Shown: in pieces, positions 1-64,000 of the stretch
Layout: the number at the start of each line of letters is the position of its first letter
Numbering within the stretch: the stretch's first letter is position 1
IMG/VR virus record: IMGVR_UViG_3300045971_000438
Coordinates: 1-64,000 of that record
DNA: 64,000 nt
Source: a virus
Direction: 5' to 3' (one strand)
Position numbers and translations under genes: made by a program
The notes under the pieces: model-generated
The model's database searches: none
What the model was told of the DNA's origin: nothing
Seen by the model: the letters and a program-made list of their open reading frames with translations, nothing else

Positions 1-975
1 GGTAGTCTGACTAACTGGAAACAAGTTACTTGTGGGCGTTACCATAGTGCAGCTATTAAAACAGACGGCACTTTATGGGCTTTTGGCGATAATTATAGTG
101 GACAATTAGGTAACGGTACAACCATTAAATATTCCAGCCCTATTCAAATTGGTAGTCTGACTAATTGGAAACAAGTTGCTACTGGTTTTTATCATACTGT
201 AGCCATTAAAACTGATGGAACTTTATGGGCTTATGGAAATAGTGGTTATGGACAATTAGGCAACGGTACAACTAACAGTTATTCCAGTCCTATTCAAATT
301 GGTAGCTTAACCAACTGGAAACAAGTTGCTTGTGGGTATAGATATTCTTTAGCTATTAAAACTGATGGCACTTTATGGGCTTTTGGCGATAATTATAGTG
401 GACAATTAGGTAATGGTACAACCATTAAATATTCCAGCCCTATTCAAGTAGGTAGTTTAACTAATTGGAAACAAGTTGCTACTGGTTTTTATCATAGTGC
501 AGCTATTAAAACAGATGGGACTTTATGGGGTTGTGGATATAATGGTTTTGGTCAATTAGGCAATGGTACAACTGACAGTTATTCCAGTCCAATTCAAATT
601 GGTAGTTTGACTAATTGGAAACAAGTTGCTACTGGTTTTTATCATATTGTAGCCATTAAAACTGATGGGACTTTATGGAGTTTTGGTAAGAATTGGCAAG
701 GACAATTAGGAAATAGTACAATTGACAATTATTCCAGTCCCATTCAAATTAGTAGCTTAACTAATTGGAAACAAGTTGCTTGTGGAATTGATAATACTGT
801 AGCCATTAAAACAGATGGGACTTTATGGGGTTGTGGATATAATGGTTTTGGTCAATTAGGCAATGGTACAACTGACAGTTATTCCAGTCCCATTCAAATA
901 GGAAACTTAACTAACTGGAAATTTATATATGCTGGTCGGAATAATAATTTTGTTATTTCAGCTTTATATTTATAG
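1..975 (+). CDS. RCC1-repeat protein (5' end outside window)
   Basis: Frame 1 is open from base 1 and ends at TAG 973-975, so only the C-terminal 324 residues are visible. They form about six RCC1-like repeats of 50 residues (NWKQVACG, AIKTDGTLW, GQLGNG, YSSPIQ), the signature of a seven-bladed beta-propeller. A shorter last repeat ends in FVISALYL. RCC1-type propellers in phages usually sit in fibre or other virion surface proteins; that role here is inferred from position ahead of glycan-modifying and lysis genes. The internal ATG at 607 is not a plausible start because the reading frame and repeats continue upstream of it. The neighbour at 987 carries the same repeats. Confidence 0.85.
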   Translation, partial: GSLTNWKQVTCGRYHSAAIKTDGTLWAFGDNYSGQLGNGTTIKYSSPIQIGSLTNWKQVATGFYHTVAIKTDGTLWAYGNSGYGQLGNGTTNSYSSPIQIGSLTNWKQVACGYRYSLAIKTDGTLWAFGDNYSGQLGNGTTIKYSSPIQVGSLTNWKQVATGFYHSAAIKTDGTLWGCGYNGFGQLGNGTTDSYSSPIQIGSLTNWKQVATGFYHIVAIKTDGTLWSFGKNWQGQLGNSTIDNYSSPIQISSLTNWKQVACGIDNTVAIKTDGTLWGCGYNGFGQLGNGTTDSYSSPIQIGNLTNWKFIYAGRNNNFVISALYL

Positions 976-2115
976 GTAGGTGAATTATGGCAACGTCAGG
1001 TTTTCAAAGTAATTCAGCTACATTAGAAGGTATTTTTGTTAAAAAGAATATTTTCCTAGAATCTAATTTATGGGCTTTTGGCGATAATTATAGTGGACAA
1101 TTAGGTAATGGTACAACCATTAAATATTCCAGCCCTATTCAAGTAGGTAGCTTAACTAATTGGAAACAAGTTGCTTGTAGATGTACATATACCTTAGCCA
1201 TTAAAACAGACGGCACTTTATGGGCTTTTGGCGATAATTATAGTGGACAATTAGGTAATGGTACAACCATTAAATATTCCAGCCCTATTCAAATTGGTAG
1301 TCTGACTAATTGGAAACAAGTTGCTACTGGTTTTTATCATAGTGCAGCTATTAAAACAGATGGAACTTTATGGGGGTTTGGTACTAATTCTTATGGACAA
1401 TTAGGCAATAATACAACTATTGATTACTCTAGTCCTATTCAAGTAGGCAGTTTAACGGATTGGAAACAAGTTGCTTGTGGATGTACATATACCTTAGCCA
1501 TTAAAACAGACGGCACTTTATGGGCTTTTGGCGATAATTATAGTGGACAATTAGGTAACGGTACAACCATTGGTTACTCCAGCCCTATTCAAGTAGGTAG
1601 CTTAACTAATTGGAAACAAGTTGCTTGTAGAGATAAATATACTGTAGCTATTAAAACTGATGGCACTTTATGGGCTTGTGGATATAATGGTTTTGGGCAA
1701 TTAGGTAACGATACACGTATTAATTATTCTTCTCCTATTCAAGTAGGTAGTCTGACTAACTGGAAACAAGTTGCTTGTGGGAGCTATCATACTTTAGCTA
1801 TTAAAACAGACGGCACTTTATGGGCTTATGGAAATAGTGGTTATGGACAATTAGGCAACGGTACAACCATTAGATATTCCAGCCCTATTCAAATTGGTAG
1901 TCTGACTAATTGGAAACAAGTTGCTTGTGGATATAAACATACTGTAGCCATTAAGACGGATGGGGCATTATGGACTTGTGGATATAATGGTTTGGGACAA
2001 TTAGGCAACGGTACAAGAATTAATTACTCCAGCCCCATTCAAATTGGTAGTTTAACTAACTGGAAACAAGTTGCTGGTGGGAGCTATCATACTTTAGCCA
2101 TTAAGACAGATGACT
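1..2115 (+). repeat. 150-bp tandem repeats encoding RCC1 blades
   Basis: A 150-bp unit recurs about 13 times across two genes (1-975 and 987-2120). Whole blocks are nearly identical at the nucleotide level, for example the segment coding AFGDNYSGQLGNGTT. The similarity suggests recent duplication or gene conversion between blades. The array is broken only by the junction at 976-1060. Confidence 0.85.
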
Positions 2116-2120
2116 TATAA
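987..2120 (+). CDS. RCC1-repeat protein
   Basis: This 377-residue protein has a short unique N-terminus (MATSGFQSNSATLEG, about 25 residues) followed by seven RCC1-like 50-residue repeats, enough for one complete propeller. It starts 11 bases after the previous stop, with an AGGTG-type ribosome site before ATG 987. The last repeat is cut short (AIKTDDL). Probable fibre or receptor-interaction component, by context only. An alternative is that 1-975 and 987-2120 derive from one longer gene divided by recombination among repeats. Confidence 0.8.
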   Translation: MATSGFQSNSATLEGIFVKKNIFLESNLWAFGDNYSGQLGNGTTIKYSSPIQVGSLTNWKQVACRCTYTLAIKTDGTLWAFGDNYSGQLGNGTTIKYSSPIQIGSLTNWKQVATGFYHSAAIKTDGTLWGFGTNSYGQLGNNTTIDYSSPIQVGSLTDWKQVACGCTYTLAIKTDGTLWAFGDNYSGQLGNGTTIGYSSPIQVGSLTNWKQVACRDKYTVAIKTDGTLWACGYNGFGQLGNDTRINYSSPIQVGSLTNWKQVACGSYHTLAIKTDGTLWAYGNSGYGQLGNGTTIRYSSPIQIGSLTNWKQVACGYKHTVAIKTDGALWTCGYNGLGQLGNGTRINYSSPIQIGSLTNWKQVAGGSYHTLAIKTDDL

Positions 2121-2129
2121 CAGGATTTT

Positions 2130-2903
2130 ATGAAAAAATACATATTCACGGCAGGACTACCTAGAGCTGGAACTACGCTCTTAGGTACTATTTTAAAACA
2201 AAACCCACGGTTTGAAGCCTCCATATCAGGGCCACTGGCACGGTTTGTCAGAGCTGTTATTCAAGAGTCATCTTCCCAAGGCGGATATCGCCATGAATGT
2301 CCACCTCCATTACGAAAACGGCTTATCCAAGGGCTGTTTGAGAATTATTACAGCGACCCCACCAAAGATGTTGCGTTCAATCATAATCGCGGTTGGGGTT
2401 TGTTGCTACCTACTATTAAAGACCTTTACCCCGATTGTAAGTTGATTCTATGTGTGAGAGACATGGGCTGGGTGTTGGATTCATTTGAAACTTTAGTAAG
2501 AAAGAATCCTTATTCGTTTTCCTCCATGTTCTCTTTAGATGAAAATATCAATGTTTATACCCGTTGTGAAACTCTATTAAGACCAGATAGGACATTAGGT
2601 TTTGCTTACAATGCAGTTAAGCAAGCCATCACTTCCGAACATAATGATTCTGTTTTTATACTTGAATATGACAAGCTGGCACAAGTCCCAGAACTGATGC
2701 TTAAAGCCCTGTATAACTTTATTGAAGAACCTTACTTTGAGCATGATTTTAATGATGTTGAGGCTTCTTATGATGAATTCGATGAAGATGTACAGTTACC
2801 CGGACTACATACTACTCGAAAAAAAGTGGAGTTTATTGAACGTAAGACTATAATTCCACCTGATATATGGGAGCGTGTCAAAAACATGGAAGTGTGGAAA
2901 TGA
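2130..2903 (+). CDS. sulfotransferase-family protein
   Basis: The N-terminus has the 5'-phosphosulfate-binding loop of PAPS-dependent sulfotransferases (GLPRAGTTLL, residues 9-18), and CVRD (108-111) followed by S118 resembles the 3'-phosphate-binding region. Length (257 aa) fits soluble bacterial and phage sulfotransferases. The stop overlaps the next start (ATGA, 2900-2903), so translation is probably coupled. An APS-kinase-like gene closes the same operon (6293), which suggests the phage can favour PAPS supply and transfer sulfate to a glycan. The acceptor is unknown; a virion or host surface sugar is an inference from the neighbouring glycosyltransferases. Confidence 0.75.
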   Translation: MKKYIFTAGLPRAGTTLLGTILKQNPRFEASISGPLARFVRAVIQESSSQGGYRHECPPPLRKRLIQGLFENYYSDPTKDVAFNHNRGWGLLLPTIKDLYPDCKLILCVRDMGWVLDSFETLVRKNPYSFSSMFSLDENINVYTRCETLLRPDRTLGFAYNAVKQAITSEHNDSVFILEYDKLAQVPELMLKALYNFIEEPYFEHDFNDVEASYDEFDEDVQLPGLHTTRKKVEFIERKTIIPPDIWERVKNMEVWK

Positions 2904-3631
2904 TTTACAATGTCATACCTGGAACGTTTAATAATTATGGAATAAGAAATGGAGATATGATTGCCATTATCAATTTCCTGCAATGGTTTAGAATGCAGGA
3001 AGACGACCCTACTATTAAACTCCACATAAAATCTAATGTCATAGTTAAAACTGACTATTGCAAACAGTTCTATAAATTGTTATGTGAACTGACCGACTGT
3101 TTTTCTCTGACAGAAGGCTATCAAAATCTACCTTATCATGAACTGATGCTTTGGGACTTCAGGGACATTTGTGGGGATGTAGTATCCATTCATAATCCTC
3201 ATATCCAAAAGAAAAAGATTGTAGTGTTTCCGGTCTATGATTCAGATTACCATGTTTATAGGAATTGGAATATAAGTCTACTTGAATCCATACTAGAAGA
3301 GTACACTGAAAAATATCCCGATTATGAAAAACTGCTCTGTGTTAAAGACCTACCTGATTTAGATATAAAAATGTCAGGGTTTTCCATCAGCACCCACTTT
3401 ATGCAAAACATAAAACATATTATGGAAGCGGAGATATTCATTGGTGGTGATACCGGGGTTTCACATTTCGCTTCAGCACTTAACCTTGGTCCTAAAGAAC
3501 TAGTGTACTGTTACAATGGCAGGAGCACGGTACATACTTTGCCTTTTCATTTATTAAGTGGTAAAGGCACGTTAAGAAAATACTGGTTAAATTGCTATAA
3601 AACAACCTATAAAGGACAGCTAGTGTTATGA
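2900..3631 (+). CDS. GT9-like glycosyltransferase (heptosyltransferase fold)
   Basis: I place the start at ATG 2900, overlapping the previous TGA, rather than the upstream in-frame ATG at 2867. The C-terminal segment FIGGDTGVSHFASAL is typical of the nucleotide-sugar-binding half of GT-B heptosyltransferase-like (GT9) enzymes. The N-terminal half (NNYGIRNGDMIAI) is consistent with the acceptor domain. At 243 residues it is shorter than bacterial WaaC/WaaF (about 330), as is common in phage versions. It is coupled at its 3' end to the next gene (ATGA 3628). Confidence 0.6.
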   Translation: MIYNVIPGTFNNYGIRNGDMIAIINFLQWFRMQEDDPTIKLHIKSNVIVKTDYCKQFYKLLCELTDCFSLTEGYQNLPYHELMLWDFRDICGDVVSIHNPHIQKKKIVVFPVYDSDYHVYRNWNISLLESILEEYTEKYPDYEKLLCVKDLPDLDIKMSGFSISTHFMQNIKHIMEAEIFIGGDTGVSHFASALNLGPKELVYCYNGRSTVHTLPFHLLSGKGTLRKYWLNCYKTTYKGQLVL

Positions 3632-4215
3632 AGATATTGTTAGGTAGCGGTTATAAAAAAGAAGAAGGTTTTGTTACTATAGATGACGACCCTATAGTGA
3701 ATCCAGATTATCTGATAAATCTGGATGATGTTAATATAAAACTACCTTTTGCGGATAATTCAGTTAGTGAAATCAGGGCTTATCATATTTTGGAGCATAT
3801 TGGTGAAGGGTTTATACCTCTAATTCAAGAGATGTATAGAATATCTGAACATAATGCAATATTGGATATTAAAGTACCCCACCATAACCACGAAGTCTAT
3901 TATGGAGATCCTACCCATAAACGACCTATCACAGTCAATGGCATGAAATTATTTGACCAAGACTACAATCGGGAACATATAGCGGAGCATAATGCCAGTT
4001 CGGGATTAGGTATCCGGTATAAGGTTGATTTCAGAATGCTCTGGTATAATTTTGATTATGACCCTTTTTATATGGATATGATTAAAGGGATTGAACAACG
4101 CCAAGCAGCAGGAACTTTATCCAAAGAAGAAGAATTTGCTTTTATGCGTTTAATGCGTGAGGCTAATAATGTGGCAATGAACACTAACATTAAGATGCTG
4201 GCTATCAAGGAGTAA
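3628..4215 (+). CDS. methyltransferase-like protein (Methyltransf_11 type)
   Basis: This 195-residue protein starts MKILLGSGYKKEEG and continues with LPFADNSVSEIRAYHILEHI, the pattern of small SAM-dependent methyltransferase-like proteins, where D..S...I.....LEH follows motif I. The glycine-rich motif I is degenerate (LLGSGY), so catalysis is uncertain. It lies between two glycosyltransferase-like genes and overlaps the upstream one by 4 bases. A sugar-modifying role is an inference. Confidence 0.55.
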   Translation: MKILLGSGYKKEEGFVTIDDDPIVNPDYLINLDDVNIKLPFADNSVSEIRAYHILEHIGEGFIPLIQEMYRISEHNAILDIKVPHHNHEVYYGDPTHKRPITVNGMKLFDQDYNREHIAEHNASSGLGIRYKVDFRMLWYNFDYDPFYMDMIKGIEQRQAAGTLSKEEEFAFMRLMREANNVAMNTNIKMLAIKE

Positions 4216-4219
4216 TGCA

Positions 4220-5617
4220 GTGGCACAACCTATAAAGTATGACAGTAATGACCCATTATCTTTTATTATAGAATATTTAGAAAAAGCTAATGAGGATGAA
4301 CTAGCTAATAAGGTACTAGATGTATTTGCCAGAAACTCCAATCAATTGGAGCAGTTTAACTTGTTGGCTAAACTGTATTTGGATTTACGGAACGGTGACA
4401 AGGCCGAAGAGTTTTCCCTAAAAGTGTTGTCCATGGTGGCTGACCCGCAAGCTCAATATAATGCTAGGTCTAACATCGCCAAGATGTATAACAACATGAA
4501 CAAACCTGATAAGTCTTTACAGCACTCCAGCCTGAATAGGATTATTACTCCAGATGACCCAGATACCCTGTTAGAATCAGTATTTTCGTTATACTTATTA
4601 GGTCAAAAAGACGATGCTGAAAAGATACTGAGAGATTTGAAAGCTAGGGAAGATACTTTAAGCGAACACCATCAAACTATTGTTGATTTTAACTTGGGTA
4701 CGTATGACATGGAGCAAGGTCACTTCCTAAAAGGGTTGGCTGGGTTTTTAATTAATATCAAAAAATTAGGCTTATGGTTCTCCAACAGGGAACTACCCTA
4801 CAAGTATTGGAATGGCGGTATATATCCGGGTAGAACTTTAATCTTGTTTATGGAAGGCGGAGGCATTGGTGACGAGTTCATATCTGTGAGACACATGGAT
4901 GACCTTAAAAGACTTGGGTTTAGACCTATCTATTATACCTTTAGACCGGACTTATATAAGATTTTTAACCGTTGTGGCTATGAAACGGTATTAAATCTTG
5001 ATGATGTACCTAAAGATTCCTTATGGACTTACGCCATGCAAGTGCCATTATGGATAAAGAAGACTCCTGAAACTATTATCAGGGAAAATTATCTATATCC
5101 ATCTGATGAAGCCAGATCTAAATGGCAGTTTATAAAAGATTCTAACAAGTTTAAGATTGGTGTACGTTGGCAAGGTAATGCTAAAAATGAACGTGACTTG
5201 CATCGTAAGGTTCCTCTTGACGGGATTATGGACACTTTAAAATCAGTATATAAGAACAAAGATGTAGAATATTATTCGTTACAGATTGGTGATGGTGAGG
5301 AAGAGATTGTTAATTACCTTGAATTGATAAACGTATCTGATAAAATAGAATCTTATGATGATACTTTAGCATTATTGGAAAACTTAGATTTGGTTGTATC
5401 TTCGTGTACTTCGGTACTCCATGCCTCAGCTATAGTGGGTACTGAAACCATTGGTTTGATTCCAATATCAGCTTATTTCACATGGTTAAGTCCCACTCCT
5501 AATAGACCTATTTATACCAGCATCTGGTATGGCGACAATTTAAGAATTTTTAAACAGACTACTATCAATAGTTGGGAAACTCCTTTTAATCAGATAAAGG
5601 AATATCTTAATGGATGA
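4220..5617 (+). CDS. TPR-containing glycosyltransferase-like protein
   Basis: The start is GTG 4220, preceded by AAGGAG. Residues 1-150 are helical repeats resembling tetratricopeptide repeats (FNLLAKLYLDLRNGDKAEEF, QAQYNARSNIAKMYNNM). Residues about 190-460 resemble a GT9/GT41-type GT-B transferase, with FMEGGGIGDEFI near the middle and VVSSCTSVLHASAI toward the end. TPR plus glycosyltransferase fusions are known for protein and surface glycosylation. The 3' end overlaps the next gene by 8 bases. It probably works with the other sugar enzymes of this operon; the acceptor is unknown. Confidence 0.6.
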   Translation: MAQPIKYDSNDPLSFIIEYLEKANEDELANKVLDVFARNSNQLEQFNLLAKLYLDLRNGDKAEEFSLKVLSMVADPQAQYNARSNIAKMYNNMNKPDKSLQHSSLNRIITPDDPDTLLESVFSLYLLGQKDDAEKILRDLKAREDTLSEHHQTIVDFNLGTYDMEQGHFLKGLAGFLINIKKLGLWFSNRELPYKYWNGGIYPGRTLILFMEGGGIGDEFISVRHMDDLKRLGFRPIYYTFRPDLYKIFNRCGYETVLNLDDVPKDSLWTYAMQVPLWIKKTPETIIRENYLYPSDEARSKWQFIKDSNKFKIGVRWQGNAKNERDLHRKVPLDGIMDTLKSVYKNKDVEYYSLQIGDGEEEIVNYLELINVSDKIESYDDTLALLENLDLVVSSCTSVLHASAIVGTETIGLIPISAYFTWLSPTPNRPIYTSIWYGDNLRIFKQTTINSWETPFNQIKEYLNG

Positions 5618-6296
5618 CTTTTATACTTTTATTGTATTATCCACTATCAATACTGATACAGGTGTTCTTGACAGATTGGTTAGATTTGAGCAGACTATTA
5701 ACACTTTAAATTCAATAAGGTTGAAAGTACCCAATGCAAAGATAATCTTTTTAGATAACTCTATAGAACCCTTGACACCTGAACAACTTAAACAGATATG
5801 GGCTAAAGTAGATATTTGTAAGTATGCTTTCCAAACTTTACCCAACCTTTATTTTAATCAGAGAGGTCTGAAAGGTGATGGGGAAATTTGTATGATGTAC
5901 GAAGCCATGCAAATACTTAAAATTTCTGAATTGCTTGGAAAACGTGTTTTTAAGTTATCTGGCAGATATTTTTTAAACGAGCATTTTAATATAGATGCTT
6001 ATAATGATCTACAAGGTAAATATGTAGCCAAGATTAACGCTTGGGACATTACTAAAGATAATTGGGTTACTAGAGAACAAGTTTATTATTTTGAAACAAG
6101 ATTGTGGTCATTCTGTGGTACATTATTTGATGAATTTTATAATCAACTACCTGTCATTTTTAATTACATGATGAATGTGGATAATAATCTTGAGAAAGCT
6201 TATTTAAAATTATTAGATCCAGATAAGATAGTACCTATGGATGTTATCGGAGTTAGTGGTTATTCGGCTGATACTGGGGAGATAAAGATAGAATGA
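5610..6296 (+). CDS. putative glycosyltransferase-like protein
   Basis: This 228-residue protein has an N-terminal alpha/beta segment ending AKIIFLDNS and a central KLSGRYFLN, features I associate with small GT-A-like transferases of surface-polysaccharide loci. No clear DxD is present, so the assignment is weak. It overlaps both neighbours by a few bases and is part of the sulfotransferase/glycosyltransferase operon. Confidence 0.35.
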   Translation: MDDFYTFIVLSTINTDTGVLDRLVRFEQTINTLNSIRLKVPNAKIIFLDNSIEPLTPEQLKQIWAKVDICKYAFQTLPNLYFNQRGLKGDGEICMMYEAMQILKISELLGKRVFKLSGRYFLNEHFNIDAYNDLQGKYVAKINAWDITKDNWVTREQVYYFETRLWSFCGTLFDEFYNQLPVIFNYMMNVDNNLEKAYLKLLDPDKIVPMDVIGVSGYSADTGEIKIE

Positions 6297-6685
6297 AGAT
6301 ATTGATTTATGGATTATCCGGTTCAGGAAAATCTACGTTAGCTAAGAAATTAGCTGATAGATTAAATATCCCAATTATTAATGGAGATGAAGTTAGGATG
6401 CAGTTTAATGACTGGGACTTTTCCATTGATGGAAGATTGAGACAAGCAATTCGTATAAAGGATATAAGTGAGAGTTATGATTTAGTTATTTTAGATTTTA
6501 TTTGTCCGTTATCTGAATCTAGAGATACACTTAATCCTGATATAACTATTTTGATGGATACAATTGAAGAATGCCAATATGAAGATACTAATTCTATTTT
6601 TGAATTTGGTAATCCTGATATAATTATTTCAAAATTTGATTATGATGTAGATAGAATTTTAGAAAGGTTATTAGAAAATTCATGA
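6293..6685 (+). CDS. adenylylsulfate (APS) kinase-like P-loop kinase
   Basis: Residues 7-15 form a P-loop (GLSGSGKST). Residues 30-35 (NGDEVR) and the following FS..GR..Q..R pattern (43-54) match the APS-kinase family (CysC), which phosphorylates APS to PAPS. The protein is short (130 aa against about 200) and lacks part of the usual C-terminal region. It closes the operon that begins with a sulfotransferase, which supports a sulfate-activation role. A related small kinase acting on another substrate is possible. Confidence 0.6.
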   Translation: MKILIYGLSGSGKSTLAKKLADRLNIPIINGDEVRMQFNDWDFSIDGRLRQAIRIKDISESYDLVILDFICPLSESRDTLNPDITILMDTIEECQYEDTNSIFEFGNPDIIISKFDYDVDRILERLLENS

Positions 6686-6984
6686 TTGAAAAAGATCCCT
6701 CCAGTTATTCCATGTTGACTTATACAGCTATCCTGCTGTTGTCAACATGGGGTTCTATTGTCAATATCATTAACAAAAAAGAATTCAAAATAATGGAAGC
6801 TTTGGGTGAGGTATTCACTTCGGCTTTTATAGGTTTGCTGGTATTCTGGTTATGTGAAGGTGCAGATATAGTTCCATTATATACAGCCGCTTTAATAGGT
6901 ATCAGTTCTCACATGGGGTCGAGGGGTTTATTTCAATTGGAACTTATATTACAAAAAAAAATAAACAAGATAGGAGATTTATAA
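6682..6984 (+). CDS. putative holin
   Basis: This 100-residue protein has three hydrophobic segments (around residues 10-27, 47-62 and 64-80: YTAILLLSTWGSIVNII, SAFIGLLVFWLC, PLYTAALIGISS), a short basic tail, and the size of phage holins of the LydA/holin_3 type. It overlaps the upstream gene by 4 bases and lies 2.2 kb before the endolysin. It would form the inner-membrane hole. Assignment rests on topology and context. Confidence 0.55.
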   Translation: MIEKDPSSYSMLTYTAILLLSTWGSIVNIINKKEFKIMEALGEVFTSAFIGLLVFWLCEGADIVPLYTAALIGISSHMGSRGLFQLELILQKKINKIGDL

Positions 6985-7067
6985 TGAAAAATCCAAGTGA
7001 CACTAAAAAAGGCCCAGGTCGTAGACCCGCCAACAAACAAGACCATAAAAAGAAGAAAAATAAATAA
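6984..7067 (+). CDS. small basic protein
   Basis: A 27-codon frame starts at ATG 6984, overlapping the holin stop by one base, with AGGAG upstream. The product is almost entirely Lys, Arg, Pro and Gly (KKGPGRRPANKQDHKKKK). No function recognised. Confidence 0.4.
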   Translation: MKNPSDTKKGPGRRPANKQDHKKKKNK

Positions 7068-7130
7068 GGGGGACAGACCATAAAAATATTACCCATAAAA
7101 ATAGAATCAAATACTATTTACAACGTACTT

Positions 7131-7292
7131 ATGAATGGCGAGTATAGATTGAGGGCAGGTGGTGATTTAATTACGGACGGCTTTAGTGTAATCGTCATTA
7201 AGATGTCGCAGCAAGATGTAAAGGACGCTTTAATGCCGTTGCGAAGGCATTATATGGAGCGTATAGGGGATAATTTAGATGAGGGTTTATAA
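7131..7292 (+). CDS. small hypothetical protein, start uncertain
   Basis: The frame contains MNGEYRLRAGGDLITDGF and ends at TAA 7290-7292. The first ATG is 7131, but the frame stays open upstream to an ATA at 7080 that sits 7 bases after a GGGGG tract (7068-7072), a better-placed ribosome site than any before 7131. The true product may therefore be 70 residues from a rare ATA start. No function recognised. Confidence 0.35.
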   Translation: MNGEYRLRAGGDLITDGFSVIVIKMSQQDVKDALMPLRRHYMERIGDNLDEGL

Positions 7293-7420
7293 TGCGTAAT
7301 TTTTGGGCTATCTTAAAAGTGTGGTAGTCTGACCCTTTAATAGTAGGATTCATCTGGGGAATACTACTGAGTGCAGTTATTATTTTGTTAATTAATTTAC
7401 AGACCATTCATTGTGGATAA
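7292..7420 (+). pseudogene. small membrane protein frame interrupted by TAG
   Basis: ATG 7292 overlaps the preceding TAA. The frame reads MRNFWAILKVW, then TAG (7325-7327), then continues in the same frame as SDPLIVGFIWGILLSAVIILL to TAA 7418-7420, a clear transmembrane segment. Either the gene is broken or readthrough occurs. TAG is a normal stop elsewhere in this window, so global recoding is not supported. Confidence 0.35.
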
Positions 7421-7421
7421 T

Positions 7422-8672
7422 ATGGCTGCAATATTTGATGCCCTTACTGATGAAGATAGACGAATGACTAATCATGTTAATAAAAACCTAAAAGAACAGT
7501 TAAGTGAACGAATTAAAGAACAACGTTGTTTTAACGATATTTTTTACAGTGTCAGTAATTTGGATACACCTATACCTGAATTGTTACAGACTATTGTAAA
7601 TTTGTTACCCAAAGGTTGGATGTACCCGGAAGTAACCGCCGCCAGAATAGTTGTTGAAGACCGTTGTTATGACACCATCAACTTTCGTGAAGGTTTTGCC
7701 CAGTTGACGGCTCTGATAGAACTTGATGGTTATTGTTACGGAAGTGTTTGTATTACTTACCTTGAAGCTAAACCAGAACAACAGGAAGGCCTTTTTCTTT
7801 ATGAAGAAAGTGTATTGTTAGATGCGGTAGCTTTATTAATAGCTAGAATTCTTAAACGTATCAGTCTAAATAAAGAACTGGCTCTTGAATATGAAGAAAA
7901 AGCCATACGGGCTGAAGAATTAAAAATAGCTAACAAAAAACTGGCTTTTCAACAGGAAGAAAAAGCTAAACGTGCAGCAGAACTGGTAATTCTTACTACT
8001 TTAAAACAGGAAAAAAATAATCAGACAGCGGAACTGTTAATAGTTAACCAAAAATTACGCTTGTCTATCTTTGAGACCATTACCTTAGCACGGCAACTCG
8101 GTGAGATGCGTGACCCTTATACTGCGGGGCATGAAGAGCATGTAGGGGATTTGGCAGCGGCAATAAGTGTCGAAATGGGTCTGACTAAAGAATTTCAGGA
8201 AGGTATTCGTGTTGCTGGGTATCTGCATGATGTTGGTAAGATAATTATTCCTGCGGAAATACTGTGCAAACCGACAAAATTAAGTTTTGAAGAATTTGCT
8301 CTAATTAAAACTCATGTCATGGCAGGCTATGAGGTCGTTAAAAATATCAGCTTCCCTTGGGAAGTGGCACGACCTATTTTAGAACACCATGAGAAACTGG
8401 ACGGCAGTGGTTATCCAAACGGTCTTAAAGGTGATGAAATATCACTGAATGGGCGTATTTTGGCAGTGGCGGATGCCTTAGATGCCATGTCTACGCATCG
8501 GCCCTATCGCCCGGCATTGGGGCTGTTTTTTGCAGTCACTGAAATAGAACGTTGTGCGGGTACTTACTACGATCCGCAGGTTGTAGAAGTCTGTGCAAGG
8601 CTATTTAAGGAAAAAATGATAACCGTTTATCATGACTATGCTAAAGTAATATACCCACTTGGACATAAATAA
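7422..8672 (+). CDS. HD-GYP domain protein (putative cyclic-di-GMP phosphodiesterase)
   Basis: Three parts are visible: an N-terminal domain (about 40-150) resembling sensor-associated GAF-type domains (LLPKGWMYPE, FLYEESVLLDAVA), a Lys/Glu-rich coiled coil (about 155-215), and a C-terminal HD-GYP domain with YLHDVGK, EHHEKLDGSGYP and VADALDAMS. HD-GYP enzymes hydrolyse cyclic-di-GMP, which controls biofilm and motility. The metal-binding HD and the GYP triad are intact. The 3' half is visibly richer in G+C than its neighbours, which suggests acquisition from a bacterium. GTG 7413 is an alternative start; I prefer ATG 7422, one base after the upstream stop. It lies inside the lysis region, an unusual place for such an enzyme. 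Confidence 0.85.
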   Translation: MAAIFDALTDEDRRMTNHVNKNLKEQLSERIKEQRCFNDIFYSVSNLDTPIPELLQTIVNLLPKGWMYPEVTAARIVVEDRCYDTINFREGFAQLTALIELDGYCYGSVCITYLEAKPEQQEGLFLYEESVLLDAVALLIARILKRISLNKELALEYEEKAIRAEELKIANKKLAFQQEEKAKRAAELVILTTLKQEKNNQTAELLIVNQKLRLSIFETITLARQLGEMRDPYTAGHEEHVGDLAAAISVEMGLTKEFQEGIRVAGYLHDVGKIIIPAEILCKPTKLSFEEFALIKTHVMAGYEVVKNISFPWEVARPILEHHEKLDGSGYPNGLKGDEISLNGRILAVADALDAMSTHRPYRPALGLFFAVTEIERCAGTYYDPQVVEVCARLFKEKMITVYHDYAKVIYPLGHK

Positions 8673-8942
8673 ATGAAATCCTTATATTATTTAACCCCAG
8701 TAGTGTTATTAATGGGGTGTACCATCGTCCATTATGACGCCTTACCTGGGCAAGGCACTAGCGTTTCCATTTATTCATTAGGGTCTGATAAAGCCTTTAC
8801 AGACTTTAAAGCCAGCATAGATCAAAAAGGCAGCAGAAAACTATCTATTGGAGCTTTTGATGAAATACAAACTAAGGGCATGGAACAGGTTAATCAAGGA
8901 TTAAAAATGATGGTGGAAGGGGCTGTTGCGGGGGCTAAATGA
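8673..8942 (+). CDS. small lipoprotein (possible o-spanin)
   Basis: An N-terminal signal peptide ends in a lipobox (LLMGC, Cys16), so the mature 74-residue product should be lipid-anchored. It starts right after the HD-GYP stop. In a lysis cassette with holin and endolysin, a short outer-membrane lipoprotein is most simply an o-spanin subunit, but no obvious i-spanin partner with a coiled coil is present. Role inferred. Confidence 0.5.
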   Translation: MKSLYYLTPVVLLMGCTIVHYDALPGQGTSVSIYSLGSDKAFTDFKASIDQKGSRKLSIGAFDEIQTKGMEQVNQGLKMMVEGAVAGAK

Positions 8943-8944
8943 TT

Positions 8945-9046
8945 ATGAAAATTATTGAAATTACTATTCTTACTCTAGTAGCAATGGGTATTTTATCTTT
9001 ATTTGGCATGTGGATGTGTGCTTTGTTGAAAGATGATGATGAATGA
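8945..9046 (+). CDS. small single-span membrane protein
   Basis: A 33-residue frame encodes a hydrophobic segment (ITILTLVAMGILSLFGMWM) and an acidic tail (LLKDDDE). It follows the lipoprotein by 2 bases and overlaps the next frame. Its place in the lysis cluster suggests a membrane partner such as a minimal spanin or holin regulator, without direct evidence. Confidence 0.4.
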   Translation: MKIIEITILTLVAMGILSLFGMWMCALLKDDDE

Positions 9047-9215
9047 ACTGGAAAAAATAACTGCCGAATTAAGAATGGAACAGGCTAGTATAATCCTGAA
9101 AATTCTAGTATATAGCTTTGGAAAATCTTTCTTTTGTGACAATTTAAGATATTCCAGATTTTTTGGTAACGATTATCTAATTACGTTTAATTGCAAGAGA
9201 AATTCACATGATTAA
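9033..9215 (+). CDS. hypothetical protein
   Basis: A 60-residue frame starts within the end of the previous small gene (several ATG codons at 9033-9041) and overlaps the endolysin start by 8 bases. N-terminal helix, no recognised domain. Kept because it bridges two coupled genes in the same operon. Confidence 0.35.
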   Translation: MMMNELEKITAELRMEQASIILKILVYSFGKSFFCDNLRYSRFFGNDYLITFNCKRNSHD

Positions 9216-9633
9216 CAGTAGAGATTTTAAAGACTTATTACCCCAAGTAGCAGACTTGGCTAAACAGTTTGTAGCTGTTTGTGAATCTAGAGGTCTGCAT
9301 GTATTGATAACATCCACTTATCGTGATAAAGAAAGTCAAAATGCTTTATATGCAATAGGTAGAACTACTCCAGGTAAGCGTGTCACTAATGCTAAAGGAG
9401 GTGATTCTATGCATAATTACAAAATCGCTTTCGATTTCGTACCCATGTTATATGGCAAACCTGCCTGGAACGAACTTGGATTATTTACCAAGTGTGGAGC
9501 TGTTGCTAAGAGTGTTGGTCTTGAATGGGGTGGTGATTGGAAAACTTTTAAAGATTTACCACATTGCCAGTTTACAGGTGGATTAACTTTAAGCGATTTT
9601 AGAGCTGGAAAAACTTTAACTAAAACGTCTTAA
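9208..9633 (+). CDS. endolysin, peptidase M15 (VanY/L-Ala-D-Glu endopeptidase type)
   Basis: This 141-residue protein has the zinc-peptidase signature of the M15 family: SMHNYKIAFDF (S-x-H...D) and, near the C-terminus, EWGGDW....PHCQF, together with STYRDKESQNALY. Phage enzymes of this type (for example T5-like endolysins) cleave the peptidoglycan peptide stem. No signal peptide is present, which fits release through the holin at 6682. Its 3' end overlaps the convergent DHFR gene by 18 bases. Confidence 0.85.
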   Translation: MINSRDFKDLLPQVADLAKQFVAVCESRGLHVLITSTYRDKESQNALYAIGRTTPGKRVTNAKGGDSMHNYKIAFDFVPMLYGKPAWNELGLFTKCGAVAKSVGLEWGGDWKTFKDLPHCQFTGGLTLSDFRAGKTLTKTS

Positions 9634-10116
9634 TTGAATAAATTTGTAATAAAGATCTCCATCTTTAATTAATTCTGTATTAACTATTTTCCATTTAAGA
9701 GGATCTATATCTGGAAAATAAGTGTCACCTTCAACATCTATAGGTAGTATTGATAGATACAGACTATCAACATCTTCAATAAACAATTGATAAATCTCAC
9801 CTCCTCCAATAATAAAAGTCTTAGTACAAGACCGACCTAAAACCAGAGCTTGTTCTTTGTTGTTGACTACGACCACATCACCCGCACCTGGTTCAGTTTC
9901 ATAATGAAGTAAATCTTTTGTTCTTGATAAAACTATGTTAGTTCTATTTAATAAAGGCTTACCTAATATCTCATAAGTTTTACTACCCATTATAATGGAA
10001 GAATATAAAGTTAGTTCTTGAAACCGTTTTAAATCTGTAGGTAATTTCCAAGGAATAGATCCATCTTTACCTATCACTCTGTTATTACTCATACAAGCTA
10101 TTATTATTAAAGACAT
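9616..10116 (-). CDS. folA: dihydrofolate reductase
   Basis: This 166-residue protein begins MSLIIIACMSNNRVIGKDG and contains IPWKLPTDLKRF, IIMGSKTYE and the nucleotide-binding FIIGGGEIYQLF, all typical of type I DHFR. It reduces dihydrofolate to tetrahydrofolate and supports thymidylate synthesis during phage replication. It is the last gene of the minus-strand replication block and converges on the endolysin. Upstream lies intergenic repeat E1. Confidence 0.93.
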   Translation of the reverse strand: MSLIIIACMSNNRVIGKDGSIPWKLPTDLKRFQELTLYSSIIMGSKTYEILGKPLLNRTNIVLSRTKDLLHYETEPGAGDVVVVNNKEQALVLGRSCTKTFIIGGGEIYQLFIEDVDSLYLSILPIDVEGDTYFPDIDPLKWKIVNTELIKDGDLYYKFIQLRRFS

Positions 10117-10170
10117 TCGGTTATTCCTTTAGTTATAAAATTTGTTTTGAAAACAGCATTAACAGTGATA

Positions 10171-10271
10171 GTTAAAACCTGTAAAATAAGCCACTAAAAA
10201 CGTTGCTGGTGGCACGAAAGCAAATAAACCAGCATCAGTGTATTACTTATAAAATTATCTCAGCTTAAACG
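10171..10271 (+). repeat. intergenic repeat E1 (about 100 bp family)
   Basis: This segment aligns over its whole length with E4 (reverse complement of 53069-53171): TAAAACCTG, TTTAAGCC/ATAAGCC, CAAATAAAC, TCAGTGTATT, ATAAAATT and TTTAAACG recur in order. Stems GCCAC/GTGGC and GCTGG/CCAGC in E1 become GCCGC/GTGGC and GCTAG/CTAGT in E4, which are compensating changes and would form an interleaved (pseudoknot) pairing. E1 is inverted relative to E2-E4. Confidence 0.6.
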
Positions 10272-10450
10272 TTAATTTTTTCAATTAGTGTCATTTCAAG
10301 ATCATCAAAATAAATCTTTAGATTACTTTCATTAATAACTATTTTTAAATTGTGATACTTCCCATCATTAAAAATCCAACGTTCTATAGTTTCTGAAACT
10401 GTATAAGAATAGGGTTCCAAATCTTCGTTAGTATCTTTAATCATTTTCAT
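10265..10450 (-). CDS. hypothetical protein
   Basis: A 61-residue acidic protein overlaps the end of the HNH gene by 14 bases (ATG 10450, or ATG 10444). No recognised domain. It is the only frame between endonuclease copy 1 and repeat E1. Confidence 0.4.
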   Translation of the reverse strand: MKMIKDTNEDLEPYSYTVSETIERWIFNDGKYHNLKIVINESNLKIYFDDLEMTLIEKINV

Positions 10451-11174
10451 CTACCACATAATTCATCATAGCTTCATAAATATCTGGATCTATGACATCT
10501 TTATAGAAATTAGCCAGTCTTTTAGCTTCAGCTTCTTTAGCAGGTTTATAAACTAGATATGCTTCTTGTTCTGTTTTGTAACAACCAAGATATTTTTGTC
10601 TTCCTTCAATATTACATACAGCCATATATGGATTTATTTTACAATCTGGATAATAAGTAACTCCAATACAACATTCACCTCTACCAGCATCACATTTTAC
10701 TAAAAAGGAATTTACTTCTCGTGGTACTAGTCGGCATGTTTCTGGTGAATAAATTTTATTGCCTTTAATAAGGCAATCTTTATCTATAAACCAATTTAAA
10801 TCTGAGCCTACCATTAATAAATAATCATGAGCAAAGTTTTGAAAATTCTTCCATCTTTCACAAACAGTGCAGTTTCTGTAAGTAGGATGTAAATTTTTAT
10901 AATCTTCGTTATAACATCTTCTCAACATGTCACTCCAAACCATATAAATTCTTCTATGCGTTTTTTGGGAATAAATTCCAATTCCAATAAAACCAATCCC
11001 ACAAACATTAGGATGGTTTGGATTCTTAACATTACCATTTCTTAAATTACCCGCGGTGCAATACGTTTCAGATCCATTTTCAAATATAACTCTTACGTTG
11101 CGAGCAGAATTATATTCTAAAACAGTGCAAAACCCAGATCTAGTTGTTTCAAAAACATCGCCTACTTTTATCAT
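10437..11174 (-). CDS. HNH/AP2-like homing endonuclease, family copy 1
   Basis: This 245-residue member of the nine-copy family has three regions: an N-terminal beta domain (KVGDVFET..SGFCTVLEY, 1-65), a central HNH-related region (CTVCERWKNFQNFAHDY, then DKDCLIKGNKIYSPETCRL, about 85-150), and a C-terminal AP2-like DNA-binding domain (IGVTYYPD..NPYMA, KYLGCYKTEQEAY, about 165-220). Its ATG overlaps the stop of the SNF2 helicase (ATGA 11171-11174), so it is translationally coupled. Expected role: selfish DNA cleavage and spread; a repair or packaging role cannot be excluded. Confidence 0.75.
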   Translation of the reverse strand: MIKVGDVFETTRSGFCTVLEYNSARNVRVIFENGSETYCTAGNLRNGNVKNPNHPNVCGIGFIGIGIYSQKTHRRIYMVWSDMLRRCYNEDYKNLHPTYRNCTVCERWKNFQNFAHDYLLMVGSDLNWFIDKDCLIKGNKIYSPETCRLVPREVNSFLVKCDAGRGECCIGVTYYPDCKINPYMAVCNIEGRQKYLGCYKTEQEAYLVYKPAKEAEAKRLANFYKDVIDPDIYEAMMNYVVDEND

Positions 11175-12715
11175 AATAAATCCTTAATAGATATCTTACC
11201 TTCAATTAATCTAGATGATAGATCTATTCCTTCTTCTAAGGAAGATAATATCTTTTCTTCTATACTGTTCTTTGTTAATAAGAAGTAGTAGAACACTCGG
11301 TCACTTAACTGACCTTCACGGTGAATTCTCTTTAACGATTGACGGTACGTAATTACATTATCTGTAATTTCATAGTAGATACAATATGCTGCGTTCTGAA
11401 GGTTGAGACCAGTGCTACCACTTGATATATTAATTAAAAATATCTTAGATGTCTTATCTTTCCTGAAATTTTCATACTCCTTTGCTAGATCTTTTTCACC
11501 ACCATTAAATTTGAGATTCATTTTAACAAGACGTTCTTTTATCATGATGCCGCTTTCTTGAAAGTGAAAAAAGATGATGGCTTTTTGATCTTCTGGTAAC
11601 TCCTCTATTATCTCAGAAAGTTCATCAAGTTTTGGATTGTCTTTAAAACGTATTGCTATTCTAGATCCATCTTCAAAAACTTCGTATACGAAACCAGAAC
11701 TTATCTGTCTACCTTTATTATAAAAATTAACAGTGGTTTTTTTATCCTCAATTGTTTCTCTCGCTAATGTCCGTAATGTTTGCATTTCAGAATGACTCTG
11801 ATCTGAAAAAGGAACAAATCTTTTTATAAAAACTTGCTTCGGTAAATCCCCGCATTCTTTATCAGAATAGTAAATTGATTTGTTCTTGATAAAAGAATGT
11901 AATAATTGTTCTTTCCTTTTATCAAGAACAAAGTCTACACCACCAAAATATCCAGGTTTAGCATTGTAAAATGCTTGACGAAACATGGATATACTTGTCC
12001 CTAATGTTTCTCCTCTATCAATTAAGTACATTTGACTCCAAAGATCCTGACTATCTTTACCAAGAGGAGTACCTGTAAGTGAATATCTATAAGGTGTTCG
12101 TTCACAGATATAATTACAGATTTCAAATGTCAGAGACCGATGATTTTTTGCACGATGCGTTTCATCTAGAACAACCATATCGAAAGAATTAATAAAATCT
12201 TTTGCCTTTATTGGATCAAATACTTTAGATCTTTTCTTTTTATTCCTTGTTTTTTGTAAATTGGTCGTCATCACGGACAACCCCTCATAATTTATGACAT
12301 ATACACCTGCTTCTTCATTAAGCAACTCTTGTCTTTCTTTTAAAGAACCATAGAGTTTAACTATCTTATAGTCAGAAAATTGTTCTATCTGTTCTTTCCA
12401 ATTTTGGATATTGATGACTCCAGGTACTACGACCAAGAGTTTATCTATTTTCTTTTGTTGTTTAAGATAATCAAAGATCATTAATGCTATAACAGTTTTA
12501 CCCAAACCCATATCAAGATGAAGAAGAAAATTATCAGTAGTAGCACAGAGATAAAAGACTGCTAACTGGTGGGTGTGCGGAACTAATTTTAAATTAGATT
12601 TATAACCTAGCTCTTTAACAGCTTCTTCTAATTCCTCTCTTCCAACAGACTTAATCCAATCGTAGTTTTCAAGCTTTCGGTTTAAAAACACATCAACAAC
12701 ACTTTTACGAATCAT
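11171..12715 (-). CDS. SNF2-family DNA helicase/translocase
   Basis: This 514-residue superfamily 2 ATPase has Walker A LDMGLGKT (67-74), the DETH box (184-187), TGTPLGKD, and a C-terminal helicase half with SSGSTGLNLQNA and QSLKRIHREGQ (motif VI). The arrangement is typical of phage SNF2-type proteins that remodel recombination intermediates, comparable in role to UvsW. It overlaps the DnaB-like gene by 4 bases and lies in the core replication operon. The SNF2 C-terminal motif IHREGQ separates it from plain DEAD-box enzymes. Confidence 0.88.
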   Translation of the reverse strand: MIRKSVVDVFLNRKLENYDWIKSVGREELEEAVKELGYKSNLKLVPHTHQLAVFYLCATTDNFLLHLDMGLGKTVIALMIFDYLKQQKKIDKLLVVVPGVINIQNWKEQIEQFSDYKIVKLYGSLKERQELLNEEAGVYVINYEGLSVMTTNLQKTRNKKKRSKVFDPIKAKDFINSFDMVVLDETHRAKNHRSLTFEICNYICERTPYRYSLTGTPLGKDSQDLWSQMYLIDRGETLGTSISMFRQAFYNAKPGYFGGVDFVLDKRKEQLLHSFIKNKSIYYSDKECGDLPKQVFIKRFVPFSDQSHSEMQTLRTLARETIEDKKTTVNFYNKGRQISSGFVYEVFEDGSRIAIRFKDNPKLDELSEIIEELPEDQKAIIFFHFQESGIMIKERLVKMNLKFNGGEKDLAKEYENFRKDKTSKIFLINISSGSTGLNLQNAAYCIYYEITDNVITYRQSLKRIHREGQLSDRVFYYFLLTKNSIEEKILSSLEEGIDLSSRLIEGKISIKDLL

Positions 12716-14172
12716 TTTCTGGATGACTCCCGTTTTCTATACTTTATTTTTTCATTTTCTTTTCCATTAGTATCTCCAGTACTAGGAAAATGAACATTCA
12801 GCTCGTCCCAGTAACGATTCTCGTTCATCATAATTGCATCAAGACAGAATTGACCTATTCTGTAGCATTGGCTAATTAGTACACACTGCTCTCGTTCCTC
12901 GTCACGAGCTTTAGCAATAAACAACCGTGCTAATCCAATTTTGGACTCAGCCTGAGTTTGGCAATATGCCACAATATTATCTGCTGTTGCAGCTTTACTA
13001 TAATCTTCAGCCAGATGTTTTAGAGTAATTATTTTAGCATCTTCAGCCAATCTATTAGACTGAGATGCTGTAGCTATTGCTAAATTTCGTTCCACAGCAA
13101 CACGCCTTAGTTCTTTATAAATTATACCCGTATCTATACGAACATTAGAACTGCCAATTTGCATTAGGTCTGCATAGTCAAGTATTAATAAATCTGGAAT
13201 GTAGTTTAAGAATCGCTCCATACTATCTAAATATGCTTCAAGCCCTTGTATAGTTAAACCATTGGTGGGGAATCTTTTGATGTATAGTCGCCATCTGTTT
13301 TTAAATTTGCTTAATTTATTGGCTATTATTTTCCTACTATCTGATTTATGGTCGATAACAGCTATGGTTATTGTTTTAAAATTGATACTTGAAAACCGAT
13401 TCATTTCATCCATTTCAAATTTTGCTATTCGTGCTTCATCTTTTGAAGTACTTAGAGCAAACATTCCTTGAATATATTTTCTACTCATTTTCTCTTCTGA
13501 CATTTCTAAAGATATATGCAATACTTTTAATCCAGATCTTACACATGTTTTACCTACATGGACTAAAAAACTTGTCTTTCCTTTGTTAGCTGGAGCCAGT
13601 ATCACGAACAATTCTCCAGGTGCTGGACCAAATTTCATATCATCTAAAGGTTGGATGCCTGTTGGAAATGGATCCAATTCTTCACTTAAAAATTTAAGTG
13701 ATTGGTTTGGATCAGCAAAAAAGATACCTGGATTGAAAGTGAGGACTTCTTGTTTAGATGATGTATTAAGTATAGCTCTAGCATTTTCTAAGTTACCAGA
13801 TTTTAATGCGCCAGCCGCTTCTATTATGGCTGTTTTCAATAACTGGGAGTTGATAAATTCTGTAATTTGAGATAAGACATAAGTCTCGTTAACCGAATCT
13901 TGATTCTCAAATAAGGAATTTAAAGTAGAACTATAAACTCGTTCTGTTTTTGGATCATCAAGATGAGATTGTAACAGATCAGCAATATGATCCTTAGCTG
14001 GTTCTTTAAATTTTATATAGAATTCAATAGCCTGAATAGCAATAGTTTTATAAATTGTGTTATCCAAAAGTCCCGGATCTAAAACATTGACTAAATATGG
14101 GGCAGCTGTATCTGAGAAGCAAAGTAAAACAAGTAGATTTTCTTGCAGCGAACCTGTTAAATTTTCATTCAT
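12712..14172 (-). CDS. replicative DNA helicase, DnaB/gp41-like
   Basis: An N-terminal helical domain (1-110) is followed by a RecA-like ATPase: linker GIQPLDDMKFGPAPGEL, Walker A APANKGKTS (193-201), the H1a segment HISLEMSEEKM, Walker B LLILDYADL (328-336) and an ASQSNR sensor motif. Walker A has Ala where DnaB has Gly at its start, which is seen in other phage homologues. It should form the hexameric fork helicase. No primase domain is fused and no primase gene was found here. It overlaps the SNF2 gene and follows the FEN gene by 3 bases. Confidence 0.88.
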   Translation of the reverse strand: MNENLTGSLQENLLVLLCFSDTAAPYLVNVLDPGLLDNTIYKTIAIQAIEFYIKFKEPAKDHIADLLQSHLDDPKTERVYSSTLNSLFENQDSVNETYVLSQITEFINSQLLKTAIIEAAGALKSGNLENARAILNTSSKQEVLTFNPGIFFADPNQSLKFLSEELDPFPTGIQPLDDMKFGPAPGELFVILAPANKGKTSFLVHVGKTCVRSGLKVLHISLEMSEEKMSRKYIQGMFALSTSKDEARIAKFEMDEMNRFSSINFKTITIAVIDHKSDSRKIIANKLSKFKNRWRLYIKRFPTNGLTIQGLEAYLDSMERFLNYIPDLLILDYADLMQIGSSNVRIDTGIIYKELRRVAVERNLAIATASQSNRLAEDAKIITLKHLAEDYSKAATADNIVAYCQTQAESKIGLARLFIAKARDEEREQCVLISQCYRIGQFCLDAIMMNENRYWDELNVHFPSTGDTNGKENEKIKYRKRESSRK

Positions 14173-14175
14173 AAT

Positions 14176-15030
14176 CTATCTAAACCACGAAAATGCTTCA
14201 GACATCTTATCTGTTACATGTATCCCTTGTGAGATAAGTAAACGATCTATTTTTGATTGAGAAGATTTGTGTTTTAATAAAATATCTGAATCTAATTTAT
14301 TAAATTCCATATTTGGATATGGTAGGGTTATTACTTTGTAAGCTAAATCAAAATGATCTTTGTAATCTCTTTTTGTTTTAAAACTTAAATCAATATTAGA
14401 TAATATTTTCCTAGCCCCTACATCACCAATTCCTTTTATACCTGGGAAACCATTATGCGTACCTACTAGTGAAGTATAATCAATCCAGTCTTTGGGTGAC
14501 AGTGGATGATAATCTTTTTTGAACTCTTGTTGCCCATAAAGATAAGTTTTTGCACCCTTTCTTTTATAAATGTAAAAATTGTTTTGATCTAAAATCTGGT
14601 ATAGATCTGAATCATTAGATATGCAAATGATCTTATCAAAAACTTTTTCATATTTCTTTGTTAGTAGAGAGATCCAGTCATCAGCTTCATATCCACGTTC
14701 TTTAATAATGGGAATATTCATTAATTCTAAAAGTTGAATACACAAGTCTTTGTTATAAGTTAGAGCTTCAAAGAAGGAGTTGCCATCTTCGTTTTTTCTA
14801 CGATCTTTTTTATACTTTGCGTAAAAAGATTCCCTTAAATATGGTTTTCTATCATCTGTTACTATGATGTTGGTAGGTAGGGTAAAATTAATAACTGATG
14901 TAAGCATACCAATAAATCCGTATATGCCACCTGTGAGCTGTCCGTTGTAGGACAAATTCTTGTTAGCAGCAAGTCCTCTTATTAAAACATTATTAAAATC
15001 AATAAGTACAAGCGTTTTTTCATCTGTCAT
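14176..15030 (-). CDS. 5'-3' exonuclease, FEN/RNase H family
   Basis: This 284-residue protein has the FEN acidic residues in order: LVLIDFNN (Asp 11), VTDDRKPYLR, GYEADDWIS and ISNDSDLYQIL, then the helix-hairpin-helix GTHNGFPGIKGIGDVGARKIL. In T4 the homologue (rnh) removes RNA primers from lagging-strand fragments. It lies between the DnaB-like helicase and SbcD-like genes, 3 bases from the former. Confidence 0.9.
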   Translation of the reverse strand: MTDEKTLVLIDFNNVLIRGLAANKNLSYNGQLTGGIYGFIGMLTSVINFTLPTNIIVTDDRKPYLRESFYAKYKKDRRKNEDGNSFFEALTYNKDLCIQLLELMNIPIIKERGYEADDWISLLTKKYEKVFDKIICISNDSDLYQILDQNNFYIYKRKGAKTYLYGQQEFKKDYHPLSPKDWIDYTSLVGTHNGFPGIKGIGDVGARKILSNIDLSFKTKRDYKDHFDLAYKVITLPYPNMEFNKLDSDILLKHKSSQSKIDRLLISQGIHVTDKMSEAFSWFR

Positions 15031-16068
15031 TTATTCACCTTTAAAAAGTTTTAAACCTATATCAAGTAAACTACCTGATATTTTTTCAGTCTGTGCAAAT
15101 TTTAATAATACATCTTTTGATGATAAAGATTTTATATTTGATTTTATATAATCCTTTATTTCATCCGATGCTTTTGTTTCAACTATTTTTTCCATACGGA
15201 TATCGTGGAGTTCAATAGCATTATCTTTACAGTAATTAATAGTCTGTGCTTTTAATTCTGCCCACTTATGAATAAGATTTCTATCTAACAATAATGTTAT
15301 TTTAACCTGATCTTCTTTTTTTAATTTCTTTAAGTCAACTAACAAATCATCAAAAGAATTAACTTCCTTTTTTATATGAGGTCTTTTTATTGTTTTAATA
15401 TCTATAAATCTTAATTTACCATCTTCAATAACAGACATTCGTGGCTGGTAATCATCCCCGAATGACACGGGGTGCTGGGTGCCAGGATAATTTACTTTTC
15501 GTAATGTTTGAGGAACGTGAATATCACCACTTACTATCTTAGCTGATACATTTTTAAAAAAGTTTGGATCAAGACCACAGTTGAGTTCATGAAAATTAGA
15601 TACTTTTGATCCAATAATAGATTGGTGTATGAACAAAAATTTTAAATTTGGATCATTTATTATTGGTAGCCACTCTTCCCATTCAATTTCAGCAACTCTA
15701 CTATGTGGAAGAAATAAAAACTGATCTCTTTTCCAATATGTTGGTTTATCTATAAATGTTATGTTTTCGTACTTGGATACGAAACGTAAGAAACAGTGAT
15801 TTCGGTCTACTGTATAGTCGTGGTTGCCTCCCAGTATGGATATAGGGCAGTACTTGTCTCTAATTTCAAGGAACGAGTTGACAGTTCTATTAACCAACTG
15901 GGACTTATGCTTATCCTTCCTATCTAAAACATCCCCAAGGTGTAGGAAAAGATCATATCCACCTTTATCTAATTCAGCCTTAGCGAAATCAAATACCTTC
16001 CAACGATACTCATTACTTGGATTATCGTCGAGGTGCGTATCATTGATAATAAGAATTTTTCTAGTCAT
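15031..16068 (-). CDS. SbcD/gp47-like metallophosphoesterase nuclease subunit
   Basis: Phosphoesterase motifs are complete: INDTHLDD, LHLGDVLDR, GGNHD, LFIHQS and VSGDIHVPQ. A C-terminal helical part follows, consistent with the capping region of Mre11/SbcD. In T4 the homologue gp47 pairs with the ATPase gp46 to resect DNA ends, but no SbcC/gp46 gene lies in this window. Its start overlaps the stop of endonuclease copy 2 by 8 bases. Confidence 0.88.
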   Translation of the reverse strand: MTRKILIINDTHLDDNPSNEYRWKVFDFAKAELDKGGYDLFLHLGDVLDRKDKHKSQLVNRTVNSFLEIRDKYCPISILGGNHDYTVDRNHCFLRFVSKYENITFIDKPTYWKRDQFLFLPHSRVAEIEWEEWLPIINDPNLKFLFIHQSIIGSKVSNFHELNCGLDPNFFKNVSAKIVSGDIHVPQTLRKVNYPGTQHPVSFGDDYQPRMSVIEDGKLRFIDIKTIKRPHIKKEVNSFDDLLVDLKKLKKEDQVKITLLLDRNLIHKWAELKAQTINYCKDNAIELHDIRMEKIVETKASDEIKDYIKSNIKSLSSKDVLLKFAQTEKISGSLLDIGLKLFKGE

Positions 16069-16804
16069 TAATATCCACCTTATAATTTATCATTGCTGAT
16101 AGTATATCTGGATCTATTGTATCCTTAAATACATTTGCTAGTCTTTTAGCTTCAGCCTCTTTAGCGGCTTTATAAGCTAAATAAGCTTCTTGTTGTGTTT
16201 TAAAATAACCAAGATGTTCTTGTTTTCCTTTAATCCTGCAACTAGCCCTATATGGTGTTGATGTACCTTCATAATAATTGACTCCAATACAACACTCACC
16301 TCTACTAGCATTACTTTTTTCTAAAAAATTATTCACTTCTTGTGGTACTAAACGACATGTTTCTGGTGAATAGATTTTATTACCTTTAATAAGCCAATCT
16401 TTGTCCAGTTGGTAATTTAAATCAGAACCAAACATGAGTAAGTAATCATGAGCGAAGTTTTGAAAACACAACCATCTTTCACAAACAGTACAATCTTTAT
16501 AAGTAAGTTGTTTTTTCTGTGTAAATTCTGAATAACATCTTCGTAACATAGCAAGCCAACAATTATAAATTCTTAGATGCGACGTACAAGAATAATTTCC
16601 AATTCCAATAAATCCAATTCCATAAAATTTAAGACTTGGGTATTTAACATAACCATTTCTTAAAGCACCAGCTTCACAAGTCGTTTCAGCCCCATCTTCA
16701 AATCTGACTCTTACATTGTGAGCATTTATATACTCTATAACAATGCAAGAGCCAGATTTGTTTGTTTTAAAGGCGTCACCAACTTTAATAGAAGGTAAAA
16801 GCAT
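16061..16804 (-). CDS. HNH/AP2-like homing endonuclease, family copy 2
   Basis: This 247-residue member of the family has the same three-part layout (KVGDAFKTNKSGSCIVIEY; CTVCERWLCFQNFAHDY; NYQLDKDWLIKGNKIYS; GYFKTQQEAYLAYKAAK). It is inserted exactly between the DUF932 gene (TAATG overlap at 16802-16806) and the SbcD-like gene (8-base overlap), so both flanking genes stay intact and coupled. Copies 2 and 3 share NYQLDKDWLIKGNKIYSPET, which suggests they are closely related. Confidence 0.75.
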   Translation of the reverse strand: MLLPSIKVGDAFKTNKSGSCIVIEYINAHNVRVRFEDGAETTCEAGALRNGYVKYPSLKFYGIGFIGIGNYSCTSHLRIYNCWLAMLRRCYSEFTQKKQLTYKDCTVCERWLCFQNFAHDYLLMFGSDLNYQLDKDWLIKGNKIYSPETCRLVPQEVNNFLEKSNASRGECCIGVNYYEGTSTPYRASCRIKGKQEHLGYFKTQQEAYLAYKAAKEAEAKRLANVFKDTIDPDILSAMINYKVDIND

Positions 16805-17673
16805 TAGGCATCTTCTTCTAGTTCTACTTCTGAGTGTGTCAATTTCTCTTCTTGTATTATGTCAAAAGTATCTCTGTCGTAATCACGGATTAATGATCTC
16901 TTACCATAAAAGATACTAGATATGAGACTGTCAGTTGATAATAACGAAGATGCTGTTTTGGATTCGTGTGTGGAGTAAGCTGTCAATATATTGTACAACG
17001 TCCATAAGTCACAAGGGAACAGATTTGGATCCAATAACGTTTCAAGTGTTTTGTCTGAAAACTTTTTCTCAAAGAGTTGGAGTGCTTCGTCGTAAGTGAT
17101 TATGATTTCCCTCCAAGACATCCAAAGGTCATAAAGATATTTACTATCTTCTATTATTCTAGCTACCTTACCCTGTAGTGATGTTGGATTGAACCCTTCG
17201 TCAAGAAGCTGGCGGGAATTGAATCCAGCCACAGCCTGGCCGACTACAGCACCATTACTGCAAACTTGTCTGAACACACCTAACTGCAATTTAAATCCAC
17301 TAGCATGAGCATAACTATTGTTGAGAAGTAAGTGAATTTTATTAGTGTCACCATTTCCTAAATCCACTTCAGGGAATTGGTCAAGTGATATTTTAGCCCG
17401 TATAATAGCTCCTGATTTTATAGACGTCACTTCAATCTGTGGTTCAGCTCCAAACATCAAGTTTACACAATCACTTACAGTCTGCAACGCAGACTCGTGC
17501 CTAATCAGGAAGGATTTTGAACTGTGTATACCAAATAATAAGTCATGTTCTGAACTCAGAATTACCTTTTTCTCATCGTATTCGTGGTGTTGTGCTAGTT
17601 CGGGGAATGCTTGTATATAAGGCAAGAATTCAACTTCACGCCTCCACAAATTGTTATTTTCAAGAATATTCAT
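16804..17673 (-). CDS. DUF932-family phage protein
   Basis: This 289-residue protein contains LLLNNSYAHASGFKLQLG and VFRQVCSNGAVVG, the conserved core of DUF932 (phage/plasmid-like) proteins. The biochemical function of this family is not established; members are common in large phages and plasmids and are often near recombination genes. A promoter lies at 17717-17745. The C-terminus is acidic (EVELEEDA). Confidence 0.75.
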   Translation of the reverse strand: MNILENNNLWRREVEFLPYIQAFPELAQHHEYDEKKVILSSEHDLLFGIHSSKSFLIRHESALQTVSDCVNLMFGAEPQIEVTSIKSGAIIRAKISLDQFPEVDLGNGDTNKIHLLLNNSYAHASGFKLQLGVFRQVCSNGAVVGQAVAGFNSRQLLDEGFNPTSLQGKVARIIEDSKYLYDLWMSWREIIITYDEALQLFEKKFSDKTLETLLDPNLFPCDLWTLYNILTAYSTHESKTASSLLSTDSLISSIFYGKRSLIRDYDRDTFDIIQEEKLTHSEVELEEDA

Positions 17674-17716
17674 AATAAAGATCTCTTTTTATTTTATTGG
17701 TTTTAAACGAGCTTGT

Positions 17717-17745
17717 ATTATACAAAATATTAACTAAATTAACAA
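17717..17745 (-). promoter_or_regulatory. sigma70-like promoter for the DUF932 operon
   Basis: On the minus strand TTGTTA (-35, 17740-17745) is 17 bases from TATAAT (-10, 17717-17722), about 45 bases before ATG 17673. It overlaps the 3' end of the gene at 17739. Confidence 0.7.
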
Positions 17746-18305
17746 GATGCTCTTTGACGTTTTTTAAAAATATATTCAGGTTGGTTCTGTACCTTTTTTA
17801 CATTAGCTTTACTTAAAAAGGTAGTTAAAGGCAGAAGATACAGATCTAAATAAAGAATATGGATTTCAACATCGTGGTGTAATTCAAAAATATCTATTCC
17901 ATTTTTAGATAAACCTACTAAAATAGGTTTATTATTTTGACGGGCTATATATAAAGGGAGTTTATTATAGAACTCACATTCTTTTAAAAGTTTATTCCAG
18001 TGCTCAATTATTCCACTCTTGCTTGTTCTAAAAATTAAACTTTCTAAATTTAGATTTTGATAATGCTTCACTTCTATGTAAAACATATTGGTGAACTTAT
18101 TACCTTCAAATGCGGCTGAAACAATATCTCCAGCTTGGCTGACAAAATTTTTACCTGTGTAAGATAGAACAGTGGCTCTACCGCCTGAATTTTGAGAACG
18201 AATCAGCACATCTTCACGTTTACCATTGGTTATCCAAAGTGATAGTTTTCGTGCAATTAGATTTTCCATCTGATTGCCCTTTTGTTTACTACCCCCTGAG
18301 CGCAT
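17739..18305 (-). CDS. PD-(D/E)XK-type nuclease, possible Holliday junction resolvase
   Basis: This 188-residue protein begins MRSGGSKQKGNQMENLIARKL and contains RSQNSGGRAT, GDIVSA and FYIEVKH, the D...E-x-K pattern of PD-(D/E)XK nucleases. Phage proteins with this N-terminus are often annotated as resolvase-like. Its position beside RecA and the SSB fits recombination. ATG 18269 has a better ribosome site, but the N-terminal SGGSKQKG segment looks family-conserved, so I keep 18305. Confidence 0.65.
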   Translation of the reverse strand: MRSGGSKQKGNQMENLIARKLSLWITNGKREDVLIRSQNSGGRATVLSYTGKNFVSQAGDIVSAAFEGNKFTNMFYIEVKHYQNLNLESLIFRTSKSGIIEHWNKLLKECEFYNKLPLYIARQNNKPILVGLSKNGIDIFELHHDVEIHILYLDLYLLPLTTFLSKANVKKVQNQPEYIFKKRQRASC

Positions 18306-18311
18306 GGTTCT

Positions 18312-19370
18312 TTAATACTTAGATGATTTTGGAAGGAAAGATTTTTCAATGTCTTGCCACAGGGTTACTATAGCAGAATTTAAAACAGTTCTAAGTTTTT
18401 TTGCTTCTTCTTTATCTTCCATTATTTTTTTGATACTTTTCAATTGAGCTGGAGTCAGTTTATCAGTGTCATTAATTCCAATACCTAATTTTGCTGATAC
18501 AGTATGTAATTCTTTACATGTTTCTAGAAAAGTTATTCCAGCTTCTATATCGTCAACTCCATAGCCAAAATATACGGGATATTCGCAGGTACGAAAGGGT
18601 AGACCTATTTTATTTTTTTTACAATTGGCTTTTACCATGATACCTATAACACGATCTATACCTTTTATGGTCTTTTTTAATTTTTTTATCTCGGCTAACC
18701 ATAGAATGTGTGTAGCATAAAAATCCATAGCTTTACCACCTGAACGTGTATATTTTTCACCAAAAGTCACACCTATGTTTTCTCTAACTTGAGATATTAT
18801 CATTAAGTGAATAGTGCTTTTTTCAAGTGGTTTAATTAAACGTCTAAACATTTCAGACATTTTCTTTTGTTTACCCATAGCGTATGTACCTTTATCAATT
18901 TCACGTTCTTTTTCAGAACGATCTGATAGAGCATCAAGTGAATCTACAATAAAAAGAGTAGGCACTTTTACTTTTAAAGTAATATCCATCAGATATTCGT
19001 GTAGAAATTCTACAGTATTATCTCCTTCACAATCTATAAAAGTTATGGAATCTACGGGCATACCGATAGCCTCAGCATAACCAAGATCAAAAGCTGCTTC
19101 TGCTTCTAAATAATACACTTGTCCATTAGAGTATTTATTTAAAAAATTAACACAAGCTTCTATAGCCAACAGAGTTTTTGAGCTAGATTTATCTCCAACA
19201 ATATTAGACATTCGTCCTAATACCCAACCACCACCTAGAACACAATCTAATAACTGACAACCACTAGAAAACATTTCAATGCCTTCTTTATTAACTGTTG
19301 CAAAGTAATTAGATTTTTCTGGTAGAGTTATTGCAATAGTTGGTCTTGTTTTTTTAATTTCCTCAGACAT
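18312..19370 (-). CDS. RecA/UvsX-like recombinase
   Basis: This 352-residue RecA-fold ATPase has Walker A GDKSSSKT (59-66), the catalytic-Glu region YLEAEAAFD, Walker B TLFIVDSLDALSD, and the loop region SQVRENIGVTFGEK. It forms the strand-exchange filament for phage recombination and recombination-dependent replication. It lies between the nuclease and the SSB, separated from the SSB by a terminator. Confidence 0.9.
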   Translation of the reverse strand: MSEEIKKTRPTIAITLPEKSNYFATVNKEGIEMFSSGCQLLDCVLGGGWVLGRMSNIVGDKSSSKTLLAIEACVNFLNKYSNGQVYYLEAEAAFDLGYAEAIGMPVDSITFIDCEGDNTVEFLHEYLMDITLKVKVPTLFIVDSLDALSDRSEKEREIDKGTYAMGKQKKMSEMFRRLIKPLEKSTIHLMIISQVRENIGVTFGEKYTRSGGKAMDFYATHILWLAEIKKLKKTIKGIDRVIGIMVKANCKKNKIGLPFRTCEYPVYFGYGVDDIEAGITFLETCKELHTVSAKLGIGINDTDKLTPAQLKSIKKIMEDKEEAKKLRTVLNSAIVTLWQDIEKSFLPKSSKY

Positions 19371-19388
19371 AAATAATTCCTAAGATAG

Positions 19389-19414
19389 GAAAAAGGGGCC
19401 TTTATTAGACCCCT
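19389..19414 (-). terminator. rho-independent terminator after SSB
   Basis: On the minus strand AAGGGG and CCCCTT form a stem around TCTAATAAAGG, followed by a T run. It sits 12 bases after the SSB stop and before the recA-like start, so it can limit or attenuate readthrough into the RecA operon. Confidence 0.8.
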
Positions 19415-19425
19415 TTGTGCGTATT

Positions 19426-20484
19426 TTATTTGTTGCGGTTACGGAGTCCTGCTAATCTGGAAGATGTTGATGGAGGTTTTGGTTTTTCTTCCTCTTCCTC
19501 TTCCTCTTCTTCTTGTTCTGGTTCAGGTTCCTTTATTACTGGTTTTTCAGGTTTAGCTCTTCCAGTTTTAGGTTTAAACATTTTTTTGAGTTCATCTGCA
19601 ATATCAATAACCAAGTCATCCAGAGTTTCGTATTCACTGGGATCTATTTCAGAACCCATAGTTTCTATTACTTCTATTAATTCATTTTCATCCATGTTTT
19701 GTAAATCTTTTTCAGTTAAAGATTCAAGATCAATTTTTTTAGCTTTCTTTTTCTCAGGAATTTCATTAGTTTTAACTCCACTGGCAGGAGCTCCACTAAA
19801 AACAGCGGTCAGATAATCATAATCGTAGAAGATTAAATTTTCAGGTAATGAATTTTTACCGCTGATTTTGCTCCATATTTCTTCTTCAAAATCTTCAATT
19901 GCAGAAGGTCGTCTAGCAACTTTAATTGCATATTTGGTAGTCAATGAAGTTCCTTCTCTGACAACATCCAAATCATAACCTTCTTCAGGACAATCTACGG
20001 GTAATACTTCTCGTGTATCATCATCAACGGCTTGCATCATAATAGTTTTATCTAATGATGCGGGCATTGACCAAGCTTTTAAAACAGGTTTGGATTTGCC
20101 TTCCCGAACTAAAATATAGACCAGTACACGGCTAGCAGGTTTTAATGTTTTAGCATAATCAGGATCGTCAACAGCTACACGTTGTCTTTCCTCACAGATT
20201 GGGCAACGTAATTTGGTTTCTCCAGTATGAGGATTAACTGTATTGAAAGGACAGATGTAGGCATCATTATTTGGCCCTACTTGATAGTGGACGAAAATTC
20301 GGTAGCCATAATGATCTGCATTTTCCCAACCTGGAGGTAAAATTCTTACACGATTTGTTCCTTCCGCTGGTTTGAATAAGGGTATGCTTGCAGTTAGATA
20401 ACCGTCACGAATACCACTGTCTGCTTCACTGATCTGTGATTTGGTTTCTTCGTAGGTACGTTTTCTGTATGTAAATTTAGCCAT
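19426..20484 (-). CDS. single-stranded DNA-binding protein, gp32-like
   Basis: The N-terminal core holds a Cys-rich zinc site (CPFN....GETKLRCPICEERQ) inside an OB-type region, like T4 gp32. The C-terminal third is acidic with a run of Glu (EEEEEEEEE), the usual partner-binding tail, but here it is followed by a 20-residue basic end (KPKPPSTSSRLAG, ending RNRNK), unlike gp32, which ends in the acid tail. It coats ssDNA at forks and recombination sites. Encoded just upstream of RecA. Confidence 0.82.
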   Translation of the reverse strand: MAKFTYRKRTYEETKSQISEADSGIRDGYLTASIPLFKPAEGTNRVRILPPGWENADHYGYRIFVHYQVGPNNDAYICPFNTVNPHTGETKLRCPICEERQRVAVDDPDYAKTLKPASRVLVYILVREGKSKPVLKAWSMPASLDKTIMMQAVDDDTREVLPVDCPEEGYDLDVVREGTSLTTKYAIKVARRPSAIEDFEEEIWSKISGKNSLPENLIFYDYDYLTAVFSGAPASGVKTNEIPEKKKAKKIDLESLTEKDLQNMDENELIEVIETMGSEIDPSEYETLDDLVIDIADELKKMFKPKTGRAKPEKPVIKEPEPEQEEEEEEEEEKPKPPSTSSRLAGLRNRNK

Positions 20485-20597
20485 TGTAATTACCTTCTAT
20501 TGTTTAGATTTAATTGATTATGTGTCGGTATGCGTTTTGGATTGCGTTTGACAGTTTATATACTATATTCTTTTTATTTTCTCCTATTAGTTAAAAA

Positions 20598-21098
20598 TTA
20601 TTCTGCTTTTCTACGGGTGCGGAGTTTGGATTTGTTTTTTTCATATTCTAGATCTGAAACTTTGTTTTCAGCAGTTTTTATGTTAGTAGATGTATAATAT
20701 CCAGCTATAAAAAGATTACACAATTCTTTTAATAAAAAGCCTTTAGATTGAAACCCCTCTTTTAGTGCAGACCATTCATCTGCTTCTTTTTTAGTATCAA
20801 GGTAGTATTTTTGGGCTAAAATATATTTCTCATCACTTTTGACCAATTGATCTATTAAAGCTTCAGTCATCTTAATGGCTTTATCTTTTAAACATTCTTG
20901 TCTAATAGATAAAGATACTTCAGAATAAGATCGTTCAAGGTCATATTTTGCTGATTCCTTGTAATTTGATTTTATAGCGGATATTTGAGCTACCTGAAAG
21001 AACAGCTCAGCTTGCTGAGATACCTCGGTATTGAGATCATTTTCATTAATAATTAATCTTTCTCTAAAAATTTCTAATTCTGCATTAGTTATCTTCAT
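20598..21098 (-). CDS. helical hypothetical protein in replication operon
   Basis: This 166-residue, mostly helical, charged protein ends in a basic tail (KSKLRTRRKAE). No family recognised. It overlaps the clamp-loader gene (ATGA, 21095-21098) and precedes SSB and RecA. A recombination-mediator role like UvsY is possible from size and position, but I see no sequence support. Confidence 0.5.
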   Translation of the reverse strand: MKITNAELEIFRERLIINENDLNTEVSQQAELFFQVAQISAIKSNYKESAKYDLERSYSEVSLSIRQECLKDKAIKMTEALIDQLVKSDEKYILAQKYYLDTKKEADEWSALKEGFQSKGFLLKELCNLFIAGYYTSTNIKTAENKVSDLEYEKNKSKLRTRRKAE

Positions 21099-22027
21099 AA
21101 TAATAATTTTCCTAAAGCGAGTAAAAGTGGAGCCATTTTTTCAGATTGTCTAAATGGTTCAGAAAAAGCTTCAACTATTGCAAGGACTTCTTCAGCTTGT
21201 TTTTGAGTCTTAGTTGATAAAAGGACTTTACTCATGTATGCTAAGATTACTAAACGAATTGATTCTGGATTATTTTCTGTTAGTTTTTTTATTATTTGAA
21301 GTACATCAATGTAACTGATTCCTTTTAATAAAGCTCTACACAGCTCGATAGTCTCCCCTTCTTCTGTATCAGGTTCTTGTAATACTAATCTAATTTCACT
21401 TATTTCAGTAAGACCACGACATTTTGAAAGCATTGTTAATGCTCTACGAGGTGATCCATAACAGGAATTAGCAATAACAGATAAACCTTTTTCAGGTATA
21501 TCAAGTTTTTCTTCTGAGTTTACAAGATCTATTAAATCAAAAATATCGTCTGCACTTACATCTGCTAAAGCATAAACATGACATCGTGTTTTAATATTAT
21601 CAGGAACTTTATCTGATTCAGTTGTACAAAACATAAAGTAAACATGCTTTGGCGGTTCTTCAATTATCTTTAGTAATGATGCCCATGCAGGTTTGCTACA
21701 GAAATGGACTTCATCAAGTATAATTACTTTTACGGGGCTTATGCCAAAGGCCGAATATTGAAGGTTCTCTTGTAAACTTCGCATAAAGTCTATGCCATTG
21801 TTTGAAGCGGCATCAATTTCTAAGATATTAGCAGCATCCGCACCCAATTTATGAGCAACAATACGTGCAAGGCTGGTTTTGCCGACTCCAGTACCTCCAA
21901 CAAAAAGTAGAGCATGAGGCCATGCTTTTTTTCTTTCCAATTCTTTGAGTGATTTTATAACATGATCCTGACCAATCACTTCGTCAAGATCTTGTGGTCT
22001 ATAAGCTACGTGAAAATCAAGATTCAT
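21095..22027 (-). CDS. clamp-loader ATPase, DnaX-like
   Basis: AAA+ protein starting FHVAYRPQDLDEVIGQDHV, with Walker A GGTGVGKT (44-51), VIILDEVHFCS (Walker B), a sensor-1 region FMFCTTE and the SRC-like IKTRCHVY; GSPRRALTML is sensor 2. At 310 residues it corresponds to the DnaX core without the tau tail. It loads the clamp encoded at 25589. It overlaps the small gene upstream by 11 bases. Confidence 0.9.
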   Translation of the reverse strand: MNLDFHVAYRPQDLDEVIGQDHVIKSLKELERKKAWPHALLFVGGTGVGKTSLARIVAHKLGADAANILEIDAASNNGIDFMRSLQENLQYSAFGISPVKVIILDEVHFCSKPAWASLLKIIEEPPKHVYFMFCTTESDKVPDNIKTRCHVYALADVSADDIFDLIDLVNSEEKLDIPEKGLSVIANSCYGSPRRALTMLSKCRGLTEISEIRLVLQEPDTEEGETIELCRALLKGISYIDVLQIIKKLTENNPESIRLVILAYMSKVLLSTKTQKQAEEVLAIVEAFSEPFRQSEKMAPLLLALGKLLL

Positions 22028-22202
22028 TTTTTCTCCTCTTTTTATTCTTTATACCCGCTTTAAATCCATTCACAAATCCATGTAAATAATTTAGTAATTC
22101 TTCTTCATCTTTATTGAGATGATTTATTCCATCTCTTAGCGAGTCTTCAGTCTTTTCATGTAGAGCTTCAAGTGCTTTGATGACATTAAGTGTCTCATTC
22201 AT
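22017..22202 (-). CDS. small hypothetical protein
   Basis: A 61-residue charged helical protein with a basic C-terminus (KNKKRRKNES) is the first gene of the clamp-loader operon, 33 bases after the promoter -10. No recognised domain. Confidence 0.5.
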   Translation of the reverse strand: MNETLNVIKALEALHEKTEDSLRDGINHLNKDEEELLNYLHGFVNGFKAGIKNKKRRKNES

Positions 22203-22234
22203 AAAGATGGTATTATGGTTATTTTTGAAGCTAT

Positions 22235-22263
22235 ATTATACAAAATATAAAGTAATAATGCAA
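22235..22263 (-). promoter_or_regulatory. sigma70-like promoter for clamp loader/SSB operon
   Basis: On the minus strand TTGCAT (22258-22263) and TATAAT (22235-22240) are spaced by 17 bases, upstream of ATG 22202. Confidence 0.65.
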
Positions 22264-22273
22264 GGCTATTTTT

Positions 22274-24859
22274 TTATAAATATTCACGATAAAAATCGTA
22301 ATTTTCGTGTAATTTAGTAGGTACAGAACAAAACTCAGTAGAAGTAAAAACATCAATCTGCTCCTGTTCATACCAATTTTTTCCATAACTCATTTCGCAA
22401 GTTAAAGGTATATTTAACCATGGGTAGGAAGAAGTATCTAGCATTAACTCTGCAACCAATAAACATGATTCTTCTAATTTAGAATCTTCAACATAGCATG
22501 TTAAATCATCATGGATCATCATAACTATTTCTAGTCCAGAATCACACAATTTATTCATAGCATTAACACAAAGTCTAGCAGCTAGACTTTGTATTGGAGT
22601 GTTAATTATTTCATTGAATGATAGAGGCCCATGTCTACGATGACCTAACATACTTTCAACATAACCATATTTTTTATAAAATCCAACTAACCAGTTCTGC
22701 CATTTTTTTATACCATGAAAAACTTCCCAAAATTCTTCATTAATAGGTATTAAAATATCTATAGGTATATTTAAACCTTTAGCAATATTATAAACAGATG
22801 CTCCATAAAATTGTGGGAAAGTCCATTGGTTTTTAATTTCGTTACGAAACTTCTTAATGGCTTTGGGATCATTTAAAAATTCTATACCTCCTACTGCTTG
22901 TGGATATGCTTTGGCAATTTTTTTGCACCATTCTAAATGCACATCATAATCTTCCCAAACCATTTTACAAAAGACAGGATCTTGGGATGCTACAGCAATA
23001 AGACGTGCTTCAATTTGACCATAATCTGCACAGACCATCCAATGCTCTTCTGGTGCTTTTATGATACGTCTAATTTCTTTACCTTTACGATTTGGGAAGT
23101 TTTGGAGATTTGGGTTTTGAGAAGAAATCCGACCTGTACTAGTAAATAGATGACTAAATTGAGTATGAATCTTTTTATCTATAGTGTCACTGTGCTTAAA
23201 AATAGGATCAATATAAGTGCCTTTCTTTTTAGTTAATGTTCTATTTTCAAGTAACAGTTTTCCAATTGGATGTGTTATTCTTGCTAAGACGGATTCATCT
23301 GCTGACTCTTTTCCTATAAAGAATGATTTATCAAGATTACAGAAATTTTTAATAAAGACTAATACTTGGGCGGGAGAATCATAGTTAAATACTTTATATC
23401 TAGTTTCGTACTTCTTAACGTCAGGCAGTTCTTTTATTTGATTATGAATCTTATCTAATTTTTCACTAAGATCATTAAAGATTTCTAAAGTGGCTTCTTC
23501 ATCAGGAACAACTCCGTTAATTTGTGTAAGTACTAGAGTAGCACTTGATCTTTTTAGATCATTGTAAGGTTTTAACATTCCTATTTCTTTTAGAATCTCA
23601 AGCTGTTTTTTATATAGCGAGTAAGTCCATTTAACATCTAGACCATTATAAGGAAGTATTTGTTTTAAAGAGTGTTTTTCTAAATCAGTTCTATCTAAAT
23701 TTGATATAATCTTTAAATTGAATCCAAAGTATTGTCTTATCAAAAAATCTAATGAATGAGTCCGCATCAACTCATTGATGCAGTAAGCCTGTGCCTGAGA
23801 ACATTCCCATTTGTTCCAATCTTTTAATATCTCCTTACCGAAAATTACTCCAAGCCACTCTTGCTCGAACTTACTATTATGGGCCACTAGTTTTTTAACA
23901 TTTAAGAAAAACTCTTTAAGACGGTTATGTAAAGATTTAAATTGCTTGCTATTCCAAGTTCCTTCTCTGTACTGATAAGGGAATGCAACGGTATGTTCAA
24001 ATGTCCCAATAGATATGGAAAGTATTCTTGAATCCGGTTGGTAAGGACTCAATTGATTCGTTTCAATATCTAACGAAACTATATCTAGCTTTTCAAAATT
24101 ATCTAGCCACTTAAACACGGTTTTAAGATTTTCATCTGTGGGAAGTTCAACCCATTCAATACCCAAAGTTAATTCTGATTTTTTAGGTATCCATGGAGGA
24201 TTGTAAGAATTTAAAAAATTATCTAATTCATCAATATGACTTTGAAAATATCCATCCCATTCACTTGTTTGGGTGTATGAACTACCATCTTTCTTTCTTC
24301 TTTCCCTATGCTTGCTCATTATAAAAGCTGGATCATGGATTGGATATAGCCAACATCCATATGTGTCTATTTTTACAGGAATAAACTTACCGGCATATAA
24401 TCTTTCTCCACCTTCTAATCCAAACCAAACTAAGGCAGAAGTCCCTACAGCTATAATTATTTTAGGTCTGGATTCAAGAATATCTTTCTCTATTCGTAAT
24501 CTACAACATGTTAGTTCTAATTCGTTTTCATCTTTCTTAGAATAGCAATTGAGTATAGAATTAAAACGCGATCTATCAAAAACATCTTGTGTTAGTTTTT
24601 CTAGAAGAAACTCTATTGAATCTCCTTCTAAGTAGGATCCTATTTCATCTTGAATCCGTGTCATCTTAGGAAGTAAAAAATAAAAATCTGGATTTTTCAC
24701 ACCTTCAGCATCTAGTTTAGGAGACTTTAATTTAGCTCTATTCAGAGGACAAATTTTACATCCAAGTGCTCTAGCAGAATGGATCGGCATCTTTTTCGAG
24801 ATGGTTTTGTTGTTTTTGGTATCATCAAAAAAAAAGGACACTTTAATCTCCGATATCAA
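22274..24859 (-). CDS. family A DNA polymerase with N-terminal UDG-like domain
   Basis: This 861-residue polymerase has three parts. Residues 1-215 resemble family 4 uracil-DNA glycosylases, with possible Fe-S cysteines (CKICPL at 34-39, C105, C118/119), IIIAVGTSALVWFG and YPIHDPAFI. Residues about 255-420 are a 3'-5' exonuclease (DIET 264-267, AHNSKFE 326-332, YNGLD 404-408). Residues 430-840 are the PolA domain: motif A DYGQIEARL (612-620), motif B ending QFYGAS, motif C IHDD (782-785). I know UDG-like N-termini from SPO1-type phage polymerases; whether this domain removes uracil or only binds it is unknown. The start overlaps the stop of endonuclease copy 3 by 17 bases. Confidence 0.92.
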   Translation of the reverse strand: MISEIKVSFFFDDTKNNKTISKKMPIHSARALGCKICPLNRAKLKSPKLDAEGVKNPDFYFLLPKMTRIQDEIGSYLEGDSIEFLLEKLTQDVFDRSRFNSILNCYSKKDENELELTCCRLRIEKDILESRPKIIIAVGTSALVWFGLEGGERLYAGKFIPVKIDTYGCWLYPIHDPAFIMSKHRERRKKDGSSYTQTSEWDGYFQSHIDELDNFLNSYNPPWIPKKSELTLGIEWVELPTDENLKTVFKWLDNFEKLDIVSLDIETNQLSPYQPDSRILSISIGTFEHTVAFPYQYREGTWNSKQFKSLHNRLKEFFLNVKKLVAHNSKFEQEWLGVIFGKEILKDWNKWECSQAQAYCINELMRTHSLDFLIRQYFGFNLKIISNLDRTDLEKHSLKQILPYNGLDVKWTYSLYKKQLEILKEIGMLKPYNDLKRSSATLVLTQINGVVPDEEATLEIFNDLSEKLDKIHNQIKELPDVKKYETRYKVFNYDSPAQVLVFIKNFCNLDKSFFIGKESADESVLARITHPIGKLLLENRTLTKKKGTYIDPIFKHSDTIDKKIHTQFSHLFTSTGRISSQNPNLQNFPNRKGKEIRRIIKAPEEHWMVCADYGQIEARLIAVASQDPVFCKMVWEDYDVHLEWCKKIAKAYPQAVGGIEFLNDPKAIKKFRNEIKNQWTFPQFYGASVYNIAKGLNIPIDILIPINEEFWEVFHGIKKWQNWLVGFYKKYGYVESMLGHRRHGPLSFNEIINTPIQSLAARLCVNAMNKLCDSGLEIVMMIHDDLTCYVEDSKLEESCLLVAELMLDTSSYPWLNIPLTCEMSYGKNWYEQEQIDVFTSTEFCSVPTKLHENYDFYREYL

Positions 24860-25574
24860 CGGTGCGATTCATTAGAGCTATATAAGCTCTTGGATCTATA
24901 GTATCTTTATAAACATTGGCTAGTCTTTTAAATTCAGCCTCTTTAGCTACTTTATAAACTTGTCTAGCTTCTTTTTCTGTTTTATAAGATCCAAGACGTT
25001 TTAATCTTCCTTCAATATGACATCTAGCCACATACGGATTTGGCTTACCTTCAACATAAGTAACTCCGAGGATACGTTCACCTCTACTAGAATCACCTTT
25101 TTCTAAAACATAATTTATTTGTGGTGGAACTAAACAACATGTTTCCGGTGAATATATCTTATTTCCTTTAATAAGCCAATCTTTGTCCAGTTGGTAATTT
25201 AAATCTGAACCCACCATTTGTAAATAATCATGGCAAAAGTTTTGAAAATTAAACCATCTTTCATCTACAGTACAACCACGATAAGTAGGCCGTTTTAATT
25301 GAGCAGCTTCGTGATAACATCTTTTTAACATATAAATCCAACAATAATAAATTCTTGGATGTGATGTACAAGAATACTCCCCAATACCAATAAATCCAAT
25401 ACCAAAAAATTTAAGTTTTGGGTTTTTAACTCTACCATTTCTTAACTGACCCGCTTGACAAATTTTTTCAGTTCCATCTTCAAATCTGACTCTTACGTTA
25501 ATAGCAGAATTATACTTTATAACAGTACAAAAACCAGATGTATTCGTTTCAAACCTATCTCCAACTTTAATCAT
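24843..25574 (-). CDS. HNH/AP2-like homing endonuclease, family copy 3
   Basis: This 243-residue member has KVGDRFETNTSGFCTVIKY, CTVDERWFNFQNFCHDY, NYQLDKDWLIKGNKIYS and RLGSYKTEKEARQ. It is placed between the sliding clamp and the polymerase and overlaps the polymerase start by 17 bases, so the polymerase ribosome site lies inside the endonuclease gene. CTVCER reads CTVDER here, so one putative metal-binding Cys is not conserved. Confidence 0.75.
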   Translation of the reverse strand: MIKVGDRFETNTSGFCTVIKYNSAINVRVRFEDGTEKICQAGQLRNGRVKNPKLKFFGIGFIGIGEYSCTSHPRIYYCWIYMLKRCYHEAAQLKRPTYRGCTVDERWFNFQNFCHDYLQMVGSDLNYQLDKDWLIKGNKIYSPETCCLVPPQINYVLEKGDSSRGERILGVTYVEGKPNPYVARCHIEGRLKRLGSYKTEKEARQVYKVAKEAEFKRLANVYKDTIDPRAYIALMNRTVDIGD

Positions 25575-25588
25575 ATTTTATTCCTTAA

Positions 25589-26686
25589 TTAAAAAGCCTT
25601 GGTTGAGATCAAGTGCAAGAAATTACCATTGCAACTCTTGCAGGCTATAATGCCACTTGTGTAGCTGATACAGATGTGGGTCATTTTAGGTAAAACTCTA
25701 TTCAATATTTCTGGATCAACTTGGAAACGGCCTGATTCAAGTAGAGTTGCAACTTCAAAGCTATCATCACTCCTTCCTGATTTAGAAAGTGTGTCGAAGA
25801 ATATGGTTTTATCTTTGCTTTCAATCTTGGTTATCATTTTGTCTTCAGGGGATACCAAAATACAAGCTCTGCTTATGATATTTTCTAATTCTTTTGTTAC
25901 TTCTATAAAAGAAGTAAACTTATTTTCTAAGGTACCTATCAAGTTTACAAAGTCTGTCTTAGTATCAACGTCTATTAAACGGGTAAATATAGTCGTATTT
26001 TCATCTATTTCTGCTATTAAGAATAAATTATCTTCATCTTCTGACACATAAAGATCTATATATTCTATATCCTCATTATCTGTTGGTTTAGCTTTTATCA
26101 ATCTAATAAGTTGTTCACAAAAAGTGCTTGGAATAATTACATCTATAACAATGTTATCCATGATATTGGGAGATTCGTACTTATATCTGCTGACAGTAAT
26201 TCCATCAATTGAATAAAACTCTAATTTTCCTTCGTCAATAATTAGCCTTACCCCGCTCTTTTCAGGAGAAGATAAATCTTGAGAAATACTTACCAGACAA
26301 CTAGCTAGACCATCTATAACATCTAGTGGTAAAGATATTTTTTGACATGATATTATGTCTGGCATAGTGAAAATGAAATCCTCTTTAGGTAAGGTAGGGA
26401 AACTCATTTTTGTTCTACCACTCTTAAAGATAATTTCATCCATCTTTTTAACTATTTCAACATCATTGCCTGAAATAGAATTCAGCATCTTTATAAGCAG
26501 AGCAGCGGGTATAGCACATTCTATATTATTTTTGTATTTTACTTCTATAGCCTGTAAATCATTGTAGGCTGTCACTTTAGTAGAATCAAAACAAAAATGG
26601 GTTAAGATCGGGGCAAATGATCTAGTCATGATAAAGGGATAAGCTTTATCTAAAAGATTTGATAATTCATTTTTATTCACTAGCAT
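25589..26686 (-). CDS. DNA polymerase sliding clamp, DnaN-like
   Basis: This 365-residue protein resembles bacterial beta clamps: N-terminal LSNLLDKAYPFIMTRSFAPIL, central IPAALLIKMLNSISGNDVEI, and GRTKMSFPTLPKEDFI, typical of DnaN domain 1. Its length fits three clamp domains. It tethers the polymerase at 22274. The stop is 14 bases before endonuclease copy 3, and the start is 2 bases after the DpdA-like gene. Confidence 0.82.
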   Translation of the reverse strand: MLVNKNELSNLLDKAYPFIMTRSFAPILTHFCFDSTKVTAYNDLQAIEVKYKNNIECAIPAALLIKMLNSISGNDVEIVKKMDEIIFKSGRTKMSFPTLPKEDFIFTMPDIISCQKISLPLDVIDGLASCLVSISQDLSSPEKSGVRLIIDEGKLEFYSIDGITVSRYKYESPNIMDNIVIDVIIPSTFCEQLIRLIKAKPTDNEDIEYIDLYVSEDEDNLFLIAEIDENTTIFTRLIDVDTKTDFVNLIGTLENKFTSFIEVTKELENIISRACILVSPEDKMITKIESKDKTIFFDTLSKSGRSDDSFEVATLLESGRFQVDPEILNRVLPKMTHICISYTSGIIACKSCNGNFLHLISTKAF

Positions 26687-26688
26687 CT

Positions 26689-28212
26689 TTATTTTCCTTT
26701 AATTTTGGGTAAGATAATTTTATAATTTATTGAACCTAACAACTCTGTTATATTTTCGGTTACTAATAAATTAATTTCATCTGTTGAAAGATTAATTGGG
26801 ACTTTTAATTCCAAATCCAGTAATTTAATAATAGGTGAGACTTTTATTAATTTTGTTTCAGGTAATTGTTCAGTAGTTACTGTTATGGATAGTTCTTCTT
26901 CTGATTCCACTACAACAGTACTGGATTCATTAATGATTCTTGTTTGTTGTCTTTTTACCAGTTTGATTTCTTGTTTAACAGGAGTTATTTTTTCAACTTT
27001 AGTCTTTTTAAATATGGGATCTGAAGTAATTGATTGTTCTAGTTCCTTTAAAGTTAAATCTGTTAAATGAACTCTATTTTTCAATACATGTTGGTAATTA
27101 TTTTCAGAACTTTTTTGTATTATTATTAACTTTTTCTTAGCTAATACCATTTCAGGTAAAAAATCTTTATTAAATTTGTCTTCAATAAAATAATCATTAA
27201 TGGCTAAACAAGCAGAGGCATAATTATCGTAAGAATAAGATAAAAGAAATTTTAGATTGTCTTCTCTTTCAAAAATTCTATCAATAACAGTATAGATTCC
27301 AGGAACAGTATTTGAAGATGACGAAGCAGTACCTGCTAAATAAATATTCCCACCTTGTTCATAATTAAAATTATCTTTATAGTGATTTTTTAATTCTTTT
27401 TCTGCATTAATGTAAAATAAGGCATTAACAGTATCGCGTTCTAAATATCCAACATTTTTTTCAGCAGACAATTTTTCTATAGATGAATTTAAAGATGAGA
27501 TATATGAATCAATTATTTTTCTATTGGATGGAGTTAAACCATAATAATGACTTGGACTAATAACACGACCTGCTGTCACTGCTATGCTTTTTATTCTATG
27601 AGGAAAATAATCGTATTTAACGACTTCATTATTCTTAATTACAAAATTTGGTATTTGAATATGGCCTAGTCTAGCTCCAAATCCCCAAGTACTGGAATCA
27701 CAACTATAAAATGGATATAGTTTTAATATATCAAGAGCAGTTGCAGCAAATCCATGAATCTTTACACGAGGTGATCCATCAGGAAGTTGAATATACTGCT
27801 CAAATACTCTTTTAATCCATCCCTCATACGGAGCAGCGTAAGGTCCTTTATTGACACCCGCTACGCCTATGTATTCATAGGCATCTATCATTTTAGATAA
27901 CCATTTGAAATCTTCAAATAAATGAAATGCAGGAATAGGATATAATCCATTTGATTCCATGTATTTAAGTATGTCCCAACTGTATCCAGGATGACCAATC
28001 ACATCTAAAGTCACATAGAATGTAAGATTTTTAGATGCATGTAAGTATCCAATATACTTGTCAAGCATCGTTTTAAAAAATCTTGTTCTGATTATATTGT
28101 AATTTAGATTTGTATTACTTCTGAAGGATTTATCTTCGTAGTGCTGAATATAACGAGCAAAAACTGTATGTGCTCCACTATCGAGTGATAACCATAACTC
28201 TTTATCTTTCAT
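26689..28212 (-). CDS. DpdA-like 7-deazaguanine DNA transglycosylase
   Basis: The N-terminal about 330 residues match phage TGT-like proteins (DpdA): DSGA (11-14), YVTLDVIG with Asp70, PIPAFHLFEDFKWL, KIHGFA (151-156) and YSCDSSTWGFGA. In characterised systems DpdA exchanges guanine in DNA for a 7-deazaguanine base. The C-terminal about 170 residues (from about 340) are an extra Lys/Glu/Thr-rich region of unknown role. FolE-like (32805) and QueD-like (31048) genes nearby supply early steps of precursor synthesis, which supports the call. QueE and QueC homologues were not seen in this window. Confidence 0.72.
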   Translation of the reverse strand: MKDKELWLSLDSGAHTVFARYIQHYEDKSFRSNTNLNYNIIRTRFFKTMLDKYIGYLHASKNLTFYVTLDVIGHPGYSWDILKYMESNGLYPIPAFHLFEDFKWLSKMIDAYEYIGVAGVNKGPYAAPYEGWIKRVFEQYIQLPDGSPRVKIHGFAATALDILKLYPFYSCDSSTWGFGARLGHIQIPNFVIKNNEVVKYDYFPHRIKSIAVTAGRVISPSHYYGLTPSNRKIIDSYISSLNSSIEKLSAEKNVGYLERDTVNALFYINAEKELKNHYKDNFNYEQGGNIYLAGTASSSSNTVPGIYTVIDRIFEREDNLKFLLSYSYDNYASACLAINDYFIEDKFNKDFLPEMVLAKKKLIIIQKSSENNYQHVLKNRVHLTDLTLKELEQSITSDPIFKKTKVEKITPVKQEIKLVKRQQTRIINESSTVVVESEEELSITVTTEQLPETKLIKVSPIIKLLDLELKVPINLSTDEINLLVTENITELLGSINYKIILPKIKGK

Positions 28213-28256
28213 CTATTATCCATTTAAATTTTGCTGTTTAAGCCGTGTTTTTATAC

Positions 28257-28290
28257 AGTGCTATGGTGGTATTACCGCCACCATTTTCTA
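28257..28290 (-). promoter_or_regulatory. strong hairpin between DpdA-like gene and endonuclease copy 4
   Basis: TGGTGG and CCRCCACCA halves form a stem around a short loop, enclosed by GTGCT/AGCAC. There is no T run, so termination is uncertain; it may act as a processing or attenuation hairpin. The adjacent sequence GTTTAAGC resembles the end of the E-repeat family. Confidence 0.4.
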
Positions 28291-28294
28291 ATCG

Positions 28295-28894
28295 TCAGCA
28301 CGTTGTTTTAGTTGAATTTTTACAGGTTTTATCGTGTACTTCATAATTCATTAAAACAATATAAACTCTTGAATCAAGATTCTTTTTATACATACGAGTT
28401 ACTCTTTTTATTTCAGCTTCTTTAGCATTTTTATAAGCTAAAAATGCCAATTCAATTGTTGGAAAATGACCTAATGATTTATTCTTTTTATTAATGTAAC
28501 AAAGAGCCCTATAAGGGCTCTTTGTTCTATTTGACCAAGATACTCCAATTGGAAGATTATTATTTTTACTCTTATAACATGTCATAATGCAGTTCAGTTC
28601 TTGGGGCAGTAATACACACGTATCTTTACTATAGATTTTATTATCTTTAATAAGAATATCTTTGTCAAGTTGCCAATTTAAATTAGAACCATTCATAGCT
28701 AGATAATCATGACAAAAATTTTGAAAATTATGCCATCTTTCATCTACTGTACAACCAATGTAACTCTGTTGTTTATCTTGAACCTTTTTAACATAACATC
28801 TAAAGAGCATTGTACTCCAAGTAAAATAGATTCGTCTATGAGACACCGACGAATATTGGCCTTCTCCAAGAATACCTACACCATGTGCTGCCAT
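28295..28894 (-). CDS. HNH/AP2-like homing endonuclease, divergent short copy 4
   Basis: This 199-residue protein lacks the N-terminal beta domain of the other copies and begins at the segment equivalent to residue about 58 (GVGILGEGQYSSVSHRRIY). It keeps CTVDERWHNFQNFCHDY, WQLDKDILIKDNKIYS and an AP2-like end (PYRALCYINKK..SLGHFPT). It carries a different C-terminal tail (HDKTCKNSTKTTC). It lies 2 bases after the ligase stop. It is the most divergent family member and may be degrading. Confidence 0.65.
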   Translation of the reverse strand: MAAHGVGILGEGQYSSVSHRRIYFTWSTMLFRCYVKKVQDKQQSYIGCTVDERWHNFQNFCHDYLAMNGSNLNWQLDKDILIKDNKIYSKDTCVLLPQELNCIMTCYKSKNNNLPIGVSWSNRTKSPYRALCYINKKNKSLGHFPTIELAFLAYKNAKEAEIKRVTRMYKKNLDSRVYIVLMNYEVHDKTCKNSTKTTC

Positions 28895-28896
28895 AT

Positions 28897-30018
28897 TTAT
28901 TCGTAATTCCTTACACAGATTCCTCTTGCATGAAACGGCACTTTATACTCTGTTAGGTTCTGGTAACGGACTGTCAAATATTTACCTATTAAGTTCTCTT
29001 TGTCTTTAAACCATCTTGTTCTTGTAGCAGCATCGCCTTTTGGCCTCACATTAAATTCAGCACCTAACTTTGTGGCACACGTAAAAATGATTTGATTTTC
29101 TTCTTTACCTACACCACAGTATCCACCTGTGATAATAAATTCTTCTTCAAAGTAATCCTTTAATTTTAACAAATCATAAGATCGATAATCTACTTTGTAT
29201 AAACCATCTTTGTTGCGTAACATACTACCTTCATACCCTTGTTCTACTGCTTGGATATGAAATTCTTGAATTTCATCATAGCTATTTACTTTTATAGTCT
29301 CAACTAGATGTATATTTTCAGTAGAGCTACCAAACCATTTATTTAGCTCCTCAAATCTTTCATAATAAGGAACATCGAGTCTCACAAAATCATAGATATG
29401 AAATTGTATAGGATTATCTGATATGTTTTCACGAGATGTTAAAACTCTTTTAATCCTACTTACTATTTGATTCAGTGGTAAGTTTGGATTATATAATTCT
29501 CCATCAAGTATTGTTCCGACAGGGCATTTTTCAAGTATCTGTTTGCTAAAAATATCTAAGGTAGTAAAAGGTTTGTTTTTTCGTGAAGTAAATTTAACTG
29601 TGTTATTAGGCATAACTTCTGCTAAACATCTAACCCCATCCAGCTTTCGTTGTACGTATGCGGGGTATTTAAGTCTATCAGGGTGTTTAAGATATGACTG
29701 TGCCAGCATTGGTAGTATTATCTTATTTTCATTACAATCCTGTAAATCTTTTCGATAACCTTCATCTCGTTTTTTTTCAGCAGTCGAATCTAATTCAGAC
29801 CATGCCTGCATAAGTGGAGAAGTTTCATTGCTCTTACCAATATTTTTACCTGATCTAATATGTTTGACAGCTTGTTGTTTCTTACCGTCAATATATCCAT
29901 GTTCTACTACAATGTCAGCACTTTTATCATCTTGACTTTCAATCCATCCTGACCAGACTTTAATTTTGCCTGTTGATGACTTCCCAAATAGAGTTATTTT
30001 ATTGCTTATTGTAATCAT
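28897..30018 (-). CDS. ATP-dependent DNA ligase with WGR-like N-terminal domain
   Basis: The nucleotidyltransferase motif is VQRKLDGVRC (lysine at residue 125 from this start), followed by LDGELYN, FHIYDF, YEGSMLRN and LLKLKDYFEEEFIITG, then an OB-like end. The first about 70 residues resemble a WGR domain (KIKVWSGWIES...). I start at ATG 30018, which has AGGAG 6 bases upstream, rather than GTG 30024. It seals nicks after primer removal by the FEN nuclease. Driven by a near-consensus promoter at 30050-30078. Confidence 0.9.
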   Translation of the reverse strand: MITISNKITLFGKSSTGKIKVWSGWIESQDDKSADIVVEHGYIDGKKQQAVKHIRSGKNIGKSNETSPLMQAWSELDSTAEKKRDEGYRKDLQDCNENKIILPMLAQSYLKHPDRLKYPAYVQRKLDGVRCLAEVMPNNTVKFTSRKNKPFTTLDIFSKQILEKCPVGTILDGELYNPNLPLNQIVSRIKRVLTSRENISDNPIQFHIYDFVRLDVPYYERFEELNKWFGSSTENIHLVETIKVNSYDEIQEFHIQAVEQGYEGSMLRNKDGLYKVDYRSYDLLKLKDYFEEEFIITGGYCGVGKEENQIIFTCATKLGAEFNVRPKGDAATRTRWFKDKENLIGKYLTVRYQNLTEYKVPFHARGICVRNYE

Positions 30019-30049
30019 TGCCACTCCTTTTATATTGCTTTAAAAACAT

Positions 30050-30078
30050 ATTATACATAAACTATACAGTCAAGTCAA
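30050..30078 (-). promoter_or_regulatory. near-consensus sigma70 promoter for ligase
   Basis: On the minus strand TTGACT (30073-30078) is 17 bases from TATAAT (30050-30055). It lies about 30 bases upstream of the ligase start. Confidence 0.8.
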
Positions 30079-30095
30079 GAGTTATAACTTGTTAA

Positions 30096-30830
30096 TTAAT
30101 CATTAAATTCTACTACACGATTCATTAAAGCAACATATACTCTTGATTCTAATAAATTTTTGTAAAAATTAGCCAGTCTTTTAAATTCAGTTTCTTTAGC
30201 TACTTTATAAGTTAGATATGCTTCTTGTTCTGTTTTGTAAGAACCAAGATATTTATATTTTCCTTTAATACTACATTGAGCTATATATGGATTTATATAA
30301 CGTTCATCATAAGTAACTCCAATACGAAATTCACCTCTATTAGCATTACATTTTTCTAAAACATTATTTATCTCTTGTGGTACTAAACAACATGTTTCTG
30401 GTGAATAGATTTTATTACCTTTAAATAATATATCTTTATCCAATTGCCAATTTAAATCTGAAATCATCATTAGTAAATAATCGTGACAAAAATTTTGAAA
30501 GTTCCACCATCTTTCACAAACAATACATCCAATATAAGATTGTTGTCTTGATTGAGTTTCTAAATCATAACACCTTCGTAACATTTGAAACCAAACCATA
30601 TAAATTCTTGGATGTGATGTACGAGAATAATTTCCTACGCCAATATAACCAATTCCAGAAATACTAGGATGATTTGGATTTTTAACATGACCTCCTCTTA
30701 AATTACTTGCTTGACAAATTATTTCAAATCCATTTTCAAATCTAACTTTCACATTTCTTGAATCTATAAATTCTATAACAGTACAAGATCCATAATTATC
30801 CGTTTTAAAAACATCTCCAATTTTAATCAT
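30096..30830 (-). CDS. HNH/AP2-like homing endonuclease, family copy 5
   Basis: This 244-residue member has KIGDVFKTDNYGSCTVIEF, CIVCERWWNFQNFCHDY, WQLDKDILFKGNKIYS and KYLGSYKTEQEAYLTYK. Its start overlaps the previous small gene by 8 bases; downstream is the ligase promoter rather than a coupled gene. It shares WQLDKDILFK with copy 7, so these two may be recent relatives. Confidence 0.75.
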   Translation of the reverse strand: MIKIGDVFKTDNYGSCTVIEFIDSRNVKVRFENGFEIICQASNLRGGHVKNPNHPSISGIGYIGVGNYSRTSHPRIYMVWFQMLRRCYDLETQSRQQSYIGCIVCERWWNFQNFCHDYLLMMISDLNWQLDKDILFKGNKIYSPETCCLVPQEINNVLEKCNANRGEFRIGVTYDERYINPYIAQCSIKGKYKYLGSYKTEQEAYLTYKVAKETEFKRLANFYKNLLESRVYVALMNRVVEFND

Positions 30831-31044
30831 TTTTTAGTTTCTCTGAAGTGTTGATTATATTAACCCATTCTTTTATAACACGCATTTTACTGTGGGGTGT
30901 CAAAACTGAATCAAAATGTAGACGAAATCGATCTATCTCATATTTCGTTACTTCGTTTAGACGAAAAATTCTTAAGACAGTCTCTTTTAACTCGAAAGGA
31001 GACGAATTCTTATTTCCATAAATAGATAGATTGTAACGAGGCAT
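30823..31044 (-). CDS. hypothetical protein
   Basis: A 73-residue protein lies between the QueD-like gene (3 bases away) and endonuclease copy 5 (8-base overlap). No recognised domain. Confidence 0.5.
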   Translation of the reverse strand: MPRYNLSIYGNKNSSPFELKETVLRIFRLNEVTKYEIDRFRLHFDSVLTPHSKMRVIKEWVNIINTSEKLKND

Positions 31045-31047
31045 TTC

Positions 31048-31404
31048 TTATTTTAAAAAACCTTGTAGAACTATAGATCCATTTTCATTATCTTCTGAAA
31101 CAGATACTTTATCTGCATTAAAGTGAGTTAAGATTAATTCAGCCAGTAATTCACAGCTTGTTGTACCCATATATGGTATGTTGTTTATTTTATTGGGGAA
31201 AATAGTAGTGAGAAAATCATTGACTCTATGTTTTAGTTCAATAAATTCAATATTACGATCTGAATGATAAACTGGAATTACTACTTCTATATGAAATATA
31301 TGCCTGTGATAGTTTTTTAAATATTGGCATTCTTCTGTATCAAGTATATCTTTCCAACAATGAAGTCCCTCGAATGTGGTTTTACAAAATATATATCTTT
31401 TCAT
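31048..31404 (-). CDS. queD: QueD-like 6-carboxytetrahydropterin synthase
   Basis: This 118-residue protein has the zinc-histidine pattern of the 6-pyruvoyltetrahydropterin synthase fold (TFEGLHCW, then YHRHIFHIEV), DRNIEFIELK, and a C-terminal SCELLAELIL with VSEDNENGSIV. QueD makes 6-carboxy-tetrahydropterin from the product of GTP cyclohydrolase I, the second step to 7-deazaguanines. FolE-like (32805) and DpdA-like (26689) genes are on the same strand nearby. It is a divergent member, so QueD against another pterin enzyme is not certain. Confidence 0.65.
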   Translation of the reverse strand: MKRYIFCKTTFEGLHCWKDILDTEECQYLKNYHRHIFHIEVVIPVYHSDRNIEFIELKHRVNDFLTTIFPNKINNIPYMGTTSCELLAELILTHFNADKVSVSEDNENGSIVLQGFLK

Positions 31405-32502
31405 TCAATTTAGCCTTGTCATAGAAGAAATAATATGATGGAACATATTGGGTATAGCAGCAGCACTTTTAGTTTCCACTTGTTCTCTATTAACGTTTAT
31501 TAATTCAGATAAATAATTATTATCCATTTTTTGAAAAGTATCTAATAATTTTAGAGTGTATTGTGTAGAGTAATCAGTATTAGCAGGATATCTAAACAGG
31601 TCTAAGAATATTTCAGGATATGATAATGCATCAGGAACTATGGGGATGCAACCTGCAAAAAGTGATTCAATCATACTGATTCCAAAAGTCTCTTGTTTGG
31701 CTAAAGATATACTGTATTTGCATTGGTTTAATAGAGTGTAAAACTCATCCTTAGTCTTAGTAAGATTTTGAGTAATTTTTAATTCATAGCCACGATTCTT
31801 TAATTCTTTATTAAGGAAATCTAATGAACTTTTACTTTTTTCTTTACTAAGTCTATGTGGAAAAGCTACCCAATTTTTCTTATGTTCAAGTTTTGTATTG
31901 ACTAAAGATATTGAATCATAAAACGGTAAAGATGTCACTTTGATTTTTTTATTAATAGATATATAATCTTTATCATCTAATTGTGTTCTCACAAATTTAA
32001 GAATTAAATTTTTATGGAACTCCGTTGCTACGAAAATGGTATTTGAAATTAAAAGCCAACCTGTTTCAAAATTTTTTGACCAATTTTGGACACATTTTTG
32101 ATAAGTTAAATCCCACTCGTCCCAAGTTCCAGCGTGCAATATGCCAAATATTTTTATTGATATTTCTAACATGGATTCAATATATTTTAATTGCTCTATA
32201 CCAGGATTCCACAAGTCGTGAAAAAACACTCCAAACTCAGTTTCACCCTCATAGTGGTGATGTTTAATAATTTTTATTATTTCACACATCTGGGATGTTT
32301 TCCAAATGCCTGTATTTAATGGATTTAAAAAATGATGATTATCTATTGTATTTGAATCAAGTTTACTTCCATAAACAGTTATATAAGTTATGCCATTTTT
32401 ATCACCTGAAAGTATTTTATTTAGATAAGATCTAATCCATTCATCCCATTGTTTGCTATAACGGTTTTCTATCGGTTCGATTGGAGCATTGATTAAAAAC
32501 AT
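31405..32502 (-). CDS. GT-B glycosyltransferase (GT4-like)
   Basis: The C-terminal half has the GT4 hallmark KQETFGISMIESLFAG followed by PIVPDALSYPEIF; the N-terminal half holds HDLWNPGIEQL and ILHAGTWDEWD. I start at ATG 32502, with AAGGA 8 bases upstream, rather than 32526. It is one base from the QueD-like gene and in the same run as FolE. That context raises the possibility of sugar addition to a modified base, as phage glucosyltransferases do, but surface-glycan synthesis is equally compatible with the sequence. Confidence 0.65.
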   Translation of the reverse strand: MFLINAPIEPIENRYSKQWDEWIRSYLNKILSGDKNGITYITVYGSKLDSNTIDNHHFLNPLNTGIWKTSQMCEIIKIIKHHHYEGETEFGVFFHDLWNPGIEQLKYIESMLEISIKIFGILHAGTWDEWDLTYQKCVQNWSKNFETGWLLISNTIFVATEFHKNLILKFVRTQLDDKDYISINKKIKVTSLPFYDSISLVNTKLEHKKNWVAFPHRLSKEKSKSSLDFLNKELKNRGYELKITQNLTKTKDEFYTLLNQCKYSISLAKQETFGISMIESLFAGCIPIVPDALSYPEIFLDLFRYPANTDYSTQYTLKLLDTFQKMDNNYLSELINVNREQVETKSAAAIPNMFHHIISSMTRLN

Positions 32503-32506
32503 TGTT

Positions 32507-32794
32507 TTATTCCTTATTATAAACATTTAGTATTTGAGTAGGCCAGTTTTGTATCTCTTTTTTTAATGATTCTTTACCCGTGTCCCCACTCATGTAGAAA
32601 TCGAAAAGGCGACATTGTTCTGAAATAATTTTCATATTTTCAGCTAATAATTCTATACCTTTTATTATTTCAATGTCTTCGTGTGTAATATCATAATCTA
32701 TTATTCCTTTTACTGAATTATGTATATCTGATAACATTTCATCTGCTAAATTGCTGATCTGATAATGCACGTAATTGTAGTGTCCTCCACTCAT
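32507..32794 (-). CDS. conserved phage hypothetical protein (SGGHY type)
   Basis: A 95-residue protein begins MSGGHYNYVHYQISNLADEM and ends with SGDTGKESLKKEIQNW. I recognise this N-terminus and the SGD segment from uncharacterised phage proteins; the function is unknown. It is encoded between the FolE-like and glycosyltransferase genes. Confidence 0.55.
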   Translation of the reverse strand: MSGGHYNYVHYQISNLADEMLSDIHNSVKGIIDYDITHEDIEIIKGIELLAENMKIISEQCRLFDFYMSGDTGKESLKKEIQNWPTQILNVYNKE

Positions 32795-32804
32795 TTTGTT
32801 TCTC

Positions 32805-33374
32805 CTATCTTATTGAGTCAAAAAATTCTGTTCGAGAAACTAGGTTCTCAAAACAACCAAGGTATGCAGTTGTAGATATAGTGCTGTTATGAGTTTTTAC
32901 TCCCCTAATTTTCATACAAAGATGCTGTCCTGTAATATGCACTATACAGCCTTTTGATTTAAGACTTCTATCAAGAGTTTTAACAATATCTGTTGTTAAT
33001 TGCTCTTGAAGAATTGGTCTAGCTGCTAGTAATTCAATAACTCGTGGTATTTTACTTAATCCAATAACTACATTATTTGGAATATACGCAAAATTTATTT
33101 TCATCTCAACTGGGAGAAAATGGTGTGGGCAAACACTCCAAACATCTAAATTCCTGAACGTTATCATTTCGTTATAATCTGCTGGAAATGTTGTATTAAG
33201 AATCTTTTCCATTTCTTTTTCAGAATCGGGACTTAATCCTCTAAATATCTCTTTGTATGATCTTGCTACTCTAGCAGGGGTTTGTGCAAAATTAGGATCA
33301 TTTAAATCTAATCCTAGAGTTTCTAATATGGATTTAAAGTGTTGTTCAATATCTAATAATTGATTAGGTGTCAT
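32805..33374 (-). CDS. folE: GTP cyclohydrolase I
   Basis: This 189-residue protein has the zinc site VCPHHFLPVE with the second cysteine in HLCMKIRGVK, and TPARVARSYKEIF and GLSKIPRVIELLAARP, all strongly conserved in FolE. It converts GTP to dihydroneopterin triphosphate, feeding folate or, with QueD, 7-deazaguanine synthesis. A long hairpin (33386-33421) lies right before its ribosome site. Confidence 0.93.
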   Translation of the reverse strand: MTPNQLLDIEQHFKSILETLGLDLNDPNFAQTPARVARSYKEIFRGLSPDSEKEMEKILNTTFPADYNEMITFRNLDVWSVCPHHFLPVEMKINFAYIPNNVVIGLSKIPRVIELLAARPILQEQLTTDIVKTLDRSLKSKGCIVHITGQHLCMKIRGVKTHNSTISTTAYLGCFENLVSRTEFFDSIR

Positions 33375-33385
33375 ATTATTTCCTT

Positions 33386-33421
33386 AAAGTATATCCGATT
33401 ATTTTACATCGGATATACTTT
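33386..33421 (-). promoter_or_regulatory. 14-bp hairpin between parB-like gene and folE
   Basis: A perfect 14-bp stem (AAAGTATATCCGAT with its complement) encloses an 8-base loop, 10 bases after the ParB-like stop and ending right before the AAGGA ribosome site of folE. It may terminate or attenuate the upstream transcript or control folE translation. I see no preQ1-riboswitch signature. Confidence 0.6.
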
Positions 33422-33430
33422 AGTTATTTA

Positions 33431-34387
33431 TTACTCTGTTACTTGTTCTTTTTCCTGTTCTTTTAACAGTTTAGCTGCCTTACGCTCTTCATTCAATTTT
33501 TGTAATGGAGAAGTAGCACGTTTTATTTCTGTTTTTATATCCTCATTAAAGAAACAATGAAAACCAGCAGTATCAATGAACGCAGAAACTATTGTTTCCA
33601 ATTCTTCTTCTGATTTGGAATCTATTTTTATTAGTATATAATCATCTGGTATGGGGTGTTTTGGTCCTTGTATTTTTTCTTGTTCTTCTATCTCTTTTTC
33701 TTCTTGCAAAACTTCGTTGTGGTCTTTAACATCGTTTTTTCCAGTAGCCTTGTCAACATGCTTTTTCAATTCAGCTACAGACCACTTTTTATCCACTGCT
33801 TTTTGAGCCATAGCAAGTTGTTCTTCTTTGGGTAATGATAAAATATTTAAACCATGCCAATATTCCAATTCTTTCTTAGTAATCATTGTTTGGATAGCAC
33901 TTTCAAGCTTTATAAGTCTCAAAGCATTAGCCACATGGGGTCGTGACTTACCAATTTGTTTGGCGAGTGTTTCTTGAGTAAACTTGCCTTTTTCCATAAG
34001 ACTTCTCAAGGCGTATGCTTCTTCTATGGGCGATAAATCAGTCCGTTGTAAGTTTTCAATCAAAGCTAGTAACGAAGATTCATTTTCAGTATGAACAGAT
34101 ATGATTGCTTTAATGCGTTTTTTATCCAATAAAATATGTGCCCGCCAGCGACGTTCACCAGCAATCAGTTCATATTCTTCTCCATCTTCAGCCGGTTCTT
34201 CTAACAAACGAACTGCTATGGGTTGAATCATGCCATTAACATCAATGGATTCAGCCAGCTCTTCTAACTCTTTTTGGTTAAAATCCTTTCGGGGTTGGTT
34301 CCGATTAGGGACGATGTTTGAAACTTCTACGAATTTCAATTCGTCAGTCAGAGTTTCAGTGACGGTTTTTCTTTTTAAAGCACTCAT
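33431..34387 (-). CDS. ParB/Spo0J-like protein 1
   Basis: Start chosen at ATG 34387 (GGAG 6 bases upstream), not the in-frame TTG 34399. The N-terminal ParB domain has NRNQPRKDF, ESIDVNGMIQPI and the CTP-binding-site motif GERRWRA. ENLQRTDLSPIEEA and an HTH (TLAKQIGKSRPHVANALRL) follow. The C-terminal about 110 residues are charged. In phages such proteins serve partition or transcriptional roles; no ParA ATPase is visible here. A second ParB-like gene is at 43998. Confidence 0.82.
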   Translation of the reverse strand: MSALKRKTVTETLTDELKFVEVSNIVPNRNQPRKDFNQKELEELAESIDVNGMIQPIAVRLLEEPAEDGEEYELIAGERRWRAHILLDKKRIKAIISVHTENESSLLALIENLQRTDLSPIEEAYALRSLMEKGKFTQETLAKQIGKSRPHVANALRLIKLESAIQTMITKKELEYWHGLNILSLPKEEQLAMAQKAVDKKWSVAELKKHVDKATGKNDVKDHNEVLQEEKEIEEQEKIQGPKHPIPDDYILIKIDSKSEEELETIVSAFIDTAGFHCFFNEDIKTEIKRATSPLQKLNEERKAAKLLKEQEKEQVTE

Positions 34388-34450
34388 AATATTCTCCAAT
34401 TGATAAGATTAATATGTTTTATAAATTACAAATAAATAAAATCATGGCTT

Positions 34451-34479
34451 ATTATATACAAACTAAAACCGCTTGTAAA
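34451..34479 (-). promoter_or_regulatory. sigma70-like promoter for parB-like gene 1
   Basis: On the minus strand TTTACA (34474-34479) is 17 bases from TATAAT (34451-34456), about 60 bases upstream of ATG 34387. Confidence 0.78.
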
Positions 34480-34507
34480 GTGTTTTATAAAACTTTTTTA
34501 GGGGAAC

Positions 34508-34532
34508 AAGACCCCGTTTTAAACGGAGTCTT
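34508..34532 (-). terminator. hairpin terminator-like element after 34566 gene
   Basis: On the minus strand AAGACTCCGTTT pairs with AAACGGGGTCTT apart from one mismatch. A second small hairpin (GCACTCTAAAGTGC) lies just before it. The following T run is weak, so strength is uncertain. Confidence 0.5.
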
Positions 34533-34565
34533 ATCTTAAGATATGCACTTTAGAGTGCATTGAGA

Positions 34566-35171
34566 TTATTTTTTAGTAATAGAAAAGACTTCACCAGCTG
34601 CATTGACAATTTGGCCTTTTTTGACAGCAGCTTCAAGTATACGGAGACTGTTATACCAGATGATATGAGCAGAAGATCTTTTTGCAACTACGTTAAGTTT
34701 TTCTAATTCATCCATTAGACAATCGAGAGTTAAATCAAAATGGTCAAGAATAATTTCCCGCATAATGCCACTGTTGCTGGGTGCTGAAACTTTAGGAGTT
34801 TTAGGAGTTTTAGGTTCTTTTGCAGTTTTAGGAACTTTAGGTTCTTTTGCAGCTTTAACAGGTTTTGGTTCTTTTTCAGTTTTTTCTTTGATTGAACGGA
34901 TTCTGGCAGGTTTTGCAACAATTGGAGTGTAAGCAGCAATAACTTCATCTAGACCATCCAGTTCAGGTGGTACCCAATCATCATTATCAATATTATTCTC
35001 GAATCCATCTGCAAAAAGTATGTACCAATCTTGAGCTTCAGGATCTAACGCGTCCCAATCTTCTTCTGGAGCTTTTGACAGCAAGAGAGCAACTTCTTTT
35101 AAGTATTCAAGTTTATCTTCGCCTGCATAAGGCTTTTTTAAAAATTCTTCTATCTTATCATATACTGACAT
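34566..35171 (-). CDS. hypothetical protein with Lys/Pro-rich linker
   Basis: This 201-residue protein has an acidic N-terminal domain (1-90), a repetitive linker of KEPK, KTAK and KTPK units (about 95-130), and a C-terminal helical domain (about 135-200) that could be a winged helix. No family recognised. The linker style resembles DNA-associated proteins that bridge two domains, but this is an inference. Confidence 0.55.
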   Translation of the reverse strand: MSVYDKIEEFLKKPYAGEDKLEYLKEVALLLSKAPEEDWDALDPEAQDWYILFADGFENNIDNDDWVPPELDGLDEVIAAYTPIVAKPARIRSIKEKTEKEPKPVKAAKEPKVPKTAKEPKTPKTPKVSAPSNSGIMREIILDHFDLTLDCLMDELEKLNVVAKRSSAHIIWYNSLRILEAAVKKGQIVNAAGEVFSITKK

Positions 35172-35285
35172 AATTATTTTCCTCTTATTAAAAGTTATTA
35201 GATTTTTAATTAAAAATCTTAATTAAAATGAGCGTGAATTGTAGTTCAAAAATCTTATAAAGTAAAGAGTTGATTTAAATTAATT

Positions 35286-35495
35286 TTACAGTTTAGTAAA
35301 TGGATAATTCCCCTTAATTTCAGCATTTAAAAATTTGCCTTTTGAATCGGCATCTAAAAAGTCTTCAAAAATTTTTAATGGCACATGATTATACATATAC
35401 TCGGAGCCATTTTTAAATTCAACAGTTAACTCCTTGCTTTCTTCATTGTAAGACAGACTTGCAATATTACTGGATGATACCTCAATTTTTTTCAT
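35286..35495 (-). CDS. KTSC-domain protein
   Basis: A 69-residue protein (VSSSNIASLSYNEESKELTV, FKNGSEYMYNHVP, F.....GKFLNAEIKGNYP) matches the KTSC domain, a small fold of unknown function common in phages and in lysyl-tRNA-synthetase-associated contexts. A stand-alone gene with an AGGAG-type site upstream. Confidence 0.7.
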   Translation of the reverse strand: MKKIEVSSSNIASLSYNEESKELTVEFKNGSEYMYNHVPLKIFEDFLDADSKGKFLNAEIKGNYPFTKL

Positions 35496-35518
35496 ATATT
35501 ACTCCTATGTTAATAATG

Positions 35519-35620
35519 TGTTTTAAGCGTGTTTAAATTTCAACGGTTATCAGTGCATAGCTATGTTTAAAACTAAGCTTAAAACGCATTTTTAGTGGTT
35601 ATTTAACGGGATTTTCAGTC
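35519..35620 (-). repeat. intergenic repeat E2
   Basis: Read on the minus strand it shares AAAATCCCGTTAAATAACC..TAAAAA and flanking TTTAAGC elements with E3, E4 and E1. GTTTTAAGC near one end and GCTTAAAAC inside are inverted copies. It fills the gap between the KTSC gene and endonuclease copy 6. Confidence 0.5.
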
Positions 35621-36349
35621 ATCAATATCGACTACGCGATTCATTAGTATTGTATATATTTCAGGATCTAAATCATCTTTAAATAAATTACCTAACCTTT
35701 TAAATTCAGCTTCTTTAGCTGCTTTATAGGCTAGCCTAGCTTCTTCTTCTGTTTTGTAACTACCAAGGTACTTTAATTTTCCTTCAACGTTACAAGCAGC
35801 TTTGTATGGATTTGTTTTACTACCAGAAGGAGAAACTCCAATACGAAATTCACCTCTACTAGCATCACTTTTTTCTAAAACAGTGTTTATCTGAGGTGGA
35901 ACTAAGCAACAAGTTTCTGGTGAATATAGCTTGTTTCCTTTAATACGAAGATCTTTGTCTATTTGCCAAAATAAAGCAGATCCAAACATTGATAAGTAAT
36001 CAGGAGCAAAATTCTGAAAATTCCACCAACGTTCACATACAGTACAAGCACTATAAGTAGGCCATACACCTCTAATAGTTTCATTATAACATCTTCGTAA
36101 CATCTGAATCCAACAATTATAAATTCTTGGATATAATTTACAAGAATAATTTCCAACTCCAATAAATGCAATACCATAAATAATTGGATGATTTAGATTC
36201 TTAACCTGACCATTTCTTAAAGCGCCAGCATTACAAATTTTTTCAGTCCCATCTTTAAATCTAATTTTTACATTGTTATAATCTATATATTCCATAACAG
36301 TGCAATTACCAGATTTATTTGTTTTGAATACATCACCTATTTTAATCAT
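35615..36349 (-). CDS. HNH/AP2-like homing endonuclease, family copy 6
   Basis: This 244-residue member has KIGDVFKTNKSGNCTVMEY, CTVCERWWNFQNFAPDY (Pro replaces the usual His), WQIDKDLRIKGNKLYS and KYLGSYKTEEEARLAYK. Its ATG overlaps the stop of the helicase C-terminal gene (ATGA 36346-36349). The His-to-Pro change in the HNH-like region may affect catalysis. Confidence 0.75.
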   Translation of the reverse strand: MIKIGDVFKTNKSGNCTVMEYIDYNNVKIRFKDGTEKICNAGALRNGQVKNLNHPIIYGIAFIGVGNYSCKLYPRIYNCWIQMLRRCYNETIRGVWPTYSACTVCERWWNFQNFAPDYLSMFGSALFWQIDKDLRIKGNKLYSPETCCLVPPQINTVLEKSDASRGEFRIGVSPSGSKTNPYKAACNVEGKLKYLGSYKTEEEARLAYKAAKEAEFKRLGNLFKDDLDPEIYTILMNRVVDIDD

Positions 36350-37479
36350 GCTGTCTCCTTTATTAAAGCTTTTGCCTGTGTTACTACTTTTGGTGCAAGA
36401 GTTTTACCAAGGAGTTGTATAACTTTGTCTTTGTTTTCAACTATATCTTCTAAAGTTTTTATTCCAGCAGCATCCAACTTCTTGGCTTTCACTATTCCAA
36501 TTCCATCTAACGAAACTAATTCGGCTAGACCGGCTCTGACACCATGTTTTACACGGAGTGCAATAATAGTTAGTTCTTTAGAACTCTCCCAACCAAATAA
36601 TCCATTCATCCACGTTAATGCTCCAATTATTCTATCAATATCAGATCGTAATTGTCGTGAGTAAATATGGATTCCTTCTTGTTCAGTTAGAACATCATAT
36701 AAATCTGCAGCAATAGTACTTTTAGTTATAGATTTTGATACTAGTTGAGGAATTGTATCTAAAACAGCTTCAGAATAATTCTCAACGAATTCTATATCTT
36801 TAGCAGCTATATAACCAGCCTGCATACTTGGAGTTGTTCCAAGAGTATAGGAAATAGCCAAATCACTAGACCAGAGATTATGATTATAGATATTCATAAA
36901 ATTCATATACCAATGAAAAACATCTCTTGGATAAAAATAAAGAGTAGCACTTATTTTACCTAACGAAGTAATCTTAAACACACCAGTATCTGTAAGTGTT
37001 AACATTCTTATTTTAATAAGATCAGCTAATACTTGATCTATAAACCCATCTTCTAATTTTAACTGAATAGCTGCCAATGATCTTAAAAACCAATGTCTTA
37101 GTGTTTCCCTATTCCAAACCTCACCATTGGATATTTCAGCCAGTACATGAAATCCTAAAATGTCACTGTTAATCAAAGTAGATATGATATTTCGTGGATT
37201 ATTTATTTTATATTGCCATGAAGAAACATTATCACAGATAAAATAACAACGACCTATATCAGACCAACCTAAACGACCACAACGTCCAGCAGCCTGCAAT
37301 ATATCTAATTCATCTATTTGACTAAGACCACGTGTGTTACCTACAATAATAACATTGGTAGCACAGGTGTTGCAGTTATGTGTTAAGATTTTATTAGCAA
37401 AAAAGTTATGGTTCTTTTCTACAGATAAGTCTATATGGATATTTTCTGATTTTCGCTTCACAATAGATGTTATTTTCAT
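36346..37479 (-). CDS. Ski2/Hel308-like helicase, C-terminal part with split-intein C fragment
   Basis: Residues 1-35 are the C-terminal fragment of a split intein (block F/G: FFANKILTHN, followed by Cys36). From Cys36 the host protein continues: CNTCATNVIIVGNT, QAAGRCGRLGW (motif VI), a winged-helix/ratchet-like region, and a terminal helix-hairpin-helix (LVSLDGIGIVKAKKL). It joins the N-terminal part at LAWG (residue 947 of that protein) to restore LAWG-CNTC. The reconstituted helicase after removal of both inteins would be about 848 residues. The first 74 bases overlap the endonuclease gene at 37406. Confidence 0.85.
   Translation of the reverse strand: MKITSIVKRKSENIHIDLSVEKNHNFFANKILTHNCNTCATNVIIVGNTRGLSQIDELDILQAAGRCGRLGWSDIGRCYFICDNVSSWQYKINNPRNIISTLINSDILGFHVLAEISNGEVWNRETLRHWFLRSLAAIQLKLEDGFIDQVLADLIKIRMLTLTDTGVFKITSLGKISATLYFYPRDVFHWYMNFMNIYNHNLWSSDLAISYTLGTTPSMQAGYIAAKDIEFVENYSEAVLDTIPQLVSKSITKSTIAADLYDVLTEQEGIHIYSRQLRSDIDRIIGALTWMNGLFGWESSKELTIIALRVKHGVRAGLAELVSLDGIGIVKAKKLDAAGIKTLEDIVENKDKVIQLLGKTLAPKVVTQAKALIKETA
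37375..37479 (-). other. split intein, C-terminal fragment (35 aa)
   Basis: The 35 residues end with His-Asn before Cys+1 (ILTHN then C) and carry VEKNHNFFA, matching intein blocks F and G. The length matches the about 37-residue C fragments of gp41-1-type split inteins. Confidence 0.85.
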
Positions 37480-38323
37480 AATTTTTTAATATTTTTTTAA
37501 TTTCAATTTGGAATTTATTAAGAACAGCTTGTGGAGAATCTTTCCTATAATTAAAAGGAATTCTTATAACATGCCATCCTAATGATTGTAAAAATAAATC
37601 TTTTCTATTATCACTTTCTATTTTTTCAGGACTTGAGTGACATATATCTGAATCTATTTCAATAGCAATTTTAAATTCAAGAATAGCAAAATCTATACAA
37701 TATCCTCTATGACATTTACCATTATTATCAGGTTCAGGATAATTAAAATCTATTTTAAAAGGTAATTTAATAATGTTTATCCAAGAAATTATTTTCTTTT
37801 CAAATTTACTAGGCTCTTGATACATACCAAGATAATGCCAAGCTGTATGTTCACGTTGAAGTTTTTTTGATTCTTCAGTATGTTTTTTCCCATAAAAATG
37901 ATTATCTTTACCTGATTCATTTTCATTTTTTACACGTCTTGGGAATGTTGGAGTATTTTGATAATGGGCTTTCATTGTCTTGCTTATCTGTTGTTTTGTT
38001 TCATTTGTTTGTGCAGGTCTTAATGCAAAAGATGCTTTCATTTTTAATGAAAATTCTTCTGTTTTCCAAAGTTCTTTATTTTGTAAATTACGCTCTTTAA
38101 CTTTGTCAGGATTAGCTTTGCAATAGGCTTTTGAAGTTTCTCTTTTATTATCTTTCCATTTTTGACTAACTAAAGGAGCGTTAGGATATTTAACTTTGTA
38201 TTCAGTTAATTTATATCCATGCGTAAAAAATAAATGTCCATTAGTTATTTGTTTACATTGTTTACCACATTCTCTACAAGAGATTGTTTCATATGTATCA
38301 TTTTCAAACATTAGCTTCACCAT
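37406..38323 (-). CDS. Vsr-like homing endonuclease between split-intein halves
   Basis: This 305-residue protein has an N-terminal Cys pair region (CRECGKQCKQITNGHLFFTHG), two NUMOD3-like DNA-binding repeats (NETKQQISKTMK; GKDNHFYGKKHTEESKK), and a C-terminal Vsr/PD-(D/E)XK fold domain: E175, D211 (YCIDFAI), EID (222-224), H229, R240/D242 and LGWHVIRI. It lies between the two fragments of the fractured helicase, 31 bases after the N fragment and overlapping the C fragment by 74 bases. This matches the fractured-gene arrangement reported from metagenomes, in which a Vsr-related nuclease separates split-intein genes. Confidence 0.85.
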   Translation of the reverse strand: MVKLMFENDTYETISCRECGKQCKQITNGHLFFTHGYKLTEYKVKYPNAPLVSQKWKDNKRETSKAYCKANPDKVKERNLQNKELWKTEEFSLKMKASFALRPAQTNETKQQISKTMKAHYQNTPTFPRRVKNENESGKDNHFYGKKHTEESKKLQREHTAWHYLGMYQEPSKFEKKIISWINIIKLPFKIDFNYPEPDNNGKCHRGYCIDFAILEFKIAIEIDSDICHSSPEKIESDNRKDLFLQSLGWHVIRIPFNYRKDSPQAVLNKFQIEIKKILKNYENNIYCEAKIRKYPYRLICRKEP

Positions 38324-38354
38324 TAGCTTACCTTAGGATTAGCTTACATTAACA

Positions 38355-41300
38355 TTAACTAAAATCAGTGTCAAGATTAAACAAATCTTCTTCCCCTGTA
38401 AGATTTTGTGCTTCAATTATTGAAAAAGAATTATCTTTATTTTTACAATAAAAAGGATGTTTTCTATCTACAATTATTGTTTTTCCATTTTCTAATGTAA
38501 TAACAAACTCATTAATAGGTCCATATTCTAAGACATTAAGAATATTATCTTGTTCTAAATATCCTTGTTCATTCCAAGATAAAATTTCATCATTGATTTT
38601 AATATCTTTAGCTAATTTTTCTGTCCCATTAGACATAGTTACTAATGTATCTTTTGATACAGAACCCCATGCCAAACCGCTGGTGGAAATTAATACTTGT
38701 AAAGATTCTTTAGTATTTTCAGCAAAATCTTCTAAAAATTGTGTTCGGGAACTCATTTCTAAATCAGCATTATAAAATAAACAATCAATTTCTTGATCTT
38801 TAAATTTAGATTCAAGCATCCGTCCAGTATTTTTATCATGTACGAAGATTAGTGTTTTCTCATTTGGATTTTTATAATAACATTCAAGAGCTAGATTCAA
38901 TTTATCTTGCTGTTGGTCAGCATATCTTAAAGATGTGTCATATTCTAATAAATTCCATTGAATAACAGTGGGTCTCCAATTATTATTTATTACTTCTGTC
39001 GGTTTACCGTTTAGTGTTGTAAGCCAAGTCTTAAATTCAGATACATTTGGCATAGTAGCAGATAGCATCAATATCTTAGCTGATGGTACTAACTTTGAAA
39101 ATCGCATGATTCCTACTTCAAGTGCATGTCCTCTATTTGTAGTAAGAAGTGATGATTCGTCGGTAATTATCAGCCCAATATCAAATAACCAATCTGATTT
39201 TTCAGATTTATAATTTCGTGAACGGGAGTTATGTAACATAATTCCACCTTGTCCGCCAATCCAATTTTGTATTGGGTATGAAACATTTTTAGGTTGTATT
39301 TCAAGATCATATACAATATCTTTTCTTAAAAATTCTATACTTTTAATTTTGACAAAATGTAAATGTGGATTGAGATTGTTTCTTTGTCTTGGGTTATTTT
39401 CATTAATTCGTATATCCCATGTTAAATATTCTTTATCTTTGTATATTCTAGTATTTTTTATTACAAAACTAAATCTTCCAACTAATAGTGTTAAATTTTG
39501 AATATCTTTAGATAGTTGAAAAGATGCTGTTCTAAAAAGATGTCTATTTTTACTTGAGTTATCAAAAAACCCATCACCGCAAAGCATTCCATTTAAAAAG
39601 GATTCTATTTTAGATGCTTCCCAAGTAAAAACAAAATCAGGAATAGATTTTTCACGAGATAATCCACCAAACAAATGTCCTATGTATTGCCATAAAACTG
39701 AATTCACATGCAGTGTGTGTATTATTCCACCAATAGGTCTAATATCTGTTTTTGAAGTAATATTACCACCAAAAACTTTTTGTGCCCGTTCTAAAAATTG
39801 TAAGTTGTCATTTTTTTGCTCTATGGTTAATCTTGGGCCACGAACACAGCATCCATCAGCAACAAAAAATCCCAATGCCCATGCTAGATCATTGTCAACT
39901 TCAATTTTTGCTGGAAATTCTAATTTAGAATGATATGCTTTTACTTTTTTCATTTCATTTATATCTAATAAACCTAATCTAAATGAATTTTCAAGTAATA
40001 TTAATGGGAGATAACCTCGTTTTCTCCAATCATTTATTCTTTGTGTTGTCTTACTTAGACGTTCGTTTTCATATTTTATTGATGGGACTGCGCTAATTAA
40101 ATAAAAATCATTTGAAAAAAGATTTAGTATTTTATCACTTGTGAAAAATGTTCTAGTTTTATTTACTATAGGTAAATCTAATAACAGTTCAGCAAACGGA
40201 ATTATAGATTTAGTTGCTAAAGTTTCAAATCCAGTACTTATAGCAACTTGATCTTTTTCTATATCAATATCTTTTAATATTTTAGGTATTAGTTTCTTTG
40301 TAGTTTTATCTAAGATAAATAAATTATGGCATTCTGTCATTTCAACAGATCTTCCTCCAATTAAAGATACTTTATAAATATCTTTTGGTTCTATTTTAAT
40401 TCTTCCAGTTATTTCAGTCGGTAAGATTCCTTTTCCTTCATGGTAAGAAAATACTTCACAATCAATATTATCTTCAACTATGTTACCAATACAGTCTTTC
40501 CAAACATTGCCGTTTTTATAACAATAAAGCTCAGTTTCGTATGGATACGAGTCGGTCATTTCTGATGTACAACAAATAATATCAGCTTCGTTTAGTTCTT
40601 TAGCTTTTGTTTCTGTTAGAACAAAGTCTCCAGTTAAAATACATATTTTATAATCTTGTCCAAATGATTTAGTCCAGTCGTTAAATTTTTCAAGAGTTAA
40701 TGCTTTTAATGGTGAGACATAACAAATCTTCTTTTTGTGTACTTTTAATGTTTCCCAAACAAATAATTCAGCAGATATAGTTTTTCCTGTTGATGTAGCT
40801 GTTCCTAATACTAAGTTACAATCTTGATGCCAATAACCGTGTTTTAAAATTGTGGATTGCACACGATTGAATTGCTTAAATCCATATTTAAAATGTGGAA
40901 AATAATTATTTAAATAACAATCTTCAATCTCAACTAAATCTGTCATCATTTCTTTTGATGCCAAGTCTTTTGTTGGTTTATAAACAGGTTCAATAGAACT
41001 TTGTACCGATTTAATTGTCGAATTTAAAGATCTTAAATGATGTTCTGTTTTTGTACCACAGTTAGGAAATGCAGCACAACCCATGAATTTTACACCTGTA
41101 GCTTTAACAGTTCTTTCAACGGTATAAGAACCACATTTTTTACAGAATATAATCTCATTAGATATTTTAATCAGATTATTTACTCGAAGAGTTATTCTTT
41201 CAAATACAGTAGTGTTACCCTCTGTTCGTAATACTTTAGGTTCCTGACATATAATTTTATTTGCAATAGTGTCGTATAAAATGTTACGAATGGCGTCTTC

Positions 41301-41504
41301 ACCAATATCTCTGGTTTTGCCAGTACCATCAACAGTGGTATAGATATGTATTTCAAGTGAAGGTTTAGATTTTAAAGTGGCACAGATGACTAACTCTGTT
41401 CCTCTCTTTGGAAGTTTAAATTCCCATTTTAAAAAATCGTGTTGAGGAGTAAAAAAAGTATCTGCCCAGTTTTCAAATTGATCTTTTGTTAGAGCAACAA
41501 ACAT
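38355..41504 (-). CDS. Ski2-like helicase, N-terminal part with one full intein and split-intein N fragment
   Basis: Extein order: a domain with a topoisomerase-type zinc ribbon (CKKC..., C143...C149), Walker A GTATSTGKT (234-242), YVSPLKALTLEKF (motif Ia), intein 1 (319-759), then ITDESSLL (motif II as DESS rather than DExH), MLSATMPN (motif III), a second RecA domain, and LAWG (944-947). The split-intein N fragment (948-1049) follows to the stop. It is a superfamily 2 helicase of the Ski2/Hel308 kind. Two independent protein-splicing events are needed to make the working enzyme. Confidence 0.85.
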   Translation of the reverse strand: MFVALTKDQFENWADTFFTPQHDFLKWEFKLPKRGTELVICATLKSKPSLEIHIYTTVDGTGKTRDIGEDAIRNILYDTIANKIICQEPKVLRTEGNTTVFERITLRVNNLIKISNEIIFCKKCGSYTVERTVKATGVKFMGCAAFPNCGTKTEHHLRSLNSTIKSVQSSIEPVYKPTKDLASKEMMTDLVEIEDCYLNNYFPHFKYGFKQFNRVQSTILKHGYWHQDCNLVLGTATSTGKTISAELFVWETLKVHKKKICYVSPLKALTLEKFNDWTKSFGQDYKICILTGDFVLTETKAKELNEADIICCTSEMTDSYPYETELYCYKNGNVWKDCIGNIVEDNIDCEVFSYHEGKGILPTEITGRIKIEPKDIYKVSLIGGRSVEMTECHNLFILDKTTKKLIPKILKDIDIEKDQVAISTGFETLATKSIIPFAELLLDLPIVNKTRTFFTSDKILNLFSNDFYLISAVPSIKYENERLSKTTQRINDWRKRGYLPLILLENSFRLGLLDINEMKKVKAYHSKLEFPAKIEVDNDLAWALGFFVADGCCVRGPRLTIEQKNDNLQFLERAQKVFGGNITSKTDIRPIGGIIHTLHVNSVLWQYIGHLFGGLSREKSIPDFVFTWEASKIESFLNGMLCGDGFFDNSSKNRHLFRTASFQLSKDIQNLTLLVGRFSFVIKNTRIYKDKEYLTWDIRINENNPRQRNNLNPHLHFVKIKSIEFLRKDIVYDLEIQPKNVSYPIQNWIGGQGGIMLHNSRSRNYKSEKSDWLFDIGLIITDESSLLTTNRGHALEVGIMRFSKLVPSAKILMLSATMPNVSEFKTWLTTLNGKPTEVINNNWRPTVIQWNLLEYDTSLRYADQQQDKLNLALECYYKNPNEKTLIFVHDKNTGRMLESKFKDQEIDCLFYNADLEMSSRTQFLEDFAENTKESLQVLISTSGLAWGSVSKDTLVTMSNGTEKLAKDIKINDEILSWNEQGYLEQDNILNVLEYGPINEFVITLENGKTIIVDRKHPFYCKNKDNSFSIIEAQNLTGEEDLFNLDTDFS
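38358..38663 (-). other. split intein, N-terminal fragment (102 aa)
   Basis: It begins at Ser948 (SVSKDTLVTMSNG, block A) directly after LAWG and contains block B as ITLENGKTIIVDRKHPFYC. It ends at the stop codon without an endonuclease domain. Ser as residue 1 and Cys as +1 are permitted splice residues. Confidence 0.85.
39228..40550 (-). other. LAGLIDADG intein in helicase (441 aa)
   Basis: The intein runs from Ser319 (SYPYETELYCYKNG, block A) to Asn759 (block G: GGIMLHN, then Ser+1). Block B is VSLIGGRSVEMTECHNLF. Two LAGLIDADG helices are visible: LGFFVADG (544-551) and LNGMLCGDG (637-645). Removal restores SEMTD-SRSRNYKS in the helicase just before motif II. Both catalytic acidic residues are present, so the homing activity could be intact. 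Confidence 0.85.
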
Positions 41505-41576
41505 GCTTATGCCTTTTATGAATTAATTGGTATTTCATTATATAAAAACTATAATAAATAAGCTAGACTGTATTAA

Positions 41577-42578
41577 TCATTTATTTTGTTGGAATTCTAG
41601 ATTATGGAGTCGTTCACGGATTAGAGTACAATATTCTGGATTTTTTTCTATAAGAACGTAATTTCTATTTGTGAATAGACATGCTATTCCTGTTGAACCT
41701 GATCCAGCAAAAGGATCTAATACTGTGTCACCTTTTTTTGAAATCATTTTAACTAAATGCTCCATTAATTTTAAGGGTTTTACAGTAGGATGTTTATTAC
41801 TTAAGATTGAATCTAGACCTAAATTTCTTTCACTCTTTACAGATTTTGTTGAGTAAAAATATCTAGATATTTCAATATTTGGAAAAATAGATAAAACTTC
41901 ATCTGATTCATCATGCATTACATTTGACGGATATCTTCCTAAATCATTGGGTATCCAAGTATCTTTAGGATTTAAATAATAACTTGAAGCATGTTCTCTC
42001 CTTTTTTGTTTTGAATTATCTATTTTTACATTATCTACGTCTCCAAATCTAACATCATCTATATTAAGTGCTCCTGTTCCCCAACGAACGATGTTCTCTG
42101 TTATGGTATGATATAAAAGTGGCTTCCTAGCCAATGTTATAGGTTCAAGTGCTGGTTTTAAGCAAGAAGCAGAACCTTCCCATTCACCTTTATCATCTAA
42201 TATCTTATCTATACTTTTACCTAAATTGACTCCTTTTGGAAACCCACTACCATATAGCCAAATGAGCATATCTCTTATTTCAAAACCAGCATCTTCAATA
42301 CGCACAGCCATTCTATGCTGAGTTTTAGTTCCTGAAAAAGATAATAGATGTCCTCCAGGTTTAAGTACCCGTAAACATTCTTCCCATATATCTTGAGAAG
42401 GAACATCATAGTCCCATTTATTACACATAAATGAGATTCCATAAGGCGGATCTGTTATGATTGCATCAATAGAATTTGAGGCAAAATTCTGCATTTCTAA
42501 CAAACAATCTCCCTGATAGACTTTGTTAGTCTTAAATCTATTTTTGTAATTAGATTTTAATTCTTCAAACTTAGACAT
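41577..42578 (-). CDS. DNA methyltransferase, N6-adenine/N4-cytosine type (beta class)
   Basis: DPPYG (43-47) precedes the SAM-binding DPFAGSGSTGIA near the C-terminus, so the motif order is IV then I, as in beta-class N6-A/N4-C methyltransferases. LRVLKPGGHLL and HPTVKPLKLMEHL fit the same family. No partner restriction enzyme is seen, so self-protection or gene regulation is more likely than a complete restriction-modification system. It overlaps the next small gene by one base. Confidence 0.88.
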   Translation of the reverse strand: MSKFEELKSNYKNRFKTNKVYQGDCLLEMQNFASNSIDAIITDPPYGISFMCNKWDYDVPSQDIWEECLRVLKPGGHLLSFSGTKTQHRMAVRIEDAGFEIRDMLIWLYGSGFPKGVNLGKSIDKILDDKGEWEGSASCLKPALEPITLARKPLLYHTITENIVRWGTGALNIDDVRFGDVDNVKIDNSKQKRREHASSYYLNPKDTWIPNDLGRYPSNVMHDESDEVLSIFPNIEISRYFYSTKSVKSERNLGLDSILSNKHPTVKPLKLMEHLVKMISKKGDTVLDPFAGSGSTGIACLFTNRNYVLIEKNPEYCTLIRERLHNLEFQQNK

Positions 42579-42796
42579 TATTTATCTAATAAAGAGGAAT
42601 TATCAGTTCTACTTATATAACTCAAATCTGAGACATAATGTTGTATTTTGTTTTTTGAATCTAATTTAAATCTAGCTTCAAAATGATAATAACCTTCTCC
42701 TTCCTTAGTTAGTTTTTGTAAGGCTTTTATGATTTTTTGTTGAAGGTTATGTTCATCAAGATTAATTAAAGAATCATCTGTTATAATTATTACCAT
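42578..42796 (-). CDS. hypothetical protein
   Basis: A 72-residue protein overlaps the methyltransferase start and the DUF4326 gene. No recognised domain. Confidence 0.5.
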   Translation of the reverse strand: MVIIITDDSLINLDEHNLQQKIIKALQKLTKEGEGYYHFEARFKLDSKNKIQHYVSDLSYISRTDNSSLLDK

Positions 42797-43071
42797 CTAT
42801 TTTTAGGATTAAGATTTTCAATTAATTTTACTAAAATATCACCATGACAGGCTTTTGGTTTACAACAACACCCTAATACTTTATCTTGTAAATTAGGTAA
42901 CATTTCTCTAAGATGTTCAGCTTGTGGAGAATTAGTTATCCATTCTTCATATTTTTGAATAACTTCTTCTCTGTTACCATCTTTACCTATGATAAATGGA
43001 TTACCCCACTGACCTGGACGTCTTATATCTACATCATATTTACTATTATAGGCATTTACTACCTTAGTCAT
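42790..43071 (-). CDS. DUF4326 protein
   Basis: A 93-residue protein with DIRRPGQWGNPF, ILVKLIENL and the Cys/His cluster CCCKPKACHGDIL, diagnostic of DUF4326. The function of this family is unknown; Cys and His spacing suggest metal binding. It overlaps the downstream gene by 7 bases. Confidence 0.8.
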   Translation of the reverse strand: MTKVVNAYNSKYDVDIRRPGQWGNPFIIGKDGNREEVIQKYEEWITNSPQAEHLREMLPNLQDKVLGCCCKPKACHGDILVKLIENLNPKNRW

Positions 43072-43077
43072 TTTAAT

Positions 43078-43419
43078 TTATTCCTTAAGAAAGATTTTCC
43101 AAGCGTTACGTTCATAAGAATCAGTTGTATAGCCATTTTTTAATAAATTTTTTAACAGATTTTTATCTAAAATACTTTCTACATAAATTGTTTTTTTGAA
43201 AGATTCAAGATGTAGAATCATTCCTTTAAAATAACCTTGACCTTGATATTTTTCTGGTATAGAAACGTTAGCTACATCAATTGTGTTATAAATAACTCCA
43301 CCCAAATTGTGATAACCATGCCGTAAATAGACCTTGATATGTTTAGTTTCAATCCAGGTATTTTTTACATGATTATCTATAAAATAATCAATGAGTTTTA
43401 AAAGTGTCTTATCTTTCAT
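43078..43419 (-). CDS. GNAT-like acetyltransferase
   Basis: A 113-residue protein with VSIPEKYQGQGYFKGMILHLE, the acetyl-CoA-binding motif A (Q-x-x-G-x-G/Y), followed by a typical end (NLLKNGYT). It is short for GNAT enzymes but similar small phage forms exist. Substrate unknown. One base overlaps the upstream gene. Confidence 0.55.
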   Translation of the reverse strand: MKDKTLLKLIDYFIDNHVKNTWIETKHIKVYLRHGYHNLGGVIYNTIDVANVSIPEKYQGQGYFKGMILHLESFKKTIYVESILDKNLLKNLLKNGYTTDSYERNAWKIFLKE

Positions 43420-43985
43420 TATGAAACCTCAGCGTATTTAAAATTCTCAATTACGAACGGAGTGTCATTTCCGTATTTCTTTTTATACTGTAGGTACTCG
43501 TTTTTATTCACTAAAAAATAGACGGCATCGTTTAACATTAATCCATTAAGACTAGCCCTTATTTCATAAAAGTTTTTATATATCTCGCTTTCTTTTGGTT
43601 TTAGATCAATAAAAGTTTCGTGATATTTTCCTTTATGCTGATTACTAAAGTGAGACTTAAACTTTTTAAGAGAAATATTTTTACTGGGTAACACTGTGAC
43701 ATCTAAAATATTTTCAATTATTTCAGGATAATTGTTGAGTAAGAACGATAATGAATCTTTATTTACGTATCTTGTGTATGTTAAATAAAACCATTTAAAA
43801 ACATCAGAATGGTTTTTTAAGTTATATAATCCATTTCTTGTTTTTGAGAATGGTACTTTGTCATTAAGAACTTTTGCTATTTTAAACAAAAGAATAATTT
43901 CATTATTCTTTATGGCTACATGTACTTGGAATATTGCTCTTTCATTAGGGATTATTGTTATAGTCTTTCCGTATTTTGTTCTCAT
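43419..43985 (-). CDS. hypothetical protein
   Basis: This 188-residue protein rich in Lys, Asn and Phe has no recognised domain. It is encoded between the second ParB-like gene and the GNAT-like gene. Confidence 0.5.
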   Translation of the reverse strand: MRTKYGKTITIIPNERAIFQVHVAIKNNEIILLFKIAKVLNDKVPFSKTRNGLYNLKNHSDVFKWFYLTYTRYVNKDSLSFLLNNYPEIIENILDVTVLPSKNISLKKFKSHFSNQHKGKYHETFIDLKPKESEIYKNFYEIRASLNGLMLNDAVYFLVNKNEYLQYKKKYGNDTPFVIENFKYAEVS

Positions 43986-43997
43986 AAATCCCCTTAA

Positions 43998-44852
43998 TCA
44001 TCTTATTATTGAATTTTCACGTTCACCTTCGACTCTTCTTTTAACTTTTTCATAAAAGACTTTAATATCAGTAAAGGCTAAGTCAGCTATGCCTTGAAAA
44101 CGACCTGCTATGAAAGCTGTTTGAATTGAATCATCGTCAGATATAACACATTCTTTAATACCATTACATGTAATTTCATAATTTTCTAAATCATTAAATA
44201 CATTGTGAATTAATTCCCATTGAGATACATTAAAACGGCCTTTAAGTAGTTCTTTATCTACTAAATTAGTGTCACCTGTTTTTATTTTGTTGATGATTTG
44301 TCTCTGCATAGCTTTATCGCCATTTGACTTGCGAATGATACCTAATGCGTCATTGGTCTTTAATTCACCACTTTTCATTGCTTCTTTTACAGAGTCATCA
44401 GCATTAAGAAGTGCTATGCGATTGCTTACGTGAGACAATGATTTACCAATTCTTTTAGCTATATCAGCTTGGCTCCAATTATAAGGATCATCACGGAGTC
44501 GTTGCAACATTTCAGCTTCTTCAAGCGGTAAAAAATGCTTACCATCATTAGATGTTATCATGTCGGCAAATATATAGGCTTCTGATTCATTTTCATCTAT
44601 TACTAGAGCAATAAAATCAGGAATAATTCCTTTTTCAACTAAACTCATACAGGCCATGTATCGTCTATGACCATCAATGAGTTGGTATTCACCATCTTTT
44701 AGTTGAACTCTACAAGGCTGTAACATGCCACGCTCTTTAATAGATTCAGCCAGTATCTTCAAGTCCCCAAAATCAAAGCGGGTGTTTCTTCCAGGAATTA
44801 CTGTTACGTTTCGTGGATCTAATGTTTGAAAGTTATTATTTATAGGAGTCAT
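43998..44852 (-). CDS. ParB-like protein 2
   Basis: I use ATG 44852 because the upstream alternative (44930) is a TTG inside the preceding gene. It has NTRFDFGDLKILAESIKERGMLQP, the ParB box IDGHRRYMA, a region PLEEAEMLQRL, and an HTH (ADIAKRIGKSLSHVSNRIALL). GHRR replaces the GERR of ParB protein 1, as in plasmid KorB-like and phage ParB proteins. It overlaps the upstream gene by 17 bases. Confidence 0.78.
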   Translation of the reverse strand: MTPINNNFQTLDPRNVTVIPGRNTRFDFGDLKILAESIKERGMLQPCRVQLKDGEYQLIDGHRRYMACMSLVEKGIIPDFIALVIDENESEAYIFADMITSNDGKHFLPLEEAEMLQRLRDDPYNWSQADIAKRIGKSLSHVSNRIALLNADDSVKEAMKSGELKTNDALGIIRKSNGDKAMQRQIINKIKTGDTNLVDKELLKGRFNVSQWELIHNVFNDLENYEITCNGIKECVISDDDSIQTAFIAGRFQGIADLAFTDIKVFYEKVKRRVEGERENSIIR

Positions 44853-45150
44853 AAGAGCGTATTGCAGAGTAGTCGTTGGTTGTGATGTCTTTAATTGAAT
44901 TAAAAAACTGTTTAAGAGTTTCAGAATCAAATCCTTTTTTCAATAATGCTTGTCTAATTAAAGGAGCATCACAATCTTCCTCTAAATAAGCATTGTCATC
45001 TTTCATATAAGAATATGAAGATATTTTATTTTCAATACCTAATACCATTAAATGACCTTTATTAATACGGAGCCAACTGTGTCCAGGATCAGAATAAAAT
45101 GTTAATGCTTTAGAATTAAGAGTTACGTTTTTACCATTTGTGATAATCAT
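44836..45150 (-). CDS. conserved phage hypothetical protein
   Basis: This 104-residue protein contains DPGHSWLRINKGHL, SSYSYMKDDNAYLEEDCDA. I recognise this pattern from uncharacterised phage proteins; the function is unknown. First gene after the promoter at 45183-45211. Confidence 0.55.
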   Translation of the reverse strand: MIITNGKNVTLNSKALTFYSDPGHSWLRINKGHLMVLGIENKISSYSYMKDDNAYLEEDCDAPLIRQALLKKGFDSETLKQFFNSIKDITTNDYSAIRSYDSYK

Positions 45151-45182
45151 ACTTATAGCCTTTTGTTTTTGTTTGGTAATAT

Positions 45183-45211
45183 ATTATACAAAAACTACAC
45201 TTGTATGTAAA
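45183..45211 (-). promoter_or_regulatory. sigma70-like promoter for parB-like operon 2
   Basis: On the minus strand TTTACA (45206-45211) is 17 bases from TATAAT (45183-45188), about 30 bases before ATG 45150. Confidence 0.78.
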
Positions 45212-45220
45212 GATACAAAA

Positions 45221-45697
45221 TCAATATATTTTTATCAAACGGTTGGAATCATCACCCACTTGAGTAGAAAGACGGATGTGATATTGATTTGGATTATTTG
45301 CTTTGTGAATAACTAGGCGTACACAGTCGTAGTGTAAATGATATTGTTCTAGAATAGGTGAAGTTTCGTGATCTAAACACCAGATTATCTCGAGTTCGTC
45401 ATCTTTTTCGATAAGACTTAAAATGGTCAGCCATTCAATGGATAGTGTAGCTGGATTTAAAATTACAGAAGCTTTATATTTTCTAGATTTGATAGGATAC
45501 TTATCTATAATCTCAGATAAAATGTAAAACATATATTCTCTAGGAGCACCTTTCTCAGTAGTGTACCTTAAATTGATTCTAGATTTGTTTTCATTTGTGA
45601 GAGTAAAAGCAACAAAATCAGATCTTTTTAGATTAAGGATATCTAATTCTGATAGCAGAATCCTAGTTCCGAAAGTAAAGGCTTTTTGTTTTATCAC
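45221..45697 (-). CDS. hypothetical protein with duplicated 5' end
   Basis: This 158-residue protein starts at GTG 45697 inside the first copy of a 110-bp tandem duplication. The upstream copy repeats the GTG and the first about 31 codons and then ends at TAA. No recognised domain. Confidence 0.5.
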   Translation of the reverse strand: MIKQKAFTFGTRILLSELDILNLKRSDFVAFTLTNENKSRINLRYTTEKGAPREYMFYILSEIIDKYPIKSRKYKASVILNPATLSIEWLTILSLIEKDDELEIIWCLDHETSPILEQYHLHYDCVRLVIHKANNPNQYHIRLSTQVGDDSNRLIKIY

Positions 45698-45828
45698 GGA
45701 ACTAGAATTAAAGATTAAGCAACAAAATCAGATCTTTTTAGATTAAGGATATCTAATTCTGATAGCAGAATCCTAGTTCCGAAAGTAAAGGCTTTTTGTT
45801 TTATCACGGAACTAGAATTAAAGATTAA
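45609..45828 (-). repeat. perfect 110-bp tandem duplication
   Basis: 45609-45718 and 45719-45828 are identical. The 7-base sequence AAGCAAC occurs at the outer boundary and both junctions, consistent with slippage between short homologies. The unit covers the 3' end of the small gene at 45825-45962, the intergenic gap, and the 5' end of the 45221-45697 gene. Confidence 0.95.
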
Positions 45829-45962
45829 GCAACCTGTTCATAAGATTTTCTTACAGGTTGTTTTTTAGCAGGAATCATTGTAAATAATTTCATATCTATG
45901 ATATGTGGATTGGTTAAAGTTTTGGTCTTATTCACCAAGGCAACTATATTGGACTTTTTCAT
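45825..45962 (-). CDS. small hypothetical protein
   Basis: A 45-residue frame (starts MKKSNIVALVNKTKTL, ends KSYEQVA) has a strong GAGGAG ribosome site 7 bases before ATG 45962. It ends at the boundary of the 110-bp duplication. No recognised domain. Confidence 0.5.
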   Translation of the reverse strand: MKKSNIVALVNKTKTLTNPHIIDMKLFTMIPAKKQPVRKSYEQVA

Positions 45963-46058
45963 TCTAAATCTCCTCTTGTTTAAGTTCCAAATTTGACTCT
46001 GGATATTCGTACAAGTTCAGATTAGCATATCTTGAATGAAAGTCAATATTTAATTTTG

Positions 46059-46157
46059 TGTTTTAAGCACTGTTTTATTAACTTATGTCAGTATATCAAG
46101 CCAGTTGCTTTCTAAGCTTAAACAGCGTTTTTGGCGGCTATTTTAACAGGGTTTTAG
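46059..46157 (-). repeat. intergenic repeat E3
   Basis: On the minus strand TAAAACCCTGTTAAAATAGCCGCCAAAAACGC matches the corresponding parts of E1 and E2, in segments of up to 12 bases, and GTTTAAGCTTAG is shared with E2. It lies between endonuclease copy 7 and the gene at 45825. Confidence 0.5.
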
Positions 46158-46888
46158 TCGTTTGGTTCGACCACATAATTTATTAAAGCTAAATACACTT
46201 TTAGATCTAACTGATCTTTATAAAAGTTTGCTAATCTTCTAATTTCAGCTTCTTTAGATACTTTATAAGCTAGATATGCTTCTTGTTCTGTTTTGTAATA
46301 ACCAAGATATTTATTTTTTCCTTTAATACTACATCGAGCTTGATATGGATTTGGTTTACCTTCATAATAAGTAACTCCAATACAACATTCACCTCTATTA
46401 GCATCACGTTTTATTAAAAGTTTATTTATTTCTTGTGGAAGTAAACAACATGTTTCTGGTGAATATATCTCATTATGTTTAAAAAGTATATCTTTATCTA
46501 GTTGCCAATCTAAATCTGATCCAAACATTTGTAAATAATCATGAGCAAAGTTTTGAAAATTCCACCATCTTTCACAAACAGCACAACCAATATAAGAAGG
46601 TTGTTTTAATTGAGTATCTTCGTTATAACATCTTCCTAGCATAGACTTCCAACACTTATAAATTCTTAAATGTGTTTTAGGAAAATAAATTCCAATTCCA
46701 ATAAAACCTATATTACAAACACTAGGATGATTTGGATTTTTAACTAGACCATTTCTTAATTGGCTTGCTTGACAAGTTGTTTCAGTCCCATCATCAAATC
46801 TGACTCTTACATCATTACAATCTATATACTTTATAACAATACAAGAACCAGAACTATTCGTTTCAAATCTGTCACCTACCTTAATCAT
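46154..46888 (-). CDS. HNH/AP2-like homing endonuclease, family copy 7
   Basis: This 244-residue member has KVGDRFETNSSGSCIVIKY, CAVCERWWNFQNFAHDY, WQLDKDILFKHNEIYS and KYLGYYKTEQEAYLAYK. It starts 7 bases after the small gene at 46896 and runs into repeat E3 at its 3' end. Confidence 0.75.
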   Translation of the reverse strand: MIKVGDRFETNSSGSCIVIKYIDCNDVRVRFDDGTETTCQASQLRNGLVKNPNHPSVCNIGFIGIGIYFPKTHLRIYKCWKSMLGRCYNEDTQLKQPSYIGCAVCERWWNFQNFAHDYLQMFGSDLDWQLDKDILFKHNEIYSPETCCLLPQEINKLLIKRDANRGECCIGVTYYEGKPNPYQARCSIKGKNKYLGYYKTEQEAYLAYKVSKEAEIRRLANFYKDQLDLKVYLALINYVVEPND

Positions 46889-46895
46889 TTTTTAC

Positions 46896-47159
46896 CTATA
46901 AAACCTGAACAATGTTAAAATGAAAGCTTATTGTTTCTACAATAAACATTCTATGATTCATGAAAAGTTTAGTCTTAGGATCCCAAACAGAAGTCAAATT
47001 AAGAGTATCAGTTTTATTCTTTATATCACGAAGTATCTCATGGTAAGATACTTTATCAATGTATATGTAGAATTTTATATCTGTTTGGTTTGGATTGTTT
47101 TTTAATACTCTAGCTGTATCAGCACAAATCCTATTATAAAGATCATAAAATGTTATCAT
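46896..47159 (-). CDS. hypothetical protein
   Basis: An 87-residue protein overlaps the Ro gene stop by 4 bases (ATG 47159), so it is probably co-translated with Ro. No recognised domain. Its coupling to Ro makes it a candidate partner or regulator. Confidence 0.5.
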   Translation of the reverse strand: MITFYDLYNRICADTARVLKNNPNQTDIKFYIYIDKVSYHEILRDIKNKTDTLNLTSVWDPKTKLFMNHRMFIVETISFHFNIVQVL

Positions 47160-48775
47160 AATAGTGAGAAAGAAGATATTACAGCTGGAGTATTACTATC
47201 AAAACCAACAACATCTAACATATTGCTATCTAATGGGTCTGCTATTGTAAATCCATTTGATTCCATAGCAGTAACAATTAATTTAGCATTAGGTTTATTC
47301 ATAATTGTGCGGTATTTCTTAAGTAGCGTACTAGGATGTGATCCCTGATTTACTTCATTATCAGTATAACAAACAAATACATCCACATCCAGTTTATTGT
47401 CTATAGCGTATTCAAACATCAACCCTATATTGGTAGATCCAAAACTGGTATTATTTAATACATCAGTAACTTCTTTAAGACTCATAGTCTCATTTATAGC
47501 TAAAGGTTGTATCACGTTATGAAATCCAAGAATATAACATTTAGGTTCTGCTTTAATGGTAGTCATGGCAAGAACAGCAGAAGCAACTCTTGGAGTAAAT
47601 CCTGGAATACCACCAATATTGTTCCATGACATGGATGCCGACACATCTATACATAGTAAGTATTTTTTATTTGTGGGTTTAATATTTTCAAAGGCCATAT
47701 AAAATGCTTTTTCAAGAGCAGTAACAATTCTATTTTCAGGATTCCAAATTAAGTTACCTTTTAAACCTCTACCTGATTTATAGATATGGTAAGCCATTAA
47801 AATTTGTATAGGATGTTGACGAGAACGTTTAAGTTCTTCTTCATTGGTAATTCTACCAATAATATAATCCACATTATCAGATAAAGGTTTTATATAACCA
47901 TTAGCAGTAAGAACACCTAAATTACGCATCATGGCATCATACGGACTGTTTTTGATTAAAGAAGCCCAAATTTCTGGAATCTTCAACCAATCAGTAGGAA
48001 TCATCTCCCTAGTTAAACCATAGCAATCAATAGCTTCTTTCTTTTCAGAAATAGTTGTTAGATGGTCATACTGAAACGCTAGTTCATGTCCCACTAATAT
48101 TCGTAATTCTTTATTAGCGCAATTTAGTTGGAAAGGTTTTTTAACAGCCCATGCAAAAAGGGTATTAATATCTTTGTTATCAGTCTTTGGTTTACAAAGA
48201 CGAAGTACGTCTCGATGTGACCAACCATTTCTTGATTGGTATTTAACCAGTTGATAGGCTAATTTTGAAACATCTAAATCCAAATACCAGTTTTTAAGAG
48301 CATCAGAAAATAGTCTACCCCGACCACGGAAGTATTTAGAGTATTCAACAAAAGCAAACAAATGAGTTCCAATTCTACAAACCTCATTTAGTTTAGATAG
48401 TGCATATTTTCTTGTTTCTTTATTATCAACACTACCAGCATAAGCAAGAGCAAATATACAAGTTTCGTTTTTAAGACAACGTCCTTCAGTTGAAATGTTG
48501 ACAATAAGATCAATAGTTTCAATAGGATGTTTGAAGAGAGCTTTGTCTAAATCACTTACATTGTCTTTTGTAAGCTTTTTTTCTTTGACATAGTAGGTTC
48601 CGCCAGTTGTACCAAGAATAAGAAACCGTTCTACTTGTTTAAGTAATGGAGTTTCAAATATAAACCCACTTGTGTTATTTTCTACCATATCTGTACGACC
48701 AGCAATAGGTCTATCTACAGGTTGGTCGCCAACTATTTTTTTATGGGGGACGTGCTGCTCAAATTTGAAGGCCAT
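47156..48775 (-). CDS. Ro60/TROVE-domain RNA-binding protein (Rsr-like)
   Basis: TROVE-domain features run from about residue 40 to 360: the hallmark GRGRLFSDALKNWY, LAYQLVKYQSRNGWSHRDVLRL, and DAMMRNLG, followed by a von Willebrand A-like domain with an intact metal site (DVSASMS). Ro proteins are ring-shaped chaperones that bind Y RNAs on the outer surface and misfolded RNA ends in the cavity; bacterial Rsr works with PNPase in RNA decay. I start at ATG 48775 (AGGA 9 bases upstream); ATG 48784 is too close to the site. Directly upstream is a 1-kb structured non-coding region with tRNA-like modules and its own promoter. This strongly suggests a phage Ro-Y RNA system. Confidence 0.88.
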   Translation of the reverse strand: MAFKFEQHVPHKKIVGDQPVDRPIAGRTDMVENNTSGFIFETPLLKQVERFLILGTTGGTYYVKEKKLTKDNVSDLDKALFKHPIETIDLIVNISTEGRCLKNETCIFALAYAGSVDNKETRKYALSKLNEVCRIGTHLFAFVEYSKYFRGRGRLFSDALKNWYLDLDVSKLAYQLVKYQSRNGWSHRDVLRLCKPKTDNKDINTLFAWAVKKPFQLNCANKELRILVGHELAFQYDHLTTISEKKEAIDCYGLTREMIPTDWLKIPEIWASLIKNSPYDAMMRNLGVLTANGYIKPLSDNVDYIIGRITNEEELKRSRQHPIQILMAYHIYKSGRGLKGNLIWNPENRIVTALEKAFYMAFENIKPTNKKYLLCIDVSASMSWNNIGGIPGFTPRVASAVLAMTTIKAEPKCYILGFHNVIQPLAINETMSLKEVTDVLNNTSFGSTNIGLMFEYAIDNKLDVDVFVCYTDNEVNQGSHPSTLLKKYRTIMNKPNAKLIVTAMESNGFTIADPLDSNMLDVVGFDSNTPAVISSFSLL

Positions 48776-49062
48776 AATTTTCATTCCTTAATAGGATAAG
48801 ATAAAAAGACCGTCCTTCCTACATTCCCATAGTTCACGGATCGGACTTATTTACTTAAGGTAATATTTTTTCCTTTGTAAGGTTTAAAGAATATGATACC
48901 TTCTCAGCCAGTCATGCCCGTCTACTCACACTTCAGTAGCAGAACACTGTTAGTAGAGCATATACCTCACCTTGACAGTAACAAGGGCTACATTTGTTTT
49001 GCTGTAGCTTACATAGGTTTCTAAACCATTAGCCGTCTAACGCTCAGGCAGCGGGAATAGGG

Positions 49063-49156
49063 TGTTGCTGTTCCGAATCGAACGGAATAAGCAAAATATA
49101 AAAGGAAAGGTGGCAACCTGCCATATTTAAACTTTAGAGTCATTACTCACAGCAAC
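49063..49156 (-). ncRNA. tRNA-like module 2 (no anticodon arm)
   Basis: Acceptor-like stem GTTGCTG/CAGCAAC (7 perfect pairs) is contiguous with a T arm TTCCG-TTCGATT-CGGAA whose loop fits TTCRANY. The D region is abnormal (GAGT-AATG-ACTC), and in place of an anticodon arm there is an AT-rich stem (AAATAT/ATATTT) holding a GGCA/TGCC hairpin. It starts 3 bases after element A. Confidence 0.6.
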
Positions 49157-49159
49157 AAA

Positions 49160-49227
49160 AGAGCAAGTTAAATAAGATTCGGAGGAGTCATTTTCAAAGA
49201 AGTGATAACCAAATCTAATTCAGCTCT
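49160..49227 (-). ncRNA. repeated hairpin element A
   Basis: This 68-base element shares AGAGCTGAA at its start, GGTTATC in the loop and AACTTGCTCT at its end with element B. The inner stem is AGATTTGG/CCGAATCT here and GACTTGG/CCAAGTT in B, i.e. sequence changes with pairing kept. The outer stem AGAGC/GCTCT is common to both. Candidate Ro-binding module. Confidence 0.6.
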
Positions 49228-49380
49228 AATCCAGTAACAGTTTAGAGTCAATACTGGGAGACTTAAAGTTGCCGTGTATTTGTCCACACACGGCGTGTGT
49301 TCAGGCCAGGTATTTATTTGCGTGAGTTATCGGCACTGACGGTTTCCATCTCACATCCACCAACCACGGAGGATTTAATT

Positions 49381-49442
49381 AGAGCAAGTTATTCAAAACT
49401 TGGAAGGATCATTATGAGGGATAACCAAGTCTTTTCAGCTCT
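49381..49442 (-). ncRNA. repeated hairpin element B
   Basis: This 62-base paralogue of element A has the same outer stem and ends, GGTTATCCC in the loop, and a covarying inner stem (GACTTGG/CCAAGTT). It lies 10 bases downstream of tRNA-like module 1, after a GCTC/GAGC mini-hairpin. Confidence 0.6.
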
Positions 49443-49451
49443 AAATTGAGC

Positions 49452-49576
49452 GGTTACTGGTGGGACTCGAACCTACGACAAACTGTGTTTTGATAATCTA
49501 ATATCATCAGTTCAAAAGAACAAGATTGAATATTAGTATTTTATGACGGCTGTTCTACCGCTGAACTACAGTAACC
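49452..49576 (-). ncRNA. tRNA-like module 1 with insertion in place of the anticodon arm
   Basis: Acceptor GTTACTG/CAGTAAC, TA linker, D arm GTTC-AGCGGTA-GAAC and T arm GTAGG-TTCGAGT-CCCAC (one mismatch) are spaced as in a true tRNA, with a G-1:C73-like pair as in tRNA-His. Between D arm and T arm are 74 bases instead of about 22, filled by a stem CTAATAT/ATATTAG with an inner GTTC/GAAC hairpin. No pairing anticodon stem can be drawn. This is the pattern expected of a tRNA mimic rather than a decoding tRNA. A degenerate tRNA is the alternative. Confidence 0.65.
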
Positions 49577-49790
49577 ATGTTCTTTTAAATAATTTACTAT
49601 GGCTTATTAATTAATTATTTATTTAAAAATTAGAACTGTTTTGATTCTTTTAAGCAAAGAACAAAGACAGCAAACAAGAAGCTTGAATCACAGGGAAAAA
49701 CGGTGAGAAATAACCTGTGATTACTTTATTTCAGTTTCAATCCGCAGCCACACAAGGCTGACTTGGTACTGTTTTTCAGCACCAAAACAT

Positions 49791-49819
49791 ATTATATATT
49801 AAGTGAATTGATAAAACAA
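49791..49819 (-). promoter_or_regulatory. sigma70-like promoter for Ro-associated RNA
   Basis: On the minus strand TTGTTT (49814-49819) is 17 bases from TATAAT (49791-49796). The first stem of the non-coding region begins within about 10 bases of the expected transcription start. Confidence 0.72.
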
Positions 49820-49839
49820 GATGCTATTTAAATTATTAA

Positions 49840-49868
49840 GTAGACCATCCAATAATTGGATGGTCTAC
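49840..49868 (-). terminator. 13-bp hairpin terminator-like element
   Basis: GTAGACCATCCAA and its complement form a perfect 13-bp stem with a 3-base loop, 24 bases after the stop of the Ig-like gene. On the minus strand it is followed by CTTAATAATTT rather than a strong T run. It probably isolates the RNA promoter at 49791 from upstream transcription. Confidence 0.6.
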
Positions 49869-49891
49869 AATAAAGTCTGGATTGCTGAAGT

Positions 49892-50194
49892 TTAAATCGG
49901 AGCAGATTCATTTAAGGTTGCGGAAACAGCTAAAGAAACAGCTTGACCTGCAATAACTTGAACTTCAAGTAAGCCTGCAAGTAGAGCTTCGCCTCCGCCA
50001 ATAAGGGAATCGGCAATAACGTTGATAGTGGCAGAACCTATGCCTACTGGAGTGATTAAGCCTGATGCATCAACGGTAACAACAGCTTCATCTGTACTTG
50101 AGAAGCTAACATTTTCAACTGAAGCTGGATGGCCGTGGGCATCTACTGAACTTATAAAAATTGTAGCGGTTCTATCATCTGGAAGTAATAGTGA
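49892..50194 (-). CDS. Ig-like (BIg2-type) small structural protein
   Basis: From ATG 50194 (AAAGG upstream) the protein reads MSLLLPDDRTATIFISSVDA, then FSSTDEAVVTVDASGLITPVGIGSATINVIAD, typical of bacterial Ig-like 2 folds used as phage decoration proteins. The same frame is open to an ATG at 50332 with its own good ribosome site, which would add 46 unrelated Lys-rich residues; I prefer the shorter form because the domain begins at MSLLLPDD. Confidence 0.6.
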   Translation of the reverse strand, partial: SLLLPDDRTATIFISSVDAHGHPASVENVSFSSTDEAVVTVDASGLITPVGIGSATINVIADSLIGGGEALLAGLLEVQVIAGQAVSLAVSATLNESAPI

Positions 50195-50318
50195 CATAAA
50201 ATTAATACCTTTAAAAGTTGCCCCCAAATAATTTATTGAAAGAATAAGCCGGGGGTGTAACTTTTTCTTTCTCTTTTTTTTACAACAAACTTGATCTTCA
50301 ATAAAAATCAGGATCGGT

Positions 50319-50576
50319 TTAAGTATTTTCATTTTTATTCCTTTTATTCTCTAACGAGGATAGATTTATTTTTTGGTCTCCATCAAAAAAATGATCTAGA
50401 CCTAAACGTTTACAATGAATCAGTGCATAAGAATATAAGCTATTAGAAGATAGTGGACTATTAGCTACAATCTTTGAGCTAGAATTAATTTCGTTTTTTG
50501 GAGCTAACAAATTAAAGACTATTACATCTCTTTTTTTGCTTTTACGGATTTCTTTAACTATTCTAACTTCTAACAT
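50319..50576 (-). CDS. hypothetical protein
   Basis: An 85-residue protein with a basic N-terminus (MLEVRIVKEIRKSKKRD) and a Ser-rich middle. AGAAAG lies just before ATG 50576. No recognised domain. Confidence 0.45.
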   Translation of the reverse strand: MLEVRIVKEIRKSKKRDVIVFNLLAPKNEINSSSKIVANSPLSSNSLYSYALIHCKRLGLDHFFDGDQKINLSSLENKRNKNENT

Positions 50577-50674
50577 CTTTCTGAATTAAAAATTGAATAT
50601 GAATATGAATATAAATTTAGCATAAAAATAGTGTCTGTACAATGATTCTTTAATATTATTTTTATAAAGATTTT

Positions 50675-50703
50675 TTGACTTTCTAATTGAGATATGGTCT
50701 AAT
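50675..50703 (+). promoter_or_regulatory. sigma70-like promoter for plus-strand structural island
   Basis: TTGACT (50675-50680) and TCTAAT (50698-50703) are spaced by 17 bases, 34 bases before ATG 50737. Confidence 0.65.
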
Positions 50704-50736
50704 CTCTTTTTATAATAAACTGGATTTAAAAAGAAA

Positions 50737-50994
50737 ATGAATCTACTTGATTTTAATACTTTTTCAATAGATAAGTTCACGGATACTGACTGGCAGTTAT
50801 GTACTGATATTGATGGATTTATTGATTTAGAATGTTTTTTAATACTGGTGAATAAGAAACTTAATATCCAGTTAACTGATAGTAATGCTTTTCAAAAATC
50901 TATTTTAATTATTTTACAATTAGAACGATTATTGGGTCCTTTTTCTAAAGATCAAGCAATTGCTGTAGCAATCCACTATTGTTTGTCCAAATAG
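50737..50994 (+). CDS. hypothetical protein
   Basis: An 85-residue acidic protein resembling small helical acyl-carrier-like or regulatory folds only in size; no motif is recognised. It is the first gene of a short plus-strand island behind the promoter at 50675. Confidence 0.45.
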   Translation: MNLLDFNTFSIDKFTDTDWQLCTDIDGFIDLECFLILVNKKLNIQLTDSNAFQKSILIILQLERLLGPFSKDQAIAVAIHYCLSK

Positions 50995-51045
50995 CTTTAT
51001 ATGCTATTATAAAAAATATTAATCTTTATTTAGAGGAAAATTGTT

Positions 51046-51945
51046 ATGTCTACGAAAATAATTTTAACATTTAAATCACCTGATGCTGATACGTTTCTTG
51101 TAAATACAAGAATTAAGTTGAGAGATCAAATGCATGGTTTACGAGGTATCAGTTATACTGATAATTCAGGTCAGGTTTCTTTTAACATGCCACCTACTAT
51201 CATTACAGATATTAATGACAGAGCTATTGATTATCGTCATGGTATGTCTTGCTTTGTTGAAGGTATTGGTGAAGTGGGAAATTTCAATGTTCCCTATTCT
51301 GGAACTATAATGGGAGATATTGTTTTTAACGGCAGACCTTCTGAAATGGCCTATTCAGCCGTTTTTAACTGTATTCCTGGGGGAACTGTCACTATTACGG
51401 GTACAGCAACTTCGGGTCAAGTTTTAACTGCACATAATACTCTTACAGATGCTGATGGTATTCCTGTAACTGTTGAAAGTGTACCTATTTTTGGGTATAA
51501 TTGGAAAGCTAATGGAACTAATATTGTGGGTGCTACTTCTGACACGTATACTCTTACTGATACTGAAATAGGTAAAACTATTACAGTAACTATCAGTTAT
51601 ACTGATAATAAGGGTAATTCCGAAGTTGTTTCTTCTTTACCTACAATAGCTGTTACTAGAATTCCAAATGTAGGCCCGACAGGTAGTGTTACTATTACAG
51701 GTACTGCTCAAGTTAGTCAAGTTTTGACTGCTCTAAATACTCTAGCTGATGCTGATGGACTTGGAACTTTAAATTACCAATGGAGTGCTGACGACCATGC
51801 TATAACTGGGGCAACAACTAATACATATACAGTATTGGTTGGAGACCTAGGTAAATTTATTACTGTAACAATCAGCTATACAGATCTTAAAGGTACTTTT
51901 GAATCTGTTTCATCTGCACATACAGCCCATGTTATTGCTGCTTAA
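51046..51945 (+). CDS. structural protein with two Ig-like domains
   Basis: Residues 1-107 are a domain shared with the next gene (SPDADTFLVNTRIKLRD, GISYTDNSGQVSFNMP). Two Ig-like repeats follow (about 108-205 and 210-299): GGTVTITGTATSGQVLTA, YTLTDTEIGKTITVTISYTD, and GSVTITGTAQVSQVLTA, GKFITVTISYTD. Such repeats decorate capsids, tails or fibres and often bind host surface sugars. AGAGGAAA precedes the start. Confidence 0.75.
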   Translation: MSTKIILTFKSPDADTFLVNTRIKLRDQMHGLRGISYTDNSGQVSFNMPPTIITDINDRAIDYRHGMSCFVEGIGEVGNFNVPYSGTIMGDIVFNGRPSEMAYSAVFNCIPGGTVTITGTATSGQVLTAHNTLTDADGIPVTVESVPIFGYNWKANGTNIVGATSDTYTLTDTEIGKTITVTISYTDNKGNSEVVSSLPTIAVTRIPNVGPTGSVTITGTAQVSQVLTALNTLADADGLGTLNYQWSADDHAITGATTNTYTVLVGDLGKFITVTISYTDLKGTFESVSSAHTAHVIAA

Positions 51946-51972
51946 TTTTTACTTCAACTTTGAGAACTTATT

Positions 51973-52305
51973 ATGTCTACTAAAATTGTTTTAAATATCC
52001 ATTCCCCTGACGCTAATACGCATAAGGTAGATGCCTTGGTAAAGCTTCGAGATTCTTTAGGAGCTATTCATGGCATTTCTTATACAGATACAGCAGGTGT
52101 TGCTACTTTTAATATGCCAGGTGGAAGCACAACTGACATTAGAGGAAATGTTATTGATTTAAAGAAGCACATGTGGGCTACAATTGACGGTCTAGGTCAA
52201 ATTCCTAATTTCGATGTAGCAGACTCCGGCACAACAACAGGTGTTGTTGTCTTTGACTCCAGAGTGAATCAGATGGCCGCTAGTGCAACCTTTGTTGATA
52301 GCTAG
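51973..52305 (+). CDS. structural protein, paralogue of 51046 N-terminal domain
   Basis: This 110-residue protein matches the N-terminal domain of its neighbour (MSTKIVLNIHSPDANTHKVD, LRDSLGAIHGISYTD, IDGLGQIPNFDVADSGTTTG) without the Ig-like repeats. The pair look like long and short forms of a decoration protein that arose by duplication. It ends 3 bases before the convergent endonuclease copy 8. Confidence 0.7.
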   Translation: MSTKIVLNIHSPDANTHKVDALVKLRDSLGAIHGISYTDTAGVATFNMPGGSTTDIRGNVIDLKKHMWATIDGLGQIPNFDVADSGTTTGVVVFDSRVNQMAASATFVDS

Positions 52306-52308
52306 AAG

Positions 52309-53043
52309 CTAATCATCAAAATCTACCTTGTAATCAACAAGAGCTTGGTACACCCGTGGATCAAGCTCTTCTTTATATAAATTTGCCAATCTTTTAATTT
52401 CAGCTTCTTTAGCAGGTTTATATACTAGATATGCTTCTTGTTCTGTTTTGAAACTACCAAGATGTTTTGTTTTTCCTTCAATATTACAACGGGCTTGGTA
52501 TGGTTTTGTTCTACCTTCACGGTACGTAACTCCAATACGAAGTTCACCTCTGCTAGCATCACTTTTTGTTAAAAGATAATTTATTTTAGATGGAACCAAA
52601 CAACATGTTTCTCTTGAATATATCTTATTTCTTTTAAATAATATATCTTTGTCTAAATGCCAATCCAAATCTGAACCCACCATTAGTAAATAATCATGAG
52701 CGAAGTTTTGAAAACTATGCCATCTAATATCTACAGTACATCCAATATAAGTAGGATATTTTCTCTGAATATCTTCGTTATAACATCTTTGTAGCATACA
52801 AATCCAAACCATATAAATCCTTTTATGTGATGTATAAGAATAAATTCCAATTCCAATAAAACCAACACCACTAAATTTAAGACTTGGATATTTAACATTT
52901 CCATTTCTTAAATTTTGGGCTGTACAAATTTTTTCAGCTCCATCTTCAAATCTAATTCTTACATTATTACAATCTATATACTCTATTACAACACAAGAAC
53001 CATAATTATTTGTTTCAAATCTATCACCAACTTTTATTTGCAT
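52309..53043 (-). CDS. HNH/AP2-like homing endonuclease, family copy 8
   Basis: This 244-residue member has KVGDRFETNNYGSCVVIEY, CTVDIRWHSFQNFAHDY, WHLDKDILFKRNKIYS and KHLGSFKTEQEAYLVYK. CER is replaced by DIR in the HNH region, as in copy 9. It is separated from upstream genes by repeat E4 and converges on a structural gene, so unlike most copies it is not translationally coupled. Confidence 0.75.
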   Translation of the reverse strand: MQIKVGDRFETNNYGSCVVIEYIDCNNVRIRFEDGAEKICTAQNLRNGNVKYPSLKFSGVGFIGIGIYSYTSHKRIYMVWICMLQRCYNEDIQRKYPTYIGCTVDIRWHSFQNFAHDYLLMVGSDLDWHLDKDILFKRNKIYSRETCCLVPSKINYLLTKSDASRGELRIGVTYREGRTKPYQARCNIEGKTKHLGSFKTEQEAYLVYKPAKEAEIKRLANLYKEELDPRVYQALVDYKVDFDD

Positions 53044-53068
53044 TCGTCGATACCTATTTATTATAATT

Positions 53069-53171
53069 GCGTTTAAACCGCGAAAATTTTATCAGCAATA
53101 CACTGACACTAGTTTATTTGAAAACGAGCCACTAGCACGGGATTTGGCGGCTTAAATAGCAGGTTTTAAGC
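53069..53171 (-). repeat. intergenic repeat E4
   Basis: The closest relative of E1, in opposite orientation. On the minus strand GCTTAAA-ACCTGCTA-TTTAAGC can form a hairpin, and GCCGC/GTGGC and GCTAG/CTAGT stems replace those of E1 with pairing kept. It fills the gap between the FkbM gene and endonuclease copy 8. Confidence 0.6.
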
Positions 53172-53996
53172 TGTACCATTAATGTTATTTTCGGTAAAAA
53201 TACTAATACAAGGATCGTTTTCATGAATAGCTATCAGATTAATTCCTCTTTGCTCAATTTTATAGTCTAAATTACTTAAAAATAATTTTAATTCATCTAA
53301 ATCTGATTTGATCCATTCTATAATCAGAATAGGTTTGAATTTTTTTATGATCTCAATTCCGCTTCTTAAAGCGTCAATCTCCATACCTTCAATATCAAGT
53401 TTAATTAGATCTAATCTTTCTAAATTTAATTCTTCAACGAGAAAATGATCTAATGCTATGACACGTATTTTTTGTGAGTCTTTTCCATCTTCAATTGTAT
53501 CTAGTAGGCTTAGATCTCCAAAGTTACAAGGTTGTGTATAATCAACTCTTCTTTGCACACTAAGAATAGGATATTCACCTATAGCTAAATTAAAGGCGAT
53601 AGCATTGAAACAGTTGTTAATGCAAACATTACCCGCTAGTGCATAAAAGATCCTTACTTGTGGTTCAAAAGCGAAGACTTGACCCCAACCTGTCATGTGC
53701 TTTGCCCATTCAATTGTATGTGTACCTATATTTGCTCCACCATCAATAACGAATAGTCCACTTCCATAATGTTTTCTTCTAATATCCAATAATATTTTTA
53801 CAAAATCAATCTCATTTTGTTCAAATGCCGATTCTTCAAGAATTTGATTACCTACTCCGTATCTATAATCATTATTTGATCCGGGTGTGTACCACGGTTT
53901 AATATCTTCTGGTTTAGGAACCGAGTAATCATTTCTATTTACAATTAGAGTGCCATGATCTGTTGATGCCAGGATAAAGGCAATGGGTCGTTTCAT
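53166..53996 (-). CDS. FkbM-family methyltransferase
   Basis: SAM-binding motif I is FVIDGGANIGTHT, then VFAFEPQVRIFYALAGNVCINN and later LIKLDIEGMEIDALRSG, the pattern of FkbM methyltransferases. They methylate sugars or small molecules, and phage examples are common near fibre or glycan genes. It begins one base after the downstream gene's stop at 53997, so translation may be coupled. Confidence 0.82.
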   Translation of the reverse strand: MKRPIAFILASTDHGTLIVNRNDYSVPKPEDIKPWYTPGSNNDYRYGVGNQILEESAFEQNEIDFVKILLDIRRKHYGSGLFVIDGGANIGTHTIEWAKHMTGWGQVFAFEPQVRIFYALAGNVCINNCFNAIAFNLAIGEYPILSVQRRVDYTQPCNFGDLSLLDTIEDGKDSQKIRVIALDHFLVEELNLERLDLIKLDIEGMEIDALRSGIEIIKKFKPILIIEWIKSDLDELKLFLSNLDYKIEQRGINLIAIHENDPCISIFTENNINGTA

Positions 53997-54380
53997 TTAT
54001 ACCTCCAATAGTGCTGTTTCAATTTCAAGATCCATTAATTTTGTTCTAATTTGTTGTAATGGATATTCAAATTGCTGATTATAAAAGTCTTTGTCATGTT
54101 CTTGAATATAGTGGTATCTATGATAATTTGATGCTGTGCATGTTAATCTGTAACTGACTAAGTTTTTAGATACATAATAATTTAATGAGATCCAGCCGTC
54201 ATAATAGCCATCTTGATTCATGCAGTGGAAGTTTATAGTACAAAGATAGCTGTTTTTTTGTTCTTCTACATACCATTGCCCATCAAAGCCGCTGCCATGC
54301 AGATATTTTGTTAGCAGATCTTTTAGTTCAGCTTCTTTAATATTAGGTAATGGATTTGTTTTCCAATTAGGTACTTTCAT
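53997..54380 (-). CDS. hypothetical protein
   Basis: A 127-residue protein starting at ATG 54380, ten bases after AAACGGTG, the same leader seen before the genes at 56101 and 58169. No recognised domain; many aromatic residues (YYDGWISLNYYV). Confidence 0.5.
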   Translation of the reverse strand: MKVPNWKTNPLPNIKEAELKDLLTKYLHGSGFDGQWYVEEQKNSYLCTINFHCMNQDGYYDGWISLNYYVSKNLVSYRLTCTASNYHRYHYIQEHDKDFYNQQFEYPLQQIRTKLMDLEIETALLEV

Positions 54381-54393
54381 AATATTCACCGTT

Positions 54394-54669
54394 TTACAGT
54401 TTAGAGTTAAAGCGTTCTTTAATTAATTTGTTATTCTTTTCTATATGATCTTCAAGATTATACAGAGTCATTAATTTCTTGACCCAAGCGTATGAAATAT
54501 CCAATTTTTGGCTAATAAAGTGGGCACCAATCTTCTCCTGTATAACCCATCTATGCATTAAATCTTTTATAGATGAGCCTAATCGAAGTTCAGCACTTTT
54601 TAATCTATCTTTAGATAAAGAGTGCCTTTTTGAGAATAAAGATTTCCAATCAGGTTCTAATTCACTCAT
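54394..54669 (-). CDS. hypothetical HTH-like protein
   Basis: A 91-residue protein contains HFISQKLDISYAWVKKLM, which reads like a helix-turn-helix. I start at ATG 54669 because the upstream in-frame start is a TTG inside the preceding gene. Possible transcriptional regulator; low certainty. Confidence 0.45.
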   Translation of the reverse strand: MSELEPDWKSLFSKRHSLSKDRLKSAELRLGSSIKDLMHRWVIQEKIGAHFISQKLDISYAWVKKLMTLYNLEDHIEKNNKLIKERFNSKL

Positions 54670-54688
54670 AATAAATTTGTTAACTGTT

Positions 54689-54871
54689 TTAATTTCTTTC
54701 AACGTAGGTTTTCATCCAATAACTTAAAATATCTCTTCCTTCGTTTTTAGATACACCAAATTCTTCAATTAAATAGGGTGTAGCAGAAAACATATTGCAA
54801 TCACCAGATTCACGCAATTCATCTAAATACTCAAGATGTTCGTCTGTTATGTAATCGGGTTTTTCTTTCAT
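54689..54871 (-). CDS. small conserved phage protein
   Basis: A 60-residue protein (HLEYLDELRESGDCNMF, YLIEEFGVSKNEGRDILSYWM). I recognise this pattern from small uncharacterised phage proteins. Start set at ATG 54871 with AAGG upstream. Confidence 0.6.
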   Translation of the reverse strand: MKEKPDYITDEHLEYLDELRESGDCNMFSATPYLIEEFGVSKNEGRDILSYWMKTYVERN

Positions 54872-54882
54872 AAATTTTACCT

Positions 54883-55272
54883 TCAATATTCGCTTGGAAG
54901 TAATAACACATTGTTTGTGAGATAAAATTTCCACTCACCTTCAGGAGCGTCAGTGAATTCAATATTTTTAGTCCAAATAATTTTATCTTCACCATTTTTA
55001 TTTTCAGACCGTACTGAAATAGTAGCCGTGTTCTTAGTTGAAACAGTTAATCTCAGTACAAAAAATTCATCGCCTTCATCAGCAGTCCATTTTTTGGCTT
55101 GGTTAATTATTTCTGTAAGAATAATAACTAAAAACCAGTAACATTCTGCTTTTTCTAAAAAGTATTTAAATCCATCAGTGTATCGGATGTTTTTATTTAG
55201 AGCATTGTAATAATATTGTTCAGTGCCTGTAAATTGTTGCAATTCGCGTTCTAAATCTTGTGTTGCAATCAT
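54883..55272 (-). CDS. hypothetical protein
   Basis: A 129-residue protein, no recognised domain. It is 10 bases after the small gene at 55283 and in the same operon. Confidence 0.5.
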   Translation of the reverse strand: MIATQDLERELQQFTGTEQYYYNALNKNIRYTDGFKYFLEKAECYWFLVIILTEIINQAKKWTADEGDEFFVLRLTVSTKNTATISVRSENKNGEDKIIWTKNIEFTDAPEGEWKFYLTNNVLLLPSEY

Positions 55273-55282
55273 ATTAATAGTC

Positions 55283-55513
55283 CTATTTAAGATGTTGTTT
55301 GAGTTCGGCTTTCAAAGCAGGAGCTTTGCCACCACGAAATGAACCTGCATTACTCAGAAAGTACAAAATAATACCAGGAGCATCATCAGCTCCATATTTG
55401 GATTTTTTGTCTGTTAATGCGGTCATTGCGAGAAGATAAGGTCTGGCAGTGTAATGGACATCTTTCCACTCATTAGCTATGTCTCTTGCGATCTCAGATA
55501 TTGGTCTTAACAT
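55283..55513 (-). CDS. conserved phage hypothetical protein
   Basis: A 76-residue protein (ISEIARDIANEWKDVHYTARPYL, ALTDKKSKYGADDAPGIILYFLSNA, FRGGKAPALKAELK) of a type seen in many phages without assigned function. First gene after the promoter at 55560. Confidence 0.6.
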   Translation of the reverse strand: MLRPISEIARDIANEWKDVHYTARPYLLAMTALTDKKSKYGADDAPGIILYFLSNAGSFRGGKAPALKAELKQHLK

Positions 55514-55559
55514 ATTGACTCTCCTAAAATTTATAAATGGTTTAATTTATTGAGTTATC

Positions 55560-55588
55560 ATTATATACAAACTAAAAACAAAATTAAA
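55560..55588 (-). promoter_or_regulatory. sigma70-like promoter
   Basis: On the minus strand TTTAAT (55583-55588) is 17 bases from TATAAT (55560-55565), upstream of ATG 55513. Confidence 0.65.
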
Positions 55589-55617
55589 GACTTATTTTAA
55601 AATTTATTTTAAAATAG

Positions 55618-55794
55618 TTAGACTATTTTAGATGTTGCGTAGTAAAATTCCCAACCTTCAATAGTTTGAAGAATTTCTAATAGTAGTTCAGCTTTCCATT
55701 TTTCTGAAGCCTTACAGGTAATTGTTATAGACATATTACCTTCATGGTGTTCAGGTTTAAATTCTACATAGGTATTAATTTTAATAGGATCCAT
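55618..55794 (-). CDS. hypothetical protein
   Basis: A 58-residue protein starting at ATG 55794 (GGGAG upstream). No recognised domain. One base from the zinc-ribbon gene. Confidence 0.45.
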   Translation of the reverse strand: MDPIKINTYVEFKPEHHEGNMSITITCKASEKWKAELLLEILQTIEGWEFYYATSKIV

Positions 55795-55795
55795 T

Positions 55796-56101
55796 TTAAT
55801 CTCCCGAATCAATCAGATACGAATCGTTACAAAATTTGCATGTATAGATATGGGTACATCGCCACTGACCCTTTTCATATCTATATTCATGAATGCATGG
55901 GCTGCCATCTTTGTTTAAAGGTACATAACCTAATGATTTTCCATACATTTTTTGACCCCCACAGTTAAGACAAGGAGTATTTATTTTGCCAATATTCCAG
56001 AGCCATTTTTTATCTTCTTCTTTGATAGGAACAACACCTGTACCGTTGCAAACTGGGCATTCACCTTGATTATCAGGGAGTTTTTCATAAATTTTATACA
56101 T
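55796..56101 (-). CDS. zinc-ribbon protein (DnaJ-type Cys motifs)
   Basis: A 101-residue protein with two CxxC pairs in DnaJ-like spacing (CPVCNGTGVV, CLNCGGQKMYG) and two more Cys (CTHIYTCKFC). The start is ATG 56101 behind an AACGGTGG leader. Role unknown; metal binding is likely. Confidence 0.6.
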   Translation of the reverse strand: MYKIYEKLPDNQGECPVCNGTGVVPIKEEDKKWLWNIGKINTPCLNCGGQKMYGKSLGYVPLNKDGSPCIHEYRYEKGQWRCTHIYTCKFCNDSYLIDSGD

Positions 56102-56187
56102 ATTGTCCACCGTTTTGTTTAAAACAATATTATACATAATATCAAATTTAAAAAATAGAATAATTTGAAAATTTATTTTAGGATAAC

Positions 56188-56706
56188 TTAATTTGGTACT
56201 CCTCTTAAACCATATAATTCTACTCTTTTACCCCAAACTTTTTTATTATTTTGTTTTTGTTCTTCAGTTCTTTTCTTTCCTTTATTAGCTTCAGATATTT
56301 TTTGTTTGTGTTCTGGAGTCTGTTTTTTACCTAAACAATATGTATTTCCTTTCTTTAATTCAGATATTTTTTTCTTAGTTTTTTCTGAACAGATGCATAC
56401 TTCACCGCCTGTAGTAAGATTATATCCATTAGGAAATAAAGCATTGTAATATTCTATATAATATTGTTCTTTTATTTGTGCTTCTTTTAAAGTAAGATTT
56501 TCTTCTAATATGTTATGTTCAAAAAGAATCCAACTATATTTTTTAATAGCGGATGCAAACCTGGTCTTACTCTTTGCCAATTTATGTTCATAACATCTTC
56601 GTTTATAACGCTTCGTAATTCCTATATAACATTTACCAGATGGTGATCTATGCATGTAAACTATATAATCTCTAATAGTCTTTATCCTTTTTCTAAAAAT
56701 TTCCAT
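56188..56706 (-). CDS. GIY-YIG homing endonuclease with NUMOD3 repeats
   Basis: Residues 13-95 hold the GIY-YIG module (YIVYMH, KCYIGITKR, Arg/Tyr/Glu pattern ending EQYYIEYYN). The C-terminus holds NUMOD3-type DNA-binding repeats (SEKTKKKISELKKGN, TPEHKQKISEANKGK, TEEQKQNNKK). It is a free-standing gene, not inside an intron as far as I can see. It adds to the dense set of mobile nucleases here. Confidence 0.85.
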   Translation of the reverse strand: MEIFRKRIKTIRDYIVYMHRSPSGKCYIGITKRYKRRCYEHKLAKSKTRFASAIKKYSWILFEHNILEENLTLKEAQIKEQYYIEYYNALFPNGYNLTTGGEVCICSEKTKKKISELKKGNTYCLGKKQTPEHKQKISEANKGKKRTEEQKQNNKKVWGKRVELYGLRGVPN

Positions 56707-56726
56707 AATTAGATTCCTTCAAACAT

Positions 56727-56777
56727 AAAAAAGCCCAGCACCAGAATATAGTTGCGATATATTCTTAGAACTAGGCT
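56727..56777 (-). terminator. terminator-like hairpin after endonuclease leader region
   Basis: On the minus strand AGCCTAG...CTGGGCT, with an inner GAATATA/TATATTC stem, is followed by TTTTTT. A 14-bp part of it (ATATCGCAACTATA) recurs inverted at 56810-56823. Confidence 0.65.
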
Positions 56778-56896
56778 TAGTAATAGCTGGATTACAGACT
56801 ATTCAAATTAATATCGCAACTATAATTTGAATAAACTATTCCAGTTTAAACTATTTTTAGTAATTGTAAAGAGTTTATTTTCAAGATATTTTAGAC

Positions 56897-56924
56897 AAAA
56901 AAAGCCCCAATACGTTTTTGGGGC
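56897..56924 (-). terminator. rho-independent terminator after endonuclease copy 9
   Basis: On the minus strand GGCCCCAA and TTGGGGC form a stem followed by seven T. It lies about 70 bases after the stop of copy 9. Confidence 0.85.
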
Positions 56925-56994
56925 CGAAGAAGCCTAACATGGGAAGTAGGAATATGTTAATTATACCACCCATTTAATATGGGTGCAACATAAA

Positions 56995-57729
56995 TCAGTC
57001 ATCAATTTCAACCTCATAATTCATTAAAGCTATATAAACTCTTGGATCTAATAAATCTTTGTAAAAATCAGCCAATCGTTTTATTTCAGTCTCTTTAGCT
57101 ATTTTGTAAGCTTGGTATGCTTCTTCTTGTGTTTTGAAATAACCAAGATTTTTATTTTTTCCTTTAATACTACATTGAGACATATAAGGTTTTAATTTAC
57201 CTTCAATATAAGTTACTCCAATCAATAATTCACCTCTACAAGATTCTTTTTTTATTAAAACCGAGTTTATTTGAGATGGAACTAAACAACATTTTTCTGG
57301 TGAATAAACCTTATTATGTTTAAAAAGAATATCTTTATCCAGTTGCCAGCCTAAGTCTGAACCATACATTAATAAATAATCGTGGACATAATTCTGAAAA
57401 TTATACCATCTAATATCTACAGTACATCCAATATAGGTAGTATGTTTTAACTGGACATTTTCGTTATAACATCTTTTTAACATATTTCCCCAACAATTAG
57501 AAATTCTTGGATGTGATATTTTTGAATAAATTCCAATTCCAACAAAACCAACACCACAAACAATTGGATGATTTGGATTTTTAACATTTCCTCTTCTTAA
57601 ATCACCCGCTCTGCAAGACATTTCATAACCATCTTCAAATCTAACTCTTATATTATTCCAACTAATATACTCTATAACAGTACAAAAACCAGATTTAGTT
57701 GTTTCAAATCTATCTCCAACTTTTATCAT
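56995..57729 (-). CDS. HNH/AP2-like homing endonuclease, family copy 9
   Basis: This 244-residue member has KVGDRFETTKSGFCTVIEY, CTVDIRWYNFQNYVHDY, WQLDKDILFKHNKVYSPEKC (Glu-Lys replaces Glu-Thr) and KNLGYFKTQEEAYQAYK. Its ATG overlaps the stop of the upstream gene (ATGA 57726-57729), and a strong terminator follows, so it is the last gene of its operon. Confidence 0.75.
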   Translation of the reverse strand: MIKVGDRFETTKSGFCTVIEYISWNNIRVRFEDGYEMSCRAGDLRRGNVKNPNHPIVCGVGFVGIGIYSKISHPRISNCWGNMLKRCYNENVQLKHTTYIGCTVDIRWYNFQNYVHDYLLMYGSDLGWQLDKDILFKHNKVYSPEKCCLVPSQINSVLIKKESCRGELLIGVTYIEGKLKPYMSQCSIKGKNKNLGYFKTQEEAYQAYKIAKETEIKRLADFYKDLLDPRVYIALMNYEVEIDD

Positions 57730-58169
57730 AGTTGTGTACGTCCTGACATCTGATGTCTATTGAAGTTTGTTCCCTTTTTAGAATTAGGGTTCCATCTTAA
57801 TTGGTTTCTAAAGTCTTCACTCTGAATTAGTAAAAATTTCTCACCAGTATACCCAATATAACCATTACCTTGTTCTATTACAGCATCACATCCCTCTATG
57901 TGGAATAAAATAAATAGCATCAAATCTTTTCTTAAGCTGTGAGGTAGAGCGATAGACCATTTTTGTCCATGACTCTGATTCCAGTTTGGCTGCATGTCAA
58001 GATTTTTGACACCGAAGAATTGTTCCAGTAACTCTTTTCCTTGATCTGTTACATCATAAAGCATACGAAGACAATATGGATCAATTTCTCCAGTAAGATA
58101 AATAAGGCCATAGTTTCTTAATTTTTCTGTTGAATCTAACATAATAGACTCAATTGTTTTCACTTTCAT
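57726..58169 (-). CDS. hypothetical protein
   Basis: A 147-residue protein with no recognised domain, starting behind an AAAACGGTGAAAT leader shared with two other genes. Its 3' end is coupled to endonuclease copy 9. Confidence 0.5.
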   Translation of the reverse strand: MKVKTIESIMLDSTEKLRNYGLIYLTGEIDPYCLRMLYDVTDQGKELLEQFFGVKNLDMQPNWNQSHGQKWSIALPHSLRKDLMLFILFHIEGCDAVIEQGNGYIGYTGEKFLLIQSEDFRNQLRWNPNSKKGTNFNRHQMSGRTQL

Positions 58170-58245
58170 GAGATTTCACCGTTTTGGTTTGTTTATAAAG
58201 TGTTATTATATACAATGTAAACTTATAATGCGAGAGTTAATGTTA

Positions 58246-58680
58246 TTAATTTTTTAATGAATCTGAAATTCTTTTGTTATAGAGTTCTATCAGTTGATTT
58301 TTAGTAGGTAATAAAGACCTGTTTTTGTTTTGGAAAATCAAGCAAGAATAAAAGCAGCCATTTAGATCATTATCTGATTGTGACCTAGTATCTAAAGGGC
58401 ATTTACAATTTTTTGTTCTATCTAAAGGTGCTATTCGGTCTTGTTTAAGGAATTGATCCGGCCATTTATGGTCTTGTGCGTCAGGCCATAATGCCACTGA
58501 ATTATTGCATAGACCTATACTACAATCTATATATTTGTTACCAGGTTCAGTATTATCTACATAATTTAAAGGTCGGTCATTTTCAATAAGATTTAACATC
58601 CTTTGCATAGCTAAAATATATCTGTGCCTGGGTAAATAGGTTACTTTATTTCGTGTAAAAGGATGTTTGTAGTGAGTCAT
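58246..58680 (-). CDS. conserved phage hypothetical protein (Cys-rich)
   Basis: A 144-residue protein with spaced cysteines (IDCSIGLCNN, CKCPLD, GCFYSC) and LWPDAQDHKWPDQF. I recognise the overall type from uncharacterised phage proteins. Metal binding is possible. Confidence 0.5.
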   Translation of the reverse strand: MTHYKHPFTRNKVTYLPRHRYILAMQRMLNLIENDRPLNYVDNTEPGNKYIDCSIGLCNNSVALWPDAQDHKWPDQFLKQDRIAPLDRTKNCKCPLDTRSQSDNDLNGCFYSCLIFQNKNRSLLPTKNQLIELYNKRISDSLKN

Positions 58681-58688
58681 TGTTAATT

Positions 58689-58952
58689 TTAAACAGGTAT
58701 TTTTAACATCCAGAAACCATCATTACCAAAACCTTTATAAAGAGTTTTAGTAATTGGACTTCTAGCTACGTCAATGAGTGGAACTAACACGTTCAGTAAT
58801 TTTAACAATTGGTCTACATCTATGCCAAATTCTTGATATAGAGCTTGTTCAATAACATAATCCACATCGTCATTGGTAAATTCATCTTCATCTATATTAA
58901 GAATATGCAACAGTAGTTCTTGTGCATCTAAAAAATCTATTTTCTTAGTCAT
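58689..58952 (-). CDS. conserved phage hypothetical protein
   Basis: An 87-residue protein (DFLDAQELLLHILNID, PLIDVARSPITKTLYKGFG) of a type seen in many phages without assigned function. I use ATG 58952 as the start; it overlaps the end of the broken gene at 58945. Confidence 0.6.
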   Translation of the reverse strand: MTKKIDFLDAQELLLHILNIDEDEFTNDDVDYVIEQALYQEFGIDVDQLLKLLNVLVPLIDVARSPITKTLYKGFGNDGFWMLKIPV

Positions 58953-59174
58953 TGTATTTAGTAAGATCAAGTAAAACTTCAGCTAGCCTACAACCTAGTT
59001 TATGGTCTTGGTTATCAGGAAGCTATCCTGATTCATCAGAGCCAGAGCCAGGTTTAATGCCTTTACATAAAGGACAGCAAGGCAACCAGTGCAGTAGCTA
59101 TATACTTCACTCCACTCTAAATCTTTCAGTAACTTATAAAGCTTGTACTGGGTAAAATTGGTAACTTCAGTCAT
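58945..59174 (-). pseudogene. frameshifted zinc-finger-like phage gene
   Basis: ATG 59174 (coupled to the upstream gene by ATGA) reads MTEVTNFTQYKLYKLLKD.. in frame 0. After about 30 codons the recognisable continuation (LPCCPLCKGIKPGSGSDESG, then TAG, then LPDNQDHKLGCRLAEVLLDL) is in another frame. The CPxCxG...LPDxxxxxGCxLAxxL pattern is typical of a small phage zinc protein. It therefore carries one frameshift and one in-frame TAG, through true decay or assembly error. Confidence 0.6.
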
Positions 59175-59389
59175 TCTGCTAAAGAAAGAATAGTTCTATT
59201 AGAAATAGTACCTCTATAAATACGATCTTCTAAAGGAACTTCATCTAATTCATAGTAAAGAACATACCATTGGTTATCAAGAGCGAAGCTGGCAGATATT
59301 CTAGCTTCAATATGATCCTCTCCTTCGCTAATAAAATAACCTGGATAATGAGGTTGTCCAACATCTAAAGTGACATAGTATTTGTTCAT
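59171..59389 (-). CDS. hypothetical protein
   Basis: A 72-residue protein (YYVTLDVGQPHYPGYF, YELDEVPLEDR); no recognised domain. It is coupled to the broken gene downstream. The promoter is at 59425-59453. Confidence 0.5.
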   Translation of the reverse strand: MNKYYVTLDVGQPHYPGYFISEGEDHIEARISASFALDNQWYVLYYELDEVPLEDRIYRGTISNRTILSLAE

Positions 59390-59424
59390 TTGGATCTCTT
59401 TTATGAAGTGTGATTAATATTTAC

Positions 59425-59453
59425 ATTATAACAAAACTACAAACGAAATGAAA
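59425..59453 (-). promoter_or_regulatory. sigma70-like promoter
   Basis: On the minus strand TTTCAT (59448-59453) is 17 bases from TATAAT (59425-59430), upstream of ATG 59389. Confidence 0.6.
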
Positions 59454-59540
59454 GACTCATTCAAATTTAAAATACAAAAACAATAATAGGATAAGAATAT
59501 TTAGATCTGTCCATATTGACATAATTAGATTCATCTTTGT

Positions 59541-59828
59541 TTATCTTTGTTCATAATGGTTTATTCTAATCTTGGGTTCCTTAAATTCAAGATAATTTTT
59601 AAAAACTTGTAAATCTAAATATAAAGCATCCAGAAATTCAAAATTGGTGTAGGCCGAAGCTTCAATTCCATGATTACTTAAAATTTCTATAGATGTTCCA
59701 CCTCCTAGCAATCCACCTTGATTATCTCCTTTAAGCAAACTTCCATATAGAACAAATCCATCATTAAGATCAACTAAATTCTTTCCTGAATTAGTGACAA
59801 CCACTTTTTTAAAATCCATAAATTTCAC
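59541..59828 (-). CDS. hypothetical protein
   Basis: A 95-residue protein (FVLYGSLLKGDNQGGLLGGGT); no recognised domain. It directly abuts the next gene (59829). Confidence 0.5.
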   Translation of the reverse strand: MKFMDFKKVVVTNSGKNLVDLNDGFVLYGSLLKGDNQGGLLGGGTSIEILSNHGIEASAYTNFEFLDALYLDLQVFKNYLEFKEPKIRINHYEQR

Positions 59829-60137
59829 CTATTTAATTAAAATTAATTTAGACAGTTTAATAATCAAATCCTCAACACGATTTAAAGGAAGGTAACAAGA
59901 ATAATCTTCTTCCAATTCATTAGAATAATTGTCTCCATCATCAAGATAGTCACAAATGATGCAGCCATTTTTATCTACTACTGTCACGAAATAAAGATGT
60001 TGTAGATCATCGTCCTCTTTATCTTTCTGAGTAATAGTCATAACTAGATCGTTGATGAAGGTAACTTCAGCAATCTTCGCAACATTAGAAGATTTATCTT
60101 TCCAACGTATAAGGACTTTTTTATATCTTCTTGCCAT
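59829..60137 (-). CDS. hypothetical protein
   Basis: A 102-residue acidic protein with a basic start (MARRYKKVLIRWKDKS); no recognised domain. It lies between two genes of the same operon. Confidence 0.5.
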   Translation of the reverse strand: MARRYKKVLIRWKDKSSNVAKIAEVTFINDLVMTITQKDKEDDDLQHLYFVTVVDKNGCIICDYLDDGDNYSNELEEDYSCYLPLNRVEDLIIKLSKLILIK

Positions 60138-60146
60138 AAAAAGAGT

Positions 60147-60605
60147 TTAGAAAACAGCCTCGTAAGCATTTTTGATGACACATACCAAATCTTGGTCACT
60201 TGCTGTTATGATTCCATCAAATTCACAATACCAGATTGGTGGTGTGTGACCTCTTTTAACGAAGTTGTAGTTATTTTCTAATAACTGACAATACTGGTCA
60301 TAGATTCTCAATTTAGATTCAGCATTTAGATATTCATATACTGATCCATAAGCCATGTCTAAAAAGTTGTTGAATTCCATAGTATCAATATCTACATCAT
60401 CTTCTTCATCTTCTTCATCTTCCGAGACATCTTCGTAATAGAATCCATCATTGAGATTCACTACCAGACCTGTATCATTATCATGAAGAAAGAGTTTTGG
60501 ACTATCTTGTTCAAGATTTTCAATAATTATATCTTTTAACTCTTCACAAGATAAATTCCAATACGTAACATCACCTTTATAACTCACCCTTGTTTTAGTT
60601 TGCAT
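60147..60605 (-). CDS. acidic hypothetical protein
   Basis: A 152-residue protein with a strongly acidic central stretch (EDVSEDEEDEEDDVDIDT). No recognised domain. Acidic tracts of this kind occur in DNA-mimic and chaperone-like proteins, but there is no further support. First gene after the promoter at 60634. Confidence 0.5.
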   Translation of the reverse strand: MQTKTRVSYKGDVTYWNLSCEELKDIIIENLEQDSPKLFLHDNDTGLVVNLNDGFYYEDVSEDEEDEEDDVDIDTMEFNNFLDMAYGSVYEYLNAESKLRIYDQYCQLLENNYNFVKRGHTPPIWYCEFDGIITASDQDLVCVIKNAYEAVF

Positions 60606-60633
60606 GAAAAAAATCCTAAAAAGTAAAATTAAT

Positions 60634-60662
60634 ATTATACATTAACTAAAGTAGAAAGTCAA
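60634..60662 (-). promoter_or_regulatory. near-consensus sigma70 promoter
   Basis: On the minus strand TTGACT (60657-60662) is 17 bases from TATAAT (60634-60639), about 28 bases before ATG 60605. Confidence 0.8.
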
Positions 60663-60683
60663 GACTGTAATTTTCAAAATCGG

Positions 60684-60909
60684 TCACGAAAATTTCATTT
60701 CTTGCCAATCTATTTTATCAGGATTAATTCTCAATTTTAATTTCGTATGCAGTAAAGGTAGACTTAGAGTCGAAGTAAATCCACAATTTGGATATTTTTT
60801 TACAGCCAAAGAATGACTGTCCAGAATAATTTCTTTTGACAATTTTACCTTTACAAAAAGGACAGTCACCATAAGTGAAAAAATTAGGTTGTTTTAGTGG
60901 ATTTGGCAT
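60684..60909 (-). pseudogene. zinc-ribbon protein, frame broken at an A7 run
   Basis: ATG 60909 encodes CPFCKGKIVKRNYSGQSFFGCKK, then the expected YPNCGFTSTLS of a topoisomerase-type zinc finger is found in another frame. The switch falls in a run of seven A; removing one A (or a +1 shift) gives GCKKYPNC in a single frame of about 74 codons. It may be a sequencing indel, a pseudogene, or slippage-dependent expression. Confidence 0.6.
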
Positions 60910-60915
60910 AGTTTA

Positions 60916-61239
60916 TTACTCATATTCAGGACAGTGAATCCAAGTTTCTATAGTTTCAGTTGTAATAGTTTTAACTCTTTTTATTAATCTCATTTGGGAT
61001 TCTTTTTTACGAAAATCTGTCTCATCCCGATTACCTTGTTTACCAATATGGCAGTCTTCACAGAGAGGTTGAAGATTATTAATATCAAGTGATAATTCTG
61101 GATATTTTTTTCTTGGTTTAATATGTGACACAATAATTTTTGTATCACTCCCACAACATAAACATCGTTTACTATAGAGCGATAATACTTCTGAAGCAAG
61201 TTTTTTCCAAATATGGGTTTTAAAAAATTTGTGTTTCAT
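60916..61239 (-). CDS. HNH endonuclease (classical)
   Basis: A 107-residue protein with CLCCGS, IIVSHIKPRKKYPEL, NNLQPLCEDCHIGK and GNRDE: a complete HNH motif with two zinc CxxC pairs, as in McrA-like and phage HNH nucleases. It is distinct from the nine-copy family. It may be a mobile nuclease or act in packaging; it is the last minus-strand gene before the non-coding region. Confidence 0.85.
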   Translation of the reverse strand: MKHKFFKTHIWKKLASEVLSLYSKRCLCCGSDTKIIVSHIKPRKKYPELSLDINNLQPLCEDCHIGKQGNRDETDFRKKESQMRLIKRVKTITTETIETWIHCPEYE

Positions 61240-61365
61240 AATTTTATAGATTTTAAGTTAAGTGTGGTTATTAATTTTAAATTTAGTTTATTTGTATTAG
61301 AAATACCAGATTTTATTTAAAATAAATATGTTGTAACTAGATTTATTACGAAACTTCATAACTTC

Positions 61366-61394
61366 TTGATTTTCTTAGATTTTTTTCCTATATT
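61366..61394 (+). promoter_or_regulatory. possible promoter, plus strand
   Basis: TTGATT (61366-61371) is 17 bases from TATATT (61389-61394). It could direct transcription into the non-coding region, but composition there suggests the minus strand is the sense, so this is weak. Confidence 0.3.
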
Positions 61395-61419
61395 ATATTA
61401 TATTATATTATATTATAAG
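61389..61419. repeat. TATAT pentanucleotide repeat
   Basis: About six units of a 5-base TATAT/ATATT repeat at the edge of the non-coding region. It would melt easily; no function can be assigned. Confidence 0.85.
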
Positions 61420-61439
61420 ATATTATAAACATAAAAATA

Positions 61440-62275
61440 TCTGAATGGCGTAATACAAGAGGCGTCCCCAGGACTCCACAGTTTCACTAACCAATTTCCG
61501 ATTACACTAATAAAAATCTCAAAATTGAAATTTTTAAAATCCTGTCTAAACCTAATCTAAGAAACACAATTTCACGAATTATCAGGAGGTTTATTACCCA
61601 GTCCCACATCTGGTAAAGTATCACAAGCCAAGCTTACACTTGAGATAGTCCTTCATTTATTTTATAAAACACCCAAAAGTTTCGTACTGAGTTGTAAATC
61701 ATCCTTGGGTTTAGCTTTTAAAACTTATTAATTCTCAGTCTATGAAGGAAAAGTTTACATTTTAAAAATCTAAATTACTTACCTTTGTTTTTGTAATACA
61801 GCTTTATTTGTTCTTGATCTTTTTACTCGGTCGTTATCGAGCCTCTCCGGATCAGGGCTAGTGGTTGCCACCCACTCCTATTTCTATCTTCAACATTGGA
61901 TATGTTAAAGATTCCTACGCCATTAACTCCCAGGTCTATCACTGACTTTCGGTTGGAATGCTTTTTAGGCTATGAAATCTTTAATAAACTAGACTTTAAA
62001 TTGTCTGGGTTACATATAGAACCGCACGTAGGCCGTTAGGGCGTTTAGTTCCATAATTCCTGTAAAAGTTAAAGTTTTAAGACATAACTTATCTAGATTT
62101 ACAATTCAGTTTTTTCATACTGGGTTGGTATAAGTCATCCTTCAGTAGTTCAATAAGATACTACGTGTAAGTTCCTTTTCCCCTTCGACGATGTCTACAA
62201 GGCTCTTCGTACCCAGATTCTATAGGTCACTACTTTATTCGTTTAAAAGATTATTTTTTTTCGACTTAGGATAAG
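61440..62275 (-). ncRNA. candidate large structured RNA
   Basis: About 835 bases with no credible gene. Local and long-range complementarity is frequent: CTCG/CGAG, GTAGT/ACTAC, CCTTCAT/ATGAAGG about 90 bases apart, TAAAGATT/AATCTTTA about 80 apart, CCCAG/CTGGG, GACTTA/TAAGTC. One motif, on the minus strand AAGGATGAYTTA..CAGTAYGAAA, occurs twice (about 61684-61714 and 62139-62170). The minus strand has the A-rich loops and excess G expected of a folded RNA, hence the strand choice. It resembles the giant ornate RNAs of phages in size and isolation. Class and bounds are unproven. Confidence 0.5.
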
Positions 62276-62291
62276 TCAGGATGAGGTTTAA

Positions 62292-62405
62292 ACTATTTGA
62301 GTAACCATGCTATTAGGTTAAAACGGTAAAACTATTTGAATAATGTGGGGCAGAATTCGGTAAAAAAGTTAAATCTTAGATACATAGCATGGTTACTCAA
62401 ATAGT
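62292..62405. repeat. 22-bp inverted repeat with AACTATTTGA iterons
   Basis: 62292-62313 and 62384-62405 are perfect inverted copies (core TTTGAGTAACCATGCTAT) separated by 70 bases. ACTATTTGA also occurs at 62331 and a variant CTATTTGAT at about 62411. Iterons plus inverted repeats near an AT-rich strand-switch suggest an origin, a recombination site, or a transcription boundary. Confidence 0.7.
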
Positions 62406-62556
62406 CTAACCTATTTGATTATCTAAAATTTAATTTAATTACCCAGCCCCTGCCCCCAAGAACTTATTTTGCCTTACCAAGATTGATAAGACGAGTACAG
62501 CATATTACATTTTTCAACAAAAATCAAGGCCAAATTTTCAATTATTTTTAAAAGCC

Positions 62557-62585
62557 TTTACTGTCAAGTTTATATCATGTATAAT
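62557..62585 (+). promoter_or_regulatory. sigma70-like promoter for plus-strand gene block
   Basis: TTTACT (62557-62562) is 17 bases from TATAAT (62580-62585), upstream of ATG 62616. It marks the strand switch back to plus. Confidence 0.75.
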
Positions 62586-62615
62586 GCAATATAAACAAAT
62601 AGTTACGAGGCAGTT

Positions 62616-62933
62616 ATGTTTAAATTTAATCCCAATGACATTAATTCATTACAAATAACAGTCACGCACTCATCTCAATCAGTAGAAGTTATTTACAATG
62701 ACGGGTCAAAAAGAATTTACAATAACAAAGCAGCACCTGTTAATGAGACTAGAGACATGAGAATAAACCTTCTTGTTCTATTCAAGGATAAGGATAAAGC
62801 GAAAGCAAAAGGAGCTAAATGGGACCCAGGAAGGAAAACTTGGTATATAGAAAATGTAGAGGACTTAGAGCCATTTTTAGAGTGGGTTCCTAAGCACTTA
62901 TTAAAGCCTTACCGTGCTTTAAACACTTTGTAG
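62616..62933 (+). CDS. KTSC-like/DUF5710 protein
   Basis: The N-terminal half (VTHSSQSVEVIYNDGSKRIY) resembles a KTSC-type sheet. The C-terminal half (LVLFKDKDKAKAKGAKWDPG, then RKTWYIENVE) is a DUF5710 domain, which is found in mobile-element DNA-processing proteins. A 105-residue protein behind an ACGAGG ribosome site. Function unknown. Confidence 0.65.
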   Translation: MFKFNPNDINSLQITVTHSSQSVEVIYNDGSKRIYNNKAAPVNETRDMRINLLVLFKDKDKAKAKGAKWDPGRKTWYIENVEDLEPFLEWVPKHLLKPYRALNTL

Positions 62934-62943
62934 GGAATTATTT

Positions 62944-63063
62944 ATGAGTTTTATAGGTGTATTAGTACTATCTGCATTAGCCATTTTTGTGGTAGGCTAC
63001 TTGTTCATCTATAGTAGCCCATTCATTAGATTTTTAAATCAAGATGAAAATGACAGGAATTAG
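62944..63063 (+). CDS. small membrane protein
   Basis: A 39-residue frame (starts MSFIGVLVLSALAIFVVGYL) with one transmembrane segment and a polar tail, 10 bases after the DUF5710 stop. No function recognised. Confidence 0.5.
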   Translation: MSFIGVLVLSALAIFVVGYLFIYSSPFIRFLNQDENDRN

Positions 63064-63065
63064 AT

Positions 63066-63152
63066 ATGGATTTTTTGGATGTAGTAGTAAGTATACTAAC
63101 GATTCTAAGTATTGCTGGGCTTCTTGCTGTGGTTTGGTGGTTAGGTCGTTAA
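63066..63152 (+). CDS. small membrane protein
   Basis: A 28-residue frame (VVVSILTILSIAGLLAVVWW) with one transmembrane segment, 2 bases after the previous stop. The pair may be co-expressed membrane peptides. No function recognised. Confidence 0.45.
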   Translation: MDFLDVVVSILTILSIAGLLAVVWWLGR

Positions 63153-63176
63153 TTTAGTTGTCCTTTTTAAGGGTAT

Positions 63177-63198
63177 CTCCCGGCCTAACCGCCGGGAG
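63177..63198 (+). terminator. GC-rich hairpin, possible terminator
   Basis: CTCCCGGC and GCCGGGAG form an 8-bp perfect stem with a 6-base loop, unusually GC-rich for this genome. A T run (ATTTTTATTATTTTTTT) follows only after about 10 bases, so it is a terminator candidate with an imperfect tail. Confidence 0.55.
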
Positions 63199-63238
63199 CG
63201 GATTGAAACATTTTTATTATTTTTTTAGGATGTCAATT

Positions 63239-63508
63239 ATGAGTAAAATATACAAAGAGTCACCTTTCGGTTCTATTTTCAATTCATTTGAGGTATCAGA
63301 TGAAGGGGAACATAATCTAGAATTGTTTTTTAACGAGGGTGGGGAGTTGGAGTTATGCAGAAAGGCTGAAAAGGCAGAGGATGGGTCTGTTTATCAGAGT
63401 GTAGATCTTCATTTAGAGTTCGAGGAGGTTGTGCGATTGAAAAACTTTTTAATTTTCGCTCTTAAACCCTTCCGGGAAAACGAAGAAGATCTCTATTCAG
63501 AGGATTAG
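63239..63508 (+). CDS. acidic hypothetical protein
   Basis: An 89-residue protein starting at ATG 63239 with AGGA 8 bases upstream; the longer frame from 63158 has no ribosome site and overlaps the hairpin. No recognised domain. Confidence 0.5.
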   Translation: MSKIYKESPFGSIFNSFEVSDEGEHNLELFFNEGGELELCRKAEKAEDGSVYQSVDLHLEFEEVVRLKNFLIFALKPFRENEEDLYSED

Positions 63509-63510
63509 AG

Positions 63511-63576
63511 ATGGCTTTTCATGTCCCCGAAGAATTTTATTGCCTCCGAGAGATTTTGTATGAAGAATGCGAGTAA
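63511..63576 (+). CDS. short frame MAFHVPEEFY
   Basis: A 21-residue frame starts 2 bases after the previous stop with GAG upstream. MAFHVPE resembles the N-terminus of some phage proteins, so this may be a truncated gene or a leader peptide. Overlaps the next gene. Confidence 0.3.
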   Translation: MAFHVPEEFYCLREILYEECE

Positions 63577-63853
63577 AAATTGTGAGATAGATATATTAAA
63601 AAAAATCTTTCCTAATTGTAAACCACAAGGTAGCTCAAAAACAATAACTTGGACTCTGATAGAGGGTACAAGATTGGATGTTTGCTGCACTATTAAAAAT
63701 GCGGGTTGGATCGAAACAAATGAATTACGGCACAGTGAGGCTGCATTTGTCCATAAAAAGTACCCTAATTTAAGAATAGCTCTTGACTATTCTAGTCTGA
63801 AACCTGGATGGATGAATGTAATGGTAGTGACTCCTACGGAATCTAAAGTATGA
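63560..63853 (+). CDS. hypothetical protein
   Basis: A 97-residue protein from ATG 63560 (GAGAG upstream; ATG 63521 is the longer alternative). Contains KTITWTLIEGTRLDVCC and YPNLRIALDYSSLKPGW. No recognised domain. Its TGA overlaps the next ATG. Confidence 0.5.
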   Translation: MKNASKNCEIDILKKIFPNCKPQGSSKTITWTLIEGTRLDVCCTIKNAGWIETNELRHSEAAFVHKKYPNLRIALDYSSLKPGWMNVMVVTPTESKV

Positions 63854-64000
63854 CAGGTTACGAGTTACAGTCTGTTTTAAAAGCCTATGTCACCTTACTT
63901 GAAGGAGAAAATCCGTTTGAACTAAATCTCTTTAAGCCGAGCATCACTGTGAAGGAAGCAACAGAGATGATGGAGTTACTACCTAAAGTACGGGAATATT
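63850..64000 (+). CDS. hypothetical protein, 3' end outside window
   Basis: Frame opens at ATG 63850 (ATGA overlap) and stays open to the window end: MTGYELQSVLKAYVTLLEGE, then NPFELNLFKPSITVKEATEM. Fifty codons visible, no recognised domain. Confidence 0.5.
   Translation, partial: MTGYELQSVLKAYVTLLEGENPFELNLFKPSITVKEATEMMELLPKVREY

Follow-up and report, generated by a model that had tools for sequence, protein, structure and literature searches.

The window, as we call the whole 64,000-nucleotide stretch of viral DNA analysed here, quite probably encodes a phage Ro ribonucleoprotein several of whose array RNAs share one Y-type docking helix, and in which TLS1, a tRNA-like RNA of natural 5'-3' order, would tether or gate the protein through its tRNA body. 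The arms of TLS1 can be followed base by base, the helices of its relatives covary, and the genes for these RNAs lie beside Ro genes. Some bacteria and other phages have the same layout beside their Ro genes; the known bacterial Y RNA has the reverse arrangement. A preliminary description of this DNA had noticed the Ro gene and the tRNA-like array; this observation is confirmed and proves more specific than stated, the Y helix within TLS1 and two Y-only modules having been absent from it. The helix likely enables Ro to bind TLS1 and modules A and B, whereas TLS2 is predicted not to be bound.

The phage Ro60/Rsr gene is intact. The open reading frame at 47156-48784 on the minus strand encodes 542 amino acids, with TROVE (E 2.4e-34) and vWA_Ro60 (E 1.8e-50) domains at 119.7 and 171.6 bits against Pfam cut-offs of 23 and 27.7, and with the metal-site motif DVSAS intact. 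The three PDB sequences matching it at E<=0.001 are all Ro proteins (1yvp/1yvr/2i91 at 343.7 bits, the 9nen group and Rsr 2nvo), which bears out the complete TROVE/vWA protein described before. Xenopus Ro K170, R174 and H187 are residues that we take to contact Y RNA; the first two align with K181 and R185 of the window protein, and H187 aligns with K198, which we count against Y-RNA binding. Searches of viral contigs with the Ro protein recovered only the contig of L015, whose Ro is 58-59% identical, and the near-identical record L002, which matches the window without a difference over 9,626 bases and so is no independent evidence.

The roughly 1 kb directly upstream of ro, on the same strand, had been called non-coding, and indeed no minus-strand open reading frame of at least 50 amino acids lies within 48785-49891, where the plus strand has one of 50. 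Here the array carries, on the ro strand, the complete tRNA-like TLS1, the Y-type helices A and B without a tRNA, and the reduced tRNA-like TLS2. These 1,107 bases hold two TLS motifs and three Ro-helix motifs, against means of 0.006 and 0.002 in 1000 dinucleotide shuffles, none of which held two or three, respectively. In the remainder of the window the Ro-helix descriptor gives zero matches on both strands, and the TLS descriptor one additional match, on the plus strand.

TLS1 (49452..49575, minus strand) is assigned as a natural-order tRNA-Y RNA by its Rfam tRNA match, by our model R1 and by acceptor pairing. It has an acceptor (49575-49569/49459-49453), a D-stem (49566-49563/49555-49552) and a T-stem (49476-49472/49464-49460); the anticodon arm is absent, CCA is not encoded, and 668 bases separate the 3' end from the Ro start. 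Where a tRNA has its anticodon arm, TLS1 has a presumed Ro-binding Y helix (49492..49536, minus strand), matched by the 'closed' descriptor. Its upper stem is CUAAUAUU/GAUAUUAG, and its lower stem, CUU-GUUC-UUUU-GAAC-U-GA, has a bulged U and a closed loop, with AUUAUC after it. A helix with a bulge, GA/CUU and GUUAUC is what we take to be the Ro-binding motif, supported by the consensus of RF01656, a nematode Y-like RNA that carries the Y helix motif too; three matches of the motif qualify as Y RNA in this broad sense. TLS1 scores 95.2 bits with model R1, being itself among the model's 16 sequences. Neither RtcB nor an ordinary tRNA has a match in the phage record, thus neither an RNA-repair operon nor phage-tRNA protection is indicated.

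Module A (49381..49442, minus strand), a Y-only RNA without a tRNA body, matches the 'open' descriptor with the helix GAGC-U-GA ... GGUUAUC ... CUU-GCUC (MFE z -2.88; 0/200 shuffles equally stable). Module B (49160..49227, minus strand), the second Y-only RNA, is a partial direct repeat of A and also matches the 'open' descriptor (z -2.88; 2/200 shuffles equally stable). The spacer between them (49231..49375, minus strand) bears a 7-bp hairpin, GCCGUGU/ACACGGC, read from the sequence. TLS2 (49063..49156, minus strand) pairs in 7/7 positions of its acceptor, GUUGCUG/CAGCAAC, and in 5/5 of the T-stem in its T-arm, UUCCG-UUCGAUU-CGGAA; no normal D-arm and no Y helix were found in it, and model R1 does not reach it at E<=1. 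The two tRNA-like modules without an anticodon arm noticed earlier, a D-arm in one of them, are thus TLS1 and TLS2. A solitary CRISPR-repeat-like unit heads the array (49734..49762, minus strand); allowing up to 3 mismatches, it occurs once in the window, its likeness to CRISPR-DR9 is weak (15.7 bits; gathering score 45), and among viral contigs it was found in the window's twin alone. Further upstream, a 14-bp perfect inverted repeat (49840..49868, minus strand) may mark the end of the upstream gene. The candidate promoter at 49791, with a perfect TATAAT and a weak TTG-type -35, was read by eye; the promoter scan did not list one on the minus strand at this place, and the 5 promoter-like sites that it gave are about as many as chance would give (mean 3.7). 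Among the Rfam models named in the preliminary description, that for tRNA matches (TLS1, 39.7 bits), whereas YrlA does not, and GOLLD/ROOL are not among the 9 Rfam matches at E<=5 in 48600-49950 and do not pass their cut-offs in the window. Y-family models likewise have no match at E<=5 in 48600-49950. A blastn search of phages with the array gave 5 weak matches, to 3 staphylococcal records and 2 records of Caulobacter phage CcrPW.

All five helices covary among 16 RNAs from bacteria and phages. Paired cells make up 93.5% of 479 and two-sided changes occur in 22/30 pairs, figures neither of which is matched in 500 shuffles; the covariation score of 0.669 compares with 0.237 in shuffles, and sliding gives no more than 0.174. 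The Y helix (62-67/78-84) is 98.9% paired. This alignment derives from 52 motif rows, which the script sorted into 24 of natural order, 16 that are permuted, 3 ambiguous ones and 9 that are neither; removal of the doubtful rows L043, L054, L062 and L066 left 20 natural-order rows, and 4 with long variable arms were set aside. Such long-variable-arm members score only 40-60 with R1, which below about 60 bits fails to separate tRNAs from natural-order RNAs. The tRNA bodies of the relatives belong to several tRNA classes, tRNA-Leu-like ones included. The modules of the array are structurally conserved on viral contig L015, as the preliminary description had expected of related phages if its reading were right. 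By reading alone, L015 also has a fourth tRNA-like module, to which the script gave no score.

The RNAs in turn lead to Ro genes. With an RNA-only pattern, using no protein information, 14/40 stretches hold a Ro frame, a count that includes L015, from which the pattern was written, and one contig counted twice (apparently L053 and L064, which have the same length). The Y helix motif is common to the natural-order RNAs and the permuted loci caught by this pattern. An earlier pattern scan had yielded 25 stretches, namely the window's twin (L021), L015 and 23 judged by eye, from short prints, to be chance; L029 was judged chance as well. A pattern restricted to natural order yielded 14 stretches: L015 and L049 once more, plus 12 that lacked both an R1 match (E<=0.01) and a Ro frame. 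Model R1 was built from RNAs later seen to lie at Ro loci; in 7 records searched whole with it, 18 of 20 matches of at least 60 bits are upstream of a TROVE gene on the same strand, and the other 2 are close to where a 25,741-base contig ends. In a survey of 291 genomes from the class of a Nostoc genome, the RNA occurs in 51 and TROVE in 56, with an overlap of 51 (Fisher p 1e-51), leaving 5/56 TROVE genomes without an R1 match at threshold. RNA matches lie upstream of a TROVE stretch on the same strand and contig within 1.5 kb in 62/63 cases, at a median of 412 bases. Rfam YrlA exceeds its cut-off in 0/291 of these genomes and matches at E<=1e-4 in 17. Absence is less secure than presence, because large genomes had only some of their first-look candidates scored (150 per genome in one search, 12 in the survey). 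Among 185 genomes of the class of a Thiotrichaceae MAG, R1 matches 26 at E<=1e-8; the MAG alone exceeds 60 bits, and the other 25 give 53-59 bits over 72-73 nt, the size of an ordinary tRNA.

Could TLS1 simply be a degenerate or intron-bearing tRNA gene unrelated to Ro? Rfam does see only a tRNA with a long insert (39.7 bits over a gathering score of 29, with 59 nt where the model has 7), and ARAGORN makes no call in the window, nor does it call a natural-order unit in any of 8 relatives. That insert, however, folds as the Y helix, covaries and carries invariant motifs in the 16 RNAs; among the 291 genomes the RNA is seen only alongside TROVE (0/235 genomes without TROVE, 12 candidates scored per genome), and TLS1 is the sole tRNA-family match in the 156-kb record. 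We give this explanation almost no credence. Hardly better are the prospects of an ordinary permuted YrlA misread owing to tandem copies. Tandem natural-order units do contain the permuted frame, weak Rfam YrlA matches run across their junctions (L071, L049, L063), and upper-stem scores favour the other reading in the natural L015a, L049a and L061 and in the permuted L053. Acceptor pairing nevertheless separates the two readings: units of L063, L071 and L059 have distinct acceptors, each pairing within its own unit, and the window holds a single complete natural-order unit, whose acceptor scores 7 of 7 in natural order (upstream) against 4 in the permuted reading (downstream), whose upper stem scores 7.5 against 5, and whose Y helix closes on itself.

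That the array serves chiefly as a 5' leader to the ro transcript, with Ro binding its own leader helices to autoregulate its synthesis, appears unlikely. At the loci read in detail the array is upstream of ro on the same strand, and the terminator scan has no site between TLS2 and ro. A leader would have no use, however, for whole tRNA bodies whose acceptor and T stems covary, nor for the CCA encoded after the acceptor in some relatives; a hairpin, GUCC...GGAC followed by UUUUU (48803..48846, minus strand), read from the sequence and absent from the scan's report, is a possible end of the array transcript, and the lone minus-strand site of the scan (49123-49111; 2 sites found against 1.0 in shuffles) lies inside TLS2. 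Somewhat less doubtful, yet still improbable, is that the tRNA-like RNAs are Ro-stabilised decoys which, having no anticodon, occupy host tRNA nucleases or modification enzymes during infection. PMC7790460 suggests the YrlA tRNA domain as a possible competitive inhibitor of anticodon nuclease, and the diversity of tRNA classes in relatives, the long-variable-arm class included, suits generic tRNA mimicry. Against it, modules A and B have the Y helix without a tRNA body, and bacterial genomes too have these RNAs together with Ro, a setting in which defence against phages has no obvious part.

Our favoured reading is thus that the locus would yield a phage Ro ribonucleoprotein in which several small array RNAs have in common a single element for docking to the Ro ring, the Y helix. 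Modules A and B would offer this helix on its own, and in TLS1 it would substitute for the anticodon arm of a tRNA-shaped RNA. Given its natural 5'-3' order, TLS1 could be matured by host RNase P and 3'-tRNA processing. The tRNA-like body would most likely tether Ro to a host RNA-processing enzyme or gate its substrates, much as in Rsr-Y RNA-PNPase of Deinococcus; by this analogy we infer that decay of structured RNA in the host would be redirected during infection. The phage-encoded Ro ribonucleoprotein with tRNA mimics of the preliminary description is supported as far as sequence can tell.

We lean slightly towards the view that natural-order tRNA-Y RNAs are a class of Ro partners not yet described, usual in Ro-bearing cyanobacteria and shared by Desulfonema, Beggiatoa-type bacteria and several phages, frequently as tandem copies. 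No description of such an RNA was found in the literature searched, to which key Wolin-lab papers did not belong. Because tandem copies contain the permuted frame, YrlA and the natural form could interconvert by tandem duplication and trimming, and YrlA may therefore be a permuted tRNA by descent and not a convergent mimic. The Ro-docking helix would accordingly be a portable unit, mounted on tRNA bodies in two topologies at least and probably in three, which bears on the origin of bacterial Y RNAs and helps explain annotation gaps where Rfam sees a tRNA and ARAGORN nothing. Picosynechococcus PCC 7002 is a cultured model cyanobacterium suited to testing the idea; its TROVE protein is SYNPCC7002_RS15900, and its candidate RNAs, predicted to be about 107-124 nt long, map to pAQ7 (NC_010474.1) at about 163022-163424, minus strand. 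For phages, the implication is a transferable tool for RNA processing, carried by one whose record has no ordinary tRNA match.

Ro genes and Y RNAs of phages are already known. A 2025 paper proposes Y RNAs beside the Rsr of a Listeria phage (PMC12282133), and we find YrlA-type matches upstream of Ro in Gordonia phage Cashline, Mycobacterium phage LinStu and Microbacterium phage Pumpernickel, at 30-42 bits, all under the Rfam cut-off of 69; Y RNAs beside a phage Ro are therefore not unique to this phage, contrary to the earlier suggestion that such an array may be undescribed. Cashline, by reading, has a second YrlA-type copy. Like YrlA (RF02553), TLS1 joins a Y helix to a tRNA elbow (D-arm, T-arm, acceptor) and is encoded beside Ro, and to this extent the YrlA-type mimicry first proposed holds; the permutation is opposite. 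YrlA ends at the Ro helix, has a closed acceptor hairpin and runs T-arm, acceptor loop, D-arm, whereas TLS1 ends at the acceptor and its Y helix is closed. Judged by sequence, TLS1 is not a YrlA, and RF02553 has no match in the whole phage record at E<=10, nor one over its gathering cut-off. The two are circular permutations of each other, with the tRNA elbow on one side, the Ro-docking helix on the other, and different ends; PMC11472068 terms a bacterial Y RNA circularly permuted relative to tRNA. Modules A and B resemble Y RNAs of vertebrate or nematode type in their lower stem, bulge, GA / CUU, upper stem, GUUAUC and open form, and differ in their minimal loops and in matching no Y family at E<=5 in 48600-49950. 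With tRNA (RF00005) TLS1 shares acceptor, D and T arms in natural order, without the anticodon arm. The tRNA scaffold used for RNA expression in E. coli carries the RNA of interest in its anticodon arm; both load this arm, and TLS1 is natural and tied to Ro.

A complete Ro gene occupies 47156-48784 on the minus strand. Its product matches the Pfam domains TROVE and vWA_Ro60 far over cut-off, PHROG 850 'RNA-binding protein' and three PDB sequences, Ro proteins every one, so that the complete TROVE/vWA protein of the preliminary description stands, as does its 1 kb of non-coding DNA: on the minus strand, the approximately 1.1 kb from the Ro gene to the next upstream gene hold no ORF of 50 aa or longer. 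RtcB finds no match in the whole, possibly incomplete, 156,133-base record, of which the window is 1-64000. Two tRNA-like modules without an anticodon arm had also been claimed in this region, and both are recovered. TLS1, the complete one (49575-49452, minus strand), scores 39.7 bits with the Rfam tRNA model, 59 nt taking the place of the model's 7 anticodon-arm positions; it is the sole tRNA-family match in the record, possibly incomplete, at E<=0.01 (Rfam), and ARAGORN makes no call anywhere in the window. The insert folds, 5' to 3', into an 8-bp stem, CUU, a 4-bp stem with a UUUU loop, a bulged U, GA and AUUAUC. Judged by its sequence motif, with the RF01656 consensus as comparison, it is presumably the Y-RNA docking helix, loop-closed at its lower end. 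The reduced module TLS2 (49156-49063, minus strand) pairs 7/7 acceptor and 5/5 T-stem positions and has no D-arm. Modules A (49442-49381) and B (49227-49160), both on the minus strand and both descriptor matches (MFE z -2.88 each), carry the Y helix in its usual open orientation without a tRNA body. The tRNA-like descriptor is observed twice in the array as against 0.006 times per sequence in 1000 dinucleotide shuffles, and the Ro-helix descriptor three times as against 0.002; in the remainder of the window, scanned on both strands, the former has one match, on the plus strand, and the latter none. At the head of the array lies a solitary CRISPR-repeat-like unit (49734-49762, minus strand; a palindrome with a GGATTGAAAC end), absent from the viral contigs searched except the window's twin; it is possibly an RNA anti-CRISPR, or chance.

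Folded by free energy on its own, TLS1 does not give a clean cloverleaf (z -1.88), and the case therefore rests on covariation. A pattern made from modules A and B led to viral contig L015, whose Ro protein is 58-59% identical to that of the window. Upstream of its Ro gene lie one Y-only module, three TLS1-type RNAs and, read by eye, a fourth tRNA-like module different in kind; the structural conservation in related phages on which the preliminary description depended is thus seen in the three TLS1-type RNAs. A second pattern, from TLS1 and these three and using no protein information, matches 22 viral-contig and 18 bacterial-genome stretches. A Ro reading frame lies within the fetched DNA of 14 of these 40 (L015 counted; L053 and L064 are one contig), while many of the remainder are short or chance-like in appearance. 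Among 52 motif rows, acceptor pairing, scored upstream for the natural, tRNA-like order and downstream for the permuted order of YrlA, marks 24 as natural and 16 as permuted; 3 are ambiguous and 9 fit neither order. Upper-stem scores agree in most rows, not every one, being better in the permuted reading for L015a, L049a and L061 and in the natural reading for L053. Twenty of the 24 natural-order rows were retained, from the window, viral contigs L015, L037 and L049, Desulfonema magnum, Nostoc sp. CMAA1605, and Thiotrichaceae, Parabeggiatoa and Thermosynechococcus MAGs. Sixteen were aligned, four with long variable arms being excluded. CTGA and TTAYC start in a common column in 16/16 RNAs; in CU(U/C)G, the C, T and G never vary. 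The named structure is paired in 93.5% of 479 cells, with both-sided changes at 22/30 pairs, and its covariation score is 0.669 versus 0.237 shuffled (none of 500 shuffles as high) and no more than 0.174 with partners slid. Of the helices, the upper Y stem is the weakest (79.7% paired), in part because its distance from CUUG is variable and the alignment unrefined.

The model R1, built from these 16 RNAs, was run on seven whole records; for each of the five bacterial genomes, 150 first-look candidates were scored. Twenty matches reach at least 60 bits. Of these, 18 lie upstream of a TROVE gene on the same strand, some of them at second loci, missed by the pattern, in the Thermosynechococcus and Parabeggiatoa MAGs; the remaining two are close to the end of a 25,741-base contig. 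Among 291 genomes from the class to which the Nostoc genome belongs (12 candidates scored in each), 51 have an R1 match at E<=1e-9 and 56 have TROVE, with an overlap of 51 (Fisher p 1.4e-51, which overstates independence because related species share history); at this depth and threshold R1 matches 0/235 genomes without TROVE and misses 5/56 with it. Independently of that p-value, 62/63 RNA matches are followed, on their own strand and contig, by a TROVE stretch downstream, at a median distance of 412 and a maximum of 1,496 bases. Rfam YrlA exceeds its cut-off in 0/291 genomes and gives weaker matches in 17. In 185 genomes from the class that includes the Thiotrichaceae MAG, R1 exceeds 60 bits only in that MAG itself.

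The loci vary. Desulfonema magnum (L063 4564-5429, minus strand) has five tandem tRNA-Y RNAs, each followed by CCA; in the fifth, the Y helix sits inside the D-loop and the anticodon position retains a 5-bp hairpin. tRNA-Leu-like bodies with long variable arms also occur here and in Nostoc, Parabeggiatoa and viral contig L049. That contig has three natural-order RNAs near Ro and, by eye, two Y-only RNAs (3880-4820); it also has 23 ordinary tRNA genes, in an array of their own (8415-11658). Plasmid pAQ7 of the cultured model cyanobacterium Picosynechococcus sp. PCC 7002 (L114 2063-2465) carries three natural-order units directly before a TROVE gene (R1 63.1, 57.2 and 44.9 bits, the first alone exceeding 60; acceptors 7, 6.5 and 6.5 of 7). 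No CUUG was seen by eye in the first unit, and the plasmid's gene table lists no RNA genes. It is the only natural-order judgement among nine named phage and plasmid loci, array sequence being read in L114, L115, L116 and L120. In Caulobacter phage CcrPW (L028, MH588545.1 114393-119420), an apparent tRNA-like array with another repeated element (GGTGGCGTAG..TACTTCG; 2040-3420, R1 at most 33.9 bits, no annotated RNA) lies upstream of gp146c, annotated hypothetical and a divergent Ro (TROVE 1.3e-18, vWA_Ro60 2.7e-6). Rhodococcus phage Trina (L120) has a 209-nt pseudo 'tRNA-OTHER' just upstream of Ro (2098-2306), which by eye overlaps permuted Y-RNA-like modules and is likely a misannotation.

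Elsewhere in the window, nine scattered frames look alike by eye, each about 244 aa in length except for a shorter one (10437-11174, 16061-16804, 24843-25574, 28295-28894, 30096-30830, 35615-36349, 46154-46888, 52309-53043, 56995-57729). That at 46154, the single frame tested, has matches to PHROG HNH endonucleases, and the nine may form a multiplied homing-endonuclease-like family. A helicase-like gene (36346-41504) is apparently interrupted by intein-like and homing-endonuclease-like frames, from translations read by eye.

What might such an array do? Passages of PMC4726728 and PMC8394870 describe Ro as a ring with the Y RNA bound on its outer side, and Ro of Deinococcus as tethered to PNPase through a Y RNA. 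A phage Ro ribonucleoprotein with the anatomy described is, in our judgement, probable. In the simplest reading every array RNA would dock on the phage Ro and present its own surface, a tRNA body in TLS1 and none in A and B, and a host enzyme acting on tRNA-like RNA may be held by this body; that the body tethers or gates has about an even chance. The tRNA body might instead be a decoy for tRNA-attacking nucleases, a role already proposed for YrlA in a passage of PMC7790460, which we consider unlikely here. Autoregulation by the array as a leader appears quite improbable, and the remaining probability is given to none of these readings.

In 2014 Chen and colleagues reportedly described Y RNAs in the neighbourhood of Ro60 from over 250 species of bacteria and phages, each species having one or more that resemble tRNA; their set may include some natural-order cases. 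The suggestion that an array beside a phage Ro may be undescribed may hold for the natural order, of which we saw no description among the papers listed, but not for phage Y RNAs as such: phages with YrlA are mentioned in a passage of PMC7765460, and Y RNAs adjoining a phage Rsr are proposed in one of PMC12282133. On a tree of 32 Ro proteins (16 labelled natural and 12 permuted, the other 4 without a label), made by a quick method with weak deep forks, the order label changes 3 times versus 9.4 in shuffles (0/500 as low). Seven permuted labels (L031, L032, L033, L115, L118, L119, L122) come from sub-cut-off YrlA matches of 30-51 bits and that of L120 from reading of the sequence. Natural order falls into three groups, Nostoc-class (with phage L037), Desulfonema/Beggiatoa-type and window/L034/L049, and permuted L053 is drawn as sister to the second (support 88). 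The permuted frame is present inside tandem natural-order units, and Rfam YrlA matches weakly (25-30 bits) across tandem junctions (L071 5885-6000, L049 4083-4216, L063 5060-5179); the two orders may have interconverted through tandem duplication. According to a passage of PMC11472068, the bacterial Y RNA 6CU1 has the tRNA order circularly permuted. The Rfam consensus of YrlA runs from Ro helix through T-arm, closed acceptor hairpin and D-arm back to Ro helix, whereas TLS1 runs from acceptor through D-arm, closed Y helix and T-arm back to acceptor; the two have their parts in common and differ in where the RNA ends are placed.
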